From positions 374,256-438,255 of the forward strand of contig NZ_LMOO01000001.1 in NCBI RefSeq assembly GCF_001424195.1: a DNA stretch of 64,000 nt. Reading direction: 5' to 3'. The stretch comes from Cellulomonas sp. Leaf334. Lineage in GTDB: Bacteria; Actinomycetota; Actinomycetes; Actinomycetales; Cellulomonadaceae. Below, piece by piece: positions 1-64,000 of the stretch (positions are counted from its first letter, which is position 1; every line of letters begins with the position of its first letter). Made by a program: the position numbers and the translations under genes. The notes beneath the pieces were generated by a model. It was not told the DNA's origin, did no database searches, and was given only the letters and a program-made list of their open reading frames with translations.

Positions 1-1292
1 GCACGCCGACCCGTCCATGACGGTCGCGCGCCCGCGCAGCCAGGTCGCGATGACGCAGCCGGACAGCTCGCGGCCCCGGAACGGCGAGTTGACGCTCTGC
101 GTCGCCTGCTCCTCGGGCACGACCACCCGGCGGATGCCCGGGTCGACCAGCGTGAGGTTGGCGGGCTCCCCCACCGCGATGGGCCGACCGTGGTCGCTGA
201 CGCGGCCGATCCGGGCGGGGGTGGTGGACAGGACCCGCGCGACGTCCGCCCAGGTCATCCGGCCGGTGTCGACCATCGTCTCCTGCACCACCGAGAGCGC
301 CGTCTCCAGCCCGGTCATGCCGAACGCCGCCGCGCCCCACTCGCAGTCCTTGTCCTCGCGCGTGTGCGGCGCGTGGTCCGTGGCGACGATGTCGATCGTG
401 CCGTCGGCGAGACCCTCGCGGACCGCCTCGACGTCCCGCTGCGTGCGCAGGGGCGGGTTGACCTTGAACACCGGGTCGTACCCGCGCGCCAGCTCGTCGG
501 TGAGGACCAGGTGGTGCGGGGTGACCTCGGCGGTGACGTCGATCCCGCGGGACTTCGCCCAGCGGATGATCTCGACGGAGCCCGCGGTGGACAGGTGGCA
601 GACGTGCAGGCGCGAGCCGACGTGCTCGGCCAGCAGCACGTCGCGCGCGATGATCGCCTCCTCCGCCACGGCGGGCCAGCCCGCGAGCCCGAGCTCCGCG
701 GAGACGACGCCCTCGTGCATCTGGGCGCCCTCGGTGAGCCGCGGCTCCTGGGCGTGCTGGGCGATGACGCCGTCGAACGCCTTGACGTACTCCAGCGCGC
801 GCCGCATCACCACCGGGTCGTGGACGCACTTGCCGTCGTCGGAGAACACGCGGACCTGCGCCGCGGACTCGGCCATCGCGCCCAGCTCCGCCAGCCGCTC
901 GCCCTCGAGGCCCACCGTCACGGCGCCGACGGGGCGCACGTCCACCCAGCCGGCGTCGCGGCCGAGCCGCCAGACCTGCTCGACGACGCCCGCGGTGTCC
1001 TGCGTCGGGGTCGTGTTGGCCATCGCGTGGACCGCCGTGAAGCCGCCCATAGCGGCGGCGCGCGTGCCCGAACGGACGGTCTCGGCGTCCTCCCGGCCCG
1101 GCTCGCGCAGGTGCGTGTGCAGGTCGACGAGCCCCGGCAGCAGGACCAGCCCGCTGCCGTTGATGATCACCGCGTCGGCGCCGGCCTGCGCCTCGGCGTC
1201 GGCCCCGATCGCCGCGATCACGCCGTCGGCGAGCAGCACGTCGGTCGTGCCCTCGCCGAGCGGGCTGACGTCCCGCAGCAGGTAGTTTCTCG

Positions 1293-1296
<4 letters not shown>
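1..1296 (-). CDS. pyrC: Dihydroorotase, C-terminus beyond the window
   Basis: Third step of de novo pyrimidine synthesis: cyclises carbamoyl-aspartate to dihydroorotate in the cytoplasm. The GTG start (1296-1294) overlaps the pyrB stop by 4 bases. The frame stays open for 432 codons to base 1 with no stop, so the gene is cut by the window edge close to its expected end (family about 430-440 aa). The metal-binding HxH motif is visible in [11 protein letters not shown], near residue 60, followed by the substrate region [12 protein letters not shown]. It is the last visible gene of pyrR-pyrB-pyrC, so it should be controlled by the pyrR leader. Function is firm; only the C-terminus is unseen. Confidence 0.96.
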
Positions 1297-2944
<1,648 letters not shown>

Positions 2945-2975
2945 GCGCGCCGCGACGCGAGCCTCTCGCACCGTC

Positions 2976-4382
2976 TCACTCCCGAGCAGGGTCGATCGCC
3001 GCCGCGAGCACGGCGACCAGCAACGGGTGCACCACCTCGCCCGGCAGCGCCTCCAACGTGGCCATGACCCCGGCGAGCTCGTCAGGCAGCCCCTCGGTCA
3101 GCACGCGTCCCGCCAGCGACGGGTCCGGGGCGGCGGCGGGGCGTCCTCGCACGGCGTCGGCCGCGGCGGCCAGGGCCTCGACCAGCTCCTCGACGACCCG
3201 GTGGGTCACGGCCGTGACGGTCAGGTGCGCCGTGCGCGGCAGGACCGAGCCGTCCGGCTGGACCATCGCCGGCTGCGCCTGGAGCAGGAATCCCCGGCGC
3301 CGGACCTCGTCGACGAGCGTGAACGGGTCGACCTGCTCCTCGGTGGGCAGGGCGTCGTCCGCGGCGAGCGCGACCAGCGGTCCGGTGGGGGCGCCGACGA
3401 CCCGCAGCCCACGGACGGCACCGACCGCCTCGACCAGGCGACCGGTCGCCCGACGTGTGGTCGCGACGAGCTCGGCGAACCCGTCCGTGCCCAGCACCTC
3501 CAGCACCGCCCACGCCGCGGCCATCGAACCCGCACCCCGAGAGCCGAGCATCGTCGGGTTCACGACGGGGTACCCGGGCCAGGCGGTCGTCGCGAAGTAC
3601 TGGGCGTGGTGGCGCTCGCGGGCGCGGTAGAGCACGACGGAGGCACCCTTGGGGGCGTAGCCGAACTTGTGCAGGTCCGCCGAGATCGACGTGACCCCGG
3701 GGACGGCGAGGTCCCACGGCTCGTCGACGTCGCCCCACCACGGCAGCACCCAGCCGCCGACGCACGCGTCCACGTGGCAGGCGACCCCACGCTCCGCCGC
3801 ACCCGCCGCCACCTGGGCGACGGGGTCGACGACGCCGAACGGGTAGCTCGGTGCGCTCACGACGACGAGCGCGGTCCGCTCGTCGACGACGGCCAGGACG
3901 TCGGCAGCCGACGGTGTGCCGGTCACCGGGTCGACCGGGACGGGGACGACGTCGAGGTCCAGGTAGTGCGCCGCCTTGTGGAACGCCGGGTGCGCGGTGG
4001 TGGGCAGGACGAGCGTCGGCCGGGCGTGCGTGCGCCCCGGGTCGGTCGCGCGCCACAGGTCGCGGGCCGACTTCACCGCGAGCATGCACGACTCCGTGCC
4101 GCCGGACGTGACGGACCCGACGGTGCCCTCGTCGCCGTGCAGGACGTCGCGGGCGAACGCGACGATCCGCCGCTCGAGCGCCGCGACCGACGTGAACGTC
4201 GTCGGGTCGAGCCCGTTCACCGGCAGGAACAGCCGGACCGCCTGCGCGGCCACCTCGTCCAGGTCCGGGCGGCCGGGGTCGTAGACGTAGGACAGCACCC
4301 GCCCGCCGTGCGTCGGAGGGTCCGCGGCGCGCAGGGCGACCAGGTCGGCCAGGACGTCGTCGGTCGGGCGTCCGGTGCTCAT
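2976..4382 (-). CDS. Sphingosine-1-phosphate-lyase-like PLP-dependent decarboxylase
   Basis: A group II PLP-dependent decarboxylase of 468 aa. The phosphate-binding TSGGTES is at 92-98, the cofactor Asp is in HVDAC at 203-207, and the Schiff-base lysine is Lys239 in TSISADLHKFGYAPKG. This last motif, with the preceding WDLAVPGV, is close to eukaryotic sphingosine-1-phosphate lyase rather than to glutamate or aromatic amino acid decarboxylases. The open frame continues upstream past 4382, but family similarity begins at MSTGRP, so the ATG at 4382 is chosen. It starts 2 bases after the stop of the transporter gene, implying one mRNA. The substrate is unknown: a phosphorylated long-chain amine is possible, a plain amino acid is not excluded. 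Confidence 0.8.
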   Translation of the reverse strand: MSTGRPTDDVLADLVALRAADPPTHGGRVLSYVYDPGRPDLDEVAAQAVRLFLPVNGLDPTTFTSVAALERRIVAFARDVLHGDEGTVGSVTSGGTESCMLAVKSARDLWRATDPGRTHARPTLVLPTTAHPAFHKAAHYLDLDVVPVPVDPVTGTPSAADVLAVVDERTALVVVSAPSYPFGVVDPVAQVAAGAAERGVACHVDACVGGWVLPWWGDVDEPWDLAVPGVTSISADLHKFGYAPKGASVVLYRARERHHAQYFATTAWPGYPVVNPTMLGSRGAGSMAAAWAVLEVLGTDGFAELVATTRRATGRLVEAVGAVRGLRVVGAPTGPLVALAADDALPTEEQVDPFTLVDEVRRRGFLLQAQPAMVQPDGSVLPRTAHLTVTAVTHRVVEELVEALAAAADAVRGRPAAAPDPSLAGRVLTEGLPDELAGVMATLEALPGEVVHPLLVAVLAAAIDPARE

Positions 4383-4384
4383 GG

Positions 4385-5776
4385 TCAGGTCTCCTTCGAC
4401 GGGACGACGGACGCGTCGACGACGGCCTCCGACAGCGGGTAGCGGGCCAGGGGCAGCAGGCTCAGGAACGCCAGCACCGCGGGCAGGACGGAGAACGAGA
4501 CGACGATGCCGGTGAGGGCCGAGGCAGGCTGCGCCACCACCGCGTCGCCGGTCCGGGACACGAAGCCGGTCACGGCGAGCATGGCGAGGACCAGCGTCGG
4601 CCCGAGCGCGAGCCCGGCGGTCTCCCCCGCCGTCCAGACGCCGCCGAGGACCCCGGCCCGGTCGACGCCACGGTCCCGTGCGTCGACGGCTGCCACGTCG
4701 GGCAGCATCGCCAGCGGGTACAGCTGCATCCCCGCGTAGGCGAGACCGGCCAGGGCGACCGACACGTACACCCAGCCGCCGGGCGCCCACCGCATGGGCA
4801 GCAGGGAGAGCGCGGCGACGGCGAACAGCGTCGTCGCCCCGACGAGCGCGGCGCGCTTCCCGATCCGGCGGCTGAGCCGCGTGGCCAGGGGCATCACCAG
4901 CAGCGCGGGAGCGACGAGCGCGGCGAACAGGAACGTCACCGCCCCCTCGGAACCGAGGGAGTAGGTGGCGACGTACTGGGCTCCGGCCAGCATCGCCCCC
5001 GTCGCCAGTGCCTGCAGCACGAACGTCGAGAGGAGGCGACGGAACGCGGGGAGCTCGCGCAGGCTCGCGAGCCCGAGGCGCAGGGCGTCCCCACGCCGCT
5101 CCGGGCGCGGGGCGACCGGTGCGGCCGCCGGGACGGCGATGCCGGCACGGCGAGGTGCACCCCACCAGGCCGCGAGCATGCCGAGCCCGATGACGAGCCC
5201 ACCCACCAGACCCATCACCGCGTACCCGGCACGACCGCCGCCGGCCGCGTCCCGGACGAGCGGACCACCCGCACCGAACGCGAGGATCGCGACGGCCAGC
5301 ACCGCGATCCGGGGAGCGAGCAGCCGCGTCCGGGAGTCGTAGTCGGGGGCGATCTCGGCCGGGAGGGCGATGTACGGCACCTGGAAGACGCTGAAGGCGG
5401 TCGCGGCCGCGACGAACGCGACGACGACCCAGACGGCCGCGGCAGGTCCGGTCAGCGCGGTCGGCGTCGTGAAGAGCGCGGCGAACAGGAGCGGGATCGA
5501 GACGGCACCGGCGAGGAGGAACCGCCGTCGGCTCCCGTGCCGGGCTGCGGAGACGTCGGACCGCGCCCCGATCAGCGGGTCGATCACCACGTCCCAGACC
5601 TTCGGAACCGTCACGACCAGGCTCGCGAGCCCGGCGGCCACACCGAGCGTGTCCGTCAGGTAGTAGGCGAGCACGAGGCCGGGCAGCGTCCCGAAGCCCC
5701 CCGTCCCGACGGAACCGAGCGCGTAGCCGACGACGGTGCGCCGCGGCAGCACCACGGGGACGGAGGTCGAGGTCAC
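4385..5776 (-). CDS. MFS_2 / GPH-type transporter
   Basis: Integral membrane transporter of 463 aa with about 12 hydrophobic segments. The N-terminal half has the signature of the glycoside-pentoside-hexuronide cation symporter family (MFS_2, relatives of MelB and animal MFSD2A): KVWDVVIDPLIGARSDVS then GSRRRF. The GTG start at 5776 is directly followed by divergent, probably regulatory DNA. The downstream PLP enzyme starts 2 bases after its stop, so transporter and enzyme probably act on the same or related compound. Sugar, glycoside or lysolipid-like substrates are all possible; sequence alone does not decide. Confidence 0.8.
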   Translation of the reverse strand: MTSTSVPVVLPRRTVVGYALGSVGTGGFGTLPGLVLAYYLTDTLGVAAGLASLVVTVPKVWDVVIDPLIGARSDVSAARHGSRRRFLLAGAVSIPLLFAALFTTPTALTGPAAAVWVVVAFVAAATAFSVFQVPYIALPAEIAPDYDSRTRLLAPRIAVLAVAILAFGAGGPLVRDAAGGGRAGYAVMGLVGGLVIGLGMLAAWWGAPRRAGIAVPAAAPVAPRPERRGDALRLGLASLRELPAFRRLLSTFVLQALATGAMLAGAQYVATYSLGSEGAVTFLFAALVAPALLVMPLATRLSRRIGKRAALVGATTLFAVAALSLLPMRWAPGGWVYVSVALAGLAYAGMQLYPLAMLPDVAAVDARDRGVDRAGVLGGVWTAGETAGLALGPTLVLAMLAVTGFVSRTGDAVVAQPASALTGIVVSFSVLPAVLAFLSLLPLARYPLSEAVVDASVVPSKET

Positions 5777-5825
5777 CGCGACATGATGACAGCCCGGTTG
5801 TCCCAGTCACCCGGATGCCACGTCA

Positions 5826-5839
5826 TCCCCGGCCGGGGA
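5826..5839. promoter_or_regulatory. Perfect 14-bp palindrome in divergent promoter region
   Basis: TCCCCGGCCGGGGA reads identically on both strands and is flanked by CGTCA on the left and, after two bases, TGACG on the right. It sits in the 81-base space between the divergent GPH transporter (start 5776) and the GGDEF-EAL gene (start 5858). It may be an operator for a dimeric regulator or a hairpin in the leader of the GGDEF-EAL mRNA. In GC-rich DNA short GC palindromes are not rare, so this is tentative. Confidence 0.35.
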
Positions 5840-5857
5840 CGTGACGATTCACCTCTC

Positions 5858-8155
5858 GTGCTCGGAACCGTTCCCGCGTGGGTCACCGTGCTGCAGCTGC
5901 TCGCTGCAGGGCTGGTCGCCGGCTTCTGCGCGCTCCAGTGGGTGTGGTGGCGTGGCGAGGTGCGACCCGCCAGCGCCGCGTGGTCGCTCGCCTGGTCGCT
6001 GGTCATGTCTCTGATCCTGCTGGCCGGCGGGTTGTACGCCCTGACGACGCCCGGGTCGGTGCGCGACGTCCTCGTCTTCGTCCAGGCGCAGCTCGTCGCG
6101 GCGTTCCTCGTCATGGCGATCCCCGCCACGCGCGCGATCGCGGGTGGACCCAAGATCCGCTACTGGCTCTGGGCGGCGATCGCCCTCTTCCTCGCCCGCG
6201 CCGGGCTGTGGTGGCTGCCCCTGGAGCAGTACATCCCGGACGCCGACGTCCTCGACGCCGTCCTCCTGCTCGTCCCGACGGCGGTCGTCGTGTCGTACGT
6301 GATCGTGGCTGTCGGCCGGACCCGGCTCACCGGTCTCGGCTCCCTCCTCGTCGTCGCCGGCGCGGAGTCGCTCGTGATCTTCACCGCGAGCGTCGTCGTC
6401 CGCGACCACACCATCGGCCCGATGCTCGGCGCGCTCTGGGCCATCCCGCTGGCTGTCGGCATCGAGGTGCTGGCTCTCAACCGGCTCCGGGACGCGCAGG
6501 ACGTCGCGGCCCAGCAGAACAGGATGCGCGACGCGCTCGCCCGCCTGGCCAACTCGGCGTGGTTCGTCAAGGACGCCGACGGGCTGCTGCTCACCGCCCG
6601 GGACGAGGCACGCACCATCCTGCGCGACCCGAGCATCGAGGGTTCGCTGCGCCCGATCGCCCGCGACCGCTTCGTCACCGAGCTGTTCTCCTCGGACAAG
6701 GTCGAGCACCCGCCGCAGGCCCGGACCTTCCTCATCGACCTCGCGCAGATCGTGTCGGCCGCAGCCGAGCGCTACCAGCTGGGCGAGCGCCTGCACGTCA
6801 CCGCCTTCGCCGACCCCCTGACCCGCCTGCCGAACCGGCGCGCCGTCGAGGAGCACCTCCTGGCGACGCTCGAGCGCGCGAACGTCGAGCGGACCCGCGT
6901 GTCGCTCATCTACTGCGACCTCGACGGGTTCAAGCGCGTCAACGACTCGTTCGGGCACGCGCACGGCGACGCCCTCCTCGTCCGGGTCTCCGACTACCTG
7001 CGCAACGCGCTCACGGAGTACGACTCCTACGTCGGACGGGTCGGCGGCGACGAGTTCGTCGTCGTGCTCGCCCGGGCACCCCAGGACGTCGACCTCGTCG
7101 TCATCGCCCGGTCCATCCGGGAGGGGTTCATCGACCGCAACGGCGGGAGCCGGCCCGCGCGGCTCACGGTCGGGGTCGCCACGTGGCTGCCGGGCGACAT
7201 CGTCGACGCCGACGCCCTGGTCCGGCACGCGGACACGGCGATGCTCGAGGCGAAGCGCTCCCGGTCGGGTTTCCGCGTCTTCGACCGCGCCCTGCGGCGC
7301 CGCGTCGAGGCCGAGCGTCACCAGCGTGCGGCCCTCGAGGCTGCCGTCGCGGACGGGCACTTCACGGCGTACTTCCAGCCGATCGTCGACGCGGAGACCC
7401 TCGAGATCGTCCAGGTCGAGGCGCTCGCGCGCTGGGACCACCACGGTCACCTGATCCTGCCCGCCGACTGGTTGGAGCTCGCCGAGGAGTCGGGGCTCAT
7501 CGTGCCCATCGGGCTCGAGGTGCTCCGGCAGGCCCGACGTGCCCTCGAGCGCTTCCAGATGCCCGTCTCCGTGAACATCGCGGCCCGGCAGCTGGCCGAG
7601 CCGGACGCGCTCGAGCAGATCGAGACCGCCTGGGGCGACGCCTTCTGGGAGCACCTCACGCTGGAGATCACCGAGAGCGCCCTGGTCCAGACGTCGTCCG
7701 CGGTCCCGGTGCTCTCCGAGCTGCGGGCACGCGGTGCCCGGATCGCGGTCGACGACTTCGGGACCGGCTACAGCTCGCTGGCCCGGATCGCGCGGCTGCC
7801 CGTCGACGAGCTGAAGATCGACCGGTCGTTCGTGCGGGACATGGGCACCGAGCGCGGCCGCGGGGTCGTCCGGGCGATCGTCGCGCTCGCGAGCACGCAC
7901 GGCCTGGCGGTCGTCGCGGAGGGTGTCGAGACGCCGCACCAGCTCACCGCCCTCGCCGAGATGGGTGTGACCCGCGTCCAGGGCAACTTCCTCGGCCGGG
8001 CTGCACCGAACCTGCCGGTCCGTGGTCCGCGTCCCTCCACCGGCGCGACCGCGATCGTGCCCGAGCGGGCCCGGCCGCTGCGGTCGATCGGCGTCCCCAC
8101 GCCGAACGCCAGCCGCGACGGCTCGCGGCTGGCGACGGTGCGTCGGCGCGGCTGA
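5858..8155 (+). CDS. Membrane-bound GGDEF-EAL protein (c-di-GMP synthesis/hydrolysis)
   Basis: About 765 aa. Residues 1-215 hold roughly seven hydrophobic segments without a recognised name, likely a membrane sensor. A GGDEF domain follows (TRLPNRRAVEEH, then intact GGDEF at 396-400), then an EAL domain with EAL at 521-523, DDFGTGYSSL, LKIDRSF and VVAEGVET. Both catalytic cores look complete, so it may make and degrade c-di-GMP; the net direction cannot be told. I choose GTG 5858 because the upstream in-frame ATG at 5783 lies 7 bases from the divergent start and adds non-protein-like residues. It is the only c-di-GMP enzyme in the window. PilB here carries an N-terminal domain of a c-di-GMP-binding family. 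Confidence 0.9.
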   Translation: MLGTVPAWVTVLQLLAAGLVAGFCALQWVWWRGEVRPASAAWSLAWSLVMSLILLAGGLYALTTPGSVRDVLVFVQAQLVAAFLVMAIPATRAIAGGPKIRYWLWAAIALFLARAGLWWLPLEQYIPDADVLDAVLLLVPTAVVVSYVIVAVGRTRLTGLGSLLVVAGAESLVIFTASVVVRDHTIGPMLGALWAIPLAVGIEVLALNRLRDAQDVAAQQNRMRDALARLANSAWFVKDADGLLLTARDEARTILRDPSIEGSLRPIARDRFVTELFSSDKVEHPPQARTFLIDLAQIVSAAAERYQLGERLHVTAFADPLTRLPNRRAVEEHLLATLERANVERTRVSLIYCDLDGFKRVNDSFGHAHGDALLVRVSDYLRNALTEYDSYVGRVGGDEFVVVLARAPQDVDLVVIARSIREGFIDRNGGSRPARLTVGVATWLPGDIVDADALVRHADTAMLEAKRSRSGFRVFDRALRRRVEAERHQRAALEAAVADGHFTAYFQPIVDAETLEIVQVEALARWDHHGHLILPADWLELAEESGLIVPIGLEVLRQARRALERFQMPVSVNIAARQLAEPDALEQIETAWGDAFWEHLTLEITESALVQTSSAVPVLSELRARGARIAVDDFGTGYSSLARIARLPVDELKIDRSFVRDMGTERGRGVVRAIVALASTHGLAVVAEGVETPHQLTALAEMGVTRVQGNFLGRAAPNLPVRGPRPSTGATAIVPERARPLRSIGVPTPNASRDGSRLATVRRRG

Positions 8156-8163
8156 CGGCTCGA

Positions 8164-9396
8164 CTACTGCTCGACGGCGTCCGGTGCGATGGCGGTCGAG
8201 ATGACCGACACCATGTCGTCCCAGAGCTGGTGCGGCTCGCCGCTGCGGGAGATGACGAGGTGCTCCGAGCCTCCCCAGAACGTCCAGACGACGCCCATCT
8301 GCGGGATCGAGGGCATCGGGGCGCCGTCCGCCCCGGCTGCCGAGAAGCCACGGACCACCGCGTCGTCGGTGATCTGCTCGACGGCCGCGCGCAGTGCGGG
8401 CGCGCGACCGCTCTCCTCGTAGAGGGCGAGCTGCGACTCCGGGGTGGTCAGGAAGCGGGTGACGAAGTCGGTGGCGTCCGCCGCGCGCAGGCTCCCGCTG
8501 TTGACGAACGCGCCCTGCACCCCCACGAACGGCTGCGCGGGGAGCGGGCCGGCCGGCGGCACCGGAAGCACGCTGATCTGCAGTCCCGCGTCGACGAACT
8601 CCCCCGTGTTCCACGGACCGGTGATGATGTACGGCGACTGCCCGGCCAGGAACGCCTCCTTGGCGACGTCGGCGGTGACGGTCGGACTCAGCACCCCTCG
8701 GTCCCCCAGCGCGGCGAGGTAGTCGGCGTACGCGTGGCCGGCGTCGCCGCCGAGCGCCAGCTGGTCCGAGTAGGAGCCGTCCTCGTTGGTCGCGAACACG
8801 GGCGCACCGAACGAGGTCTGCAGCGGGTACAGGTGGTACGGGTCGCTGGCCGCCTCGGTCTGCTGCACCAGGACCGGGTACGCGGAGACACCGCGGCGGA
8901 CCAGGTCCTCGCCCTGCGCGACCAGGCCGTCGAAGTCGGGCGGGGTGGTGGAGGCGAGGGCGTCGTTGCGCACGAGCGCGACGTTCTCGGTCGACAGCGG
9001 GACGCCGTACGTGACGTGGTCGTAGGCCATGGCCTCGACCCCCACGGGCACGAACGCCTCGGGGTCCGGCAGGTCGATCGCCAGGACCGTGCCCGCGGTG
9101 ACGAGCTGCCCCAGCCAGTCGTGCGCTCCGACGAGCACGTCCGGGCCCGTGCGACGGTCGACGGCCTGGGTGAACTCGTCGCGGATCGTCTCGTTGTCCC
9201 GACCGACGACGTGGACGGCGACCCCGGTCTCGGCCGTGTACCGCTCCCCGAGCAGCTCCAGCCCGGCGGTCCGCGACTCGTCCGCCCACACCGTGATCTC
9301 CGGGATGGCCTGCAACGGGTCCGGCTGGGCGGCCGTGCAGGCAGCGAGAGGCAGGAGCAGGGCGACGAGGGCGAGGGGACGGATGCGACGGTGCAT
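8164..9396 (-). CDS. Extracellular sugar-binding lipoprotein of an ABC transporter
   Basis: Type 1 substrate-binding protein of 410 aa, MalE-like. The N-terminus is a lipoprotein signal: MHRR, a hydrophobic run, and lipobox LAAC with the acylated Cys near residue 21. The mature part begins with ITVWADESR, then VDRRTGPDVLVGAHDWLGQL, and SPYIITGPWNTGEF, all typical of maltose/trehalose-type binding proteins. The ATG at 9396 has GGAG 9 bases upstream; the open frame extends further but into promoter DNA. No permease or ATPase genes adjoin it, so it depends on components encoded elsewhere. Upstream TTGCAG repeats suggest maltose-type repression. Confidence 0.88.
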   Translation of the reverse strand: MHRRIRPLALVALLLPLAACTAAQPDPLQAIPEITVWADESRTAGLELLGERYTAETGVAVHVVGRDNETIRDEFTQAVDRRTGPDVLVGAHDWLGQLVTAGTVLAIDLPDPEAFVPVGVEAMAYDHVTYGVPLSTENVALVRNDALASTTPPDFDGLVAQGEDLVRRGVSAYPVLVQQTEAASDPYHLYPLQTSFGAPVFATNEDGSYSDQLALGGDAGHAYADYLAALGDRGVLSPTVTADVAKEAFLAGQSPYIITGPWNTGEFVDAGLQISVLPVPPAGPLPAQPFVGVQGAFVNSGSLRAADATDFVTRFLTTPESQLALYEESGRAPALRAAVEQITDDAVVRGFSAAGADGAPMPSIPQMGVVWTFWGGSEHLVISRSGEPHQLWDDMVSVISTAIAPDAVEQ

Positions 9397-9482
9397 CGGG
9401 CACTCCGGGAGGTCGGTGGGTGGGCCCGTCGTCGGGCCGTCGTCGGCGACGCTAGGGGTCGACCCAGCCAGACCGCAACGCC

Positions 9483-9554
9483 TTGCAGCAAATTGCAGGG
9501 TCGGTTGCAGGCGCGGCACGCCCACGACCTGCATCTTCGCCCGCACGCTTGCAG
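9483..9554 (-). promoter_or_regulatory. TTGCAG repeat array, MalR-like operators
   Basis: Four TTGCAG hexamers occur at 9483-9488, 9493-9498, 9505-9510 and 9549-9554 upstream of the sugar-binding protein gene; on the gene's strand they read CTGCAA. Two are preceded by C, giving CTTGCAG. In Streptomyces, CTTGCAG/CTGCAAG repeats in amylase and malE promoters are tied to the LacI-family regulator MalR. I infer a MalR-type operator region; the promoter itself is not clearly seen. The first three are spaced 10 and 12 bases apart, about one helical turn. Confidence 0.6.
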
Positions 9555-9614
9555 CCACCGTCACCCGGATGGCGGCTCGAGACGCGAACCGGACCATCCG
9601 CCCGGTCCCGGACG

Positions 9615-9657
9615 CACCGACGCCCGCACACCGTCAGACGGTGCACGGGCGTCGGTG
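9615..9657 (-). terminator. Terminator hairpin downstream of nusB
   Basis: CACCGACGCCCG (9615-9626) and CGGGCGTCGGTG (9646-9657) form a perfect 12-bp stem, and the loop holds a second short stem (ACCGT/ACGGT). It lies 5 bases past the nusB stop and ends the aro-efp-nusB run. There is no U tract, which is common in actinobacteria. Confidence 0.8.
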
Positions 9658-9662
9658 TGACG

Positions 9663-10079
9663 TCAGGCGAGGAGGGTCGGCTTCAGGTCGACGATGCGTC
9701 CGAGCAGCCCGTTGACGAACTGCGGCGACTCGTCCGTCGACAGTGACCGCGCGAGCTCGACCGCCTCGTCGACCGCGACGGCGTCCGGCACGTCGTCGTT
9801 GAAGAGGATCTCCCACGTGCCCAGTCGCAGCAGGGCGCGGTCGACCGCGGGCATGCGGTCGATGGTCCAGCCGTGGGCGTGCGTCGCGAGCAGCTCGTCG
9901 ATGCGGTCCTGCTCGGCGATCACCCCTTCGACAAGGTCGACGGAGTACTGCGGCAGTGACGCCTCGGTACCGGGCTCGGCGATGCGGTCGGCGAGCAGAC
10001 CCACCGGGTCCACACCACGCTGGTCCGCCTCGAAGAGGACGTCGAGGGCCCGCTTGCGGGCCTTGGAGCGAGCACCCAC
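9663..10079 (-). CDS. nusB: Transcription antitermination factor NusB
   Basis: 138 aa, normal length. The N-terminus MGARSKARKRALDVLFEADQRG is the NusB RNA-binding Arg-rich helix, and RLGTWEILFNDDVPDAVAVDEAVELA is the conserved core. It binds boxA RNA with S10 (NusE) and supports rRNA transcription. It starts one base after the efp stop codon, so it is cotranscribed with efp. A strong hairpin follows its stop. Confidence 0.95.
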   Translation of the reverse strand: MGARSKARKRALDVLFEADQRGVDPVGLLADRIAEPGTEASLPQYSVDLVEGVIAEQDRIDELLATHAHGWTIDRMPAVDRALLRLGTWEILFNDDVPDAVAVDEAVELARSLSTDESPQFVNGLLGRIVDLKPTLLA

Positions 10080-10080
10080 C

Positions 10081-10644
10081 TCAGTCGTTCACACGGCCGA
10101 GGTAGCTCCCGTCCCGGGTGTCCACCTTGACCTTCGTGTTGGCCTCGAGGAACAGCGGGACCTGGATCTCGTAGCCGGTCTCCAGCGTCGCGGGCTTCGT
10201 GCCGGCGGACGAGCGGTCGCCCTGCAGGCCCGGCTCGGTGTACGTGACCTCGAGGACCACCGACGGCGGCAGCTCGACGTAGAGCGGGACGCCCTCGTTC
10301 GTCGCGACCATCGCGTTCTGGTTCTCCAGGAGGAAGTGGGCGACGTCGCCGACCGTGACCTCGGAGATGTGGATCTGGTCGTAGTTGTCCGTGTCCATGA
10401 ACACGAAGTCCGTACCGTCCTTGTACAGGTACTGCATGTCGCGCTTGTCGACGTTCGCCGTCTCGACCTTCAGGCCGGCGTTGAACGTCCGGTCGACGAC
10501 CTTGCCGGACAGGACGTTCTTCAGCTTGGTGCGGACGAACGCGCCACCCTTGCCGGGCTTGACGTGCTGGAACTCGATGACGGTCCACAGCTGGCCGTCG
10601 ATCTTCAGCACGGTGCCGTTCTTGAGGTCGTTGGTGGTCGCCAC
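10081..10644 (-). CDS. efp: Elongation factor P
   Basis: Relieves ribosome stalling at polyproline. Starting at GTG 10644 gives a 187 aa protein beginning [13 protein letters not shown], the normal EF-P N-terminus; the frame is open further upstream but gives no family similarity. An AGGAAG ribosome binding site precedes this GTG. The tip loop reads [10 protein letters not shown], with lysine at the position modified in other bacteria. No modification enzyme is encoded nearby. The window encodes several proline-rich proteins (PilT N-terminus, DUF349 protein, SecD), likely EF-P clients. Confidence 0.95.
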
Positions 10645-10767
10645 GATCGTCGCTTCCTGTCGAGTGAGTTCTGTGCGGTCCACGCGCGGGCGCGACACCC
10701 GAGGGTGTGCGCGGCGTCTAGGGCCGCAGACCGCCGACCATCGTACCGTGCGACAGCCGCGGCACCG

Positions 10768-11208
10768 TCACGCGCGACCTGCGACGGCCTCCAGCGCCAG
10801 GCGGTAGCCGGTGACGCCGAAACCCGCGATCGTGCCCGTCGCGATCGGGCCGATGACCGACACGTGCCGGAACGACTCACGGGCGTACGGGTTGGACAGG
10901 TGCACCTCGACCAGCACCAGGCCGGCGTGGGTGACCTGGGCGGCGGCGTCGCGCAGCGCGTACGAGTAGTGCGTGAACGCCGCCGGGTTGAGGGCGACGT
11001 GGGCGTGGGTGTCGACGGCCTCGTGCAGCCACCCGACGAGCACCGACTCGTCGTCCGTCTGGCGCACCTCGACGTCGAGGCTCAGCTCGGCGGCCCAGGC
11101 ACCCACCGACTCGACGAGGTCGGCGTGCGACGCCGAGCCGTACACCTCGGGCTCGCGCACCCCCAGCCGACCCAGGTTGGGACCGTTGAGCACCAGGACG
11201 CGCGTCAT
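10768..11208 (-). CDS. aroQ: Type II 3-dehydroquinate dehydratase
   Basis: Third step of the shikimate pathway: dehydrates 3-dehydroquinate. The 146 aa protein has the type II signature [21 protein letters not shown] at the N-terminus, the catalytic Tyr within it, [15 protein letters not shown] near residue 75, and [15 protein letters not shown]. It is separated by 30 bases from aroB upstream and by 123 bases from efp downstream. It belongs to the run aroC-aroK-aroB-aroQ. Confidence 0.95.
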
Positions 11209-11238
11209 GTCGGGAAGCCTAGGTGACGGGTGCGCTGG

Positions 11239-12363
11239 TCAGAGGGAGATCGCGCGCGACGGGGCCGGTGCGCCCTCGCTCAGCTCCGCGTACGCCGCGG
11301 CGAGGAGCGTCGGGTCGGGCCCTTCGAGGCGGACAGGCTTGCCGATGTCCTCGAGCACGACGAACCGCAGCAGGTCGCCGCGGGTCTTCTTGTCCCGACG
11401 CATGGCCGCCAGGAGCCGGTCCCAGCGGTCCCCGCGGTAGGTCACGGGCAGCCCGAGCGACGTGAGGATCGACCGGTGGCGGTCGACGACCTCGTCGGAC
11501 AGCCGACCGGCCAGCCGAGCGAGCTCCGCGACGTAGACCATGCCGACCGACACGGCCGCCCCGTGCCGCCACTGGAACCGTTCGACGTGCTCGATCGCGT
11601 GGGCGAACGTGTGCCCGTAGTTGAGGATCTCCCGCAGCCCACCCTCCCGCAGGTCCTCCCCCACGACCCGGGCCTTCACGGCGACCGCACGCTCGACGAG
11701 CTCGAGCAGCACGGGCGACGACGCGGCCGCGACGGGATCCGTCAGCAGCGCCGTGTTCTCCTCGACGAGCTCCAGGATCCGCGGGTCGGCGATGAAACCG
11801 CACTTGACCACCTCGGCGAGGCCCGCGACGAAGTCGTGCTTCGACATCGACTCGAGCGCTGCGAGGTCGCAGAGCACGCCGGCCGGGGGGTGGAAGGCGC
11901 CGACGAGGTTCTTGCCCTCGGCCGTGTTGATGCCGGTCTTGCCGCCGACGGCCGCGTCGACCATCGCGAGCAGCGTCGTCGGCACCTGCACGACCCGGAT
12001 CCCGCGCAGCCACGTGGCGGCGACGAAGCCACCGAGGTCGGTCGTCGCACCGCCGCCGACGGCGACCACGGCGTCGGTCCGCGTGAAGTCCGCCTGGCCC
12101 AGGACCTGCCAGAGGAACGCAGCGACCTGCGCCGTCTTCGCCTCCTCGGCGTCCGGGACCTCGGCGATGAACGCCTCGTAGCCGTGGGCGCGCAGGTCCT
12201 CGCGGACGGTGTCGGCGGTCGTCGCCAGAGCGGACGGGTGCACGACGAGAACGCGCCGCACGTCCGAGCCGAGCAAATCGGGCAGCGCCGCGAGCAGGTT
12301 CCTGCCGATGACGACGTCGTACGGCTGGTCCCCGTGGACGTGGACGGTGCGGGTGGTGGTCAT
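11239..12363 (-). CDS. aroB: 3-dehydroquinate synthase
   Basis: NAD- and metal-dependent second shikimate step, converting DAHP to 3-dehydroquinate. The chosen ATG at 12363 overlaps the aroK stop by 4 bases and gives 374 aa; the longer open frame upstream is aroK in another frame. Motifs: [23 protein letters not shown] for NAD binding, the VGGKTGIN motif, and the metal ligands in the region [12 protein letters not shown]. The C-terminus [20 protein letters not shown] is typical. Confidence 0.97.
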
Positions 12364-12917
12364 GACGGGGTCCCTTCGCCGCGGCGCAGGACCGCGAGCT
12401 CCTGCTCGATCAGCTCGGCCACGTCGGCCGGTCGGTGGCCGTCCGTGAGGACGCGCACGGTGGCCAGGCGCTCGTACACGGGCCGCCGCGCCTCCATCAG
12501 GGCCTGCCACTGCGCTCGCGGGTTCCCCAGGAGCAGTGGCCGTGCCTGGTTGAACCCGACGCGCGGCGCGGCGTGCGCCAAGGACACGTCGAGGAACACG
12601 ATCGTCCCGCCGCCCGCACCGTAGGCCGCGAGGAGCTCCTGGGTGGACCCGTCGAGCACCGCTCCCCCACCCAGGGCGAGCACGCCGTCGTGCTCCTCCA
12701 GGGCGACGCGGACCGCGTCCCGCTCCAGCGCCCGGAACGCGGGCTCGCCGTCCTCCACGAAGATCTCGGTGATCGCCTTGCCCGCCGTGGCCTCGACGTC
12801 GGAGTCCGTGTCGCGCACAGCGAGCTGCCAGCGCTCCCCCAGCGCGAGCGCCACCGTCGACTTGCCCGACCCGGGCGGGCCGACGAGGACGATGTGCGGA
12901 CCGGGCACCGCGGTCAC
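12360..12917 (-). CDS. aroK: Shikimate kinase
   Basis: Phosphorylates shikimate with ATP. 185 aa with P-loop [14 protein letters not shown] at residues 10-23, shikimate-binding [19 protein letters not shown], the GGGAVLD motif and a lid with Arg-rich [12 protein letters not shown]. The GTG at 12917 overlaps the aroC stop by 4 bases and its stop overlaps the aroB start, so aroC-aroK-aroB are coupled. Confidence 0.96.
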
Positions 12918-14104
12918 GCCAGGAGGTCCGGGATCGACGCCACGTACGCCTCGAGGTTGCGCCGGACCTCACCCACCGAGTCGCCACCGGTCTTGGCCAG
13001 CAGGGCGTCCGCCAGCACGAGCGCGACCATCGCCTCCGCGACGACCGCGGCGGGCGGGACGGCGCACACGTCCGAGCGCTGGTGCTGCGCCTTCGTGGCC
13101 TCGCCCGTCGCGGTGTCGACGGTGTCGAGGGCCCGCGGCACGGTCGAGATCGGCTTCATGGCCGCGCGCACCCGCAGGATCTCGCCGTTGGTCATCCCGC
13201 CCTCGAGGCCACCGGCGCGGTTGGTGCGCCGCACGATCCGGCCGGAGGAGTCGCGCTCGATCTCGTCGTGCGCCTGCGAGCCGCGCCGGGCGGCCGTACG
13301 GAAACCGTCGCCCACCTCGACGCCCTTGATGGCCTGGATGCCCATCAGCGCCGCCGCGAGCAGCCCGTCGAGCCGACGGTCGGAGTGGACGTACGAGCCG
13401 AGCCCGGAGGGCAGCCCGTACGCGAGCACCTCGACGACGCCGCCCAGCGTGTCCCCGTCCTTGTGGCACTGGTCGATCTCCGCGACCATCGCCGCCGACG
13501 TGGTGGCGTCGAAGCAGCGCACCGGATCGGCGTCGAGGGCAGCCGTGTCGTCCGGCGTGGGGACGGCGGCATCCTCGGGCGCGGCGACCGGTCCGATGCT
13601 GACCACGTGCGAGACGATCCGGACACCGGCGGCCTGCTCGAGGAACCGCGCAGCGACCGTCCCGAGCGCGACGCGGGTGGCGGTCTCCCGTGCGCTCGCA
13701 CGCTCGAGGACCGGCCGGGCGTCGTCGAAGGCGTACTTGCGCATCCCCACCAGGTCGGCGTGCCCGGGACGCGGACGGGTCAGCGGCGCGTTGCGCGCCC
13801 GCAGGAGCACCTCAGGGTCCTCGACGGGGTCCGACGACATCACGTCGACCCACTTGGGCCACTCGGTGTTGCCGATCTCGATCGCGACGGGACCACCCTG
13901 CGTCCGGCCGTGCCGGACGCCGCCGAGCAGCCGGACCTCGTCCTGCTCGAACTTCATGCGCGCACCGCGGCCGTAGCCGAGGCGACGGCGGGCGAGCGCC
14001 CCCTGGATGTCGGAGCTCTGCACCTCGACGTCGGCGGGGAGGCCCTCGAGGATGCCGACGAGCGCCTGGCCATGGGACTCACCGGAGGTCAACCAACGCA
14101 GCAT
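12914..14104 (-). CDS. aroC: Chorismate synthase
   Basis: Last common step of aromatic synthesis: converts EPSP to chorismate with reduced FMN. ATG 14104 gives [21 protein letters not shown], the canonical N-terminus, and 396 aa, normal for actinobacteria. Further motifs: [34 protein letters not shown], and [18 protein letters not shown]. First gene of aroC-aroK-aroB-aroQ. The pilus locus lies immediately upstream, separated by a terminator. Confidence 0.97.
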
Positions 14105-14126
14105 GGACGGATCCTCCCATGACGAG

Positions 14127-14160
14127 GTCCACCCCCCGGGCTGACGCCCGGAGGGTGGAC
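14127..14160 (-). terminator. Terminator hairpin after pilO
   Basis: Fifteen-base arms 14127-14141 and 14146-14160 pair with one mismatch around a 4-base loop (TGAC). It sits 17 bases past the pilO stop and ahead of aroC, separating the pilus unit from the aro operon. Confidence 0.85.
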
Positions 14161-14177
14161 CGTGAGTGTCGAGGTGG

Positions 14178-14975
14178 TCAGCTGCCCGACACCGGGACCA
14201 GCGGGTTCTTGCCCGGGACGGCGGCCGGGGGCGCCACCGGAGCGGCAGCCGGGTCCGTCGTCTCTGGAACGGCGAGCGCGTCCGGCAGGACGTACGTGTA
14301 GCCCGCGATGACGAGCTCCTGGTCGCCGACCGCGGTGGCAGGCCTTCCGCTGCTGGCGTCACCCTCCTTCTGCGCCGTCCCCGTGAAGCCGGTGACGAGG
14401 AAGAGGCGCTGCGTGCCGTTCTGCAGGGAGTTGAGGAACGCGAGGGTGTTGTCGTACGTCCCGATGACCGTCAGCGAGAGCGGGATCGCGGTGAAGCCCG
14501 TCGGGCCGCCCGCACCGGGCGCTGGGGCGGGGGGCGCCTCGACGCCGTCGGCTGAGCCCTCGGTACCCTCCGTGCCCTCGGTCGGCGCGGGTTCGGGCGC
14601 CGCCGTGACGACGGGAGCCGCGAGCACGACGGTCTGCGGGATCGACGGGGTGACCGTCGTGAGGGCGACACTGTGCGCGACCGCGATCTGGTCCAGCTGT
14701 CGCAGGTAGTCGGCGAGCATGGCGTCCGTCGGGATCTGCAGCTGGATCCCGGCGAGCTCGGCCTGGTACTCGGGCAGCTTGGCGAAGTCAGCCTTCAGCT
14801 GGTCCACCTTCAGGTCGAGGATCTCGTTCATCTCCCGGGTCTGCTCGGCCTCGGAGCGGACCTCGGCCGCGGCCGACATCGTCGGCGAGACGGCGAAGAA
14901 CCAGGCCGCCAGCATGATGACGAGGGCGACGAAGACGGTGCCGCCGATCCAGGTGCTTCTCTTGGCGCCGCTCAT
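14178..14975 (-). CDS. pilO: Type IV pilus inner-membrane protein PilO
   Basis: 265 aa bitopic protein: short cytoplasmic tail, one membrane segment at about residues 12-30, a coiled-coil region ([23 protein letters not shown]), then a ferredoxin-like periplasmic-side domain beginning around [18 protein letters not shown]. This is the PilO architecture, and the gene follows pilM and pilN with one base between pilN and pilO. An Ala/Pro/Glu/Gly-rich insert at about residues 126-155 splits the C-terminal domain. It should pair with PilN to link cytoplasmic PilM and the motor to the pilus base. Confidence 0.85.
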
Positions 14976-14976
14976 G

Positions 14977-15675
14977 TCAGCCCGTCCCTTCGGTGCCGTC
15001 GAACCGGTGTGCGTACGTCGCGTCCGTCAGCTGCACCGCGGCCTGGACTGTGTAGAACTTTCCTGTGTCGTCCTCGCTCACGCTGACGGACGACACCCAG
15101 GCGTCGCTGAACCCGGGGATCGAGTTGAGCGAGTCGATCCAGGCCGACGTGTCGGGAAGCGTCGCGGTCCGAGCCGTGAAGGCGAGCTGACCGACGCTCG
15201 GCGCCTGCAGCGGGTCGGTCGGAGGCGCCGGTGCGACCATGGGGGTGGCCCCGGTGGAGACGATCGACTCGAGGCTCACGCCGGCGGGAAGCACGGCCGT
15301 CAGTGCGTCGAAGTAGACCCTCCACTGGACCTCGGTCGACATGCCCAACGAGCGGGCTGTCTGCGCCTGGTTGAGCGCGTCGAGCACCCGCGGGACCTCG
15401 GCGTACTTGGCGGCCTCGGTCTCGAGCCGCACCGTCTCGGTCTGAGCCTCCGCCAGCTCCGAGGCAGCGGTCGCCCCGGCGATGAGCGCGAGCCCGAAGG
15501 CGCCGAAGCAGAGGCCGATCGTCACCACGAGGCTGATCAGCAGCCAGCGCTTGGTGACCCGCAGGCCGCGCGCGGCGCGGACCTCGGGGGGCAGCAGGTT
15601 GACCTGCGGGAGGGTCCCGCTCAGCGCGGATCCCGAGTGGGAGCGCGAGCGTGGGCGTTCCAGGAGCGTGGTCAT
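14977..15675 (-). CDS. pilN: Type IV pilus assembly protein PilN
   Basis: 232 aa. The N-terminal tail carries the conserved PilM-binding motif QVNLLPPEV at about residues 25-33. One membrane segment follows (WLLISLVVTIGLCFGAFGL), then a coiled coil and a periplasmic-side domain. The ATG at 15675 overlaps the pilM stop by 4 bases. PilN binds PilM through the INLLP-type motif, which is clearly intact. Confidence 0.9.
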   Translation of the reverse strand: MTTLLERPRSRSHSGSALSGTLPQVNLLPPEVRAARGLRVTKRWLLISLVVTIGLCFGAFGLALIAGATAASELAEAQTETVRLETEAAKYAEVPRVLDALNQAQTARSLGMSTEVQWRVYFDALTAVLPAGVSLESIVSTGATPMVAPAPPTDPLQAPSVGQLAFTARTATLPDTSAWIDSLNSIPGFSDAWVSSVSVSEDDTGKFYTVQAAVQLTDATYAHRFDGTEGTG

Positions 15676-16736
15676 GCGGCAACTCCGTAGGCCAGTCCGA
15701 CGGGGAGGGCGATGAAGGACTCGTGCCCGTTCAGCGACTCGCGCTGAGCGGTCTTGGCGGACCGGAGCCCGGCGAGGGGGTCCCCGAGGGTCACGGGCAA
15801 CCTGCTGGCGCTCGACAGGTACTGTCCGAGCCCGGGAAGGTGCGAACCGCCGCCGGTGAGGACGCAGACGTCGATCCCGGCGCCGGGGTTGTTCCCCGAG
15901 TAGTAGACGAACGTGTTGCGCACCGACTCGACCAACGCGCGGACGACCGTGCTGATGGCCTCGGCGGCGTCCGCACGCTCGGGACCGACGGCGAAGCCGA
16001 TGCCGATCTCGCGCTTGACGACCTCCGCCTCCGCGGCGGCGATGCCGAGGGCGCTGGCCACGGCGTTCGTGACGTTCTGCCCACCGGTGGGCAGCGACCG
16101 CACGAGCCGCGGGGACCCTTGGGCCGAGACGACCACGGTCGTGATCGACGCGCCGATGTCCACGAACGCGGCGGTGGACTGGGCGAGCTCGCCACGGGCC
16201 AGCGACCGGTGCAGCGCGAACGCGTTGAGGTCCACCATGCGCGGGCGCAGACCGGCGCCCTCGACCGCGATGATGTTCGCGTTCACGGTGTCGCGCTGGG
16301 CGGCGACGAGCATCCCGTGCACGGTGCGGCCCTGCGGGCCGTCGTACTCCGCGGTCGGGAAGTAGTCGAGCAGCGCGTCGTCCGTCGACATGGGCAGGAG
16401 CTCGCTGACCTGGTAGGGCAACGACTCCTTCAGCTGGCTGAGCGGCATCCACGGGAGGTCGAGCTCGCGGACGATCACCCGCTGGTTCCCCACGCCGATG
16501 ACGACGTCCTTGGACTCGAACTTCGCCTGCGTCCAGAGCTGGCGCAGGGCGCTGGAGACGGTCTCGGGCTGCACCACCTCGCCGTCGCGGACGGCGCCGA
16601 GCGGGAGCGCGACCTGTCCGAAACGCACGAGCGTCGGCGGCGTCTTGCCCAGAGGGCCACCGCTCCCGAACTCGAGCTCCGCAGCCCGGACGCAGGACGA
16701 GCCGATGTCCAGCCCGATGACGCGTGTGGTGGCCAC
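15672..16736 (-). CDS. pilM: Type IV pilus assembly ATPase-fold protein PilM
   Basis: 354 aa actin-like (ASKHA fold) cytoplasmic protein. The phosphate-1 motif VIGLDIGSSCVRAAE is at the N-terminus, phosphate-2 is in AFVDIGASITTVVVS, and the adenosine motif is CVLTGGGSHLPGL. It forms the cytoplasmic platform with PilN and PilO. First gene of pilM-pilN-pilO. A GGAGG ribosome binding site precedes the start, and a FliA-like promoter lies 38 bases upstream (separate entry). Confidence 0.93.
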   Translation of the reverse strand: MATTRVIGLDIGSSCVRAAELEFGSGGPLGKTPPTLVRFGQVALPLGAVRDGEVVQPETVSSALRQLWTQAKFESKDVVIGVGNQRVIVRELDLPWMPLSQLKESLPYQVSELLPMSTDDALLDYFPTAEYDGPQGRTVHGMLVAAQRDTVNANIIAVEGAGLRPRMVDLNAFALHRSLARGELAQSTAAFVDIGASITTVVVSAQGSPRLVRSLPTGGQNVTNAVASALGIAAAEAEVVKREIGIGFAVGPERADAAEAISTVVRALVESVRNTFVYYSGNNPGAGIDVCVLTGGGSHLPGLGQYLSSASRLPVTLGDPLAGLRSAKTAQRESLNGHESFIALPVGLAYGVAA

Positions 16737-16773
16737 GAGGGTCCTTCCTCCGTACGGATGAGTTCTTTCGTCC

Positions 16774-16802
16774 TATCGGATGCCGCGCCCGTCGACTTGA
16801 GC
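16774..16802 (-). promoter_or_regulatory. FliA/SigD-like promoter of pilMNO
   Basis: Minus strand: GCTCAAG (16802-16796), 16 bases, then CCGATA (16779-16774), about 38 bases before the pilM start. The same elements with identical spacing precede pilB, pilT and pilA. They resemble the motility sigma consensus (TCAAG or TAAA, then GCCGATA). Confidence 0.65.
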
Positions 16803-16837
16803 AGGTTCGGCCGATCTCGTGCAGAGGAGCGCGACGA

Positions 16838-17623
16838 TCAGAGCGACCCGAGGTACCACGCCGCCACCGGCTCGCCGACGACGATGCCGACGGCCGCGCC
16901 GAGCAGCATCCAGGGACCGAACGGGATCCCGGACTTGCGGCCCGCGCGGCCCGTCAGCAGGAGCCCGACGGAGAAGATTCCGCCGAGGAGGAACGCGGCG
17001 AACCAGCCGACGAAGAGCGCGCCCCACCCGAACCAGCCGAGATAGAGCCCGAGGACGCCGGCGAGCTTCACGTCACCGAACCCCATGCCTGCGGGGTAGA
17101 CGAGTGCGGCGACGAGGTAGACCCCGTACAGAGCGGCCGCGCCGATCATCGCCCGGATCAGGGCGGACCAGTCGGACACCCCGCCGGGGTTCCAGCTCGC
17201 CAGTGCCAGCAGCGCGAGCGCCACGGGGTACGCCGGGAGCACGATCGCGTTCGGCAGGCGTTTCGTGTCGATGTCGATGAGCGCGAGCGCCACGGAGATC
17301 GCTGCCAGGTAGAGCAACGCCGGCAGGACCCACGACGGGCCGGTGAACCAGGCCGTCAGACCGAACAGCACTGCCGTACCGGCTTCGACGAGCGGGTACC
17401 GCGCCGAGATCGGGTTCGCGCAGTCCCGGCACCGCCCACGGAGCAGCAGCCAGGACAGCACGGGCACGTTGTCCCGAGGGCGGATCACGTGGTGGCACCG
17501 GGGGCACGCACTGGGTGGGTGCGCGACGGACTCCCCGCGCGGCACGCGCCACACGACGACGTTGAGGAACGAGCCGACGGCGAGGCCGACGACGACGGCG
17601 ACGGCGACGAGCAGGCCGGTCAT
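16838..17623 (-). CDS. pilD: Prepilin peptidase / methyltransferase
   Basis: Membrane aspartyl protease that cleaves prepilin leaders after Gly and methylates the new N-terminus. 261 aa. The methyltransferase domain has the tetracysteine pair Cys40/Cys43 (CPRC) and Cys65/Cys68 (CRDC). Catalytic Asp residues are in LIDIDTKRLP (Asp117 or Asp119) and GFGDVKL (Asp184). About eight hydrophobic segments. The ATG at 17623 overlaps the stop of the upstream pilus-tip gene by 4 bases. It should process all the prepilin-like proteins here. Confidence 0.95.
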   Translation of the reverse strand: MTGLLVAVAVVVGLAVGSFLNVVVWRVPRGESVAHPPSACPRCHHVIRPRDNVPVLSWLLLRGRCRDCANPISARYPLVEAGTAVLFGLTAWFTGPSWVLPALLYLAAISVALALIDIDTKRLPNAIVLPAYPVALALLALASWNPGGVSDWSALIRAMIGAAALYGVYLVAALVYPAGMGFGDVKLAGVLGLYLGWFGWGALFVGWFAAFLLGGIFSVGLLLTGRAGRKSGIPFGPWMLLGAAVGIVVGEPVAAWYLGSL

Positions 17624-19191
17624 GGGTTCTTGATCTCCCGCTTGTAGACGACGTCCACCCGGTACCCGGCACTGCCGACAGGGTCCGTGCTGGGGAGGAC
17701 GACGCCGGGGATCCCGATGGGGACGTAGTTCATGGTCATCGCGTTCCGGAGCTGGACGGTCCCCCCGTAGAGCTGACCGTAGAAGTCCGTCGAGTTGTTG
17801 GTGTCGATGGTGCACGGCGTGTACATGAAGAGCGTGATCGGCGCGATCGCCAGCGATCCTGAGTCGTTCTTGATGTTTCCCGCGCCCCCGGTGCACTCCG
17901 CGATGCCGTTCGGGTTCCGGTCCGGCACGATCACCCAGAACTTGTGCTGCGCACCGTCGGCGGACGTGACCTTGAAGTCGCCGGTCGAGTAGAAGCTCTT
18001 CGCGAAGATCACCATGTCGGACCGCAGCTTGATGTTGAGGCCCCCTTCGAAGCGGGTCTCCGCGCAGTTGGTCGTGTCGAACACCGTGGGGACGGCTGGT
18101 CCGACCAACGGGCCGTTGGCGTCATAGCTCGCGCCGGCGACCTTGCACTGGTCCTTGGTCGTGTTCACGGCGTCGGCCCACGTCGGCGCGCCGTTGGCGG
18201 CCGCCTGCCCTCGCACCCACGTGCGGTAGGAGGCCTGCCGGTCGCCGGTGTTCACGAATCCCGTCCAGTCGGCAGGTCGGTACAGGACCTCGGGAAGCTT
18301 CACGGGGACATACTGCGGGATGTTCGCCGGAGCGACGGACTGGCGGAGCGCTCCGCCGACGATCGGCGTCCCTCCGGTCCGGGTCCCGGTGAGCAGCACG
18401 TCGCCGCCGATCTTCGTCCCGGCGGCCAGGTAGGCGTTGGCCGTGACGTACAGGCTCTGACCGACGGTCTGCAGCCCGCCGGGCGCGGCCTGGTGCACGG
18501 TCAGCTGCTTCTTGCTCCAGAGGTTCCCCGTGACGCGGCAGCTGTTCGAGATGTCGACGGTCCCGTTCACCACGATCAGGTTGCCCTTGATCTGCACGTT
18601 GGAGTTGCAGTTGACGTTCCCACCGTCCACCCACACGTCGACGTCGGTGTCCGGGAGCGTCGTGGTCACCGTGAAGTTGTTCGTGGTCATGATGCTGTTC
18701 GCCGCGAAGATCGCGGCGCCGCTGCCCTGGTTCGTGGACGGGGTCAGCGCCACCTTTGCCTGGACGGACCGCTTCGTCCCGTCCCCGGAGAGGGCGGTGG
18801 CGGTGACGACCGCCGACGCAGGGGTCCCGCCGGAGACCGTGCCACCGGCGCCGCAGGTGAGGGCCGTGCCCGACGCGGAGAAGTACGCGATCGTGGCCGT
18901 CGCGGTCGTGCGTGACGGCGAGGTGCCACCGACCAGCGGACCCCCGGCCGGCCAGGAGCACGGGGTCCACGTCTCGAGCTCGGCGTAGACCGCGTCGACC
19001 GCGCCTTCCGCCGTGTGGATGTCGGTCGTGCGTGCACGGTCCTGTCCGGAGTCCCGTGCCGCGGCGACCGCGTTGGCGACGACGACGGTCACGAGCATGA
19101 CGCCGATGAGCGCGACCGCGACCGCAGCGACCAGCGCGGCTCCCCGGTCGTCGCCGGAGTCGGCCAGACGTCGGCGAATGGCGTTCCGCAT
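17620..19191 (-). CDS. Large pilus-associated protein, prepilin-like, no Glu5 (PilX/GspK-like)
   Basis: 523 aa. The N-terminus has a prepilin-like leader ending DDRG (Gly17), then AALVAAVAVALIGVMLVTVVV. Mature position 5 is Ala, not the usual Glu. After this helix comes a long extracellular part rich in Thr, Asn, Gly and Val, with repeated beta-helix-like runs (NVQIKGNLIVVNGTVDISN, YLAAGTKIGGDVLLTG) and paired cysteines. This resembles the PilX N-terminal family joined to a bactofilin-like or DUF7305-like surface domain. It probably sits at the pilus tip, as the Glu5-lacking GspK does in type II secretion. ATG 19191 chosen; the frame is open far upstream without meaningful sequence. Confidence 0.7.
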   Translation of the reverse strand: MRNAIRRRLADSGDDRGAALVAAVAVALIGVMLVTVVVANAVAAARDSGQDRARTTDIHTAEGAVDAVYAELETWTPCSWPAGGPLVGGTSPSRTTATATIAYFSASGTALTCGAGGTVSGGTPASAVVTATALSGDGTKRSVQAKVALTPSTNQGSGAAIFAANSIMTTNNFTVTTTLPDTDVDVWVDGGNVNCNSNVQIKGNLIVVNGTVDISNSCRVTGNLWSKKQLTVHQAAPGGLQTVGQSLYVTANAYLAAGTKIGGDVLLTGTRTGGTPIVGGALRQSVAPANIPQYVPVKLPEVLYRPADWTGFVNTGDRQASYRTWVRGQAAANGAPTWADAVNTTKDQCKVAGASYDANGPLVGPAVPTVFDTTNCAETRFEGGLNIKLRSDMVIFAKSFYSTGDFKVTSADGAQHKFWVIVPDRNPNGIAECTGGAGNIKNDSGSLAIAPITLFMYTPCTIDTNNSTDFYGQLYGGTVQLRNAMTMNYVPIGIPGVVLPSTDPVGSAGYRVDVVYKREIKNP

Positions 19192-19226
19192 GGTGCTCGT
19201 GCTCCTGTGGTCGGGGGGACGTGACG

Positions 19227-19928
19227 TCACGGTGCCGGGACGGGGCTGCAGGTGTCGGCCGGGTAGCCGAAGATCGTGTTGCGACCGGTCAGGGTCGACG
19301 TCACCGTGGCCGGCTTCGAGGACTCCCGCTGTGCGGGGTCCTTGATGCGCAGCGTGACGCGGATCGTCTGCGCGGACGACGAGGACTCGGCGTCGGTCGC
19401 CTGCACGAAGAACGGTGGCCAGGTGGACGGGTCGGCCGCGGCGACGGTGGCCGTGGCGGGTCGGACGACGTTGCGGGCGACGGTCCGCCAAGCCGAGACC
19501 CCACCGGTGGACTGCCAGGTCGGCTTCCACGACCGGTACTCGAGCACGCCGAACGAGGAGCCGGTCGGGAACCGCACGCGCCACTGCACGCACTGGTAGA
19601 CGCCGTCGGTCTGGGTGTACACGCGCAGGGCGTAGTACGGCTCCACGCCGGACAGCGCGACACCTTCGTTGGCGGGGTCGGCGATCACGTTGCCGGACCG
19701 CACCTGGCGGTCGATCTGCATCAGCCCGATCTGCGTCTCGTCGACCGCTCGGGTGCGCGCAAGGTTGTCCTTCGTCTGCATGCTCAGGGTGAGCAGGACG
19801 GAGAACACGATCGCGAGCAGTCCGCCGAAGATGCCCATCGAGACGATCAGCTCGACGAGGGTCCATCCGCTGTCGGACCGGTCGTCTCGTGAGAGCCGGG
19901 TGCGGATGGCCCGCTGCAGCTCACGCAT
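19227..19928 (-). CDS. Minor prepilin, PilW/PulJ-like
   Basis: 233 aa. Leader of 21 residues ending in Gly, then WTLVELIVSMGIFGGLLAIVF, a class III signal with Trp at +1 and Glu at mature position 5. The C-terminal globular part has an EPYYALRVY region and the disulfide-capable C-terminus DTCSPVPAP. Its start overlaps the stop of the upstream 592-aa pilin by 8 bases. Minor pilins of this sort prime pilus assembly. Confidence 0.8.
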   Translation of the reverse strand: MRELQRAIRTRLSRDDRSDSGWTLVELIVSMGIFGGLLAIVFSVLLTLSMQTKDNLARTRAVDETQIGLMQIDRQVRSGNVIADPANEGVALSGVEPYYALRVYTQTDGVYQCVQWRVRFPTGSSFGVLEYRSWKPTWQSTGGVSAWRTVARNVVRPATATVAAADPSTWPPFFVQATDAESSSSAQTIRVTLRIKDPAQRESSKPATVTSTLTGRNTIFGYPADTCSPVPAP

Positions 19929-21699
19929 TGGGTGCCGCCTTGAATCCCGCGCTGGCGCGACCCGAACCCATGCTCGCGGCAGCGGTGACGGCGGAGGGGA
20001 CTCCGCCGGACGTCACCACGTACGTGACGGTCAGCGTCACGCTGCCGGTGTCGGACGTGATCGAGCAGCCCTCCGCCGAGCACCCGACGGGATCGGGGTT
20101 CGACGCGATCGCCATGGCCGGGGTCACCGTCACGGTGGCCGTCGCGGAGACGGTGACGCCACCGACGGTCGCGGTCACCGCCGGCGTCACCACCGTCGTG
20201 CTCGTGAGCCTGTCCAGGGTGAAGCTGGTGTACCCCGACCCGTTCCAGTAGCTCACCGTTCCGGTGCGGGAGGTGACGGCGGTCGTCGTCTTCTGCGACG
20301 GCCCCCGTTCGACGCGAGTGGCGTCCGTGTACGACGACACGGAGGCCAGCCCCGAGGGTGCAGCCGCTCCGGTCCAGGAACCGCTCCCGACGCTCGTCGT
20401 CCCGACCGTGCGCGCCACCGACGTCGCGAGACAGCCCGGACCGGACAGGGTCACACAGCCCACGGCGGTGCTGCCGGCGGCGGAGGTGAACCTCGCCCCG
20501 ATCGTCTTCGCGGACCCCCCACCGGCGAGGTTGGCCACCGTGAACGGTGTGCCGCCCGCGGTCAGCACCACGGACGCCGCGCCGCTGCTGGTGAGGTCGG
20601 AGCCGGCACACACCTGGCCGGCGGGGATGCCGGACGCGCAGGACACGGTGGTCGTCGCCTTCAGGCTCGCGGTGCTGCTCGCCGGGGCGAGCCGCAGGCT
20701 GGTGCTGGTCCCTGCCAGGTCGAGCGGGGTAGCCGACCCGACGCCGGTCACGTCGGGCGGGTTGGCGGGCGCGGCTCCGGCCGACCCGAAGTCGTTCGAC
20801 GCTGCGTTGGTGAGCCGCCCGCCGCCCGTGGCGATCGCCTCGACGTCGGCGTCGGCGGTGATCGACTGCGCTCCCCCGTGCACGGCCGTCGCCTCCACGG
20901 CGGTGGCCTGCTGGGAGGTGACGCCCACGCCGGCGTTGCCCAGGCTCAGGGTGGCGACGGTCGCGTCGGTGCCCGGGATGAGAGGCGTGGTGGGGGTCGT
21001 GGCGGGTCCGCTCGGCCCGGCGCCGGCGGCGGTCACCGTCACGGTCGGGCCGGTCGCGCCCGCATCACCGGACAGGAGCGCCTGGCACGCCCCGAGGTAG
21101 GGCTGGTTGGACGAGTCCCCGCACCCGCCCGTCGGCGCGAACGCCTGTGACCGCAGGATCACGTGCTTCGGTGTCGCGGACTGGTTCGCCCGCCAGGACG
21201 TGATCACCGTCAGGGTGAGGACGTTGGCGGCCGTCTGCGCGGACCGGGTGACGTACACCCGGCTCGTGTACGTGACGCTGGGGATCGACGGGTCAGGCTC
21301 GACGGTCTTGTTCGACCCGCCCGCGCCCGACAGCGGCGCACGGTCCGTGGTCTGGTCGGTGCTGATGACCAACGGCTCGTCGATCGACGCGTCGGCCGGC
21401 GGCCGCAGCTGGGTCCCGGTCACGTTGGGGTCTCCCCCGGCGGCCGACGCGAACGCCGAGTGCATGCCCTTGGAGAGCGACGCCCACGGGAGCGCGCGGA
21501 TCTGCTCCATCACCTCGTTGGCGACGGCGGTGCCCTGCGTGCGCTGCCTCGTCTGGGCGTTGGTCACCAGCGCCGACGTCTGCACCGCCATGAGACTGAA
21601 CAGCACCGCGGAGATCACCATCATGGCGACGAGCAGCTCCACCAGGGTGAAGCCGGACTCGTCCGAGCGCACCCGATCGCACCTGCTACGCCATGCCAT
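19921..21699 (-). CDS. Very large minor prepilin, PilV-like with Ala/Thr/Val-rich extension
   Basis: 592 aa from ATG 21699, which has GGAGG 9 bases upstream; an in-frame ATG at 21753 has a G-rich tract too close to serve. Leader ends at Gly16, then FTLVELLVAMMVISAVLFSLM with Glu at mature position 5. A PilV-like head follows (ANEVMEQIRALPW) to about residue 210. The remaining 380 residues are low in charge and rich in Ala, Thr, Val, Gly and Ser, with beta-strand-like alternation and spaced Cys pairs, unlike ordinary 150-200 aa minor pilins. Function likely adhesive or tip-exposed; no specific fold recognised. Confidence 0.7.
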   Translation of the reverse strand: MAWRSRCDRVRSDESGFTLVELLVAMMVISAVLFSLMAVQTSALVTNAQTRQRTQGTAVANEVMEQIRALPWASLSKGMHSAFASAAGGDPNVTGTQLRPPADASIDEPLVISTDQTTDRAPLSGAGGSNKTVEPDPSIPSVTYTSRVYVTRSAQTAANVLTLTVITSWRANQSATPKHVILRSQAFAPTGGCGDSSNQPYLGACQALLSGDAGATGPTVTVTAAGAGPSGPATTPTTPLIPGTDATVATLSLGNAGVGVTSQQATAVEATAVHGGAQSITADADVEAIATGGGRLTNAASNDFGSAGAAPANPPDVTGVGSATPLDLAGTSTSLRLAPASSTASLKATTTVSCASGIPAGQVCAGSDLTSSGAASVVLTAGGTPFTVANLAGGGSAKTIGARFTSAAGSTAVGCVTLSGPGCLATSVARTVGTTSVGSGSWTGAAAPSGLASVSSYTDATRVERGPSQKTTTAVTSRTGTVSYWNGSGYTSFTLDRLTSTTVVTPAVTATVGGVTVSATATVTVTPAMAIASNPDPVGCSAEGCSITSDTGSVTLTVTYVVTSGGVPSAVTAAASMGSGRASAGFKAAPNA

Positions 21700-21801
21700 C
21701 CCGAGGTTCCTCCACCCGCCGTGCCGTGAGAGCGCTACCACACCTGCGCGCATCCCTCCCCCAACGGCACGATCGACGTGCGGCATGAGCCCGATCTGAA
21801 G

Positions 21802-21828
21802 AACTCGGCGGAGTCTCATCAAACTTTC
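21802..21828 (-). promoter_or_regulatory. FliA-like promoter of the PilV/PilW/pilD unit
   Basis: Minus strand: GAAAGTTT (21828-21821), 11 bases, GCCGAGTT (21809-21802). The E. coli FliA consensus is TAAAGTTT-N11-GCCGATAA, so the first box matches 7 of 8 and the second begins with the invariant GCCGA. It lies between a terminator (21887-21917) and the start at 21699. Confidence 0.6.
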
Positions 21829-21886
21829 ATCCACCGGATCGGACTCCCCGGTACATGCTCGGACGAACCGCAGCGCGACGAGCGAA

Positions 21887-21917
21887 CGGCCGCCGCACCC
21901 CGTGGGTACGGCGGCCG
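21887..21917 (-). terminator. Terminator hairpin after the 634-aa pilus protein gene
   Basis: CGGCCGCCG (21887-21895) pairs perfectly with CGGCGGCCG (21909-21917) around 13 bases. It lies 6 bases past the stop at 21923 and divides the minor-pilin genes into two units. Confidence 0.75.
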
Positions 21918-21922
21918 CCTCG

Positions 21923-23827
21923 TCACGACCTGAGCTCAGGCGGCGTGTCGATCTCGCCGAAGTACCGCTGCGACCACTGCGCGTTGACCCACCGGGGGAA
22001 GTAGGGCGGCGCGCTGTACTTGAGGCGCGTGTCGTAGACGTACTTCTTCAGGTAGCCGGTGTCCCCGTTGCCCGTTCCGACGATCCCGCGCCAGCGCTGG
22101 GCGATGGAGCCGTCGACCCGCAGCAGGCCCTCGCCGTTCCCGTCCGAGGTCTTGTCGTAGCGCTGCACGTAGAACGAGTGCTGGAGGGTCTGGATCGAGC
22201 CCATGATCTCGATGCCCTCGAACGAGGCCACACCGGCCGGCGGGGTGATGTTGGCGGGCCAGTCTGGCACCGCGCCCGTCTCCGTCCCGGGCTCGGACCC
22301 CCACTTGCAGCTCGAGTGGCTGGGGCACGGACCGCCCTGCGCGTCGACCCGCGTCATCCACGGGTGGAAGACCTCGACCGAGTTGGTGGCGACGAGGCCG
22401 ACCATGTCGGAGCCGGTGAGACCACCGGCGAGCATGATGTCTCCGGTGAGGATCACGGACTGTGCGGCGGCGAGCGTGACGCGACCCTTGACCGTGCCCT
22501 GCACGTAGAGGTTGCCCTCCTGGCAGTACTTCGTCGACTCCTTCATCGTCGTGTCGTACGTGTAGGTCGAGTTCGTGGCCGGTGGCTTGGCCGCCGCGAT
22601 CGCCTGCGTGTACGTGCCGAGCGGGAGGACCGACGTACCAGGGCCGCCGATCTGGCCCGCGCTGCAGCGGGAGTGTGTGATCCCCGTGTTCTCGGCGGAC
22701 ACCTGGATGACCATGTTGTCCGGGACCGCGACGGTCGCGCCGCCCGCCGAGTTCAGGTTCGTGGTGGACCCGCACGAGGGTGAGGAACCACCGGGGGGCG
22801 CGATCGCCGTGGGGTTTCCGCCTCCGTTGACGACCTTGTTCCAGACCTGCATGGTCCCCGCGCCGTCGAAGATGATCCGGGTCGACCCGTAGTAGTGGCA
22901 GCCGGGGAAGCCGCTGAAGGCCGCCGACGTGTCGTCCAGGTACAGCGCCTTCGAGTACTCGGGCTGGACGCCGTTGAAGTTCGCGGTGCTGTAGCTGGCA
23001 CCCGTCTTGCGCAGGCACTTGCGCCAGGTGGACGTCGCCGCCGTGACGGTCCGGCACTCGGGGTTGGCCGAGAGGAAGCCGTCGGTGAACGTGGGGCTGT
23101 TGGCGAGCACCGAGTCGTTCGAGAACACCGTGCCCTCGAGCGTGTCCCCGGGGGCGAACTGGATCTCGTTGCAGTCCTTGCCCTCGCGTCCCTCCCACCA
23201 GTACAGGGCGGCGTCGTACCCCCCGATCCCACAGGCCGCCTTCTCCGTGGTGCTCAGCGAGGCGATCTTCGTCGGCGTGTAGGACTGCACGTTCGACGGG
23301 TCGGCGGACTCGAAGTCGGTGTAGTAGACGTAGTCCGTCGAACCACCCTTACCCACGGCCGCCTCGACGGTGCGGTACTCACCGTTGACCTTGCCCGTGG
23401 ACCGCACGGAGATCGTGCCCTCGGTCATCGCCCGGGAGGCGTCGACGGAGTAGTGGAAGAAGGCGTCCTTGGGCCCTGTCTCGCCGGGAGCGACAGGAAG
23501 CCAGCCCAGAGGTGTGCCGGCACCCCAGCCGCACGCGTTGCCGGGGACGGCCGGGCCGCGCAGCGCGAGGTTCCCGCAGTCGACCGTCGAGAAGTACCCG
23601 TCGTCGCGGTTCAGGCGCGAGATGAAGTCGTCGATGCCGGACTGCGCCGCGGACATCGTGCTCGAGTAGTCCTGGTCGTACCGCGCGAACTTCTGGCTCG
23701 AGACGGTGTAGGCCAGGGCGGTGAGAGCGAGCATCGCCAGCACCATCATCGATCCGACGACGAGGAGCAGAGCCATGCCCGCGTCGTCGCCCTTCGACGG
23801 CCGTCGGGTGCGCAGCAACCTGGTCAC
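21923..23827 (-). CDS. Large pilus-associated protein, prepilin-like, no Glu5 (PilX/GspK-like)
   Basis: 634 aa from GTG 23827; its start shares one base with the TAG stop of the upstream gene. Leader ends DDAG (Gly17), then MALLLVVGSMMVLAMLALTALAY, with Leu instead of Glu at mature position 5. The next part is PilX-like (ALAYTVSSQKFARYDQDYSSTMSAAQSGIDDFI). A long extracellular region with at least twelve cysteines and a beta-helix-like segment (GRVTLAAAQSVILTGDIMLAGG) follows. Same plan as the 523-aa protein at 17620-19191. Probably a pilus-tip or adhesin-like component. Confidence 0.7.
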   Translation of the reverse strand: MTRLLRTRRPSKGDDAGMALLLVVGSMMVLAMLALTALAYTVSSQKFARYDQDYSSTMSAAQSGIDDFISRLNRDDGYFSTVDCGNLALRGPAVPGNACGWGAGTPLGWLPVAPGETGPKDAFFHYSVDASRAMTEGTISVRSTGKVNGEYRTVEAAVGKGGSTDYVYYTDFESADPSNVQSYTPTKIASLSTTEKAACGIGGYDAALYWWEGREGKDCNEIQFAPGDTLEGTVFSNDSVLANSPTFTDGFLSANPECRTVTAATSTWRKCLRKTGASYSTANFNGVQPEYSKALYLDDTSAAFSGFPGCHYYGSTRIIFDGAGTMQVWNKVVNGGGNPTAIAPPGGSSPSCGSTTNLNSAGGATVAVPDNMVIQVSAENTGITHSRCSAGQIGGPGTSVLPLGTYTQAIAAAKPPATNSTYTYDTTMKESTKYCQEGNLYVQGTVKGRVTLAAAQSVILTGDIMLAGGLTGSDMVGLVATNSVEVFHPWMTRVDAQGGPCPSHSSCKWGSEPGTETGAVPDWPANITPPAGVASFEGIEIMGSIQTLQHSFYVQRYDKTSDGNGEGLLRVDGSIAQRWRGIVGTGNGDTGYLKKYVYDTRLKYSAPPYFPRWVNAQWSQRYFGEIDTPPELRS

Positions 23828-24585
23828 TAGTCCTCCTCGTCCTGGCGGAGGACGGCCTGCGCGTTCGGCAGCGTCACCCGCTGGATGTACGTGGTGGGGT
23901 CCACGCGCGTCGCGTTCTGCGCCTGGACCGAGACGACGAGCTCGACGGCGAGCACCCGCGACAGCTCGTCCGCGGTCAGCGAGCCGTTGGTCGGAGGCGT
24001 GAGCCGTGCCCCTGCGCCGTCGTAGAACGCCAGCATCGGACCGGTGCCGGACTGGACGCCGGTCGCCAGCGTGCGCGTGACGAGCCGCTTGCGACAGTCC
24101 GACCCCGCGGCAGCGGCCTCGGCGTCGCAGTAGACGTACCCCGTCGCCGCCGGCAGGTTCGAGTCGGGCACCTGCACCTTCTCGACGAGGGTTCCCGCGG
24201 CCGCTCCCGTGGTCGCGAGCGTGTAGGTGACCCGGCTCGGGCCCACGCTGTTCCCGGGGTTGTCGATGTTCGCGTAGAACTGGACGCTGAAGTTCTGGCC
24301 GTTGACGAAGGCGTCCTGCGTGCACAGGGTGCAGGTCGTGGTGAGCTGGCTCGGCATGACCGCCGTGCGCAGCTTCTTGGACATGGTCTCCACGACCACG
24401 CGCGCGGAGTCGACCTGGTCCTGCCGGGAGATCGACTCGGCGTTCGACCGCGTGAAGCCGATCACCAGGGTCCCGACCGCGGCGATCAGGATCGAGAACA
24501 CCAGCATCGACACGAGCATCTCGGTGAGGCTCGTGCCCCGCTCGTCGCGGTGTGCCGGGAGCGTTCGGCGCAGGTCGGCGCTCAC
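23827..24585 (-). CDS. Minor prepilin, PilW-like
   Basis: 252 aa from GTG 24585, which overlaps the stop of the 644-aa pilin gene by 4 bases. Leader ends ERG (Gly17), then TSLTEMLVSMLVFSILIAAVG, Glu at mature position 5. Then a PilW/PulJ-like stretch (SISRQDQVDSARVVVETMSKKLR) and a CTLC pair near residue 82. The middle gene of three overlapping minor-pilin genes. Confidence 0.78.
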   Translation of the reverse strand: MSADLRRTLPAHRDERGTSLTEMLVSMLVFSILIAAVGTLVIGFTRSNAESISRQDQVDSARVVVETMSKKLRTAVMPSQLTTTCTLCTQDAFVNGQNFSVQFYANIDNPGNSVGPSRVTYTLATTGAAAGTLVEKVQVPDSNLPAATGYVYCDAEAAAAGSDCRKRLVTRTLATGVQSGTGPMLAFYDGAGARLTPPTNGSLTADELSRVLAVELVVSVQAQNATRVDPTTYIQRVTLPNAQAVLRQDEED

Positions 24586-26516
24586 GGCCCGGTGCTCCCG
24601 CCGCTGCTCGTGTTCTTCGACAGCACGGAGGTACCCGGGCCGACGACGTACGTGCCCGCCGTGGTGCACCGGTTCCCCGATCCCGAGTTCTCCTTGTTCC
24701 AGAGGTACGCGTAGTAGGTCGTCGTGCCGGACGTCGGCCGCGGGACACCGGAGACGGTGAGCGACTGTGTGCCCGACGACGACTTCCCGGTGGACTGGTA
24801 CTTCGTCCCGGAGGGGGAGGCGACGGTCTGCGTGCACCCGGTGACGACCACCGGGCTGATCAGCAGGTACCGGTTGGTGGTGCTGATGTTCGTCATCGTG
24901 AGGGCCGCGTACAGCGTCGGCGGCGGGGTGGACGCCCAGTTCTTCAGCACCGCCGTGCCGTACGGGGCACCGAAGGCGCTGATCAGGTCCGGGTAGCTGA
25001 CGCAGGTCCCGTTCCAGGGACCGTTCGTCTGCCAGACGTACCAGCTGCCCGCCGGGATCACGACCGGCGCCGAGCGTGCACCGTCGACGTTGATCGCGAT
25101 CGCCCCGACGGTGGTCGGGCAGGTGGTCAGCGACGCGAGGCCCGACTTCTGCTTCTCGGCGATCCAGACGGTTCCGGTGGACAGGCCCTGGATGCGGAGC
25201 GTCGTGGTCGCCCAGGTGATGTCCTCGTTCTCCCCGCTGCCGAGGCTGACGTTCACGGGACCGGGCGAGCAGGCGAACGTGGTCCCGACGGCGTAGAGGT
25301 CGTACGCGGCCGGCATGAGGACGAAGCTCGCCCCGGACCCGGACGCGGGGGCCGACGTACCGGTCGAGCAGGTGGTGGGCACGGTCCCGGTGGGGACGGC
25401 CAGGACGTTCGTGGTGCCCGACGGGAGGTTCGCGACCAGGACGGACGCCATCTCGAGCGTGACCTCGAGCGTGACGTGACCACCCGGAGGGAGGTCGACC
25501 ATGTCGTAGCCGCCGGGCGGCGCAGCGCTGCCGAAGTACGCGCCGTAGCTGGTGGGCCACAGGCCGGTGAACGTGGTGCTCACTCCGCCTGCGACGCGAG
25601 GGCTCTCCCCCGTCGCGCCGGAGTACTGCGACGCGACGAGCGTCAAGGGCGACCCGCTCGCCTGTGCGTTCGTCAACGACTGCCCGTCGGACCGCACGAT
25701 GGTGACCGTGACGCTGCCCGCCTTCGCCACCGTGAAGCTGGCGCCGGCGTAGATCTGGCTCGGCATGATGACGCCGGAGTTCTTGCTCGGGTTCGCGGTC
25801 CCGGAGAGGTCGACGTAGGAGCCGTCGGCCACCGTGATCGTGTAGGCGGCACCGGCGGTCGGCGGGCTGATCCGGATCACGGCACAGCCGGACGCGTCGG
25901 TGTGGCCCGTGGTGGTCGCCCCACCGGTCGCCGTGACCGGGATGCCGGACAACGGCTTGGCGTCCTGGTCGAGGACCTTCGCGGCGATGAACGAGTCCGT
26001 GGTGGCGATGCCCGTCTCTTTGTCCGGGGCCAGCGACGCGGTGCTCACCACCGGCTGCACGCCGCCCATGTTCGGCCAGGTGACGGTGACGGTCACGCCC
26101 AGCGTCGGGTACGCGACGAGCGAGCCACCCTCGCAGGCGGACGCTCCGGTACCGGCGATGTTCCACTGGGCGGTGCGCACGACGGTGTACTTGCGACCGT
26201 CGATGACCAGCGGCTGGCCCGCCGTGCCGCCGGCCAGCGGGTGCGGGTTGAGCACGTACCCGGCAGCGGCGAGGTTGACGGGTCCCGCGTCGGTCCGGGC
26301 GAACTCTTCGCGCACCAGGTCGATCTCGCGGGCGGCCAGGTTGGCGGCGGCGATCCGGCTGCGGTTCGCGACCCCCTGCGACTGCGAGCTCATGATCACG
26401 CCGATGACCGCCACGGCCATCGTGCCGAGCACGACCATCGCGACGACCAGCTCGATGAGGGAGAACCCCTGGTCGGCGCCTCGGGCGCCGCGCGGGCTAC
26501 GTACCACGGTGTACAC
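24582..26516 (-). CDS. Very large minor prepilin with Ig-like/carboxypeptidase-regulatory-like repeats
   Basis: 644 aa from GTG 26516; a second in-frame GTG at 26507 has a better spaced AGAGG and would give 641 aa. Leader ends ADQG (Gly17), then FSLIELVVAMVVLGTMAVAVIG, Glu at mature position 5. After a pilin-like head, the region from about residue 180 holds repeats of the carboxypeptidase-regulatory or Cna-B-like type (AAKVLDQDAKPLSGIPVTATGG...), which build extended stalks in surface proteins. Far larger than usual minor pilins. Likely a surface-exposed stalk or adhesin at the pilus tip. Confidence 0.72.
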   Translation of the reverse strand: MYTVVRSPRGARGADQGFSLIELVVAMVVLGTMAVAVIGVIMSSQSQGVANRSRIAAANLAAREIDLVREEFARTDAGPVNLAAAGYVLNPHPLAGGTAGQPLVIDGRKYTVVRTAQWNIAGTGASACEGGSLVAYPTLGVTVTVTWPNMGGVQPVVSTASLAPDKETGIATTDSFIAAKVLDQDAKPLSGIPVTATGGATTTGHTDASGCAVIRISPPTAGAAYTITVADGSYVDLSGTANPSKNSGVIMPSQIYAGASFTVAKAGSVTVTIVRSDGQSLTNAQASGSPLTLVASQYSGATGESPRVAGGVSTTFTGLWPTSYGAYFGSAAPPGGYDMVDLPPGGHVTLEVTLEMASVLVANLPSGTTNVLAVPTGTVPTTCSTGTSAPASGSGASFVLMPAAYDLYAVGTTFACSPGPVNVSLGSGENEDITWATTTLRIQGLSTGTVWIAEKQKSGLASLTTCPTTVGAIAINVDGARSAPVVIPAGSWYVWQTNGPWNGTCVSYPDLISAFGAPYGTAVLKNWASTPPPTLYAALTMTNISTTNRYLLISPVVVTGCTQTVASPSGTKYQSTGKSSSGTQSLTVSGVPRPTSGTTTYYAYLWNKENSGSGNRCTTAGTYVVGPGTSVLSKNTSSGGSTGP

Positions 26517-26585
26517 CTCTGCCTGTCAGCGGGCCCTGGACGGGTGCGGACGACCCGGACGAATCGGTGGTGCGACGAACCGAGG

Positions 26586-26634
26586 AAGCCCCGGCGGGTA
26601 ACGAGAGCGGTGCTCGCGTCGCCCACCGGGGCTT
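26586..26634 (-). terminator. Terminator hairpin after pilA
   Basis: AAGCCCCGG (26586-26594) and CCGGGGCTT (26626-26634) form a 9-bp stem around a long loop that contains a smaller hairpin. It lies 12 bases past the pilA stop, so high pilA expression can be isolated from the minor-pilin genes downstream. Confidence 0.75.
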
Positions 26635-26646
26635 TCTACGGGTGGA

Positions 26647-27093
26647 TCAGCAGCCGGCGGTCTTGTTCAGACCGTCAGTGGCGGAGTAGGAGACCGCGTC
26701 GTGCGTGCCGCCGGTGTAGGCGATCTCGACGCACCAGCCCTGCGTGGCGGTGTCGTCCGCGCCGGGGGTCAGGGTGACGGTGTCGACACCGTTGCTGACC
26801 TTGCCGATGTCCGAGGCGGTGCCGTCGTAGCTGATCGTGTAACGGTCGCTGGCGATCGCCACGTCGCCCGCCGCGAGCGCGGTGGTCGCGTCGACGTAGT
26901 ACGTCGCGATCTCCTTGCCCAGCGTGGAGACGTCGGAGACGGCGGCCGTGTCCTGGGCCTTCTTGCGCTGGTTCAGGAACACCGGGATCGCGATGGCCGC
27001 GAGGATGCCGATGATGATCATGACGACGAGGAGCTCGATAAGGGTGAAGCCCTTGTCCTTCTCCTCCATGGACTTGCGAATACGAGCGATCAT
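26647..27093 (-). CDS. pilA: Major type IV pilin
   Basis: 148 aa. A 15-residue leader with several charged residues ends in Gly15, then FTLIELLVVMIIIGILAAIAIP, the classic class III signal with Phe at +1 and Glu at mature position 5. Then NQRKKAQDTAAVSDV and a small globular domain with Cys near residues 123 and 148, able to form the C-terminal D-loop disulfide. Has its own GGGGAG ribosome binding site, its own promoter region, and a terminator, as expected for the abundant pilus subunit. Substrate of the prepilin peptidase at 16838-17623. Confidence 0.93.
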   Translation of the reverse strand: MIARIRKSMEEKDKGFTLIELLVVMIIIGILAAIAIPVFLNQRKKAQDTAAVSDVSTLGKEIATYYVDATTALAAGDVAIASDRYTISYDGTASDIGKVSNGVDTVTLTPGADDTATQGWCVEIAYTGGTHDAVSYSATDGLNKTAGC

Positions 27094-27173
27094 GTTGAGC
27101 TCCCCATGAAGTCAGTGCGGATGGTCTGTGTCACATTCAGTCCGGCAGCGCCGGTTCGGTCCTACAAGCCATG

Positions 27174-27202
27174 CATCGTCCTGGACCCGCCGGACCTTGA
27201 GC
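27174..27202 (-). promoter_or_regulatory. FliA/SigD-like promoter of pilA
   Basis: Minus strand: GCTCAAG (27202-27196), 16 bases, ACGATG (27179-27174), about 80 bases before pilA. Same spacing as the elements before pilB, pilT and pilM. The second half deviates at its first base (A for C), the weakest of the four. Confidence 0.55.
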
Positions 27203-27226
27203 CCGACGCCCGGATGATCGCGGATT

Positions 27227-27244
27227 CACTCGCTCGGAGCAGTG
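27227..27244 (-). terminator. Possible hairpin after pilC
   Basis: CACT (27227-27230) with AGTG (27241-27244) and an inner GCTC/GAGC can fold into a compact hairpin 13 bases past the pilC stop. The stem has one mismatch and a very small loop, and there is no U tract. Weak evidence for a terminator or mRNA-end structure. Confidence 0.35.
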
Positions 27245-27257
27245 CCGCACGTGCCGG

Positions 27258-28487
27258 TCACTCGATGAGCGCGAAGACACCGAAGATGGGCATGTACATG
27301 GCGATGACCATGGAGCCGACGATGGCGCCGATGACCACGATCATGAGCGGCTCGATGAGGCTGGTGAGCTGCTCGGTGGTGGACTCGACCTCCTGGTCGT
27401 AGAAGTCCGCGACCTTGGCGAGCATGGTGTCGAGCGCGCCCGTGTCCTCACCGACGGCCATCATCTGCACCACCATCGGGGGGAACACCGGGTGCTGCGA
27501 CAGCGGCCCTGCCAGGGACTCTCCTCGTCGGACCGACTCCTGGACGGCCTTGGCAGCCCGTTCGATGACGAGGTTGCCGCTGGTCTCACCGACGATGTCC
27601 AGGGCCTGCAGCAGGGGCACGCCGGCGTGGATCATGGTGCCGAAGTTCCGGGTGAACCGGGACACCGCGATCTTTCGGAACAGCTGCCCGAAGACGGGCA
27701 CCTTGAGCTTCCAGGGATCGAGGCGCTCGCGGATCGCCCGGTCGTTCTTGTGCTTTCCCCACCAGACCGTGAAAATGACGAGGGCAATGATGAACGGAAT
27801 GATCACGATCTTCAGGCCCTGCGACATCCACATGAGGATCTGTGTCGGGAGCGGGAGCTTTCCGCCGAGGCTCTCGAACATTCCTGCGAAGACCGGGACG
27901 ATGAAGAGCAGCATTCCGGTCGTGGCAAGGATCGCGATGACGAAAACGACCACCGGGTAGGTCATCGCGGACTTGATCTTTCCGCGCAGCTTGACCTCGG
28001 CCTCGAAGTTGTTCGCGACCGAGACGAGCGTCTGGTCGAGGAACCCGCCGACCTCGCCCGCCTTGACCATGTTGATCATGAGGGGCGGGAACACGTCCGC
28101 GTGCTTCGTCAGCGCGGTGGAGAACGCCGTGCCGACCTCGACGTCGTTGCGCACCTGGGCGATCACCTTGGCCAGCGCCTTCGACTCGGTCTGCTCCGCG
28201 AGGATCGTCAGCGCGCGCAGCAGCGACAGGCCCGAGTCGATCATCGTGGCGAGCTGCCGCGACATGATCGACAGGTCCTTGAGCGAGATCTTGTTCCCGC
28301 CGAAGCCGGGGATGTTGATCTCGGCGTTCAGGCCACCGGTGCTGACCTCGGAGATCGAGACCGCCGCGAGGCCCATCTCCCGCAGCCGGTTGGCGACCGC
28401 CGCCTGGTTGGTCGCCTCGACGCGACCCTTGACGATCTTGCCGGCCTTGTCCCGGACGGCGTACTCGAACGTCTTCGCCCCGGCCAT
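27258..28487 (-). CDS. pilC: Type IV pilus inner-membrane platform protein PilC
   Basis: 409 aa GspF-family protein. Two homologous cytoplasmic helical domains (N-terminal one around LKDLSIMSRQLATMIDSGLSLLRAL, second around KIAVSRFTRNFGTMIHAGVPLLQAL), each followed by membrane segments. The preceding MAGAKTFEYAVRDKAGKIVKGRVEA is the usual N-terminal extension. ATG 28487 shares one base with the pilT stop. It couples the PilB and PilT motors to pilin insertion and removal. Confidence 0.95.
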   Translation of the reverse strand: MAGAKTFEYAVRDKAGKIVKGRVEATNQAAVANRLREMGLAAVSISEVSTGGLNAEINIPGFGGNKISLKDLSIMSRQLATMIDSGLSLLRALTILAEQTESKALAKVIAQVRNDVEVGTAFSTALTKHADVFPPLMINMVKAGEVGGFLDQTLVSVANNFEAEVKLRGKIKSAMTYPVVVFVIAILATTGMLLFIVPVFAGMFESLGGKLPLPTQILMWMSQGLKIVIIPFIIALVIFTVWWGKHKNDRAIRERLDPWKLKVPVFGQLFRKIAVSRFTRNFGTMIHAGVPLLQALDIVGETSGNLVIERAAKAVQESVRRGESLAGPLSQHPVFPPMVVQMMAVGEDTGALDTMLAKVADFYDQEVESTTEQLTSLIEPLMIVVIGAIVGSMVIAMYMPIFGVFALIE

Positions 28488-30058
28488 CAGAGGGCCTGGC
28501 TTCCGAAGGTGGCGCCGCCCATGCTCGCCTGGTCACCCAGACCGGCGGCACCCTGCGACCCGCCCGAGAACCGGCCGGTCAGACGGTTGAAGTCCTCCAC
28601 GTGATGGCACTTCTCCAGTCCGGTCTCGTAGGTGATCTTGCCGGTCTTGACCAGCTCGGAGAGGTGCTGGTCCATGGTGTGCATGCCCTGCTTGGCGCCG
28701 GCCTGCATCGCGGAGTAGATCTGGTGCGTCTTGCCCTCACGGATGAGGTTGCGGATGGCGGGGGTGGCCACGAGCACCTCGGTGGCCACCGCCCGGCCGG
28801 GCGAGTCCGACCGCTTGGCGAGGGTCTGGCAGACGACGCCCTGGATGGCGCCGGCCAGCTGCGTGCGGACCTGCGACTGCTGGTGCGACGGGAACACGTC
28901 GATGACGCGGTCGATCGTCTGGGCGGCGTCCTGCGTGTGCAGCGTGGCGAAGACCAGGTGACCGGTCTCGGCAGCGGTGAGGGCCACGGAGATCGTCTCG
29001 AGGTCACGCATCTCGCCGACCAGGATGATGTCGGGGTCCTGCCGCAGCACGTGCTTGAGCGCGTTGGCGAAGGAGTGCGTGTCCTGGCCGACCTCGCGCT
29101 GGTTCACCACGCACTTCTTGTGCCGGTGGAGGAACTCGATGGGGTCCTCGACGGTCATGATGTGGTCCTCGCGCGTCCGGTTGGCGAGGTCGACGATCGA
29201 GGCGAGCGTCGTCGACTTGCCGGAGCCGGTCGGGCCCGTGACGAGCACCAGCCCGCGCGGCAGGCCGGCGAACGTGCCGACGACCGCGGGGATCCCGAGC
29301 GCCTCGAGCGGCTTGATCTCGTACGGGATCACCCGGAACGCGGCGCCGATGGACTCGCGCTGCTGGTAGATGTTCACGCGGAACCGTGCCAGGCCGCGGA
29401 CGGAGTAGGACAGGTCGAGCTCGAGGTTGGCCTCGAACTTCTCGCGCTGTTTTTGCGTCAGGAACGCGTACAGCGTGCGGCGCAGCCCCTCGGGCACCAC
29501 CTGCCCGAAGCCGTCGAGCGCCTTCAGCGAGCCGTTGATGCGCACCATCGGGGTCGTGCCCGTGGTGAGGTGCACGTCGGAGGCGCCGAGCCGCACCATC
29601 TCGGTGAGGATCTCGTCGATCGGGAGGTCGCCCTCCTGCTGCTCCTGGCCCATCCCGCGACGCTGCGCCCGGTCACGGGCCGGCGCGGCCGGCCGCGCGG
29701 CGGGCGCGGCCGGTGCCTGCGGTGCCTGCGGGGGCGCCACGGCCGCGGGAGCGGGAGCCGGCATGAACACCTTGGTGGCGCCCATCGGCGTCGTTCCCGG
29801 CCCCTGGGGTGCGAACGAGGTCGGCTGCGCGGGCGCCGCGTACGTCGGCGGGCCGGACGGACCGGGCTGGTACGCAGCGGAGGGAGCCGCCGGTGCCTGT
29901 GCCTGGTACGGCGGCGGGCTCGGCGGAGCTTGCGGCGCACTGCTCTGCGACGGGATCGGCGAGAACATCGCCGGCGCTCCCGCCTGCGGCCCGACGGGTC
30001 GGTAGGGCGGCAACGGCCGCGAGGGCTCCCCCGTGGGTGCCTGATAGTTCTCGCTCAC
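28487..30058 (-). CDS. pilT: Pilus retraction ATPase PilT with proline-rich N-terminal extension
   Basis: 523 aa. Residues 1-140 are disordered and rich in Pro, Ala and Gln, with no counterpart in the usual ~350 aa PilT. The ATPase core starts near residue 145 (DLPIDEILTEMVRLGASDVHL). Walker A GPTGSGKS at 275-282, the Asp box VEDPIEF at 303-309, Walker B IILVGEMRD, the His box and the PilT hallmark AIRNLIRE at 434-441. AIRNLIRE identifies a retraction motor, so twitching is expected. The GTG/ATG region has its own FliA-like promoter; pilC follows with a one-base overlap. Confidence 0.95.
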   Translation of the reverse strand: MSENYQAPTGEPSRPLPPYRPVGPQAGAPAMFSPIPSQSSAPQAPPSPPPYQAQAPAAPSAAYQPGPSGPPTYAAPAQPTSFAPQGPGTTPMGATKVFMPAPAPAAVAPPQAPQAPAAPAARPAAPARDRAQRRGMGQEQQEGDLPIDEILTEMVRLGASDVHLTTGTTPMVRINGSLKALDGFGQVVPEGLRRTLYAFLTQKQREKFEANLELDLSYSVRGLARFRVNIYQQRESIGAAFRVIPYEIKPLEALGIPAVVGTFAGLPRGLVLVTGPTGSGKSTTLASIVDLANRTREDHIMTVEDPIEFLHRHKKCVVNQREVGQDTHSFANALKHVLRQDPDIILVGEMRDLETISVALTAAETGHLVFATLHTQDAAQTIDRVIDVFPSHQQSQVRTQLAGAIQGVVCQTLAKRSDSPGRAVATEVLVATPAIRNLIREGKTHQIYSAMQAGAKQGMHTMDQHLSELVKTGKITYETGLEKCHHVEDFNRLTGRFSGGSQGAAGLGDQASMGGATFGSQAL

Positions 30059-30131
30059 GTCATTCCCTCCACGTGGTCGCCTGGTTCGACCGACACGGAC
30101 GTGGCGGCACCGGGCCTTCGTTCTGGACGTT

Positions 30132-30160
30132 CATCGGCGGTGCGGATGCCCGACTTGAGG
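30132..30160 (-). promoter_or_regulatory. FliA/SigD-like promoter of pilT-pilC
   Basis: Minus strand: CCTCAAG (30160-30154), 16 bases, CCGATG (30137-30132), preceded by G (GCCGATGA). It lies 74 bases before pilT in the 121-base space after pilB. Spacing identical to the pilB, pilA and pilM elements. Confidence 0.68.
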
Positions 30161-30179
30161 CATCGGCGGGTGGCAGTAC

Positions 30180-31856
30180 CTACGTGACGACGACGCGCAG
30201 GATCTCCTCGACGGAGGTCTGACCGAGCGCGACCTTGTGCCAGCCGTCGTCGCGGAGCGGGATCATGCCCTGCTTCACGGCGGTGGCGGCGATGTCGGCG
30301 GACGACGAGTGGGCGACGGCGTGACGCTCGATCTCCTCGGTGACCCGCATGACCTCGTGGAGCGCGATCCGGCCCCGGTACCCGGTCTTCGAGCAGGTCA
30401 CGCAGCCGACGCGGCGCATGAGCTCCGGCAGCGGCTCACCGTCGACCCAGGGGAACCGGGCCGCGAGGAGCTCCTGCGGGGTGGGGGTGTACGCCTCCTT
30501 GCACTTGCCACAGAGCTTGCGTGCGAGGCGCTGGGCGACGACGGCGTCCAGCGCCGACCCGACGAGGAACGGCTCGATGCCCATCTCCGTCAGACGCGTG
30601 ATGGCCGACGGGGCGTCGTTCGTGTGCAGCGTCGAGAGCACGAGGTGACCGGTCAGGGCCGCCTCGACGGCGATCTGTGCGGTCTCGTGGTCGCGGATCT
30701 CACCCAGGAGGACGACGTCGGGGTCGGACCGCAGGATCGACCGCAGCGCCCCCGCGAACGTCAGGCCCGCCTTGGGGTTGACCTGCACCTGGTTGATGCC
30801 GGCGAGCCGGTACTCGACCGGGTCCTCGACCGTGATCACGTTGATCTCCGGCTTCGACACCGCGTTCAGCGTGGCGTAGAGCGTCGTCGACTTGCCCGAA
30901 CCCGTCGGGCCGGTCACCAGGATCATCCCGTAGGGCTTGGTGTACGACTCGCGGTACACCTCGTAGTTGGAGTCGAGGAACGACAGGTCCCGCAGGTCGA
31001 GGCTCGCGGTGGAGTTGTCGAGGATGCGCATGACGATCTTCTCGCCCCACACGGTCGGCAGCGTGGCCACCCGGAGGTCGATCTTGCGTCCGTTGTGCAC
31101 CACGGACATGCGGCCGTCCTGGGGCTTGCGGCGCTCCGCGATGTCGATGTCGCTCATGATCTTCACGCGGCTGATGACACCGCCGGTGATCTGCTTGGGT
31201 GCTCGCTGGGTCTCGTGCAGCACGCCGTCGATCCGGTAGCGGACGCGCAGGTCCTTCTCGGACGGCTCGATATGGATGTCCGACGCACGGTCGGTGATCG
31301 CCTGCGTCACCAGCAGGTTGACGAACCGCACGATGGGGGCGTCGTCGTTGCCGATCTCCGCCATCTTCGACAGGTCGGCCTCGCTCTCGTCGACCTGGTC
31401 CTCGAACGCCTGCGAGAGGTCTTCCATCTCGTCGTCGGCGCGGCAGAACCGGTCGATGGCCCGCAGCAGGTTGTCGTGCGTGGCGATGACGGGGATCACG
31501 GACATGCCCGACACCGACCGCACGTCGTCGACGGCCATCACGTTGCCGGGGTCGGAGGTCGCGAGCACGATCGAGCCGCCCTCGAGCGCGACCGGCAGCA
31601 CGGAGTACCGGCGACACAGGGCTCCCGGCACCATGCTGACTGCGGTGCGGTCGACCGGGTAGTCGTCGAGGTCGACGAAGTCCATGCCCACCTGGTTGGC
31701 CAGGGCCTTGACCAGCTGGGACTCCGTGAGCACCCCGAGCTCGACCAGAGTGCGTCCCAACGTCGTTCCCCGGGCCAGCGTCTCGTCGAGCGCCGCGAGC
31801 AGCTGCGCCTCCGTGACGAGGCCGTCGTCGAGCAGGATCTCCCCGAGCTGCTTCAC
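30180..31856 (-). CDS. pilB: Pilus extension ATPase PilB with MshEN-like N-terminal domain
   Basis: 558 aa from GTG 31856, which has GGAGG 7-8 bases upstream; longer in-frame starts enter the promoter. Residues 1-135 form an MshEN-like domain: KQLGEILLDDGLVTEAQLLAAL and a second copy LGRTLVELGVLTESQLVKAL, the tandem motif family that binds c-di-GMP in MshE. The ATPase domain has Walker A GPTGSGKS at about 316-323, Asp box TVEDPVEYRL, and the tetracysteine CGKC...CVTC zinc site at about 449-488 found in extension motors. It powers pilus polymerisation. Confidence 0.95.
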   Translation of the reverse strand: MKQLGEILLDDGLVTEAQLLAALDETLARGTTLGRTLVELGVLTESQLVKALANQVGMDFVDLDDYPVDRTAVSMVPGALCRRYSVLPVALEGGSIVLATSDPGNVMAVDDVRSVSGMSVIPVIATHDNLLRAIDRFCRADDEMEDLSQAFEDQVDESEADLSKMAEIGNDDAPIVRFVNLLVTQAITDRASDIHIEPSEKDLRVRYRIDGVLHETQRAPKQITGGVISRVKIMSDIDIAERRKPQDGRMSVVHNGRKIDLRVATLPTVWGEKIVMRILDNSTASLDLRDLSFLDSNYEVYRESYTKPYGMILVTGPTGSGKSTTLYATLNAVSKPEINVITVEDPVEYRLAGINQVQVNPKAGLTFAGALRSILRSDPDVVLLGEIRDHETAQIAVEAALTGHLVLSTLHTNDAPSAITRLTEMGIEPFLVGSALDAVVAQRLARKLCGKCKEAYTPTPQELLAARFPWVDGEPLPELMRRVGCVTCSKTGYRGRIALHEVMRVTEEIERHAVAHSSSADIAATAVKQGMIPLRDDGWHKVALGQTSVEEILRVVVT

Positions 31857-31899
31857 GCGCGTCCCTCCGGTAGAACCGGCGGCCGGTCCTGACCGCACG

Positions 31900-31918
31900 G
31901 ATGTCTGTCGTAGACATC
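31900..31918. promoter_or_regulatory. Inverted repeat overlapping the pilB promoter
   Basis: GATGTCT-N5-AGACATC, a perfect 7-bp inverted repeat. It covers the second half of the FliA-like element and the predicted transcription start of pilB, 44 bases before the start codon. A repressor or activator site is the natural reading; an mRNA 5' hairpin is also possible. Confidence 0.5.
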
Positions 31919-31943
31919 GGCATGGAGGTCGAGGTGCCTGAGC
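31915..31943 (-). promoter_or_regulatory. FliA/SigD-like promoter of pilB
   Basis: Minus strand: GCTCAGG (31943-31937), 16 bases, CCGATG (31920-31915), preceded by G (GCCGATG). Same spacing as the other pilus elements. The first half begins 4 bases beyond the aroE stop, so it starts the pilus locus. Confidence 0.66.
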
Positions 31944-31946
31944 AAC

Positions 31947-32768
31947 TCAGGCGGTCAGTTTGTCCTCGAGCGCGGCCGCCATCGCGGCGAGCGGTGCGGG
32001 GCGCCCGGTCATCAGCCGGACCTGCTCGGCCGCCTGGTGCAGCAGCATCTGCTCGCCGGCCACGACCGCTCCCCCGGCGGCAGCCCAGGCGACCGAGAGG
32101 GCCGTGGGGCGCGGGTCGTACGCGACGTCGAGCAGCACGCCCTCGACGTGCTCGAGCAGAGCCGCGAGCGGGTCCGCGGCGTACGGCGGGAGGGTCGAGA
32201 CCACCACGTCCGCGCGACCGATCTCGGTGGGTGCCGCGTCGAGCGTGCGGTACACGGGGGTCACGCCCATCCGGTGGGCGGCGCGCATGAGGCCACCCGC
32301 ACGTGCGACGGCCCGGACGTACACGACGGGCGAGGTGCAGCCCAGCTGGGCCAGCGCCGCGAGCGTGGACGACGCCGTCGCGCCCGCGCCGAGCACCGCA
32401 GCGCTCGTGACCGGGCGGTCGAGCCCGAGCGCCGCCACGATGCCGTGCACGTCGGTGTTCGCGCCCACGAGCGTGCGCCCCTGGAACAGCACCGTGTTCA
32501 CCGCGCCGACGACCTCGGCCAGCGGCTCGACGTGGTCCAGCAGCGGGATGACGGTCTGCTTGAGCGGCATGGTCAGGCTCAGGCCCGCCCAGGACTCGTC
32601 CCGACCGCCGACGAAGGCAGCGAGCCCGTCCTCGGTGACGTCGACGGCGTCGTAGCGCCAGGTCGTGAGACCGAGCGCCGCGTAGGCGGCACGGTGCAGC
32701 GCCGGCGACAGCGAGTGCGCCACCGGGTGCCCGAGCACCGCCGCCCGTCGCTGGGCGGCGTCCGTCAC
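31947..32768 (-). CDS. aroE: Shikimate dehydrogenase
   Basis: NADP-dependent reduction of 3-dehydroshikimate. 273 aa from GTG 32768, which overlaps the mltG stop by 4 bases; the frame is open further upstream but AVLGHPVAHSLSPALHRAAYAALGL is the expected N-terminus. Catalytic Lys in LTMPLKQTVIP, NTV in VGAVNTVLF, the nucleotide loop GAGATASST. The last gene of alaS-ruvX-mltG-aroE; the other aro genes resume after the pilus locus. Confidence 0.94.
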   Translation of the reverse strand: MTDAAQRRAAVLGHPVAHSLSPALHRAAYAALGLTTWRYDAVDVTEDGLAAFVGGRDESWAGLSLTMPLKQTVIPLLDHVEPLAEVVGAVNTVLFQGRTLVGANTDVHGIVAALGLDRPVTSAAVLGAGATASSTLAALAQLGCTSPVVYVRAVARAGGLMRAAHRMGVTPVYRTLDAAPTEIGRADVVVSTLPPYAADPLAALLEHVEGVLLDVAYDPRPTALSVAWAAAGGAVVAGEQMLLHQAAEQVRLMTGRPAPLAAMAAALEDKLTA

Positions 32769-33913
32769 TTGCTGTTCGCCTCCTGCCAGGCGCGCAGCTG
32801 CGCGACGTTCGCCAGGTGGTCGTCGTACGTGGTGGCGAAGAGCGTCTCGCCCGTGTCGAGGTTGATCGCGACCCAGAAGAGCCAGTCCCCCTCGGCCGGT
32901 GCCAGCACGGCGTCGATCGAGGCGGAACCCGGTGACGCGATCGGGGTCGGGGGCAGGCCGAGGTGCCGGTACGTGTTGTACGGGTTGCTCGCGTCCTGCA
33001 TGTCGGCCGTGGTCAGCCCGGTCCCCGGCTTGCCGAGGCCGTAGGCCACCGCCGAGTCGACGTCGAGCTTCATCTCCCGGGCCAACCGGTTCTCGATCGC
33101 GCGGGCGACCTTGGGACGGTCCTCGGGCAGCCGTGCCTCGCGCTCGACCATCGACGCCTTGTTCAGCACGGTCGCCCACTGGTCCTGCGGGACGCCCTTC
33201 TGCGTGAGGACGGCCACGGTCTGGGCGGTCATCTGCGCCAGCACGCTGGCGGGCGTCGCGTTGGGCTCGATGTCGTACGTGGCCGGGTACAGCCAGCCCT
33301 CCGGGTTGTTGTTCGCCTCCGCGGGCAGACCGATCGCGGCCGGGTCGGCGAGCGCCGCGTTGACCTCCTCGACCGGGATGGCCAGCTTCTCGCTGATCTT
33401 CGTCGCGATCTGGCTCGCAGTCAGGCCCTCGGGGATGCCGAGGCTGAAGGACACGCGGCTCGACGGGTTCAGCAGGGCGACGACGGCATCGGCGGCGGGC
33501 TGCTCGAGCAGCAGGGTGTACGTGCCAGGCTGGATCGAGGCGGCCTGCGGGTTGGCGGCGAACGCCTCGTTGAACGCCTTCGTGGTCGCGACGACACCGG
33601 CCTCGACCAACGTCGCCGCCATGTCCGCACCGGTGTCACCGGGCTTGATGACGACCTCGGCGGCGCCGTGCCCGACGCCGGTGTAGTCCTCGACACCGGC
33701 CGCCTGTCCGTCACCGCCCTGGAACAGGCCGCCCATGAGCTCGACGACGACGTAGGCAGCCCCGGCGACCATGAGGGTCGCGACGACGAGCACCCAGATC
33801 GAGCGGCGCCGACGACGCTTGCGCTCGCGCTGCTCCTTGGCCCGGCCGCGCGAGCGGGAGGGCTTGCGCTCGGCGGTGGCGACCCGGGTGTCGCCACCGA
33901 ACAGGTCGCTCAC
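32765..33913 (-). CDS. mltG: Endolytic peptidoglycan transglycosylase MltG
   Basis: Cleaves nascent glycan strands at the membrane. The start at GTG 33913 (VSDLFGGDTR, GGAG 7 bases upstream) gives 382 aa and matches family N-termini; an upstream GTG at 33964 is possible and adds 17 residues. Arg-rich cytoplasmic tail, one membrane segment at about 38-60, then the LysM-like and YceG domains: NPEGWLYPATYDI, catalytic Glu257 in SMVEREA, and YNTYRHLGLPPTPIASPG. Sits between ruvX and aroE in the actinobacterial order. Confidence 0.92.
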   Translation of the reverse strand: MSDLFGGDTRVATAERKPSRSRGRAKEQRERKRRRRRSIWVLVVATLMVAGAAYVVVELMGGLFQGGDGQAAGVEDYTGVGHGAAEVVIKPGDTGADMAATLVEAGVVATTKAFNEAFAANPQAASIQPGTYTLLLEQPAADAVVALLNPSSRVSFSLGIPEGLTASQIATKISEKLAIPVEEVNAALADPAAIGLPAEANNNPEGWLYPATYDIEPNATPASVLAQMTAQTVAVLTQKGVPQDQWATVLNKASMVEREARLPEDRPKVARAIENRLAREMKLDVDSAVAYGLGKPGTGLTTADMQDASNPYNTYRHLGLPPTPIASPGSASIDAVLAPAEGDWLFWVAINLDTGETLFATTYDDHLANVAQLRAWQEANSK

Positions 33914-33971
33914 CTCGTCACTCCGTTCCACAGGGGCCCACCATTCGGTCTGGCTGTTGGTCACGTGCGCG

Positions 33972-34538
33972 TCACTCCACCGTCGTCCGTGCGTCGCCCG
34001 CAGCCCCCCCGCGCGCCACTGGAGCATGCTGTGCTGGGTCGATCGTGACCCACTCACCGGGACGTCGTCCCGACGCACGCTCCGCGTCCAGCGCGGACTG
34101 CAAGATCACCACCGCGGCTGCCTGGTCGACGACCTGCCGGTGGCGGCGCCCGGATCGGCCGGACGCCTGCAGCGCGTGATGGGCGGACACCGTGCTCATC
34201 CGCTCGTCGACCAGCCGCACTGTCACGGGTGCGATGGCCTGCGCCAGTTGGACAGCGTACGCGCGCGCGGCGTCCGATGCGGAACCTTCGGCCCCCGACA
34301 TGTGGACCGGGAGCCCGACGTACACAACACCCACACCGCGCTCCTGCACCTCGCGCACCACCTGTGAGATGTCTGTGGGAAGCCGGCCCTTCGTGCTGGT
34401 GGCACGTGCCAGCGTGGCGACCGGGGTCGCGATGAGCCCGTCGGGATCGCTGCTCGCGAGGCCGACGCGCACGGTCCCGACGTCCACCGCGAGCCGTGGC
34501 CCGCGGACGACCACCCCGGGATCGGGTGTCGCGCCCAC
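33972..34538 (-). CDS. ruvX: Holliday-junction-resolvase-fold protein RuvX/YqgF
   Basis: 188 aa from GTG 34538, one base after the alaS stop. RNase H-like fold with RLAVDVGTVRVGLASSDPDGLIATP at the N-terminus, VVYVGLPVHMSG, and VRLVDERMSTVSAHHAL. The family acts in pre-16S rRNA processing; the old Holliday-junction role is less supported. A 20-residue C-terminal tail follows. Confidence 0.9.
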   Translation of the reverse strand: MGATPDPGVVVRGPRLAVDVGTVRVGLASSDPDGLIATPVATLARATSTKGRLPTDISQVVREVQERGVGVVYVGLPVHMSGAEGSASDAARAYAVQLAQAIAPVTVRLVDERMSTVSAHHALQASGRSGRRHRQVVDQAAAVVILQSALDAERASGRRPGEWVTIDPAQHAPVARGGAAGDARTTVE

Positions 34539-34539
34539 G

Positions 34540-37218
34540 TCAGCCGCCCACCGCCGTCGCGACCGCCGCGAGCGACTCCGCCAGCCTGTCGGGGTCGGTC
34601 CCGCCACCCTGTGCGAGGTCGTCCTTGCCGCCGCCGCCGCCGCCGAGGATGCCCGACGCCGTGCGCACGAGCGCACCTGCTCGGACGCCCTGCTCTCGCG
34701 CCGCGGCGTTGGTCGCCACGACCACGACCGGGCGTCCCTTGCTGACGCCACCGATCGCGACGACCGCCGGTGACGCCTCGCCGAGCCGCGCACGGACGTC
34801 GAGCACGAGCGTGCGCAGCTCGTCGCCGCCGACCTCGCCCGCGTCGTGCGTCACGACCCGGGTCTGGCCCACGGTCGCCGCGCCCGCCGCGAGCGTGCCC
34901 GCCTGTGCCAGGAGCGTCGCCTGCCGCAGCGACGCGAGCTCCTTCTCCGACTCCTTGAGCTTGGTGATCAAGGAGGACACCCGCTCGGACAGCTCCTCGG
35001 GTCGAGCCCCGAGCAGGCCCGAGAGCTGCCCGACGAGCGCGCGCTCCTTCGCCTGGTACCCGTACGCCCCTGCACCGACGAGCGCGTCGACACGCCGCAC
35101 GCCGGAACCGATCGCCGACTCGGACAGCAGGGTGACGAGCCCGAGCTCGCCGGACCGCTTGACGTGGGTGCCCGCGCACAGCTCCAGCGACCAGCCGTCG
35201 CCGATGTCGACGACGCGGACCTCGTTGCCGTACTTCTCGCCGAACAGGGCCATCGCGCCCTTGCCACGGGCCTCGTCGATCCGCATGACGGAGTCGGTGA
35301 CCTCGAGGTCGTCCTGGAGCCGCTCGTTGACGCGCGCCTCGATCTCCGCGACCACCTGTGAGGGCGTTGCGGAGGGCGACCGGAAGTCGAACCGCAGCCG
35401 GCTTGGGGCGTTGAGCGAGCCCGCCTGCGTGGCGGTCTCCCCCACCGACTCGTGCAGCGCCTTGTGCACCAGGTGCGTCGCCGTGTGGGCGCGCGCGATC
35501 GCCCGACGGCGGTCGACGTCGATCGTCGCGGTGCCGGACTCCCCGAACGTGACCGTCCCGTCGACCAGCCGACCGTGGTGGACGGACAGACCCTTGACCG
35601 GCGCCTGCACGTCGTCGACCTCGATGCGCGCGCCGCCGTCGAGCACGATCACGCCGGTGTCGGCCTGCTGGCCGCCCGCCTCGGCGTAGAAGGGCGTCAC
35701 GTCGAGGACGACCTCGATGTCCGCCGGCGCGGTGGCCGCCGGGGCGGGGACTCCGTCGACGAGCAGCCCCACGACGCGCGAGCGTGCGGTGGCGTCGGTG
35801 TAGCCGATGAACTGGACGGGCTTCGAGCTCTCGCTGCTCAGCGTGCTGTGCAGGTCCTGGTACGCGGCCGTGTCCGCGCGGCCCGCCCGCTTCGCCAGCG
35901 CGTCCGCGCGCGCCCGGTCCCGCTGCTCCTTCATGAGCGTCCGGAACGCGGTCTCGTCGACCGACACGCCCTGCTCGGCCGCCATCTCCAGCGTGAGGTC
36001 GATCGGGAAGCCGTAGGTGTCGTGCAGCTGGAACGCGTGCGACCCCGACAGCACCTGGAGCGCCTGCTTCTTGACGGTCTGCACGGCCGTGTCGAGGATC
36101 GTCGTGCCGGCCGCCAGCGTGCGGCGGAACGACTCCTCCTCGGCGTACGCGACCTGGCTGATCCGGTCGAAGTTCTGCGCGAGCTCGGGGTAGGACGGGC
36201 TCATCGCGTCGCGGCTCATCGGCAGGAGCGTCGGGAGGGACACGTCCTCGACGCCCAGGAGCCGCATCGAGCGGATCGACCGGCGCAGCAGCCGGCGCAG
36301 GACGTAGCCGCGGCCCTCGTTCGACGGGGTGACACCGTCTCCCATGAGCATGAGCGCGCTGCGGACGTGGTCGGCGACGACGCGCATGCGCACGTCGTCG
36401 TCCTGCACCGCGCCGTACTGCCTGCCGGACAGCTCCTGCGCACCCTGGATGACCGGGAACACCTCGTCGATCTCGTACAGGTTGTCGACACCCTGCAGCA
36501 GGTACGCGACGCGCTCGAGCCCCATGCCGGTGTCGATGTTCTTCTGCTTGAGGTCCCCGAGGATCGGGAAGTTCTCCTTGCCGCCCCCGTCCCCCCGCTC
36601 GTACTGCATGAAGACCAGGTTCCAGATCTCGAGGTAGCGGTCCTCGTCGACGACCGGCCCGCCCTCCGCGCCGTACTCGGGGCCGCGGTCGACGTAGATC
36701 TCCGAGCACGGACCCGACGGACCCCGCGCACCGGTGGACCAGAAGTTGTCCTTCCACCCGCGGCGCTGGATCCGCTCGTCCGGCAGGCCGGCGATCTCCT
36801 TCCAGAGGTCGGCCGCCTCGTCGTCGTCGTGGAAGACCGTCACCCAGATGGTGTCGGGGTCGAAGCCGAACCCGCCGGTCTCCCGCGACCCCGTGACCAG
36901 CTCCCAGGCATAGGTGATCGCGCCGTGCTTGAAGTAGTCGCCGAACGAGAAGTTGCCGTTCATCTGGAAGAACGTGCCGTGCCGGGTGGTCTTGCCGACC
37001 TCCTCGATGTCGAGGGTGCGCACGCACTTCTGCACGCTGGTGGCACGCGGCCACGGCGCGGTCTGCTCGCCGAGCATGTACGGGATGAAGGGCACCATGC
37101 CGGCGATGACGAACAGGGTGGACGGGTCCGGCGAGATCAGCGAGGCCGAGGGCACGACGGCATGTCCCTTGCCCTCGAAGTAGTCGAGCCAGCGCTGGCG
37201 GATCTCGGCGGTACGCAT
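34540..37218 (-). CDS. alaS: Alanyl-tRNA synthetase
   Basis: 892 aa from ATG 37218 (RTAEIRQRWLDYFEGKGHAVVPSASL), normal for actinobacteria; in-frame ATG 37236 would add six residues. Class II core: TLFVIAGMVPFIPYMLG, GKTTRHGTFFQMNGNFSFGDYF. Editing-domain zinc ligands HTATHLVH (about residue 575) and CAGTH (about 680). C-terminal DHHA1 oligomerisation region rich in Gly (GGGGGKDDLAQGGG). Confidence 0.97.
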   Translation of the reverse strand: MRTAEIRQRWLDYFEGKGHAVVPSASLISPDPSTLFVIAGMVPFIPYMLGEQTAPWPRATSVQKCVRTLDIEEVGKTTRHGTFFQMNGNFSFGDYFKHGAITYAWELVTGSRETGGFGFDPDTIWVTVFHDDDEAADLWKEIAGLPDERIQRRGWKDNFWSTGARGPSGPCSEIYVDRGPEYGAEGGPVVDEDRYLEIWNLVFMQYERGDGGGKENFPILGDLKQKNIDTGMGLERVAYLLQGVDNLYEIDEVFPVIQGAQELSGRQYGAVQDDDVRMRVVADHVRSALMLMGDGVTPSNEGRGYVLRRLLRRSIRSMRLLGVEDVSLPTLLPMSRDAMSPSYPELAQNFDRISQVAYAEEESFRRTLAAGTTILDTAVQTVKKQALQVLSGSHAFQLHDTYGFPIDLTLEMAAEQGVSVDETAFRTLMKEQRDRARADALAKRAGRADTAAYQDLHSTLSSESSKPVQFIGYTDATARSRVVGLLVDGVPAPAATAPADIEVVLDVTPFYAEAGGQQADTGVIVLDGGARIEVDDVQAPVKGLSVHHGRLVDGTVTFGESGTATIDVDRRRAIARAHTATHLVHKALHESVGETATQAGSLNAPSRLRFDFRSPSATPSQVVAEIEARVNERLQDDLEVTDSVMRIDEARGKGAMALFGEKYGNEVRVVDIGDGWSLELCAGTHVKRSGELGLVTLLSESAIGSGVRRVDALVGAGAYGYQAKERALVGQLSGLLGARPEELSERVSSLITKLKESEKELASLRQATLLAQAGTLAAGAATVGQTRVVTHDAGEVGGDELRTLVLDVRARLGEASPAVVAIGGVSKGRPVVVVATNAAAREQGVRAGALVRTASGILGGGGGGKDDLAQGGGTDPDRLAESLAAVATAVGG

Positions 37219-37271
37219 CGTGTCCTCGTCGTCCATCGGTGGTGATCGGGTGGTGCTGGTCGGGGTCGTGC

Positions 37272-37631
37272 CTAGAAGAAGGTGTAGCCGTCGTCGTCGT
37301 CGGGGTCCTCGGTGGGGCCCTTCCAGTCGTCGCGGCCACGCGAGGACCACGTGCGACGCAGGTCGGCCACCCGCTGGGGACGCTCGGCCCGCAGTTCCTC
37401 GACGTCGACGTCGCCCACGAGGTCGTGCCGGAGTTCCTGCTCGCGCTGCGCCATCGCCGTGGCGAAGGTCGACCGGAACGACGCCACGGCGTGCGTCACC
37501 CGCTGGGCCCCGTCGATCGCGTCCGTCGTCCCGGCGGGCAGGTAGGTCTCCACGACCGAGCGCCCCTTGCGGACCACGACGACCGTCAGGACCACGCCGA
37601 CGGCGAGCCAGGTGAGCCGACGCCCCATCAT
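37272..37631 (-). CDS. Small membrane-anchored protein, unknown function
   Basis: 119 aa. One N-terminal membrane helix (RLTWLAVGVVLTVVVV), then a charged, mostly helical cytoplasmic region and an acidic C-terminus PDDDDGYTFF. Its start overlaps the stop of the DUF948-like gene. The pair sits between rpsD and alaS, a position such small genes hold in related actinobacteria (DUF6167-like by recollection). Confidence 0.75.
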   Translation of the reverse strand: MMGRRLTWLAVGVVLTVVVVRKGRSVVETYLPAGTTDAIDGAQRVTHAVASFRSTFATAMAQREQELRHDLVGDVDVEELRAERPQRVADLRRTWSSRGRDDWKGPTEDPDDDDGYTFF

Positions 37632-37996
37632 CGGCTCCGGCGCGCGCTCGCCGCGAGACCCGACAGCGCGGAGCGCACGCCGTAGGAGAACGCGGCCATC
37701 TTGATCATGGGGCCACCGACGGTGGCGGCGAACAGCGACGTGAGCGCCGAGACGTTCTCCGAGACCTGGGCAGCAGCCGTGGTGACGGTGTCGATGTTCT
37801 CCAGCTGGGTGTTCGACGACGCGACGAGCGTCGCGGTCTCGTCGAGCACCGGGACCGTGTGGTCGGTGATCTCCTTGACCGAGGTCCGCGTCTCGTCCAG
37901 CACGCGTCCGAGCTTGATCAGCGGCACCGCGAGAAAGCCCACGAGCAGCACGAACGCGATCGCGGCGATCAGTCCCGCGACGTCACCCACCGACAT
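37628..37996 (-). CDS. DUF948-like membrane protein
   Basis: 122 aa. N-terminal membrane helix GLIAAIAFVLLVGFLAVPLIKL, then a long helical region (VLDETRTSVKEITDHTVPVLDE...) typical of DUF948 proteins, ending in an Arg-rich tail. Coupled with the downstream small gene. Function unknown; related proteins are stress or envelope associated. Confidence 0.78.
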   Translation of the reverse strand: MSVGDVAGLIAAIAFVLLVGFLAVPLIKLGRVLDETRTSVKEITDHTVPVLDETATLVASSNTQLENIDTVTTAAAQVSENVSALTSLFAATVGGPMIKMAAFSYGVRSALSGLAASARRSR

Positions 37997-38060
37997 GTCC
38001 AGCCTCCTGGTTCCGGGGCCCTGGACCCCGCCGAAACCCTACCCGCCCCGCACGCACGAA

Positions 38061-38090
38061 CGCCCCGCGGCGCAGGTGCGCGGCGGGGCG
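38061..38090 (-). terminator. Terminator hairpin after rpsD
   Basis: CGCCCCGC (38061-38068) pairs with GCGGGGCG (38083-38090), with an inner GCGCA/TGCGC stem. It lies 18 bases after the rpsD stop. Confidence 0.75.
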
Positions 38091-38107
38091 TCCGGGTGGC
38101 GTTCAGA

Positions 38108-38734
38108 TCAGCGGGCGTAGTACTCGACGACCAGCTGGACCTCGCACGTCACGGGGATCTCCGCGCGCTTCGGGGCTCGCACCAGGACGGCGCTGAGCTT
38201 CTCGAGCTGCACGTCGAGGTAGCCCGGGACCGTCGGGAGCACGTCGCGGTGCGCACCGGCGGCGGCGACCTGGAACGGCACCGTGGCCTGGCTCTTCGGC
38301 TTGACCTGGAGCGTCTGGCCCGGCTTCACGCGGAAGGAGGGGCGGTCCACGATCTTGCCGTCGACGAGCAGGTGACGGTGCACGACGACCTGGCGCGCCT
38401 GCAGGATGGTGCGGGCGAAGCCCGAGCGCAGGACGAGGGCGTCCAGGCGGGTCTCGAGGTTCTCGACGAGCGCCTCACCGGTCAGGCCCGGGGCCTTGCG
38501 GGCGTCCTCGTACGCACGAGCCATCTGCTTCTCGCGCAGCGCGTACTGAGCGCGCAGACGCTGCTTCTCCCGCAGACGGACCGCGTAGTCCGACTCGGTG
38601 CGGCGACGCGCACGGCCGTGCTCGCCGGGGGGGTACGGCCGCTTCTCGAAGTGCTTGACGGCCTTGGGCGTCAGCGCGAGGCCGAGGGCGCGGGAAAGGC
38701 GCACCTGGCGACGCGAGCGGGTCACGCTGCTCAC
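38108..38734 (-). CDS. rpsD: 30S ribosomal protein S4, zinc-free type
   Basis: 208 aa from GTG 38734, with AGGAAG 7 bases upstream. N-terminus SSVTRSRRQVRLSRALGLALTPKAVKHFEKRPYPPGEHGR lacks the CxxC-type zinc site found in the zinc-binding form. S4 RNA-binding domain from about residue 95 (LETRLDALVLRSGFARTILQARQVVVHRHLLVDG). Encoded alone, outside the main ribosomal protein cluster, with a long leader. Confidence 0.95.
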   Translation of the reverse strand: MSSVTRSRRQVRLSRALGLALTPKAVKHFEKRPYPPGEHGRARRRTESDYAVRLREKQRLRAQYALREKQMARAYEDARKAPGLTGEALVENLETRLDALVLRSGFARTILQARQVVVHRHLLVDGKIVDRPSFRVKPGQTLQVKPKSQATVPFQVAAAGAHRDVLPTVPGYLDVQLEKLSAVLVRAPKRAEIPVTCEVQLVVEYYAR

Positions 38735-38907
38735 AGAGTTACTTCCTGTCGTTGTAGACGTCACACCCGGAAGCGGAGATGTTCCGCCGGGCGTGGGGCC
38801 GACCGTGGATGCGTCGCGTCTGTTCTCGACGCTGGCTAAGGCCCCAGGTGGCCGTCCGAACCGGGGCGTGAGACCACACCCGTCCAGCGGACGACTCCGA
38901 CACCCTA
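38735..38907 (-). promoter_or_regulatory. rpsD promoter and long 5' leader
   Basis: A -10-like TAGGGT (38907-38902, minus strand) lies about 165 bases before rpsD, leaving a long untranslated leader. S4 represses its own synthesis in other bacteria by binding such leaders; I see no fold that proves this here. Confidence 0.4.
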
Positions 38908-38917
38908 CCGTGCCGCG

Positions 38918-38930
38918 CGGGGTTTCCCCG
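38918..38930 (-). terminator. Short hairpin after rarA
   Basis: CGGGG-TTT-CCCCG, a 5-bp stem with a 3-base loop, directly after the rarA stop. Short, so moderate evidence. Confidence 0.5.
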
Positions 38931-38932
38931 AA

Positions 38933-40303
38933 TCAGGCTTGGTCGTCGAGGATCGCGCGGATCCGGTCCAGGCGTTCGGTGACCTGCCGCTCGTAGCCCC
39001 GGTCGCTCGGCTCGTAGTAGCGGGTGCCCTGCAGCTCGTCGGGCAGGTACTGCTGGGCAGCGACGGCGTGCGGCTGGTCGTGCGCGTACACGTACCTGGT
39101 GCCGTGGCCGAGCTGCTTCGCGCCCGGGTAGTGCGCGTCGCGCAGGTGTGCAGGGACGGAGCCGATCCGGCCGGCGCGCACGTCGGCCAGCGCGCGGTCG
39201 ATGCCGAGGTACGCGGCGTTCGACTTCGGCGCGGTCGCCAGGTGCACGACGGCCTCCGCGAGGATGATCCGGGCCTCGGGCATGCCGATCAGGGCCACCG
39301 CCTGCGCCGCGGCCACCGCGGTCTGCAGGGCGCTCGGGTCCGCCATCCCGACGTCCTCGGCCGCGGCGATCACGATCCGCCGTGCGATGAACCGCGGGTC
39401 CTCCCCCGCGGCGATCATCCGCGCGAGGTAGTGCAGGGACGCGTCGACGTCGGACCCGCGCATCGACTTGATGAACGCGCTGATGACGTCGTAGTGCTGG
39501 TCCCCGTCGCGGTCGTAGCGCACGGCCGCGACGTCGATCGCCCGCTCCATCGTCGCGAGGTCCACCGGGACAGGCGGGACCGCGCCGTCCTCCGAGAGCG
39601 CGGAGCCGGCGGCCGCCTCCAGGATGGTCAGTGCCTTGCGCGCGTCCCCGCCCGCGAGGCGCAGCAGGTGCTCCTCGGCCTCCTCGGTCAGGACGATCGA
39701 GCCGTCCAGCCCGCGTTCGTCCTCGACAGCGCGACGCACCAGGCGGCGGACGTCGTCGGTGTCGAGCGGCTGGAGCGTGAGCAGCAACGACCGCGACAGC
39801 AGCGGGGAGTTCACGGAGAACGACGGGTTCTCGGTGGTGGCGGCGACGAGCGTGACCCAGCGGTTCTCGACGCTGGGCAGCAGGGCGTCCTGCTGCGCCT
39901 TGGTGAACCGGTGCACCTCGTCGATGAACAGGACGGTCTCCGTGCCGTCCGTGGCCAGCCGGCGGCGCGCGTCCTCGATCACCGCCCGCACGTCCTTGAC
40001 GCCCGCGGTGACGGCCGACAGCTCGACGAACCGGCGCCCCGACGTGGCCGCGATCAGGTACGCGAGCGTGGTCTTGCCCGTACCCGGCGGACCCCAGAGA
40101 ACGACGGAGGTGGGCGCGGCCCGGCGTGCCGCCTCGTTGGCAGGCTCGACCAGACGGCGCAACGGTGAGCCGCCGACGAGCAGGTGCTCCTGGCCGGCGA
40201 CCTCCCCCAGGTCCCGCGGCCGCATGCGGACGGCGAGGGGTGCGCCCGCGCCGACGGCGGGCAGCCCGGAGGCCGTCGACGTCACGGCATCGAACAGGTC
40301 CAT
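38933..40303 (-). CDS. rarA: Replication-associated recombination protein RarA (MgsA)
   Basis: AAA+ ATPase acting at stalled forks. 456 aa from ATG 40303 ([15 protein letters not shown]), the family N-terminus; the frame is open far upstream. Walker [19 protein letters not shown], Walker [16 protein letters not shown], sensor [14 protein letters not shown], and a C-terminal MgsA domain with [33 protein letters not shown] at 6 bases before the ATG could be a -10 of a leaderless transcript. Confidence 0.95.
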
Positions 40304-40430
40304 GCGGGCAGGGTACGCACGCGCACCCACGTCAGACCCGGTCCGACATCGATTGCGACACCGCCCTGTCCTCGCCTGCCGTCCTCGTCCGGGTGAGAAC
40401 GTGTGCGAGACGCCCGTTCCACCTGCGACG

Positions 40431-42674
40431 ATGTGCCGCGTGTTCGCCCGAGTAGGTCGCGCAGTCGCCCACCATCCCCGCCTCACCGTCGTGGCGTGGC
40501 TGGTCTTCGCCGTGCTCGGGTACGGGTTGGCCGTCCTCGGCGTGCACGGGGAGAACCTGTTCGAGCGGCTGAGCACCGGGGCGCCAGGCGTTCCCGGGTC
40601 CGAGAGCTCGGAAGCCTTCGCCATCCTCGACGAGGCCGACGACAGCGGGCCGTCGCTGACCCTCGTGCTCGACGGCGTCGACCCGGCCGACCCCGACGTG
40701 GCGACCGCGCTCGCTCCCGCGCGGGAGGACCTGGTCGCGATCGACGGCGTGGTCTCGGTGATCGATCCCCTCGCGCTGCCGGACGGTGCCGCGAACCCCG
40801 CAGCCGCGCCCCTGGTCGCCCAGGACGGTGACGGCTTCCTCGTCGTCGTCGAGCTCGCACCGGACCTGCCGGCGCAGGAGCAGGAGGCGGCCCTCGACGA
40901 GGTCGAGACGCGTCTGCTCGACATCCCGTCGGACCTCGAGGCCGTCGCGCCCGACGCGACAGGGATCGTCGGCGGGACCACGCTCATCGTCGAGGCGATC
41001 ACGGACCAGGTGGAGACGGACCTGCGGACCGGCGAGACCATCGCGCTGCCGATCGCGCTGCTCATCATGATCCTGGTCTTCGGCGGCTTCCTCGCCGCCG
41101 GGATGCCCATGGTCGGCGCGGTCGCGTCGATCGCCGGCGGCCTCGCGGCACTCCTCGGCTTCTCCTACGTGCTCGACCTCGACTCGTCGGTCGTCAACAT
41201 CGTCACCGTGCTCGGCCTCGGTCTCTCGATCGACTGGGGCCTGCTGATGGTGTCGCGGTTCCGCGAGGAGCTGCACCACCTGGTCGACGACGACGGAGGT
41301 GCCCGGAGCCGACGGCGACGCGGTGACGGGGCCGTGCTCACCGCGATCGAACGCACCATGGCGACCGCGGGCCGCACCGTGACGTTCTCGGCCCTCATCG
41401 TGGCCATCTCGATCGCCGGGTTGCTCGTCTTCGAGCCACCGATCCTGCGCGCGTTCGGTGCAGCGGGGGTCGCCGTGATCGTCGTGGCGGCCGCGACCGC
41501 GCTGACCCTCGTCCCGGCGCTGCTCGTCCTCGCGGGGCGGCGCATGATCCGGCCGAGCATCCTCGCCCGCATCCCCGGGCTGCGCGGCCTCCTCGCCCGT
41601 ACCGCCGACGTGCAGACAGAGGAGGGCGTGTTCTCGCGCCTCGCCGGGTGGGTACAGCGGCGGCCGTGGCGGGTGCTGCTCGGGTCGCTGGCCGTGCTCG
41701 GGATCCTGGCGCTCCCGCTGGCTCACCTCGAGCTCCGGAACTCGACGACGGAGCTGCTTCCCGCGGGGAGCGCCCAACGAGAGTTCGTCGACACGCTCGC
41801 ACGCGACTACCCGGCCGCCTCGACCCCCGCGATCACGGTCGTCGCGCAGACCTCGCTCGACGAGGCGACAGCGTGGGCCGAGAGCCTGGAGGACCTCGAC
41901 GGCGTCGCGTCCGTCGACCCGCCGACCCCGGTCGACTCCTACGTCGTGGTCGGTGTCCGGCCCGCCACCGACGACCCCGGCGATGCGGTCGCCCGTGACG
42001 TGGTGCACCAGATCCGCGCCCTCGACGCACCCTTCCCCACGTGGGTGACCGGCCAGGCTGCCTCCCAGATCGACTTCACCGCTGCCGTCATGGAGCGGGC
42101 ACCCTGGGCGGTCGGGATCGTCGCCGTCGCGTGCCTCGTGCTCCTGTTCCTGATGACCGGGTCGGTCGTCGTGCCGGTCAAGGCACTGGTCACCAACGTG
42201 ATCTCGCTGGCGGCGTCGCTCGGTGTCCTCGTCTGGGTGTTCCAGGACGGGCACCTGTCCGGCGTGCTGGACTTCACGCCCACCGGCGGCATCGAGACGT
42301 ACGTCATCGCGCTGGTGATCGCCTTCGGGTTCGGGCTCGCGATGGACTACGAGGTGTTCCTGCTGTCCCGGATCAAGGAGCTCGTCGACGAGGGCGTCCC
42401 CAACGACCGCGCGGTGCGGCTCGGCCTGCAGCGGTCCGGGCGCATCATCACGTCGGCCGCGCTCATCGTCATCGTGGTGTTCGCGGGCTTCGTGGCCGGC
42501 GAGCTGCTCGTGATCAAGGAGGTCGGCTTCTCCCTCGCCGTCGCCGTGCTCATCGACGCGACCCTGGTGCGGATGCTCCTCGTGCCGGCGACCATGACGA
42601 TCCTCGGACGCGCCAACTGGTGGGCCCCGCCGTTCCTGCGGCGCGCGCACCGGCGCGTCTCGATCAGGCACTGA
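40431..42674 (+). CDS. MMPL-family RND transporter
   Basis: About 747 aa from ATG 40431; a GTG nine bases on is an alternative and no clear ribosome binding site separates them. Twelve hydrophobic segments in two groups (1+5 and 1+5) with large extracytoplasmic loops, and [21 protein letters not shown] and [19 protein letters not shown] as the paired TM4 motifs with the proton-relay Asp. MMPL proteins of this type export lipids or hydrophobic compounds. Likely cotranscribed with the small gene at 42684. Substrate unknown. Confidence 0.9.
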
Positions 42675-42683
42675 GGAGGCACG

Positions 42684-43040
42684 GTGACGCGATCGTGGGC
42701 TGTCGACCGGGTGCCCTACGTGCGTGCCCGGTGGGTCGCACGAGGTGCCAGCGTCGGGTTCACGGTCCTCGCCGTGATCCTGGCCCGCGCCGTCGCCGTC
42801 CTCGTCGGCACCGGCGGGATGGCCCCGCTCGCCATGCTGCCGTTCCTCGCGCTCTGCACCGTGGCCGTGCTGGGGTGGATCGTGCTGGGGCGGCTCTGGC
42901 GACGCGTCGGCGACCTGCGTCCCGTCGTCCTGCCGGTGGACGCCGGGGCGGGTGCGCTCCAGGGTGCGCCGGAACGTGATGCCGCCGACGGACACCACCG
43001 GTCCCTGAGCGGCGAGCTCGAACCGCCGACCCGGTGGTGA
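42684..43040 (+). CDS. Small membrane protein of unknown function
   Basis: 118 aa from GTG 42684, which has a strong GAGGAGG 5 bases upstream. Two hydrophobic segments (FTVLAVILARAVAVLV and LAMLPFLALCTVAVLGWIVL) followed by a hydrophilic tail. Nine bases after the MMPL gene, so probably cotranscribed and possibly an accessory to it. Confidence 0.65.
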   Translation: MTRSWAVDRVPYVRARWVARGASVGFTVLAVILARAVAVLVGTGGMAPLAMLPFLALCTVAVLGWIVLGRLWRRVGDLRPVVLPVDAGAGALQGAPERDAADGHHRSLSGELEPPTRW

Positions 43041-43052
43041 CCCGCCCCACGG

Positions 43053-43811
43053 TCAGGCAGGCGGGCGCTGCGTCCCGGCCGGGGAGAACGACGTGAACTC
43101 GGCGTCGGTGCGGAACCCGAGCCGTCGGTAGATCCGCCGGGCGACGTCGTTCTGGGCGTACATGCCCAGCGACACCCACGACGCGCCCGAACGCAGCCCG
43201 GCGCGAACCGCCGCCGCGGTGAGGGCCGTCCCGGCCCCCGTCCCCCGCAGCGCCGGCCGGACGCCGAGCCCGTGCACGTGCCAGGACCGAGCGTCACCCG
43301 GTCCGCCACGCTCGGCCACGCCGACCACCCCGCCGAGCACACCGTCGACGTGCACGCCCCACCAGCCCAGCTCGTCCGGACCCGTCGGGTCGGCGGACGT
43401 GTCGGGGTTGGCCTCGGCAAGGCAGGCGCGGATGGCGTCCGCGTCCCGGTCGCGGTCGAGCGCGCGGACCTCGCCCTCCCCCGCAACCGCCAGCGGCAGC
43501 GTGTCCGTCGAGAGCCAGTCCCACGTGGAGAACGGCACGAGACCGAGACCGTCGAGTGTCGCCGCCCCCGGTCGTGACCCCCGCGGCACGCTCATCCAGC
43601 GGGCGGGACCGAGGTCGGCGTCGGCGACGATCCGGTCCACCTGCGCCGGAGCACCACGGCCGAGCACGGTCGGTCGGTCGGGTCCACCGATCAGCAGGAC
43701 GAGCGCGTCGTCGTCGCCGAGCACGTCGACCGCGTCCCAGCGGTGCCGCTCACCCAGCAGCATCCGGTCCTGCCGCCACCGGGGCGGCAGGACCTCGAGC
43801 ACGTCCGCCAT
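43053..43811 (-). CDS. GNAT-family N-acetyltransferase
   Basis: 252 aa. The GNAT core is in the C-terminal half: acetyl-CoA loop LGVRPALRGTGAGTALTAAAV and MYAQNDVARRIYRRLGFRTD. The N-terminal half (GGPDRPTVLGRGAP...) resembles a second, degenerate GNAT domain. Overlaps the aspS stop by one base, so cotranscribed with aspS. Substrate unknown. Confidence 0.85.
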   Translation of the reverse strand: MADVLEVLPPRWRQDRMLLGERHRWDAVDVLGDDDALVLLIGGPDRPTVLGRGAPAQVDRIVADADLGPARWMSVPRGSRPGAATLDGLGLVPFSTWDWLSTDTLPLAVAGEGEVRALDRDRDADAIRACLAEANPDTSADPTGPDELGWWGVHVDGVLGGVVGVAERGGPGDARSWHVHGLGVRPALRGTGAGTALTAAAVRAGLRSGASWVSLGMYAQNDVARRIYRRLGFRTDAEFTSFSPAGTQRPPA

Positions 43812-45580
43812 CAGGCCTCGGCTGCGGCCTTCGGCTTGGCGTCCACGCCGGCCTCGCGCCGCTGCTCCGGCGTGATCGGCGCCGGCGCGGCGGTCAACGG
43901 GTCGAACCCGCCGCCCGACTTCGGGAACGCGATGACGTCGCGGATCGACTCCGAACCCGTCAGCAGGGCCAGGATCCGGTCCCAGCCGAACGCGATCCCG
44001 CCGTGCGGGGGCGCGCCGAACTGGAACGCGTTGAGCAGGAAGCCGAACTTCTCCTGCGCCTCGTCGGGACCGATGCCCATGACGTCGAACACGCGCTCCT
44101 GGACGTCCCGACGGTGGATACGGATGGAGCCGCCGCCGATCTCGTTGCCGTTGCAGACGATGTCGTACGCGTAGGCCAGGGCGGCGCCCGGGTCCTGCTC
44201 GAACGTGTCGATCCACTCCGGGGTCGGGGACGTGAACGCGTGGTGCACCGCGGTCCAGGCGCCTCCGCCGACCGCCACGTCGTCGTCCTCGCCCGTGGGC
44301 TTGAACAGCGGGGCGTCGACCACCCAGACGAACTTCCACTCGTTCTCGTCGATGAGACCGCCCCGTCGACCGATCTCGAGGCGGGCGGCACCGAGCAGCG
44401 CCCGCGCGTCGTTGACCGACCCGGCCGCGAAGAACACCGCGTCGCCAGGGCTTGCGCCGACGGCTGCGACCAGGCCGGCGCGCTCCGACTCCGAGAGGTT
44501 CTTGGCCACCGGTCCGCCCAGCTCACCGTCCTCCCCGACCGTGACGTACGCGAGACCCTTGGCGCCGCGCTGCTTGGCCCACTCCTGCCAGGCATCGAAG
44601 CCGCGCCGCGGCGTCGAGCCCCCACCAGGCTGCACGACGGCGCCGACGTAGGGCGCCTGGAAGACGCGGAACGGCGTGTCCGAGAAGTACGACGTCAGCT
44701 CGACCAGCTCGAGCCCGAACCGCAGGTCGGGCTTGTCGTTGCCGTAGCGCGCCATCGACTCCGCGAACGTGATGCGCGGGATCGGCGTCGGCACGGTCAC
44801 CCCGATGAGGTCCCAGAGCGCGACGAGGATCTGCTCACCGAGCGCGATGACGTCGTCCTGCTCGACGAAGCTCATCTCGACGTCGAGCTGCGTGAACTCC
44901 GGCTGACGGTCCGCCCGGAAGTCCTCGTCGCGGTAGCAGCGGGCGATCTGGTAGTACCGCTCGAGCCCGCCGACCATGAGCAGCTGCTTGAACAGCTGCG
45001 GCGACTGCGGCAGCGCGTACCAGGACCCGGGCGACAGACGCGCAGGCACCAGGAAGTCGCGCGCGCCCTCGGGTGTCGAGCGCGTCAGCGTCGGGGTCTC
45101 GACCTCGACGAAGTCCTGCGCGTCGAGCACCCGCCGCGCAGCCTGGTTCGCCTTGGCGCGCAGCCGCATCGCCCGCGCGGGCGCCGGCCGACGCAGGTCC
45201 AGGTAGCGGTACTTGAGGCGAGCCTCCTCCCCCACCGTCTCGTCGAGGGAGGACGAGACCTGGAACGGCAGCGGCTCGGACTCGTTGAGCACGACGACCT
45301 GCGCGGCGACGAGCTCGACCTCACCGGTGGCCAGGTTCGGGTTCTCGTTGCCCGCGGGCCGACGACCCACCTCACCGGTGACCTGGAGCACGTACTCCGC
45401 GCGCAAGCCGTGCGCGACGGCCTCGTCGCGGACGACGACCTGGGCGATGCCCGACGCGTCCCGCAGGTCCACGAACGCGACCCCACCGTGATCGCGACGC
45501 CGGTCCACCCAGCCCGTGAGGGTGACGGTGGTGCCGATGTGCTCGGCTCGCAGCGAGCCGGCCGTGTGGGTGCGGAGCAC
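43811..45580 (-). CDS. aspS: Aspartyl-tRNA synthetase
   Basis: 589 aa bacterial-type class II enzyme from GTG 45580 with AAGGACC upstream. OB-fold anticodon domain ([24 protein letters not shown]), class II motif 2 region [29 protein letters not shown], the GAD insertion, and motif 3 GIAFGWDRI. Could charge tRNA-Asn as well as tRNA-Asp if the organism uses the amidotransferase route; not visible here. Confidence 0.97.
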
Positions 45581-45631
45581 GGAAGGTCCTTCGGGGTCGG
45601 GAGTGGGAGCGCCCCGGAGGACGCCCGCACG

Positions 45632-45637
45632 ATCTTA
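45632..45637 (-). promoter_or_regulatory. aspS -10 element
   Basis: TAAGAT (45637-45632, minus strand) fits the actinobacterial -10 pattern TANNNT, about 52 bases before aspS. It overlaps the TAA stop of the frameshifted gene. Confidence 0.5.
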
Positions 45638-46278
45638 GTGCCCGGGTCGCGTGCGCCCCGCCGACATTTCGATGATCGTCCGGACACGGGTCACGGTCGG
45701 TGCCGCGGGGACCGAGGAGAACCCGAAGCGCACCGGGGGTACGACGGGTGCGAGGGCGCCGAGGTCGGCCGACCCCCACAGCGCCCGGACTGCCGTGATC
45801 GCGTGCTGGTCGCCGGCGACGTACCACTCCCGCCTGCCTTGACCGGCGGTGCCGCGGGTGCGGACGCCGTCGAGGAGCACGCGGGCGAACGGGTCTGCGG
45901 CGGTGGCGAGCAGTGGCGCGACGGCGTCGTGGCGCGGCATCGCACCGAGCACGCGTCCCAGTCGGGTGCGCGCGCCGATGGACACATCCGCCGTCAGCGG
46001 CCCTGCGCGCAGGCGCCAGCGCCGCCGCGCCTCGTCAGCCTGCAGCCCACCGGCACCACGTGCACCGCGTCGAACGCGTACGTGCCGGCCACGAGGTCCG
46101 CCACGTCGTCGCGAGGAGCCAGCAGCACGCGCAGCCCGTCGGCACGCTCGACCATCACGTCGGTGAAGGGACCGAGCGCCGAGGTGCGCCACCGGCCCAC
46201 GACGATCCGGGTGCCCTCCGTGGTGCCGAACCCGGCGATGTGCCCGTCGAAGGTCAGGCGGTGGGATGTCGTCGTCAC
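45635..46278 (-). pseudogene. Conserved actinobacterial protein, frameshifted
   Basis: Two halves in different frames. Frame A starts at GTG 46278 (VTTTSHRLTFDGHIAGFG) and ends at 45994 after FDAVHVVPVG. Frame B continues from about LQADEARRRWRLRAGPLT to TAA 45637-45635 (...RTIIEMSAGRTRPGH). Read as GTG-GGG-CTG at the junction, the two halves give one continuous ~214 aa protein whose style fits conserved actinobacterial proteins of unknown function; the window has only three G (positions 46046-46048). A one-base homopolymer loss explains it. Whether it is a true mutation or a sequencing error cannot be told. Confidence 0.75.
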
Positions 46279-46312
46279 GCCGTCATCGTCTCCCGAGCGT
46301 GCGTGCGGCGCC

Positions 46313-47386
46313 TCAGAACAGGACCGGTTGCGCCGCCGCGACCGTCGGCTCGAGCACGGTGAGCCCCGCCGACGCGATGCTCCCGGTCGGGTACGTCCCC
46401 TCCCCGGGCGTCTCGTACCTCCCGGCCCGGTGACCCGCCCGGTCGGCGAACCCGTGCCGCACGAGCAGCGGGCGCACCCGTTCGTCGAGCCAGCGCACGT
46501 ACTCCCGCGGTGCGTAGGCACCCCGTCCGTACAGCTCCTCGTACCGGCGCACGAGCGTGGGCGCGTGCTCGCGCAGCCAGCCGAGGAAGAGCGGCTTCAC
46601 CGGTCCACGCAGGTGCAGCGGAAGGACCGTCACACCGGTCGCCCCGGCGTCGGCCAGGTCGCGCAGCAGGGAGTCGAGGTGCCCACGGTCATCGGTCAGC
46701 CACGGCAGGACCGGTGCGACCATCACCCCGCACGGCAGCCCGGCCTCCCGCACCGCGCGGATGAGGTCGAGCCGAGCCCTGGGCGTCGGCGTGCCCGGCT
46801 CGACGGCCTGCTGCAGCGACTCGTCCCGGATCGCCAGCGAGACGCCGATCCCGACCGGGACGGTGCGTGCGACCTCCGCCAGCAGCGGCAGGTCACGACG
46901 CAGCAGCGTGCCCTTGGTCAGGATCGACAGCGGCGTGCCGCTGTTCGCGAGCGCCTCGATGATCCCGGGCATGAACCGGTACCGGCCCTCGACGCGTTGG
47001 TACGGGTCGGTGTTGGTGCCGAGCGCGACGTGCTCGCGCGCCCACGACGGCCGCGCGAGCTCCGCCCGCAGCACGTCGACGACGTTGGTCTTCACGACGA
47101 TCTGGGTCTCGAAGTCCCGCGCCGCGTCCAGGTCCAGGTACTCGTGCGTCGGCCGGGCGAAGCAGTAACCACATGCATGGAGGCAGCCCCTCGTCGGGTT
47201 CACCGTCCATCGGAACGGCATCCGTGATGCTGCCGGCACCTTGTTCAGCGCGCTCTTGCAGGAGACCTCGTGGAAGGTGACGCCCGCGAACTCAGGCGTC
47301 CGCACGCTCCGCTGCAGACCGGCGAGCGTCAGGCCGGGCAGCGCCGTTGCGTCGTCCGTCCCGATCCGCTGCGCGTCCCATCGCAT
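46313..47386 (-). CDS. Rv2578c-family radical SAM protein
   Basis: 357 aa. Radical SAM cluster motif CxxxCxxC at Cys68, Cys72 and Cys75 (GCLHACGYCFARP), preceded by SALNKVPAASRMPFRWTVNPTRG, which matches the Rv2578c group. SAM-binding regions VALGTNTDPYQ and VMVAPVLPWLTDD. The C-terminus is rich in Arg and Tyr. Physiological role is unknown. It has a LexA-type promoter, so damage induction is probable. Confidence 0.92.
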   Translation of the reverse strand: MRWDAQRIGTDDATALPGLTLAGLQRSVRTPEFAGVTFHEVSCKSALNKVPAASRMPFRWTVNPTRGCLHACGYCFARPTHEYLDLDAARDFETQIVVKTNVVDVLRAELARPSWAREHVALGTNTDPYQRVEGRYRFMPGIIEALANSGTPLSILTKGTLLRRDLPLLAEVARTVPVGIGVSLAIRDESLQQAVEPGTPTPRARLDLIRAVREAGLPCGVMVAPVLPWLTDDRGHLDSLLRDLADAGATGVTVLPLHLRGPVKPLFLGWLREHAPTLVRRYEELYGRGAYAPREYVRWLDERVRPLLVRHGFADRAGHRAGRYETPGEGTYPTGSIASAGLTVLEPTVAAAQPVLF

Positions 47387-47392
47387 GCTCTC

Positions 47393-47421
47393 ATGCGAAC
47401 ATGTGTTCGAACGCGTGTCAA
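47393..47421 (-). promoter_or_regulatory. LexA-type promoter of the radical SAM gene
   Basis: Minus strand: TTGACA (47421-47416), a 17-base spacer, then TCGCAT (47398-47393), 6 bases before the ATG. The spacer holds GCGAACATGTGTTCGA (47395-47410, plus strand), one mismatch from the actinobacterial SOS box TCGAACRNRYGTTYGA. The arrangement implies a leaderless transcript under LexA repression. The -35 overlaps the hisS stop codon. Confidence 0.75.
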
Positions 47422-48770
47422 GCAGGCACCACGCGCGGCCAGAGGTCCGCCTCCGGTGGGGTCCACACCGACGCGTCCGCGTCGACCTGCTCGCCCGAGC
47501 GGATGTCCTTGACCTGGTCGGCCGCCTGCCCGTCCCCGCCCACGAACCAGACGAACGGGATCCGCCGCCGGTCGGCGTGCCGGATCTGCTTGCCGAACTT
47601 CGCCGCCGACGGTGCGACCTCGACCGGGATCCCCCGGGCCCGCAGTGCGGCGGCGACGGCGTCGGAGCGACCCCGGTCGTCCTCGTTGCTGACCGCGACG
47701 AGCACGGCGCTGGGCACCGAGCGCGTGGTGGTGACGAGACCTCGGCTGATCAGGCGGGACACCAGGCGCGAGACGCCGATGGACAGGCCGACCCCGGGGT
47801 ACGTGTTCGCGCCGTCCGAGGCGAGGGTGTCGTAGCGCCCGCCGGAGCAGATCGACCCGAGCTGCTCGTGGCCGACGATGACGGTCTCGTAGACCGACCC
47901 GGTGTAGTAGTCGAGCCCGCGCGCGATCTTCAGGTCGGCGACCACGACGCCCGGCGCCCGGACGGACGCGGCACGGATGAGCGCCCCCAGCTCATCCAGA
48001 CCCTCGTCGAGAAGGTCGTTCGACTCACCGGCGAGAGCGCGCACCCGGTCGATGACGGACTCGTCGGACCCGCTGATCGCGGCGAGCGCCAGGCACGCGC
48101 GGGCCTGGTCCTCGGACGCGCCGGCCTCGGCGACGAGCAGCCCGGCGACCGCGTCGGCGCCGATCTTGTCGAGCTTGTCGATGTTGCGCAGGACGGCCTC
48201 GACATCGGTCAGCCCGAGCCCGCGGTAGAAGCCCTCGGCGACCTTGCGGTTGTTGACCAGCACCCGCACGGGCGGCACGCCGATCTCGCGCAGCGCGCCG
48301 AGCGCCTCGGCCATGACCAGGGGGAGCTCGACCTCGTAGTGGTACGGGAGCGTCCCGGCGCCGACGACGTCGATGTCGGCCTGCACGAACTCCCGGAAAC
48401 GCCCGTCCTGGGGCCGCTCTCCGCGCCAGGCCTTCTGGATCTGGTACCGACGGAACGGGAACGCGAGGTGCCCGGCGTTCTCCAGCACGTAGCGCGCGAA
48501 CGGGACCGTCAGGTCGAAGTGCAGACCGAGCGTGTCGGCGCGGTCCGGCTCGCTACCCGGCTCCTCGTGGAGCCGGCGCATCACGTAGACCTCCTTGGAG
48601 GTCTCGCCCTTGCGCAGCAGCTGGTCCAGCGGCTCCACCGCCCTCGTCTCGATCCCCACGAACCCGTGGAGCTCGAACGTGCGGCGCAGGACGTCGAGCA
48701 CGTGCTGCTCGATGATGCGGCCCTCGGGCAGCCACTCGGGAAATCCGGACAGGGGTGTCGGTCGTGCCAT
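47418..48770 (-). CDS. hisS: Histidyl-tRNA synthetase
   Basis: 450 aa from ATG 48770 (ARPTPLSGFPEWLPEGRIIEQHVLDVLR). Class II motifs: RRYQIQKAWRGERPQDGRFREFVQADIDVVG, the histidine-binding LDYYTGSVYET and GGRYDTLASDG. Starts 31 bases after the MBL gene, an arrangement shared with rel-ppi-MBL-hisS in actinobacteria. Confidence 0.96.
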   Translation of the reverse strand: MARPTPLSGFPEWLPEGRIIEQHVLDVLRRTFELHGFVGIETRAVEPLDQLLRKGETSKEVYVMRRLHEEPGSEPDRADTLGLHFDLTVPFARYVLENAGHLAFPFRRYQIQKAWRGERPQDGRFREFVQADIDVVGAGTLPYHYEVELPLVMAEALGALREIGVPPVRVLVNNRKVAEGFYRGLGLTDVEAVLRNIDKLDKIGADAVAGLLVAEAGASEDQARACLALAAISGSDESVIDRVRALAGESNDLLDEGLDELGALIRAASVRAPGVVVADLKIARGLDYYTGSVYETVIVGHEQLGSICSGGRYDTLASDGANTYPGVGLSIGVSRLVSRLISRGLVTTTRSVPSAVLVAVSNEDDRGRSDAVAAALRARGIPVEVAPSAAKFGKQIRHADRRRIPFVWFVGGDGQAADQVKDIRSGEQVDADASVWTPPEADLWPRVVPA

Positions 48771-48801
48771 GGGGCCCGATCCTTCCAGACCGGCCGGGGT
48801 C

Positions 48802-49515
48802 TCAGAGACGCGCGAGGTACGGGTTGTGGACGAGCTCGGTCGCGATGTCGCTGGTCGGCCCGTGCCCGGGGACCACGACCGTCTCGGGCGGCAGGGCCGC
48901 GACGACCTCCCGGAGGGTCCGCTGCATCGTCGCGTCGTCCCCGCCCGGCAGGTCCGTGCGCCCGATCGAGCCGGCGAACAGCACGTCCCCCGTGAAGGCC
49001 AGGGGGCCGAGCAGGTAGAGGGTCGATCCCTCCGTGTGGCCAGGTGCGTGCCGGGCCACCACCCGCAGGCTGCCGAGCTCGAGCACGCAGTCCGCGGAGC
49101 GGGCGTCGGAGACCGCCCCGAACGGCTCGACCCGACGAGGTGCGGCATAGCTGCCGGGGTCGATGCCGGTGGCGGAGATGGCCTGCGCCAACGGTCCGGA
49201 CGGGTCGTGCGCCGGCCCTGCGGAGCCGAGCAGACCCAGCGTGCCGAACGGGTCCGCGAGCCGGTAGACGTCCGCGGCGTGCAGGACGACGGGCACGTCG
49301 AGCGCCTCGGACAGCCGGGCGGCGTCCCACGTGTGGTCGACGTGACCGTGCGTGGCCAGCACCGCGGCCGGCCGCAGCCGTCGTTCCTCGACGAGTGCGA
49401 GGACGTCGTCCGTGACCCCCGCCCCGGCGTCGATGACGACGCACGACCCCTCGTCGTCGACGAGGACGGAGCACCGGGCCCCGAAGACCGCGGACACGAC
49501 CGTGATGACCTGCAT
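48802..49515 (-). CDS. Metallo-beta-lactamase-fold hydrolase (glyoxalase II-like)
   Basis: 237 aa from ATG 49515 (MQVITVVSAVFGARC). The HxHxDH metal motif is THGHVDHTWD near residue 56, with further ligands in HAPGHTEGSTLYL and TGDVLFAGSIGR. TACCGT lies 7 bases before the ATG, so the transcript may be leaderless. Probably a thioester hydrolase or glyoxalase II. Confidence 0.88.
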   Translation of the reverse strand: MQVITVVSAVFGARCSVLVDDEGSCVVIDAGAGVTDDVLALVEERRLRPAAVLATHGHVDHTWDAARLSEALDVPVVLHAADVYRLADPFGTLGLLGSAGPAHDPSGPLAQAISATGIDPGSYAAPRRVEPFGAVSDARSADCVLELGSLRVVARHAPGHTEGSTLYLLGPLAFTGDVLFAGSIGRTDLPGGDDATMQRTLREVVAALPPETVVVPGHGPTSDIATELVHNPYLARL

Positions 49516-49597
49516 GGGACGCACGGTAGCCGCCCGGCGTGTCCGGACTGTGATGTCGCACGGCGGTGCTGCTGGTGGCCCGTCGCCAAGCCTTGCC

Positions 49598-49603
49598 TAG
49601 ACT
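49598..49603 (+). promoter_or_regulatory. -10 element for the cyclophilin gene
   Basis: TAGACT at 49598-49603 fits TANNNT, about 75 bases before the GTG at 49678. Same hexamer as upstream of yajC. Confidence 0.45.
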
Positions 49604-49677
49604 GTCCCGGGTCCCCTACATGCAGTGCGGCTGGCGGACGACCTGTCGCACCGCACGACGACGCGAGGAGCGTGTGC

Positions 49678-50442
49678 GTGTCCACCAAGAGCGAGCGTGA
49701 GTACGAGCGCCGCCGGTACGAGAAGTGGCAGGAGCGCCAGACCAAGGCGCAGGCCCGCCGCCATCGCCAGCGCGTGATCGCGGGCAGCATCGTCGCTGCC
49801 CTCGTGCTCACCACCGGTGTCGTCGCCGCACTCGCCCTGACCAACGACGAGCCCGCCGCGAACCCGACACCGTCCGCCACCCCGCCCGCGAACTCCACCG
49901 AGGTCCCGGACCCGTCGCTCGCGCAGGACCGCACCTGGACCGGCAGCATCGCCCTGTCGCAGGGTGAGCTCGGCATCGAGCTCGACGGCGCCGCCGCGCC
50001 GCAGGCCGTCGCCAACTTCGTCACGCTCGCCGGCGAGGGCTACTTCGACACGACGAAGTGCCACCGACTGACCGAGGAGGGCATCTTCGTCCTCCAGTGC
50101 GGCGACCCGACGGCACTGGGCGTCGCGGACACGAACACGGGCGGCACCGGCGGACCGGGTTACACCTGGGGCCCGATCGAGAACGCGCCGGCGGACAACG
50201 TCTATCCGGCGGGCACGATCGCCATGGCACGGACCGGCGACGACGGCAGCTCAATGGGCAGCCAGTTCTTCCTGGTCTACGAGGACTCACCTATTCCCGC
50301 AGACTCTGCGGGTGGCTACACCGTGTTCGGCCACATCACGTCCGGCATGGACGTGTTGCAGGCCATCGCCGACGCGGGCACCGTCGAAGGGACCCAGGTC
50401 CCGGTGTCCGACGTCATCATCGAGGGAGTGAACATCCAGTGA
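49678..50442 (+). CDS. Membrane-anchored cyclophilin-type peptidyl-prolyl isomerase
   Basis: 254 aa from GTG 49678 with GAGGAG upstream. A charged, Arg-rich cytoplasmic tail, one membrane segment at about 37-55 (GSIVAALVLTTGVVAALAL), a Pro/Thr linker, then an extracellular cyclophilin domain (IELDGAAAPQAVANFVTLAGEGYFD, SMGSQFFLVYED). Starts the operon with the DUF349 gene; divergent from the MBL gene. Folds secreted or envelope proteins. Confidence 0.88.
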   Translation: MSTKSEREYERRRYEKWQERQTKAQARRHRQRVIAGSIVAALVLTTGVVAALALTNDEPAANPTPSATPPANSTEVPDPSLAQDRTWTGSIALSQGELGIELDGAAAPQAVANFVTLAGEGYFDTTKCHRLTEEGIFVLQCGDPTALGVADTNTGGTGGPGYTWGPIENAPADNVYPAGTIAMARTGDDGSSMGSQFFLVYEDSPIPADSAGGYTVFGHITSGMDVLQAIADAGTVEGTQVPVSDVIIEGVNIQ

Positions 50443-52337
50443 CGCAGACCCCGACGTCCGGACCCGTGCCCGACGACTCCGTGCCGGCAGCAGACGCCGA
50501 GCAGCCCGAGGCACCTGTGGTGCCCGACGAGGTCGACGCCGCGGCTGCGGAGACGGTCACGGAGGACGCCCCCGAGGACGACGCACCCGCCGGTGACGCC
50601 GACGTCCCCGCGGAGGTCGCCGAGGCCTCGGCCGACGACGTTGTCGCCGACGAGCCGGCCGTGAGCGACGTCGCCGTCGACGCGTCGGCCGTGACGGAGG
50701 TTGCCGACGAGGTCGCGACCGACGAGGTCACAGTCGACGATGCCCCGACGGACACCGTCACCGAGACAGAGCCTTCGGCCGAGTCCGTCCCTGCACCGGA
50801 GCCGGAGCCCGCGGCCGACGCCGACGCTGAGCCGGAGCCCGCGGCCGACGCCGTCGCTGAGCCGGAGCCGTCGGTCGACGTGCCCGCCGAGCCGGAGACC
50901 GCGGCGGCTGACGAGGGCGCGACCCCCGAGCCGGAGTCCTCCCCCGTGCCGACGCCGCCGTCGGCTCGACCGGTCCCGCGCCCGCGTCCGGTCCCGCACC
51001 CGCCGGCCCACCCCGCGCCGACGACGATCGCCGCAGCAGCCCCTGCTGCGCCGGTCGCACCCCCGCAGGACGCCGTCGAGGCCGCCCACGCCGCGACGTT
51101 CGGCAGCGTCGACGAGGAGGGCAACGTCTCGGTCCGCGAGGCCGCAGGCGAGCGCGTCGTCGGTCAGTACCCCGGCGCGACCACCGAGGAGGCGCTCGGG
51201 CTGTACGTGCGCCGCTTCCTGGACCTGCAGGCGAAGGTCACGCTGTTCGAGGCGCGCCTCGCCGCGACGGACCTGTCCGTCAAGGAGATCGACCAGACGC
51301 TGGCCCGCCTGACGGACGAGGTCGCCGAGCCGGCCGCGGTCGGGGACCTCGACGCGTTGCGTGCCCGGCTCGACGCTCTGCGTGCGACCGCAGCGGAGCG
51401 CCGCGCGGTCGCGGAGGCCGAGCGCGCCGCGGCCCGGGAGGCTGCGGTCCTCGCGCGGACGGAGATCGTCGAGCAGGCCGAGAAGATCGCCTCGACCGAC
51501 CCGTCGCGGATCCAGTGGCGGCCCGCCGGCGAGCAGCTGCGTCTCCTGCTCGACCAGTGGAAGGAGGCGCAGCGCTCCGGCCCGCGCCTCGACCGGCCGA
51601 CGGAGGAGTCGCTCTGGAAGCGGTTCAGCCACGCGCGCACCACGTTCGACCGCGAGCGTCGTCACTTCTTCGCCGAGCTGGAGTCGCGCAACGCGTCGGC
51701 CAAGCAGGTCAAGGAGAACCTGGTGACCGAGGCCGAGCGGCTGCAGTCCAGCACCGACTGGGGCGCCACGGCGGGAGTCTTCCGCGACCTGATGGCGCAG
51801 TGGAAGGCCGCCGGGCGTGCGAGCCGTGCGGACGACGACGCCCTGTGGGCCCGCTTCCGAGCGGCGCAGGACGCGTTCTTCGCGGCGCGTGACGCCCAGT
51901 CGGCCGCTACCGACGAGGAGTTCCGCGCCAACCTCGAGGTCAAGGAGGCCCTGCTCGTCGAGGCGGAGGCGCTCCTGCCCGTGACCGACCTGGCTGCGGC
52001 CAAGTCTGCGCTGCACCGGATCCAGGACCGCTGGGAGGCGGCCGGCAAGGTGCCGCGCGCTGACGTCCAGCGCGTCGAGGGCAGGCTGCGGGCCGTCGAG
52101 ACGGCGGTCCGGGACACCGACCAGGCTCAGTGGAAGCGCACCAACCCCGAGACCCGGGCGCGCGCCGAGGGTGCTGCGGCGCAGCTCCAGCAGGCGATCG
52201 CCGGGCTCGAGGCCGACCTCGACCGCGCCAAGGCCGCCGGTGACGCCCGCAAGATCGCCGACGCCCAGGCGGCGCTCGACGCCCGTCGTGCGTGGCTCGA
52301 GCAGGTCCAGCGGGCCGCACAGGACGCGCGCGGCTGA
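50439..52337 (+). CDS. DUF349 protein with long acidic N-terminus
   Basis: 632 aa from GTG 50439, overlapping the cyclophilin stop by 4 bases. Residues 1-200 are disordered, very rich in Asp, Glu, Ala, Pro and Val, with imperfect repeats of AEPEPAADA near 115-140. Residues 205-630 are helical DUF349 repeats (TGVFRDLMAQWKAAGR-type units: KEAQRSGPRLDRPTEESLWKRF, MAQWKAAGRASRADDDALWARF). DUF349 proteins bind ribosomes or RNA and are stress linked in some bacteria. Exact role unknown. Confidence 0.85.
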   Translation: MTQTPTSGPVPDDSVPAADAEQPEAPVVPDEVDAAAAETVTEDAPEDDAPAGDADVPAEVAEASADDVVADEPAVSDVAVDASAVTEVADEVATDEVTVDDAPTDTVTETEPSAESVPAPEPEPAADADAEPEPAADAVAEPEPSVDVPAEPETAAADEGATPEPESSPVPTPPSARPVPRPRPVPHPPAHPAPTTIAAAAPAAPVAPPQDAVEAAHAATFGSVDEEGNVSVREAAGERVVGQYPGATTEEALGLYVRRFLDLQAKVTLFEARLAATDLSVKEIDQTLARLTDEVAEPAAVGDLDALRARLDALRATAAERRAVAEAERAAAREAAVLARTEIVEQAEKIASTDPSRIQWRPAGEQLRLLLDQWKEAQRSGPRLDRPTEESLWKRFSHARTTFDRERRHFFAELESRNASAKQVKENLVTEAERLQSSTDWGATAGVFRDLMAQWKAAGRASRADDDALWARFRAAQDAFFAARDAQSAATDEEFRANLEVKEALLVEAEALLPVTDLAAAKSALHRIQDRWEAAGKVPRADVQRVEGRLRAVETAVRDTDQAQWKRTNPETRARAEGAAAQLQQAIAGLEADLDRAKAAGDARKIADAQAALDARRAWLEQVQRAAQDARG

Positions 52338-52354
52338 CGACCGGCTCGACAGGC

Positions 52355-52407
52355 CCGAGGCCCCCGTCCCCTGCGGGCGGGGGCCTCGTCCCCTGCGGGC
52401 GGGGGCC
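52355..52407 (+). terminator. Terminator with a tandem duplication
   Basis: GAGGCCCCCG (52355-52364) pairs with CGGGGGCCTC (52376-52385), a perfect 10-bp stem 18 bases after the DUF349 stop. The 22-base unit 52364-52385 is repeated exactly at 52386-52407. Confidence 0.75.
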
Positions 52408-52470
52408 TCGTCCGTCCACAGATGCAGCCCGGCGCCCCTGCGGGGCCGCAGCGGCCGCCATGCTGCTCCC

Positions 52471-53031
52471 GTGAGCACCCGTCTCGACGAGTTCCGTGCG
52501 GCCGCCCCGCCCCTGCCCCGCACCGTCACCCGGGAGGACCTCGGCGCCGCCGCCTGGTTCGGCCTGCTGCGGGACGGCGTCGTCCGCGTCGTGTGGGGTG
52601 ACGTCGCCGTCCCGGCGGACCTCTCGGACACGCCGGAGGTGCGAGCGCTCGCACTGGCACCTCTGGTCCCCGCGCGGGGCGTGATCGGTCGCGGCTCCGC
52701 TGCCTGGGTCCACACCGGCCGCTACCCCCCGGGGCGCGTGGAGGTGCTGGTCCGCACCGGCGCGCGCCGCACCGACCCGCACCCCGCGCGCGTCGCGGCA
52801 GAAGCGACCCTCCCGCACGCGGACGTGGTGCGCGTCGGTGCCCACCGGGCCACGTCGGTCCAGCGCACGGGGATCGACATCGCCCGGATGCTCCCGGCGC
52901 CCCAGGCCGTCGCGACGCTGCGGGCCTTGCAGGACGTCGGGTTCGAGCCCGGACGTGCTCTGGACCGTCTCGCGGGATTCCGCGGGCACCGTGGGGTGCG
53001 CCAGGCGTACGCGACCTTGCTGGACCTGTGA
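52471..53031 (+). CDS. AbiEi-like antitoxin-family protein
   Basis: 186 aa from GTG 52471. The style (VGRGSAAWVHTGRYPPGRVEVLV, RVGAHRATSVQRTGIDIARML) resembles the C-terminal domain of AbiEi-like proteins, which are often encoded singly in actinobacteria. No partner toxin is next to it. Convergent with rel, three bases apart. Function uncertain. Confidence 0.6.
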   Translation: MSTRLDEFRAAAPPLPRTVTREDLGAAAWFGLLRDGVVRVVWGDVAVPADLSDTPEVRALALAPLVPARGVIGRGSAAWVHTGRYPPGRVEVLVRTGARRTDPHPARVAAEATLPHADVVRVGAHRATSVQRTGIDIARMLPAPQAVATLRALQDVGFEPGRALDRLAGFRGHRGVRQAYATLLDL

Positions 53032-53034
53032 CGG

Positions 53035-55359
53035 TCAGGCGCGGATCGCCGGCTCCTCGGCCGCCTTGGCACCGGTGATGCGGTAGACGTCGAACACACC
53101 CTCGACCTTGCGCACCGCGGCGAGCACGGACGCCAGGTGCGACGGCTCGGCCATCTCGAACACGAACCGCGACAGCGCGACCCTGTCCCGGGACGTCGAG
53201 ACCGACGCCGAGAGGATGTTCACGTGCGAGTCCGACAGCACGCGCGTCACGTCGGAGAGCAGGCGGCTGCGGTCGAGCGCCTCGACCTGGATCTGCACGA
53301 GGAACAGCGACGTGCTGTTGTGGCTCCAGGCGACGTCCACCATGCGCTCGGGCTCCGAGCGCAGGCTCGAGACGTTGATGCAGTCGCTGCGGTGCACGCT
53401 CACGCCCGCACCGCGCGTCACGAACCCCACGATGTCGTCGCCCGGGACCGGCGTGCAGCACTTCGCCAGCTTCACCCAGATGTCGTCCACGCCCTTGACC
53501 ACGACGCCCGGGTCACCGGTGCGGACTCGCCGCTGCGTCTGACCCGGTCGGGCGACCTCGGCGAGGTCCTCCTCGGCTGCCGGCTCCCCACCCATCGACT
53601 GCACGAGACGCTGCACGACCGTGCCGGCCGACACCTGCCCCTCGCCGATCGCCGCGTACAGCGCGGAGACGTCGGCGTACCGCATCTCGTTGGCCAGGGC
53701 CACGAGCGACTCGTGGGACAGGAGCCGCTGGATCGGCAGGTTCTGCTTGCGCATCGCCTTGGCGATCGCGTCCTTGCCGTGCTCGATCGCTTCCTCGCGG
53801 CGCTCCTTGGAGAACCACTGGCGGATCTTGTTGCGCGCGCGGGGGCTCTTGACGAAGCCGAGCCAGTCGCGTGACGGCCCGGCCGTCTCGGACTTCGACG
53901 TGAACACGTCGACCACGTCGCCGTTCTCCAGCGACGAGTCCAGCGGGACGAGGCGCCCGTTCACGCGGGCACCCATCGTGCGGTGGCCCACCTCGGTGTG
54001 CACGGCGTACGCGAAGTCGACCGGCGTCGAGCCGGACGGCAGCCCGATCACGTCGCCCTTCGGTGTGAAGACGTAGACCTCGGAGCCGGCGATCTCGAAC
54101 CGCAGCGAGTCGAGGAACTCGCTCGGGTCGGCGGTCTCCTTCTGCCAGTCGACCAGCTGCCGCAGCCACTGCATGTCGTTACCGGCGGAGTCCTTGTCCG
54201 TCGTGCCCGCGTTCTTCGCGCTCTCCTTGTACTTCCAGTGCGCCGCGACGCCGTACTCGGCCCGCCGGTGCATGTCGTGCGTGCGGATCTGGATCTCGAC
54301 GGGCTTGCCGCCGGGGCCGATCACCGTCGTGTGCAACGACTGGTACAGGTTGAACTTCGGCATCGCGATGTAGTCCTTGAACCGCCCCGGGACAGGGTTC
54401 CACCGCGCGTGCAGCGAACCGAGCGCCGCATAGCAGTCCCGCACCGAGTCGACCAGGACGCGGACACCGACGAGGTCGTAGATGTCCGCGAAGTCGCGGC
54501 CGCGCACGATCATCTTCTGGTAGATCGAGTAGTAGTGCTTCGGCCGCCCCGTCACGGTCGCCCGGATCTTGGCCTTGCCCAGATCGGCGCCGACCTGCTC
54601 GCGGACCGTCGCCAGGTACTCCTCGCGGGCGGGCGCCCGCTCGGCGACCAGGTGCACGATCTCGTCGTAGACCTTGGGGTAGAGGGTCGCGAACGACAGG
54701 TCCTCGAGCTCCCACTTGATCGTGTTCATGCCGAGCCGGTGCGCCAGCGGCGCGTAGATCTCGAGGGTCTCGCGCGCCTTCTTCTCCGCCGAGGCGGCCG
54801 CGACGAACTTCCAGGTCCGGGCGTTGTGCAGGCGGTCCGCGAGCTTGATGACGAGCACCCGGATGTCCCGGGACATCGCGACGACCATCTTGCGGACCGT
54901 CTCGGCCTGCGCGGCGTCACCGTAGGTGACCTTGTCCAGCTTGGTGACGCCGTCGACGAGCATCGCGATCTCGGGGCCGAACTCCCGACGCAGCTGGTCG
55001 AGCGAGTAGTCGGTGTCCTCGACGGTGTCGTGCAGCAGCGCCGCGGCGAGCGTCGACGGCGTCATGCCGAGCTCGGCCAGGATCGTCGCGACGGCCACCG
55101 GGTGCGTGATGTACGGGTCGCCGCTCTTGCGCAGCTGTCCGCGGTGCGCCTTCTCCGCCACCACGTACGCCTGCTCCACCACCGCGAGGTCGGCCTTCGG
55201 GTGGTTGGTGCGCGCGGCCTGCAGGACCGGCTCGATCGCCGGGAACGCGGCGCCGCTGCGGGCGCCGAAGCGGCCCAGGCGCGAGCGCATGCGACTCGAC
55301 GGGGAGTCGTTCTGCGCCGGGGGAAGACCGGTCTCGGGCGTGCGGACGTCTTCGCTCAT
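53035..55359 (-). CDS. rel: Bifunctional (p)ppGpp synthetase/hydrolase
   Basis: 774 aa from ATG 55359 with a GGGAGGGGG ribosome binding site. The hydrolase HD domain is intact ([23 protein letters not shown] near residue 110). The synthetase domain contains [17 protein letters not shown] and [20 protein letters not shown] (near 330). TGS ([23 protein letters not shown]), ZFD and ACT regulatory domains follow. Controls the stringent response. Apt and SecDF lie upstream. Confidence 0.95.
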
Positions 55360-55439
55360 CACACCCCCTCCCACGGTCGAGGCGACAGTCTACGACCGAG
55401 TACGCGCTGACACGGCCACAGGCCCGACGAGACGCCTGG

Positions 55440-56018
55440 TCAGGGCACGGCGAGCAGAACGTCGATCGCGTGGCCGGGCAGCAGGTCACGCCCACCGAGC
55501 GCCTCGAGCTCGACCAGGAACGAGAGTCCGACGACCTCCGCTCCGCACCGCTCGAGAAGTGCCACCGTCGCGGCAGCGGTGCCGCCGGTCGCCAGCACGT
55601 CGTCGATCACGAGAACCCGGGCGCCCGCGGGGATCGTCGCGGGATGGATCTCGATGGTCGCCGTGCCGTACTCCAGCTCGTACGACTGCGCGGCCGTGGG
55701 ACCGGGCAGCTTGCCCGCCTTGCGGACCGGCAGCACACCGGCGCCCAACGTCACGGCCACGGGCGCGGCGAGCAGGAACCCGCGCGCCTCCATGCCCGCC
55801 ACGAGGTCGACCGGGCCGTCGACGCGTCCGGCGATCTCGGCGATCACGTCCGCGAAGGCGGAGGCGTCGGCCAGCAGCGGCATGATGTCGCGGAAGAGGA
55901 TCCCCGGCTGCGGGTAGTCGGGCACCAGACGGACGAGCTCGTCGATGCGGCGGAGCAGCTCCGTACGCGCGGCGGGGGCGCCCGTGGGCACCCCCGCCGC
56001 GCTGTCCGGAACCGTCAT
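55440..56018 (-). CDS. apt: Adenine phosphoribosyltransferase
   Basis: 192 aa from ATG 56018, overlapping the secF stop by 4 bases. PRPP loop RVLVIDDVLATGGTAAA near residue 130; VPDYPQPGILFRDIMPLL and GMEARGFLLAAPVAVTLGAG are APT hallmarks. Salvages adenine to AMP. Its place before rel is conserved in actinobacteria. Confidence 0.95.
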   Translation of the reverse strand: MTVPDSAAGVPTGAPAARTELLRRIDELVRLVPDYPQPGILFRDIMPLLADASAFADVIAEIAGRVDGPVDLVAGMEARGFLLAAPVAVTLGAGVLPVRKAGKLPGPTAAQSYELEYGTATIEIHPATIPAGARVLVIDDVLATGGTAAATVALLERCGAEVVGLSFLVELEALGGRDLLPGHAIDVLLAVP

Positions 56019-57106
56019 CGCTTGCGCTTCGGCTGCGCGGCGACGCCCTGGTGCGCGCCGGGCTTGAGGGCACCGACAGCCACGCGCACGTCCTCGCCCG
56101 GGACCGAGACGTCCTCGCCGCTCGCTGCACGCGCGGCGCGGGCGTCGAGGACCTTCTTCGTGTGCTCGCGGATCGCGGGCTCCCGCTCGCGCAGCGCCAC
56201 CTCGAAGGGCGTCGCCAGGAAGACCGACGAGAACGTGCCGATGAGCATGCCGACGAACAGCGCAAGCGCGATGTCCCGGAGCGTGCCTGCTCCGAGGAGG
56301 AACGCCCCCACGAACAGGATCGCGCTGACGGGCAGCAGCGCGACGACGGACGTGTTGATCGAGCGGACCAGCGTCTGGTTGACGGCGAGGTTGGCCTTCT
56401 CGCCGTAGGTGTACCGCGACTGCTGGAGCGTGTCCGCGGTGTTCTCGCGCACCTTGTCGAAGACCACGACGGTGTCGTAGATCGAGTAGCCGAGGATCGT
56501 GAGGAAGCCGATCACCGTCGCCGGGGTGACCTCCCAGCCGATGGCCGCGTAGACGCCGACGGTGATGATCAGGTCGTGGAAGAGCGCGATCAGCGCCGCA
56601 GCCGCCATCCGCCAGTTCCTGAAGTAGATCGTCATGACGATCGTCACGAAGAGCAGGAACACCAGGATCCCGGTGATGGCCTTCTGCGAGATGTCCGCAC
56701 CCCACGACGGGCCGATGAACGAGCTGGTGACGTTCTCCACCGGCACGTCGTACGCCTCGGCGAGCGCGTCCTTCACCTCGGTGACCTGGTCGTTGGTGAG
56801 CGTGGAGGTCTGGATGCGTAGCGAGTCGGAGCCGACCGTCGTGACCTTCGGCTGCTCGTCGGGCGCAATGTCGGTGACCGTGTCGATCGCGAGCTGCTGG
56901 CCCGTGTCGGAGACCCCGGACACGACGAACTCGGAACCACCCCGGAACTCGATACCGGGATTGAGCCCCGGCTTGATCAGGAAGATCGCGGAGAGCACCA
57001 CGAGGACCGTCGAGATCGTGAACCAGATCTTCCGGCGACCGACGATGTCGTACGACCGACGGCCGGTGTAGAGGTCGTTGCCCCACTGGGCGAATCCGGA
57101 GGCCAT
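56015..57106 (-). CDS. secF: Protein-export membrane protein SecF
   Basis: 363 aa, six membrane segments. FRGGSEFVV-type P1 region and TILGYSIYDTVVVFDKVRENT, the SecF TM4 motif with the proton-relay Asp; C-terminal Arg/Lys tail. Forms the SecDF proton-driven motor pulling proteins out of SecYEG. ATG 57106 shares one base with the secD stop. Confidence 0.96.
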   Translation of the reverse strand: MASGFAQWGNDLYTGRRSYDIVGRRKIWFTISTVLVVLSAIFLIKPGLNPGIEFRGGSEFVVSGVSDTGQQLAIDTVTDIAPDEQPKVTTVGSDSLRIQTSTLTNDQVTEVKDALAEAYDVPVENVTSSFIGPSWGADISQKAITGILVFLLFVTIVMTIYFRNWRMAAAALIALFHDLIITVGVYAAIGWEVTPATVIGFLTILGYSIYDTVVVFDKVRENTADTLQQSRYTYGEKANLAVNQTLVRSINTSVVALLPVSAILFVGAFLLGAGTLRDIALALFVGMLIGTFSSVFLATPFEVALREREPAIREHTKKVLDARAARAASGEDVSVPGEDVRVAVGALKPGAHQGVAAQPKRKR

Positions 57107-59019
57107 CAGTGCTCGTTCCCCTCGGTGCGCCCGGACTCGGGCTCGGACTCCTGGGCGGGTGCGTCGACCGGCGTGTCCGTGGTCGATGCGGCCTTCTGCT
57201 CGGCGGCCCGGGCTGCGGCCCGGCGCTCGGCGATCGTCAGACCAGCGGTCCCACCGCCGACCGCGACCGGGATGCGGGGCGTCGGTTCGGCGTCGACCGC
57301 TTCGTCCTCGACGGCTGCGTCCTTGACAGCGCGGCCATCGGAGGTCTCGGAGCCGTGCACGACCCGGCCCCGGCCCACGTAGCGGCTGCCCTCGGGTGCA
57401 CCGAGACGCCGCGGGTCCAGGCCCGAGAGCCGGTGGCCCTGGCCGAAGAACTTCGTTCGCGCGATCAGCTGCATGATCGGGTGCGTGAACATGAAGACCA
57501 CGAGCACGTCGATCAGGGTGGTCAGACCGAGGGTGAACGCGAAGCCACGGACGCTGCCGACGGCGAGCACGTAGAGCACGACGGCAGCCAGGAAGTTCAC
57601 CGCGTCGGACGCCAGGATCGTCCGGCGCGCCCGCTCCCAGCCACGGTCGACGGCCGCGACCAGCGTGCGACCCTCCCGCAGCTCGTCGCGGATGCGCTCG
57701 AAGTACACGATGAACGAGTCGGCGGTGATACCGATGGCGACGATCAGGCCGGCGACACCGGGCAGGGAGAGCCGGTAGCCCTGCGTCCACGACAGCAACG
57801 TGATGATGCTGTACGTCAGGACACCCGCGACAACCAGCGACGCCACCGTCACCAGACCCAGCGCGCGGTACTGCAGAAGCGAGTAGACGACGACCAGGCC
57901 GAGCCCGATGAGGCCGGCGAGCAGACCCATCTGCAGCTGCTCGGAACCCAGGGTCGCCGAGATCTGCTCCTCGCTCTCCACCTCGAACGTCAGCGGGAGC
58001 GAGCCGAAGTTCAGCTGGTTGGCCAGGCTCGCCGCCGAGTCACGCGTGAACGTGCCCGAGATCTCCGCCTTGCCGTCCGCGATGATCACGCCGGTGTCGA
58101 GGCTCGGGGCCGAGATCACGAGCCCGTCGAGCACCATCGCGAACTGGTTCAGCGGCGGTGTCGTGGCCAGACCCTGCAGACGTGTGGTCACCTCCGTGAA
58201 CTGGGTGGTGCCCTGGCCGTCGAAGGCGATGTTGACGACCCACAGGTTTCCCGTACCGCCGCTGGGCAGCTGGTTCAGGCCCGAGGTGGCGCTGGAGATC
58301 CGCGCACCCTCGATCTCGACCGGACCAAGGATGTACTTCGCGCTGCCGTCCTGGCTGCACGTGACGAAGGCCTTGTCCGGGTCCCCGTTGACGCCGCCGG
58401 TGAGGTTGGTGGGATCGGTGCAGTCCAGGGCGTCGTACTTCGCCTGGACTGCTGGGGTGATGTAGTACGCGGCATCGCTCGGGTTGTCGGGCGCTGCCTT
58501 GGTCGGCTCGTCCGACGGCTCCTCCGCGGCTGCGCTGGGCGTCGGGGTCGGAGCCGGTGCCGCCGGGTCCGCCGCGGCGGCCGACTCGGTCGGCTCCGGC
58601 GTCGGCGTGGTGTCCGTCGGTGTCGGGGTCCCCTCCACCAGGACCGGCCGGAACGCCATCTGCGCAGAGGTCTTGACCAGATCGAGGGTTTCCTCGCTCG
58701 GGTTGCCGGGGAGGCCGACGACGATCTTTCCGCCGCTCTGGCTCGTGATCTCCGCCTCCGCGACACCGGAGGAGTCGACGCGCTGACGGATCACGTCGAT
58801 CGCCTGCTGGACCTGCTCCGAGGAGATCTCCTCACCGCCCTCCGCGACCGGCGTCAGTATGATCTGCGTGCCGCCCTCGAGGTCGAGAGCGAGGTTCGGC
58901 GACCAGGTTGCGGTGGACCACTTGGTCCCCGCCGCGATGGTGCCGAGCAGCGCGAAGATGATGAAGCCGAGCACGGCGAGCGTGCGCAGGGGCCTCTGAC
59001 GGCGTGTAGGAGGAGCCAA
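57106..59019 (-). CDS. secD: Protein-export membrane protein SecD
   Basis: 637 aa from TTG 59019 (APPTRRQRPLRTLAVLGFIIFALLG). P1 domain NLALDLEGGTQIILTP, a Pro/Thr/Glu/Ala-rich insert at about 135-185 not essential to the fold, then six membrane segments with GVAGLIVAIGITADSFIVYFERIRDELREG. TTG is a rare start, and the spacing of any ribosome binding site is poor, so a slightly different start is possible. Confidence 0.94.
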   Translation of the reverse strand: MAPPTRRQRPLRTLAVLGFIIFALLGTIAAGTKWSTATWSPNLALDLEGGTQIILTPVAEGGEEISSEQVQQAIDVIRQRVDSSGVAEAEITSQSGGKIVVGLPGNPSEETLDLVKTSAQMAFRPVLVEGTPTPTDTTPTPEPTESAAAADPAAPAPTPTPSAAAEEPSDEPTKAAPDNPSDAAYYITPAVQAKYDALDCTDPTNLTGGVNGDPDKAFVTCSQDGSAKYILGPVEIEGARISSATSGLNQLPSGGTGNLWVVNIAFDGQGTTQFTEVTTRLQGLATTPPLNQFAMVLDGLVISAPSLDTGVIIADGKAEISGTFTRDSAASLANQLNFGSLPLTFEVESEEQISATLGSEQLQMGLLAGLIGLGLVVVYSLLQYRALGLVTVASLVVAGVLTYSIITLLSWTQGYRLSLPGVAGLIVAIGITADSFIVYFERIRDELREGRTLVAAVDRGWERARRTILASDAVNFLAAVVLYVLAVGSVRGFAFTLGLTTLIDVLVVFMFTHPIMQLIARTKFFGQGHRLSGLDPRRLGAPEGSRYVGRGRVVHGSETSDGRAVKDAAVEDEAVDAEPTPRIPVAVGGGTAGLTIAERRAAARAAEQKAASTTDTPVDAPAQESEPESGRTEGNEH

Positions 59020-59072
59020 CGGAGTTCTTCTCTCGTGCGCGCACCGACCGCGCAGGCGGCCGGTGGGGTCGA

Positions 59073-59096
59073 GGTCCGGGCGTCGTCACCCGGACC
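59073..59096 (-). terminator. Hairpin between yajC and secD
   Basis: GGTCCGGG (59073-59080) and CCCGGACC (59089-59096) form a perfect 8-bp stem around 8 bases, just after the yajC stop. Could be a partial terminator lowering secD relative to yajC. Confidence 0.5.
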
Positions 59097-59103
59097 GAAC
59101 GGT

Positions 59104-59526
59104 CTACTTGGTGTCCGGCTCCCCGTCCTTGCGGGCGGGCGGGAGCGAGGACAGGTCGTCCGGGACGTCGATCACGTCGTCGTTCGCGCGGCTGATGCGG
59201 TCGGCATCGGTCACCACGTCGTCCTGGTCGTCGAGCTCGTCGTCGGCGTCGTCCTCGACGTCGTCGATCTCCTCGACCGGCGGCTCGATCTTCTTGGCGA
59301 TCGCGGCGCGGATCCAGCGCGTGTGCGCGCCGGGGCTCGACTCGAGCGTGATGACGTCGTCCTCGACGGCCACGACGGTGCCCAGCAGACCCGACGCCGT
59401 CATGACCTCGTCGCCTGCGACGAGGTTGTTCCGGAACTCCTGCGCCACGCGCTGCTGCTTGCGGGTACGGCTCGACATGAGCCAGAGAGCGCCCAGGGCG
59501 ATGGCCAGGATGAGGAAGAGTTCCAC
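59104..59526 (-). CDS. yajC: Preprotein translocase subunit YajC
   Basis: 140 aa from GTG 59526. One N-terminal membrane helix (MELFLILAIALGALWLM), the cytoplasmic YajC domain (RKQQRVAQEFRNNLVAGDEVMTASGLLGTVV), then a long acidic tail rich in Asp. Auxiliary SecDF partner. Confidence 0.92.
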   Translation of the reverse strand: MELFLILAIALGALWLMSSRTRKQQRVAQEFRNNLVAGDEVMTASGLLGTVVAVEDDVITLESSPGAHTRWIRAAIAKKIEPPVEEIDDVEDDADDELDDQDDVVTDADRISRANDDVIDVPDDLSSLPPARKDGEPDTK

Positions 59527-59562
59527 GGCGGTACGGCTCCGATCGGGTGGTGTGTCCGCCGC

Positions 59563-59568
59563 AGTCTA
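59563..59568 (-). promoter_or_regulatory. yajC -10 element
   Basis: TAGACT (59568-59563, minus strand) fits TANNNT about 37 bases before yajC, in the 103-base space after ruvB. A promoter for yajC-secD-secF-apt. Confidence 0.5.
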
Positions 59569-59629
59569 GGCGCAGCGGCTCGCCGCTCCAACGCACGGAC
59601 CCCGGTTGTGGTTCCGTGATGTGGGCGGC

Positions 59630-60688
59630 TCAGCCGAACAGTGTGCCCGATCCGTGCGGAACCTCGAGCCCGAGGTGCGCCCAGGCCGCCGGCAGCGCGA
59701 TGCGCCCGCGCGGCGTCCGGCCGACGAGACCCTCTCGCACGAGGAACGGCTCGGCGACCGTCTCGACGGTCTCGGGCTCCTCGCCGACGGCCACCGCCAG
59801 CGTTGTCAGGCCCACCGGTCCCCCGCCGAACCGGGTGCACAGCGCCGTGAGCACGGCCCGGTCGAGGCGGTCGAGGCCGAGCTCGTCGACCTCGTAGACG
59901 TCGAGCGCGGACCGCGCGGCGACGAGGCTCAGGGTGCCGTCGCCACGCACCTCCGCCCAGTCCCGCACGCGTCTGAGCAGGCGGTTCGCGATACGCGGGG
60001 TGCCCCGGGACCGGGACGCGAGCTCCGCGGCGGCCGCATGGTCCAGCGGGACACCGAGCAGCCCGGCCGACCGGACGAGGACCCGCTCGAGCTCGTCGGC
60101 CGAGTAGAAGTCGAGGTGCGCGGTGAAACCGAACCGGTCCCGCAAGGGTGCCGGGAGCAGGCCGGCGCGGGTGGTCGCGCCGACGACCGTGAACGGAGGA
60201 AGCGTCAGCGGGATCGCACTGGCACCCGCTCCCTTGCCGACGATCACGTCGACCCGGAAGTCCTCCATCGCCATGTAGAGGAGCTCCTCCGCAGGGCGCG
60301 CCAGGCGGTGGATCTCGTCGAGGAAGAGGACCTCGCCCTCCTCGAGGGACGACAGCACCGCCGCAAGGTCGCCCGCATGCTGGATGGCCGGGCCGCTGGT
60401 GACCCGCAGCGGGGCACCCATCTCGGCCGCGATGATCATCGCGAGCGTGGTCTTGCCCAGCCCGGGCGGTCCGGAGAGCAGTACGTGATCCGGTGCCTTG
60501 CCCCGGCCGCGCGCGGCGTCGAGCACCAGGGAGAGCTGGTCGCGCACGACGCGCTGGCCGACGAACTCCTCGAGCCGGCGCGGTCGCAGTGCGGCCTCCG
60601 CCGCCCGCTCCAGGTCGTCGGCCCCCGACTGGACGAGCGACTCCGCCGCGAAGCGCTCGGTCACCAGCTCTTCGCGCTCGTCAGCCAT
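59630..60688 (-). CDS. ruvB: Holliday junction branch-migration ATPase RuvB
   Basis: 352 aa from ATG 60688 ([19 protein letters not shown]), overlapping the ruvA stop by 8 bases. AAA+ motifs: [60 protein letters not shown], and C-terminal winged helix. Works with RuvA to move Holliday junctions. Confidence 0.97.
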
Positions 60689-61292
60689 GCCCACCGCCCA
60701 GGGTCCGCAGGGCGGCGCGCAGCACGCCGGCGACCTCGTCGGCGGCCACCGGTCCCTCGGTGCCCTCCAGCACCGTCGACACGGCGTCGCCCGCGGCCCG
60801 TGCGTTCCAGCCGAGGCCGACGAGCGCCTCGACCACCTGGTCACGCCGGTCCCCGCCGAAGACGGCCGCGGCAGGGGCGCTCACGCTGGCGGGTGCACCG
60901 ATGCGGTCCTTGAGCTCCAGCACGATGCGCTGCGCACCCTTGAGCCCGATGCCGGGGACGCGCTGGAGCGCCTTGAAGTCCTCGTCGAGCACCGCGCGAC
61001 GCAGACCGTCCGGCGTGTGCACCGCGAGCATCGCCAGCGCCAGCCGCGGACCGACGCCGCTGACCGTCTGCACCGTCTCGAAGATCTCGCGCTCGTCGGC
61101 GTCCGCGAACCCGAACAGGGTCAGCGCGTCCTCCCGGACCACGAGCGACGTGGCCAGCTGCGCGGAGGACCCGACCCGCAACCCCGCCAGGGTGGCCGGC
61201 GTGGCGTGCACGAGCAGCCCCACTCCCCCGACCTCCACGACGGCGGCGTCGAGCCGCACCACCTGCACCGTGCCGTGGACCGACGCGATCAC
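60681..61292 (-). CDS. ruvA: Holliday junction DNA helicase RuvA
   Basis: 203 aa from GTG 61292 ([24 protein letters not shown]) with GGAGG upstream. OB-fold, two HhH motifs ([36 protein letters not shown]) and the C-terminal three-helix domain that regulates RuvB. An SOS-type box lies upstream (separate entry). Confidence 0.96.
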
Positions 61293-61348
61293 CGGCCACC
61301 TCCATCAGTCGAGACCATGTTTGCTGCCGCACACTCTGGCACACCCAG

Positions 61349-61364
61349 ACGAACAGGTGTACGA
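61349..61364. promoter_or_regulatory. Probable LexA (SOS) box upstream of ruvAB
   Basis: ACGAACAGGTGTACGA at 61349-61364, two mismatches from TCGAACRNRYGTTYGA, about 57 bases before the ruvA start in the 82-base gap after ruvC. ruvAB induction by LexA is well established in other bacteria. Confidence 0.55.
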
Positions 61365-61374
61365 AGACACGCGG

Positions 61375-61941
61375 TCAGCCGCGGCGCCGGGTCGCCTGCT
61401 CGGCGGTGGCCCACGCACGCTGCGCAGCCGTGAGCGAACCGGGTGCACGCTGAGGGGCACCGAGCGCTCCCGCCGGCCGCCAGAGGTGGCAGACGGCGAG
61501 GGCCAGCGCGTCCGCGGCGTCGGCCGGCCGCGGGAGCTCGTCGAGCCGCAGCAGCCGCTGCACCATCGTCTGGACCTGCGCCTTGTCGGCGCGGCCGTTC
61601 CCCGTGACCGCCGCCTTGACCTCGCTCGGGGTGTGCAGGGCGACGGGGATCCGGCGCCGTGCCGCGGCGACCATGGCGATGCCGGCGACCTGTGCGGTGC
61701 CCATCACGGTGCGCAGGTTCTGCTGTGCGAAGACCCGCTCGACCGCCACGGCGTCAGGTGCGTGCTCCTCGAGCCACTCCTCGATCTGCCGCTCGATCGC
61801 CAGCAGCCGCTGGTCGACGTCCCAGAGCGCGTCGGACGTGGCGACCCCCACCGCAACCATGGAGAGCCGGCGTGACGGAAGGCCGTCGACGACGCCGAGA
61901 CCGCACCTGGTCAGGCCGGGGTCGACTCCGAGGACGCGCAC
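61375..61941 (-). CDS. ruvC: Holliday junction resolvase RuvC
   Basis: 188 aa from GTG 61941 ([19 protein letters not shown]); a GTG two codons upstream (61947) also fits. Catalytic acidic residues in [31 protein letters not shown] and the C-terminal [12 protein letters not shown]. Cuts the junctions moved by RuvAB. The stop is 82 bases from ruvA. Confidence 0.95.
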
Positions 61942-61994
61942 GGCCACATGGTCGCAGCCGCCCCGGCTCGAACCCGGGAGGCCGCGCCGGGCGC

Positions 61995-62750
61995 TCAGTC
62001 CTCCTCGAGCTCCGCCATGACCTCGTCGGACGCGTCGAAGTTCGCGTACACGTTCTGCACGTCGTCGGAGTCCTCGAGCGCGTCGATCAGGCGCAGGATC
62101 TTGCGGGCACCCTCGGCGTCGACCTCGATCTGCGTGGCGGGCCAGAACACGACGTCCGCCGAGTCGTACTCGATGCCGGCGTCCTGCAGGGCCGTGCGGA
62201 CGGGGACGAGGTCGGTGGCCTCGGAGAGGATCTCGAAGGCCTCGCCGAGGTCGTTGACCTCTTCGCCGCCCGCGTCCAGGACCGCTTCCATCACGGCGTC
62301 CTCGTCGGTGCCCTCCTTGGGCACGATGACGACGCCCTTGCGCGAGAACAGGTACGACACGGAGCCGGGGTCGGCCATCTGGCCACCGTTGCGGGTGAAC
62401 GCGACCCGCACGTCGGACGCGGCACGGTTCCGGTTGTCGGTCAGGCACTCGACCAGGACCGCGATGCCACCTGCGCCGTAGCCCTCGTACATGATCGTCG
62501 AGTAGTCGGCGCCCCCGGCCTCCTGGCCGGACCCGCGCTTGACGGCGCGGTTGATGTTGTCGATCGGGACCGAGTTCTTCTTGGCCTTCTGCACCGCGTC
62601 GAAGAGGGTGGGGTTGCCCGCGAGATCACCGCCACCCGTGCGGGCCGCGACCTCGATGTTCTTGATCAGCTTGGCGAAGAGCTTGCTCCGCTTGGCGTCG
62701 ACCACGGCCTTCTTGTGCTTGGTGGTGGCCCACTTGGAGTGACCCGACAT
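61995..62750 (-). CDS. yebC: YebC/PmpR-family regulator
   Basis: 251 aa. [42 protein letters not shown] is the canonical YebC N-terminus; [20 protein letters not shown] is the domain 2 motif. Newer work ties the family to translation of polyproline, which would fit the proline-rich proteins here; older work to DNA binding. Precedes ruvC in the usual order. Confidence 0.95.
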
Positions 62751-62802
62751 CGCTTCAGCTACCCCTTCGTCTCCCGCGTCCTTCCCGTGGCCGACTGCAC
62801 GG

Positions 62803-63402
62803 TCACAGGGTGTCGCGGACGATCTCTACGAACAGTTGGTGCACCCGGGTGTCCCCGGTGACCTCCGGGTGGAACGAGGTCACGAGCAACGGGCCCTGGC
62901 GGACGGCCACGATCCTACCGGCGGCGGGACCCGACTCCACCCGGGCCAGCACCGTCGCGGCCGGGCCGACCTCCTCGACCCAGGGCGCCCGGATGAAGAC
63001 GCCGTGCACCGGCCCGTCGATGCCGGCGATGTCGAGGTCGGTCTCGAAGGACTCGACCTGCCGCCCGAACGCGTTGCGGCGCACGGTCACGTCCACCCCA
63101 CCGAGGGTCTGCTGACCCTCGATGCCACCGAGCACCCGGTCCGCCAGCAGGATCATCCCCGCGCAGGAGCCGTAGGCCGGCATACCGGCACGCAGCCGCT
63201 CCTGGACCGGCTGGGACAGCTCGAAGGCGCGCAGGAGCTTGTCGATCGTCGTCGACTCCCCGCCGGGGATCACCAGGGCGTCGACCGTGTCGAGCTCCCG
63301 CTCCCTGCGGACGGGCACGGCGTGCGCCCCGACGGACTCCAGGGCGTGCACGTGCTCGCGCACGTCTCCTTGCAGGGCGAGGACTCCGACGGTCACGGTC
63401 AC
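62803..63402 (-). CDS. pdxT: Pyridoxal 5'-phosphate synthase glutaminase subunit
   Basis: 199 aa from GTG 63402; another GTG at 63396 is equally good. Class I glutaminase: [10 protein letters not shown], catalytic Cys in [13 protein letters not shown], His-Glu dyad in SFHPEVTGD. Supplies ammonia to PdxS. The usual partner pdxS is not adjacent: kynU is divergent upstream. TAGACT lies 8 bases before the GTG, so the transcript may be leaderless. Confidence 0.93.
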
Positions 63403-63545
63403 GACGGGCGAGTCTAGGCGCCGCACGCCGGAACCAGCCGCTCCTGGTGCGCGAGGGGCTGGCGATGCGCCTCAGCAGGTTGGCGCGCACCATGCGTCCT
63501 CGGAGCGGCTGGGTCGGACACGCCTGCGTCGTAGGCTCGCGGACC

Positions 63546-64000
63546 GTGACCTTCGACGAGCTCGACGCCCGAGCGGCGCACCTCGACGCCCAGCACGCGG
63601 CGACCGACCTGCGCGAGCGGTTCCTCCTCCCGCCGGGCGTCGTGTACCTCGACGGGAACTCGCTCGGCGCGCTCCCCCGCGGCGTGCCCGCCGCGGTCCG
63701 GGACGCCGTCGAGCAGCAGTGGGGCCACGACCTGATCGCGTCCTGGAACACGCACGGGTGGTGGGACGCGCCGGTGCGCGTCGGTGACGCGATCGGTCGG
63801 CTCGTCGGTGCGGCACCCGGTCAGGTGGTCGTCGGGGACTCGACGAGCGTGCGCCTGCACCAGTCCCTGCACGCGGCGGCGGCCCTGCGCCCGGGCCGGT
63901 CCGTCGTGCTGACCGAGCCGGGGTCGTTCCCCACCGACCAGTACGTGATCGCAGGTGTCGCCGCGCAGGTCGGGTGGCGCGTCGAGCACGCGACCCCTGC
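63546..64000 (+). CDS. kynU: Kynureninase, N-terminal part
   Basis: Partial gene, 151 codons to the window edge, from GTG 63546. VVYLDGNSLGALPRG near residue 35 and QWGHDLIASWNTHGWWD near 70 are kynureninase hallmarks. PLP enzyme cleaving kynurenine or 3-hydroxykynurenine to anthranilate and alanine. TAGGCT lies 8 bases before the GTG and may be a leaderless -10. Confidence 0.9.
   Translation, partial: MTFDELDARAAHLDAQHAATDLRERFLLPPGVVYLDGNSLGALPRGVPAAVRDAVEQQWGHDLIASWNTHGWWDAPVRVGDAIGRLVGAAPGQVVVGDSTSVRLHQSLHAAAALRPGRSVVLTEPGSFPTDQYVIAGVAAQVGWRVEHATP

Follow-up and report, generated by a model that had tools for sequence, protein, structure and literature searches.

Putative WhiG-type promoter elements repeated before the type IV pilus genes of a Cellulomonas genome

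Sigma factors of the FliA/WhiG type are best known from flagella and from the sporulation of Streptomyces, and type IV pili are retractable surface fibres. The question raised by the present locus is which sigma factor reads an element that is repeated before the type IV pilus genes. The window, i.e. the whole 64 kb stretch that was analyzed (G000:C1:374256-438255), belongs to a genome of 4.74 Mb in 12 contigs. On its minus strand, the interval between aroE and aroC carries pilB, pilT, pilC, pilA, six pilin-like genes, pilD, pilM, pilN and pilO:

30180..31856, minus strand: pilB, pilus extension ATPase (TIGR02538, 644.7 bits, below the cut-off of 675.65)
28487..30058, minus strand: pilT, pilus retraction ATPase (TIGR01420, 485.9 over 319.1)
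27258..28487, minus strand: pilC, platform protein (best model NF052607, 418.2, below the cut-off of 700)
26647..27093, minus strand: pilA, major pilin (position and prepilin motif; TIGR02532, 38.9 over 16.3)
17620..26516, minus strand: six pilin-like genes, from gene calls (24582-26516, 23827-24585, 21923-23776, 19921-21672, 19227-19928 and 17620-19191)
16838..17623, minus strand: pilD, prepilin peptidase (PF06750, 120.4 over 23; PF01478, 53.4 over 26.5)
15672..16736, minus strand: pilM (TIGR01175, 168.1 over 133)
14977..15675, minus strand: pilN (position and a weak match to PF05137, 17.7, below 22.8)
14178..14975, minus strand: pilO (position and a weak match to PF04350, 17.5, below 22)

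All the parts of a type IV pilus (PilB, PilT, PilC, pilin, prepilin peptidase and PilM/N/O) are present; PilB and PilC fall under the cut-offs of equivalog models, PilN and PilO match weakly, and the remaining parts score over their cut-offs. We read the low score of PilC as ordinary divergence; in the PilC comparison, the nearest named loci are those of Cellulomonas, with 93% identity at best. Among the six pilin-like proteins, two match N_methyl of Pfam over the cut-off, a third reaches 20.8 vs 21.2 and three have no match. Residues 3-55 of PilB (31692-31850 in the window) match NF053729, a model of an MshE-related c-di-GMP-binding domain (52.8 over 38), and a direct input of c-di-GMP to pilus extension through this domain is possible. 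Four putative promoters of the WhiG/FliA type precede units of this locus, their distances being measured in the sense direction to the predicted gene starts (39-82 nt):

31915..31943, minus strand: pilB element, GCTCAGG-N16-CCGATG, intergenic, ending 60 nt before the pilB start
30132..30160, minus strand: pilT-pilC element, CCTCAAG-N16-CCGATG, ending 75 nt before the pilT start
27174..27202, minus strand: pilA element, GCTCAAG-N16-ACGATG, ending 82 nt before the pilA start
16774..16802, minus strand: pilM-pilN-pilO element, GCTCAAG-N16-CCGATA, ending 39 nt before the pilM start

The sequence-only reading of this DNA had placed the four elements at these positions, each in the gap before its unit and with exactly 16 bases between the two halves, and this description was right throughout. 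Its pattern has four matches in the whole window, which are exactly the four pil elements; 300 dinucleotide-preserving shuffles gave 0.017 matches on average and never more than one. The −10 half is of the GCCGAT type, with CCGAT in three of the four sites and ACGAT before pilA. The published flagellar −35 half, TAAA, is absent from all four, CTCAAG or CTCAGG standing in its place. The base that follows CCGAT was left free by the search and proves to be a purine in 93% of 41 intergenic 27-mers, including the four of the window. A fifth, E. coli-like site that had been proposed at 21802-21828 does exist as a sequence; it carries CCGAG, not CCGAT, and only one of 22 named loci has the strict element before the counterpart gene, so that it was not counted. 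The site at 17837-17863 was likewise set aside: it falls within the coding sequence of a pilin-like gene and is conserved in one of 44 relatives.

The elements had been interpreted as promoters of the FliA/SigD/WhiG type, which they fit, and the search for an encoded FliA found a single gene of the FliA/WhiG family whose product scores over the cut-off (266.7 bits in the profile search). This protein passes the NCBIfam WhiG model NF004935 (353.1, or 353.5 in another run, over 343) and its sigma regions 2, 3 and 4 (PF04542, PF04539 and PF04545) each exceed their cut-offs. Among solved structures, its nearest relative is 6pfj (305 bits; entry name 'RNA polymerase sigma factor'), which we take to be the WhiG of S. 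venezuelae and which the tree places within the rpsB-linked clade. The gene lies away from the pilus locus, between dprA and rpsB, and dprA, whiG, an M23-like gene and rpsB are found together in 14 of the 14 relatives examined (the names other than whiG being our reading). In this genome, the sigma gene directly follows the dprA-like gene, which we read as a DNA-uptake partner (L028 8385-13005, G000:C6); a link of the pilus to DNA uptake is possible.

A scan of the whole genome with CTCARG-N16-MCGATR, proposed as a check for random placement, gave nine matches compared to one for the reversed control. Eight of the nine are intergenic and aimed at a gene, four of these being in the pil locus, and the ninth is antisense within a gene; the placement of these strict matches is thus not random. 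With the looser CTCARG-N15..17-CCGA, the genome gave 77 matches vs 65 for the control, an excess that is not clear. The four other gene-directed sites precede a second pilT (TIGR01420, 440.2 over 319.1), the gene of a 137-aa LuxR-type protein (GerE, 60 bits over 23.5), the gene of a VanY-type protein (27.7 over 25) and the gene of a 172-aa protein that matched no family. In four congeners, whose comparison rests on 20 of 25 non-pilus matches, the LuxR-type gene is preceded by a site in all four and the second pilT in three; relatives of the VanY-type gene and of the 172-aa gene have such a site in one congener each. The second pilT adjoins a zinc-finger, anti-sigma-like gene (PF13490), and this gene and what we read as its partner sigma gene precede it (L021 404-2825, G000:C7). 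Upstream of the VanY-type gene lies a small divergent gene that is 64.5% identical between L019 (1078-2735) and L166 (1282-2987).

The element was then sought in relatives as CTCA(A/G)G-N15..17-(C/A)CGAT. Among 20 loci of the same family, 16 carry it before at least one of pilB, pilT, pilA and pilM. The other four stay in the denominator: L044 has a variant site without a pil assignment, L047 has no element, L048 is devoid of gene calls and L049 is a piece of 3.4 kb. Over both strands, the 20 loci contain 49 matches to the core pattern vs none to its reversed form. When the sites in these relatives were placed relative to genes, five (two in L033, one each in L035, L038 and L041) lay in non-pilX2 coding sequence or before unassigned genes. 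The named loci gave a finer view, 69 of the 78 being used after exclusion of nine distant ones (L123, L137-L139, L141-L143, L145 and L147), with L128 outside the classes. In 48 loci of Cellulomonas, Actinotalea, Sanguibacter and similar bacteria, the full element precedes 39 of 43 scorable pilM genes, 28 of 48 pilA, 15 of 17 pilT and 14 of 44 pilB, with zero antisense and zero reversed matches at the four genes. Short windows were scored, and genes with scant upstream sequence or an uncertain start were dropped, hence the 17 pilT genes from 48 loci; an earlier count that left out the truncated loci L073, L098 and L117 gave 14 of 65 for pilB and 27 of 65 for pilT. The −10 half alone is found upstream of 37 of the 44 scorable pilB genes, its antisense matches amounting to 5 in 152 windows of the Cellulomonas group and 3 in 44 of Demequina.

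Conservation varies beyond this group. The 16 Demequina loci are devoid of the full element, although WhiG is present in the genomes tested; their −10 half precedes 12 of 14 pilB, 14 of 15 pilM and none of 15 pilA genes. By eye, the region upstream of pilM in Demequina (e.g. L110, L118 and L133) keeps GCCGATA, and its −35 half, at a similar spacing, is often CTTGAG, which is CTCAAG in reverse complement. Among loci from WhiG genomes in other families of the order, 8 of 15 carry the full element and seven are without it, with no antisense match; none of five loci from genomes without WhiG, in two other families, has it. It is also absent from four named pilus loci (Okibacterium, two Mycetocola and Cryobacterium), in whose genomes no WhiG-type match exceeded the cut-off. 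Two members of the family without WhiG, G009 and G015, likewise lack the strict element in their pilus loci. Second pilB copies with 68-69% identity lie in L066 and L067 (G071 and G093), with one core match per locus; a second pilus may be under different regulation.

The sequence-only reading went on to suggest that the pilus is expressed in a dispersal state, which may be so, or with flagella, which cannot apply to this genome: flagellin has no match in it and FHIPEP (FlhA family) has weak matches only. The latter are two adjacent genes (61.5 and 30.6 bits; L026 13634-18557, G000:C7:143634-148557) and were rejected as flagellar genes on account of these scores and of neighbours that do not look flagellar. 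FlgM, the third flagellar family searched, has no match either, which says little since, according to the available text of PMC4255298, even motile actinobacteria with WhiG have no FlgM-like protein.

The distribution of the sigma factor was compared with those of the pilus and of flagella in 101 genomes of the family, by counts that ignore kinship. WhiG and a close PilB are both present in 47, WhiG alone in two, PilB alone in two and neither in 50. The two WhiG-only genomes (G001 and G036) are both in many contigs; among the PilB-only ones, G062 is fragmented and G009 is a real exception, having a pilus without WhiG. For WhiG and flagellin, the corresponding numbers are 39, 10, 7 and 45: 10 of 49 WhiG genomes, including the present one, lack flagellin, and 7 of 46 flagellin genomes lack WhiG. 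Within the family, the sigma factor tracks the pilus ATPase better than flagellin. The link is weaker at the level of the order (both 38, WhiG only 28, close PilB only 14, neither 118, kinship again ignored). Counting PilB homologues of 41-46% identity yields 65, 1, 15 and 117, a near-perfect order-wide pattern that was rejected, many of its PilB being such homologues and five sampled loci being without pilC or pilM.

Flagellar clusters were also sampled, ten from genomes with WhiG and four from genomes without. All 14 encode their own sigma factor, 31-37% identical to the WhiG of this genome. In a tree that has no outgroup and carries a long-branch warning, 15 rpsB-linked sigma factors separate from those of flagellar clusters with a split of 100/100; the 20 'flagellar' rows include six weaker sigma matches, two of which (L181 and L182) adjoin flagellin by the coordinates compared. 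The core element has six matches and no reversed one in the 14 clusters, and stands before a gene in three. It ends 10 nt before what we read as the flagellar sigma gene in L054 (10770-10796) and L055 (9638-9664), both of which also have it about 84 nt before an apparent rod-protein gene, by the same reading. In L050, 43 nt separate it from a 404-aa gene downstream, and the match in L060 has its next gene at a distance of 589 nt. Possibly the flagellar sigma factor recognizes promoters of a similar kind, or, in some species, WhiG acts on the flagellar cascade; the position of the element before the flagellar sigma gene of L054 and L055 makes a cascade from WhiG to that factor possible. In flagellated relatives, the pilus may be expressed with flagella: their clusters have their own sigma factor, yet the element precedes genes in 3 of 14.

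We consider it probable, with good confidence, that the WhiG-family (sigma-28 type) sigma factor of this genome reads the four elements as its promoters. Because the pil genes share its promoter type in a genome without a flagellin gene, this suggests that the sigma factor here serves the pilus. Several observations count against the WhiG reading. The full element is missing upstream of many genes of relatives, for example 30 of 44 pilB, and from two of the 20 family loci that have adequate sequence, L047 and L048, with WhiG present or gene calls missing. It is missing as well from all 16 Demequina loci and from 7 of 15 WhiG loci of other families, G009 has a pilus without WhiG, the −10 half alone has a few antisense matches, and 3 of 14 flagellar clusters also carry the element before a gene.

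A motility programme, with flagella and pili under one and the same sigma factor and the pilus as part of a swimming or dispersal state, would share the same sigma family and promoter type. It would account for the element before the flagellar sigma and rod-like genes of L054 and L055 and before a gene in L050, and has a parallel in Actinoplanes, whose pili and flagella are both under WhiG-like sigma factors according to the available text of PMC8325347. Nevertheless, it is unlikely given the absence of flagellin here, the WhiG genomes without flagellin (10 of 49), the flagellin genomes without WhiG (7 of 46), and the separate clade of the sigma factors that all 14 flagellar clusters possess. 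It is more improbable still that some other regulator or sigma factor binds the element and that WhiG and the pilus co-occur through shared ancestry alone. The counts do ignore phylogeny, the protein-DNA link is a prediction, and 28 of 66 WhiG genomes of the order have no close PilB; but two conserved halves around a free spacer, with a purine after CCGAT in 93% of 41 sites, resemble the flagellar consensus TAAA / GCCGATAA quoted in PMC8325347 (available text), and the −10 half persists in loci with a different −35 half. Chance matches in GC-rich DNA, to which the near-control count of the looser pattern (77 vs 65) and the poorly kept match at 17837-17863 might point, are a negligible explanation in view of the shuffles, of the zero antisense and reversed matches at the four genes of the named loci and of the conservation of the element across genera.

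Under the preferred reading, RNA polymerase bearing WhiG would start the four units pilB, pilT-pilC, pilA and pilMNO, the pilA unit perhaps extending through the pilin-like genes and pilD. The extension and retraction motors, the pilin and the alignment proteins would thereby be made together. The second pilT, the small LuxR-type DNA-binding protein and the VanY-type cell-wall peptidase would join them in a compact pilus regulon. The sequence read by the WhiG polymerase in this genome would most likely be CTCA(A/G)G-N16-(C/A)CGAT(A/G), and c-di-GMP may act on the pilus machine through the PilB domain. WhiG binding, transcription starts, operon extent, timing and any anti-sigma control are predictions of this scheme. 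More tentatively, WhiG could be foremost a pilus sigma factor among Cellulomonadaceae-like bacteria and possibly across much of the order. It would be kept when flagella are lost and missing from flagellated genomes without this pilus, and flagella would have their own sigma factor; pilus control would then be old in actinobacteria and sporulation in Streptomyces later. We hold this broader view to be somewhat less than an even bet, slightly lowered because the element was found in three flagellar clusters.

Cellulomonas, like Rubrobacter, is non-filamentous as far as known. WhiG-type promoters with mapped starts are reported in the pilus cluster of Rubrobacter in the available text of PMC8325347, from which the statements below on Rubrobacter and Actinoplanes are also taken. 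Both Rubrobacter (PMC8325347) and this genome have a WhiG-family sigma factor and several promoters, putative here, within a type IV pilus cluster. The promoters of Rubrobacter were found with TAAA / GCCGATAA and their starts mapped (PMC8325347), whereas the predicted promoters here have CTCAAG as their −35 half. RsiG was shown in Rubrobacter, and the main RsiG holders named there do not include the present family (PMC8325347). Furthermore, 5 of 12 mapped promoters of Rubrobacter precede c-di-GMP enzymes (PMC8325347), compared to none of the eight gene-directed sites found here. In Actinoplanes missouriensis, sigma factors of the FliA/WhiG family are likewise stated to act on the type IV pilus genes of zoospores (PMC8325347), as one putatively does here; that species has several FliA sigma factors and flagellated spores, compared to a single such factor above the cut-off, and no flagellin, in the present genome. 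The WhiG of Streptomyces, nearest by solved structure (6pfj), targets sporulation genes according to the available text of PMC4255298, whereas pilus genes are the predicted targets here. With FliA and SigD, the flagellar sigma factors, the present one has its superfamily and the −10 core in common; it differs in that no flagellin is found here and that the sigma factors of relatives' flagellar clusters are 31-37% identical to it and belong to another clade.

Our search, which could not reach most subscription papers, found no publication on WhiG and pili in Cellulomonas or its family. In 2013, the roles of WhiG in the motility of simple motile actinobacteria were still without analysis, according to the available text of PMC4255298. 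Systems of this kind are known, and the analysis adds the present case and the breadth of its occurrence, together with a −35 half that reads CTCAAG and the presence of a distinct sigma factor for flagella. The comparison points to the pilus as a role of WhiG and names a promoter, targets and species. Overall, it extends the WhiG-pilus link published for Rubrobacter, which branches deeply in the phylum, to Cellulomonas and its relatives, and bears on the job of WhiG before Streptomyces used it for spores.
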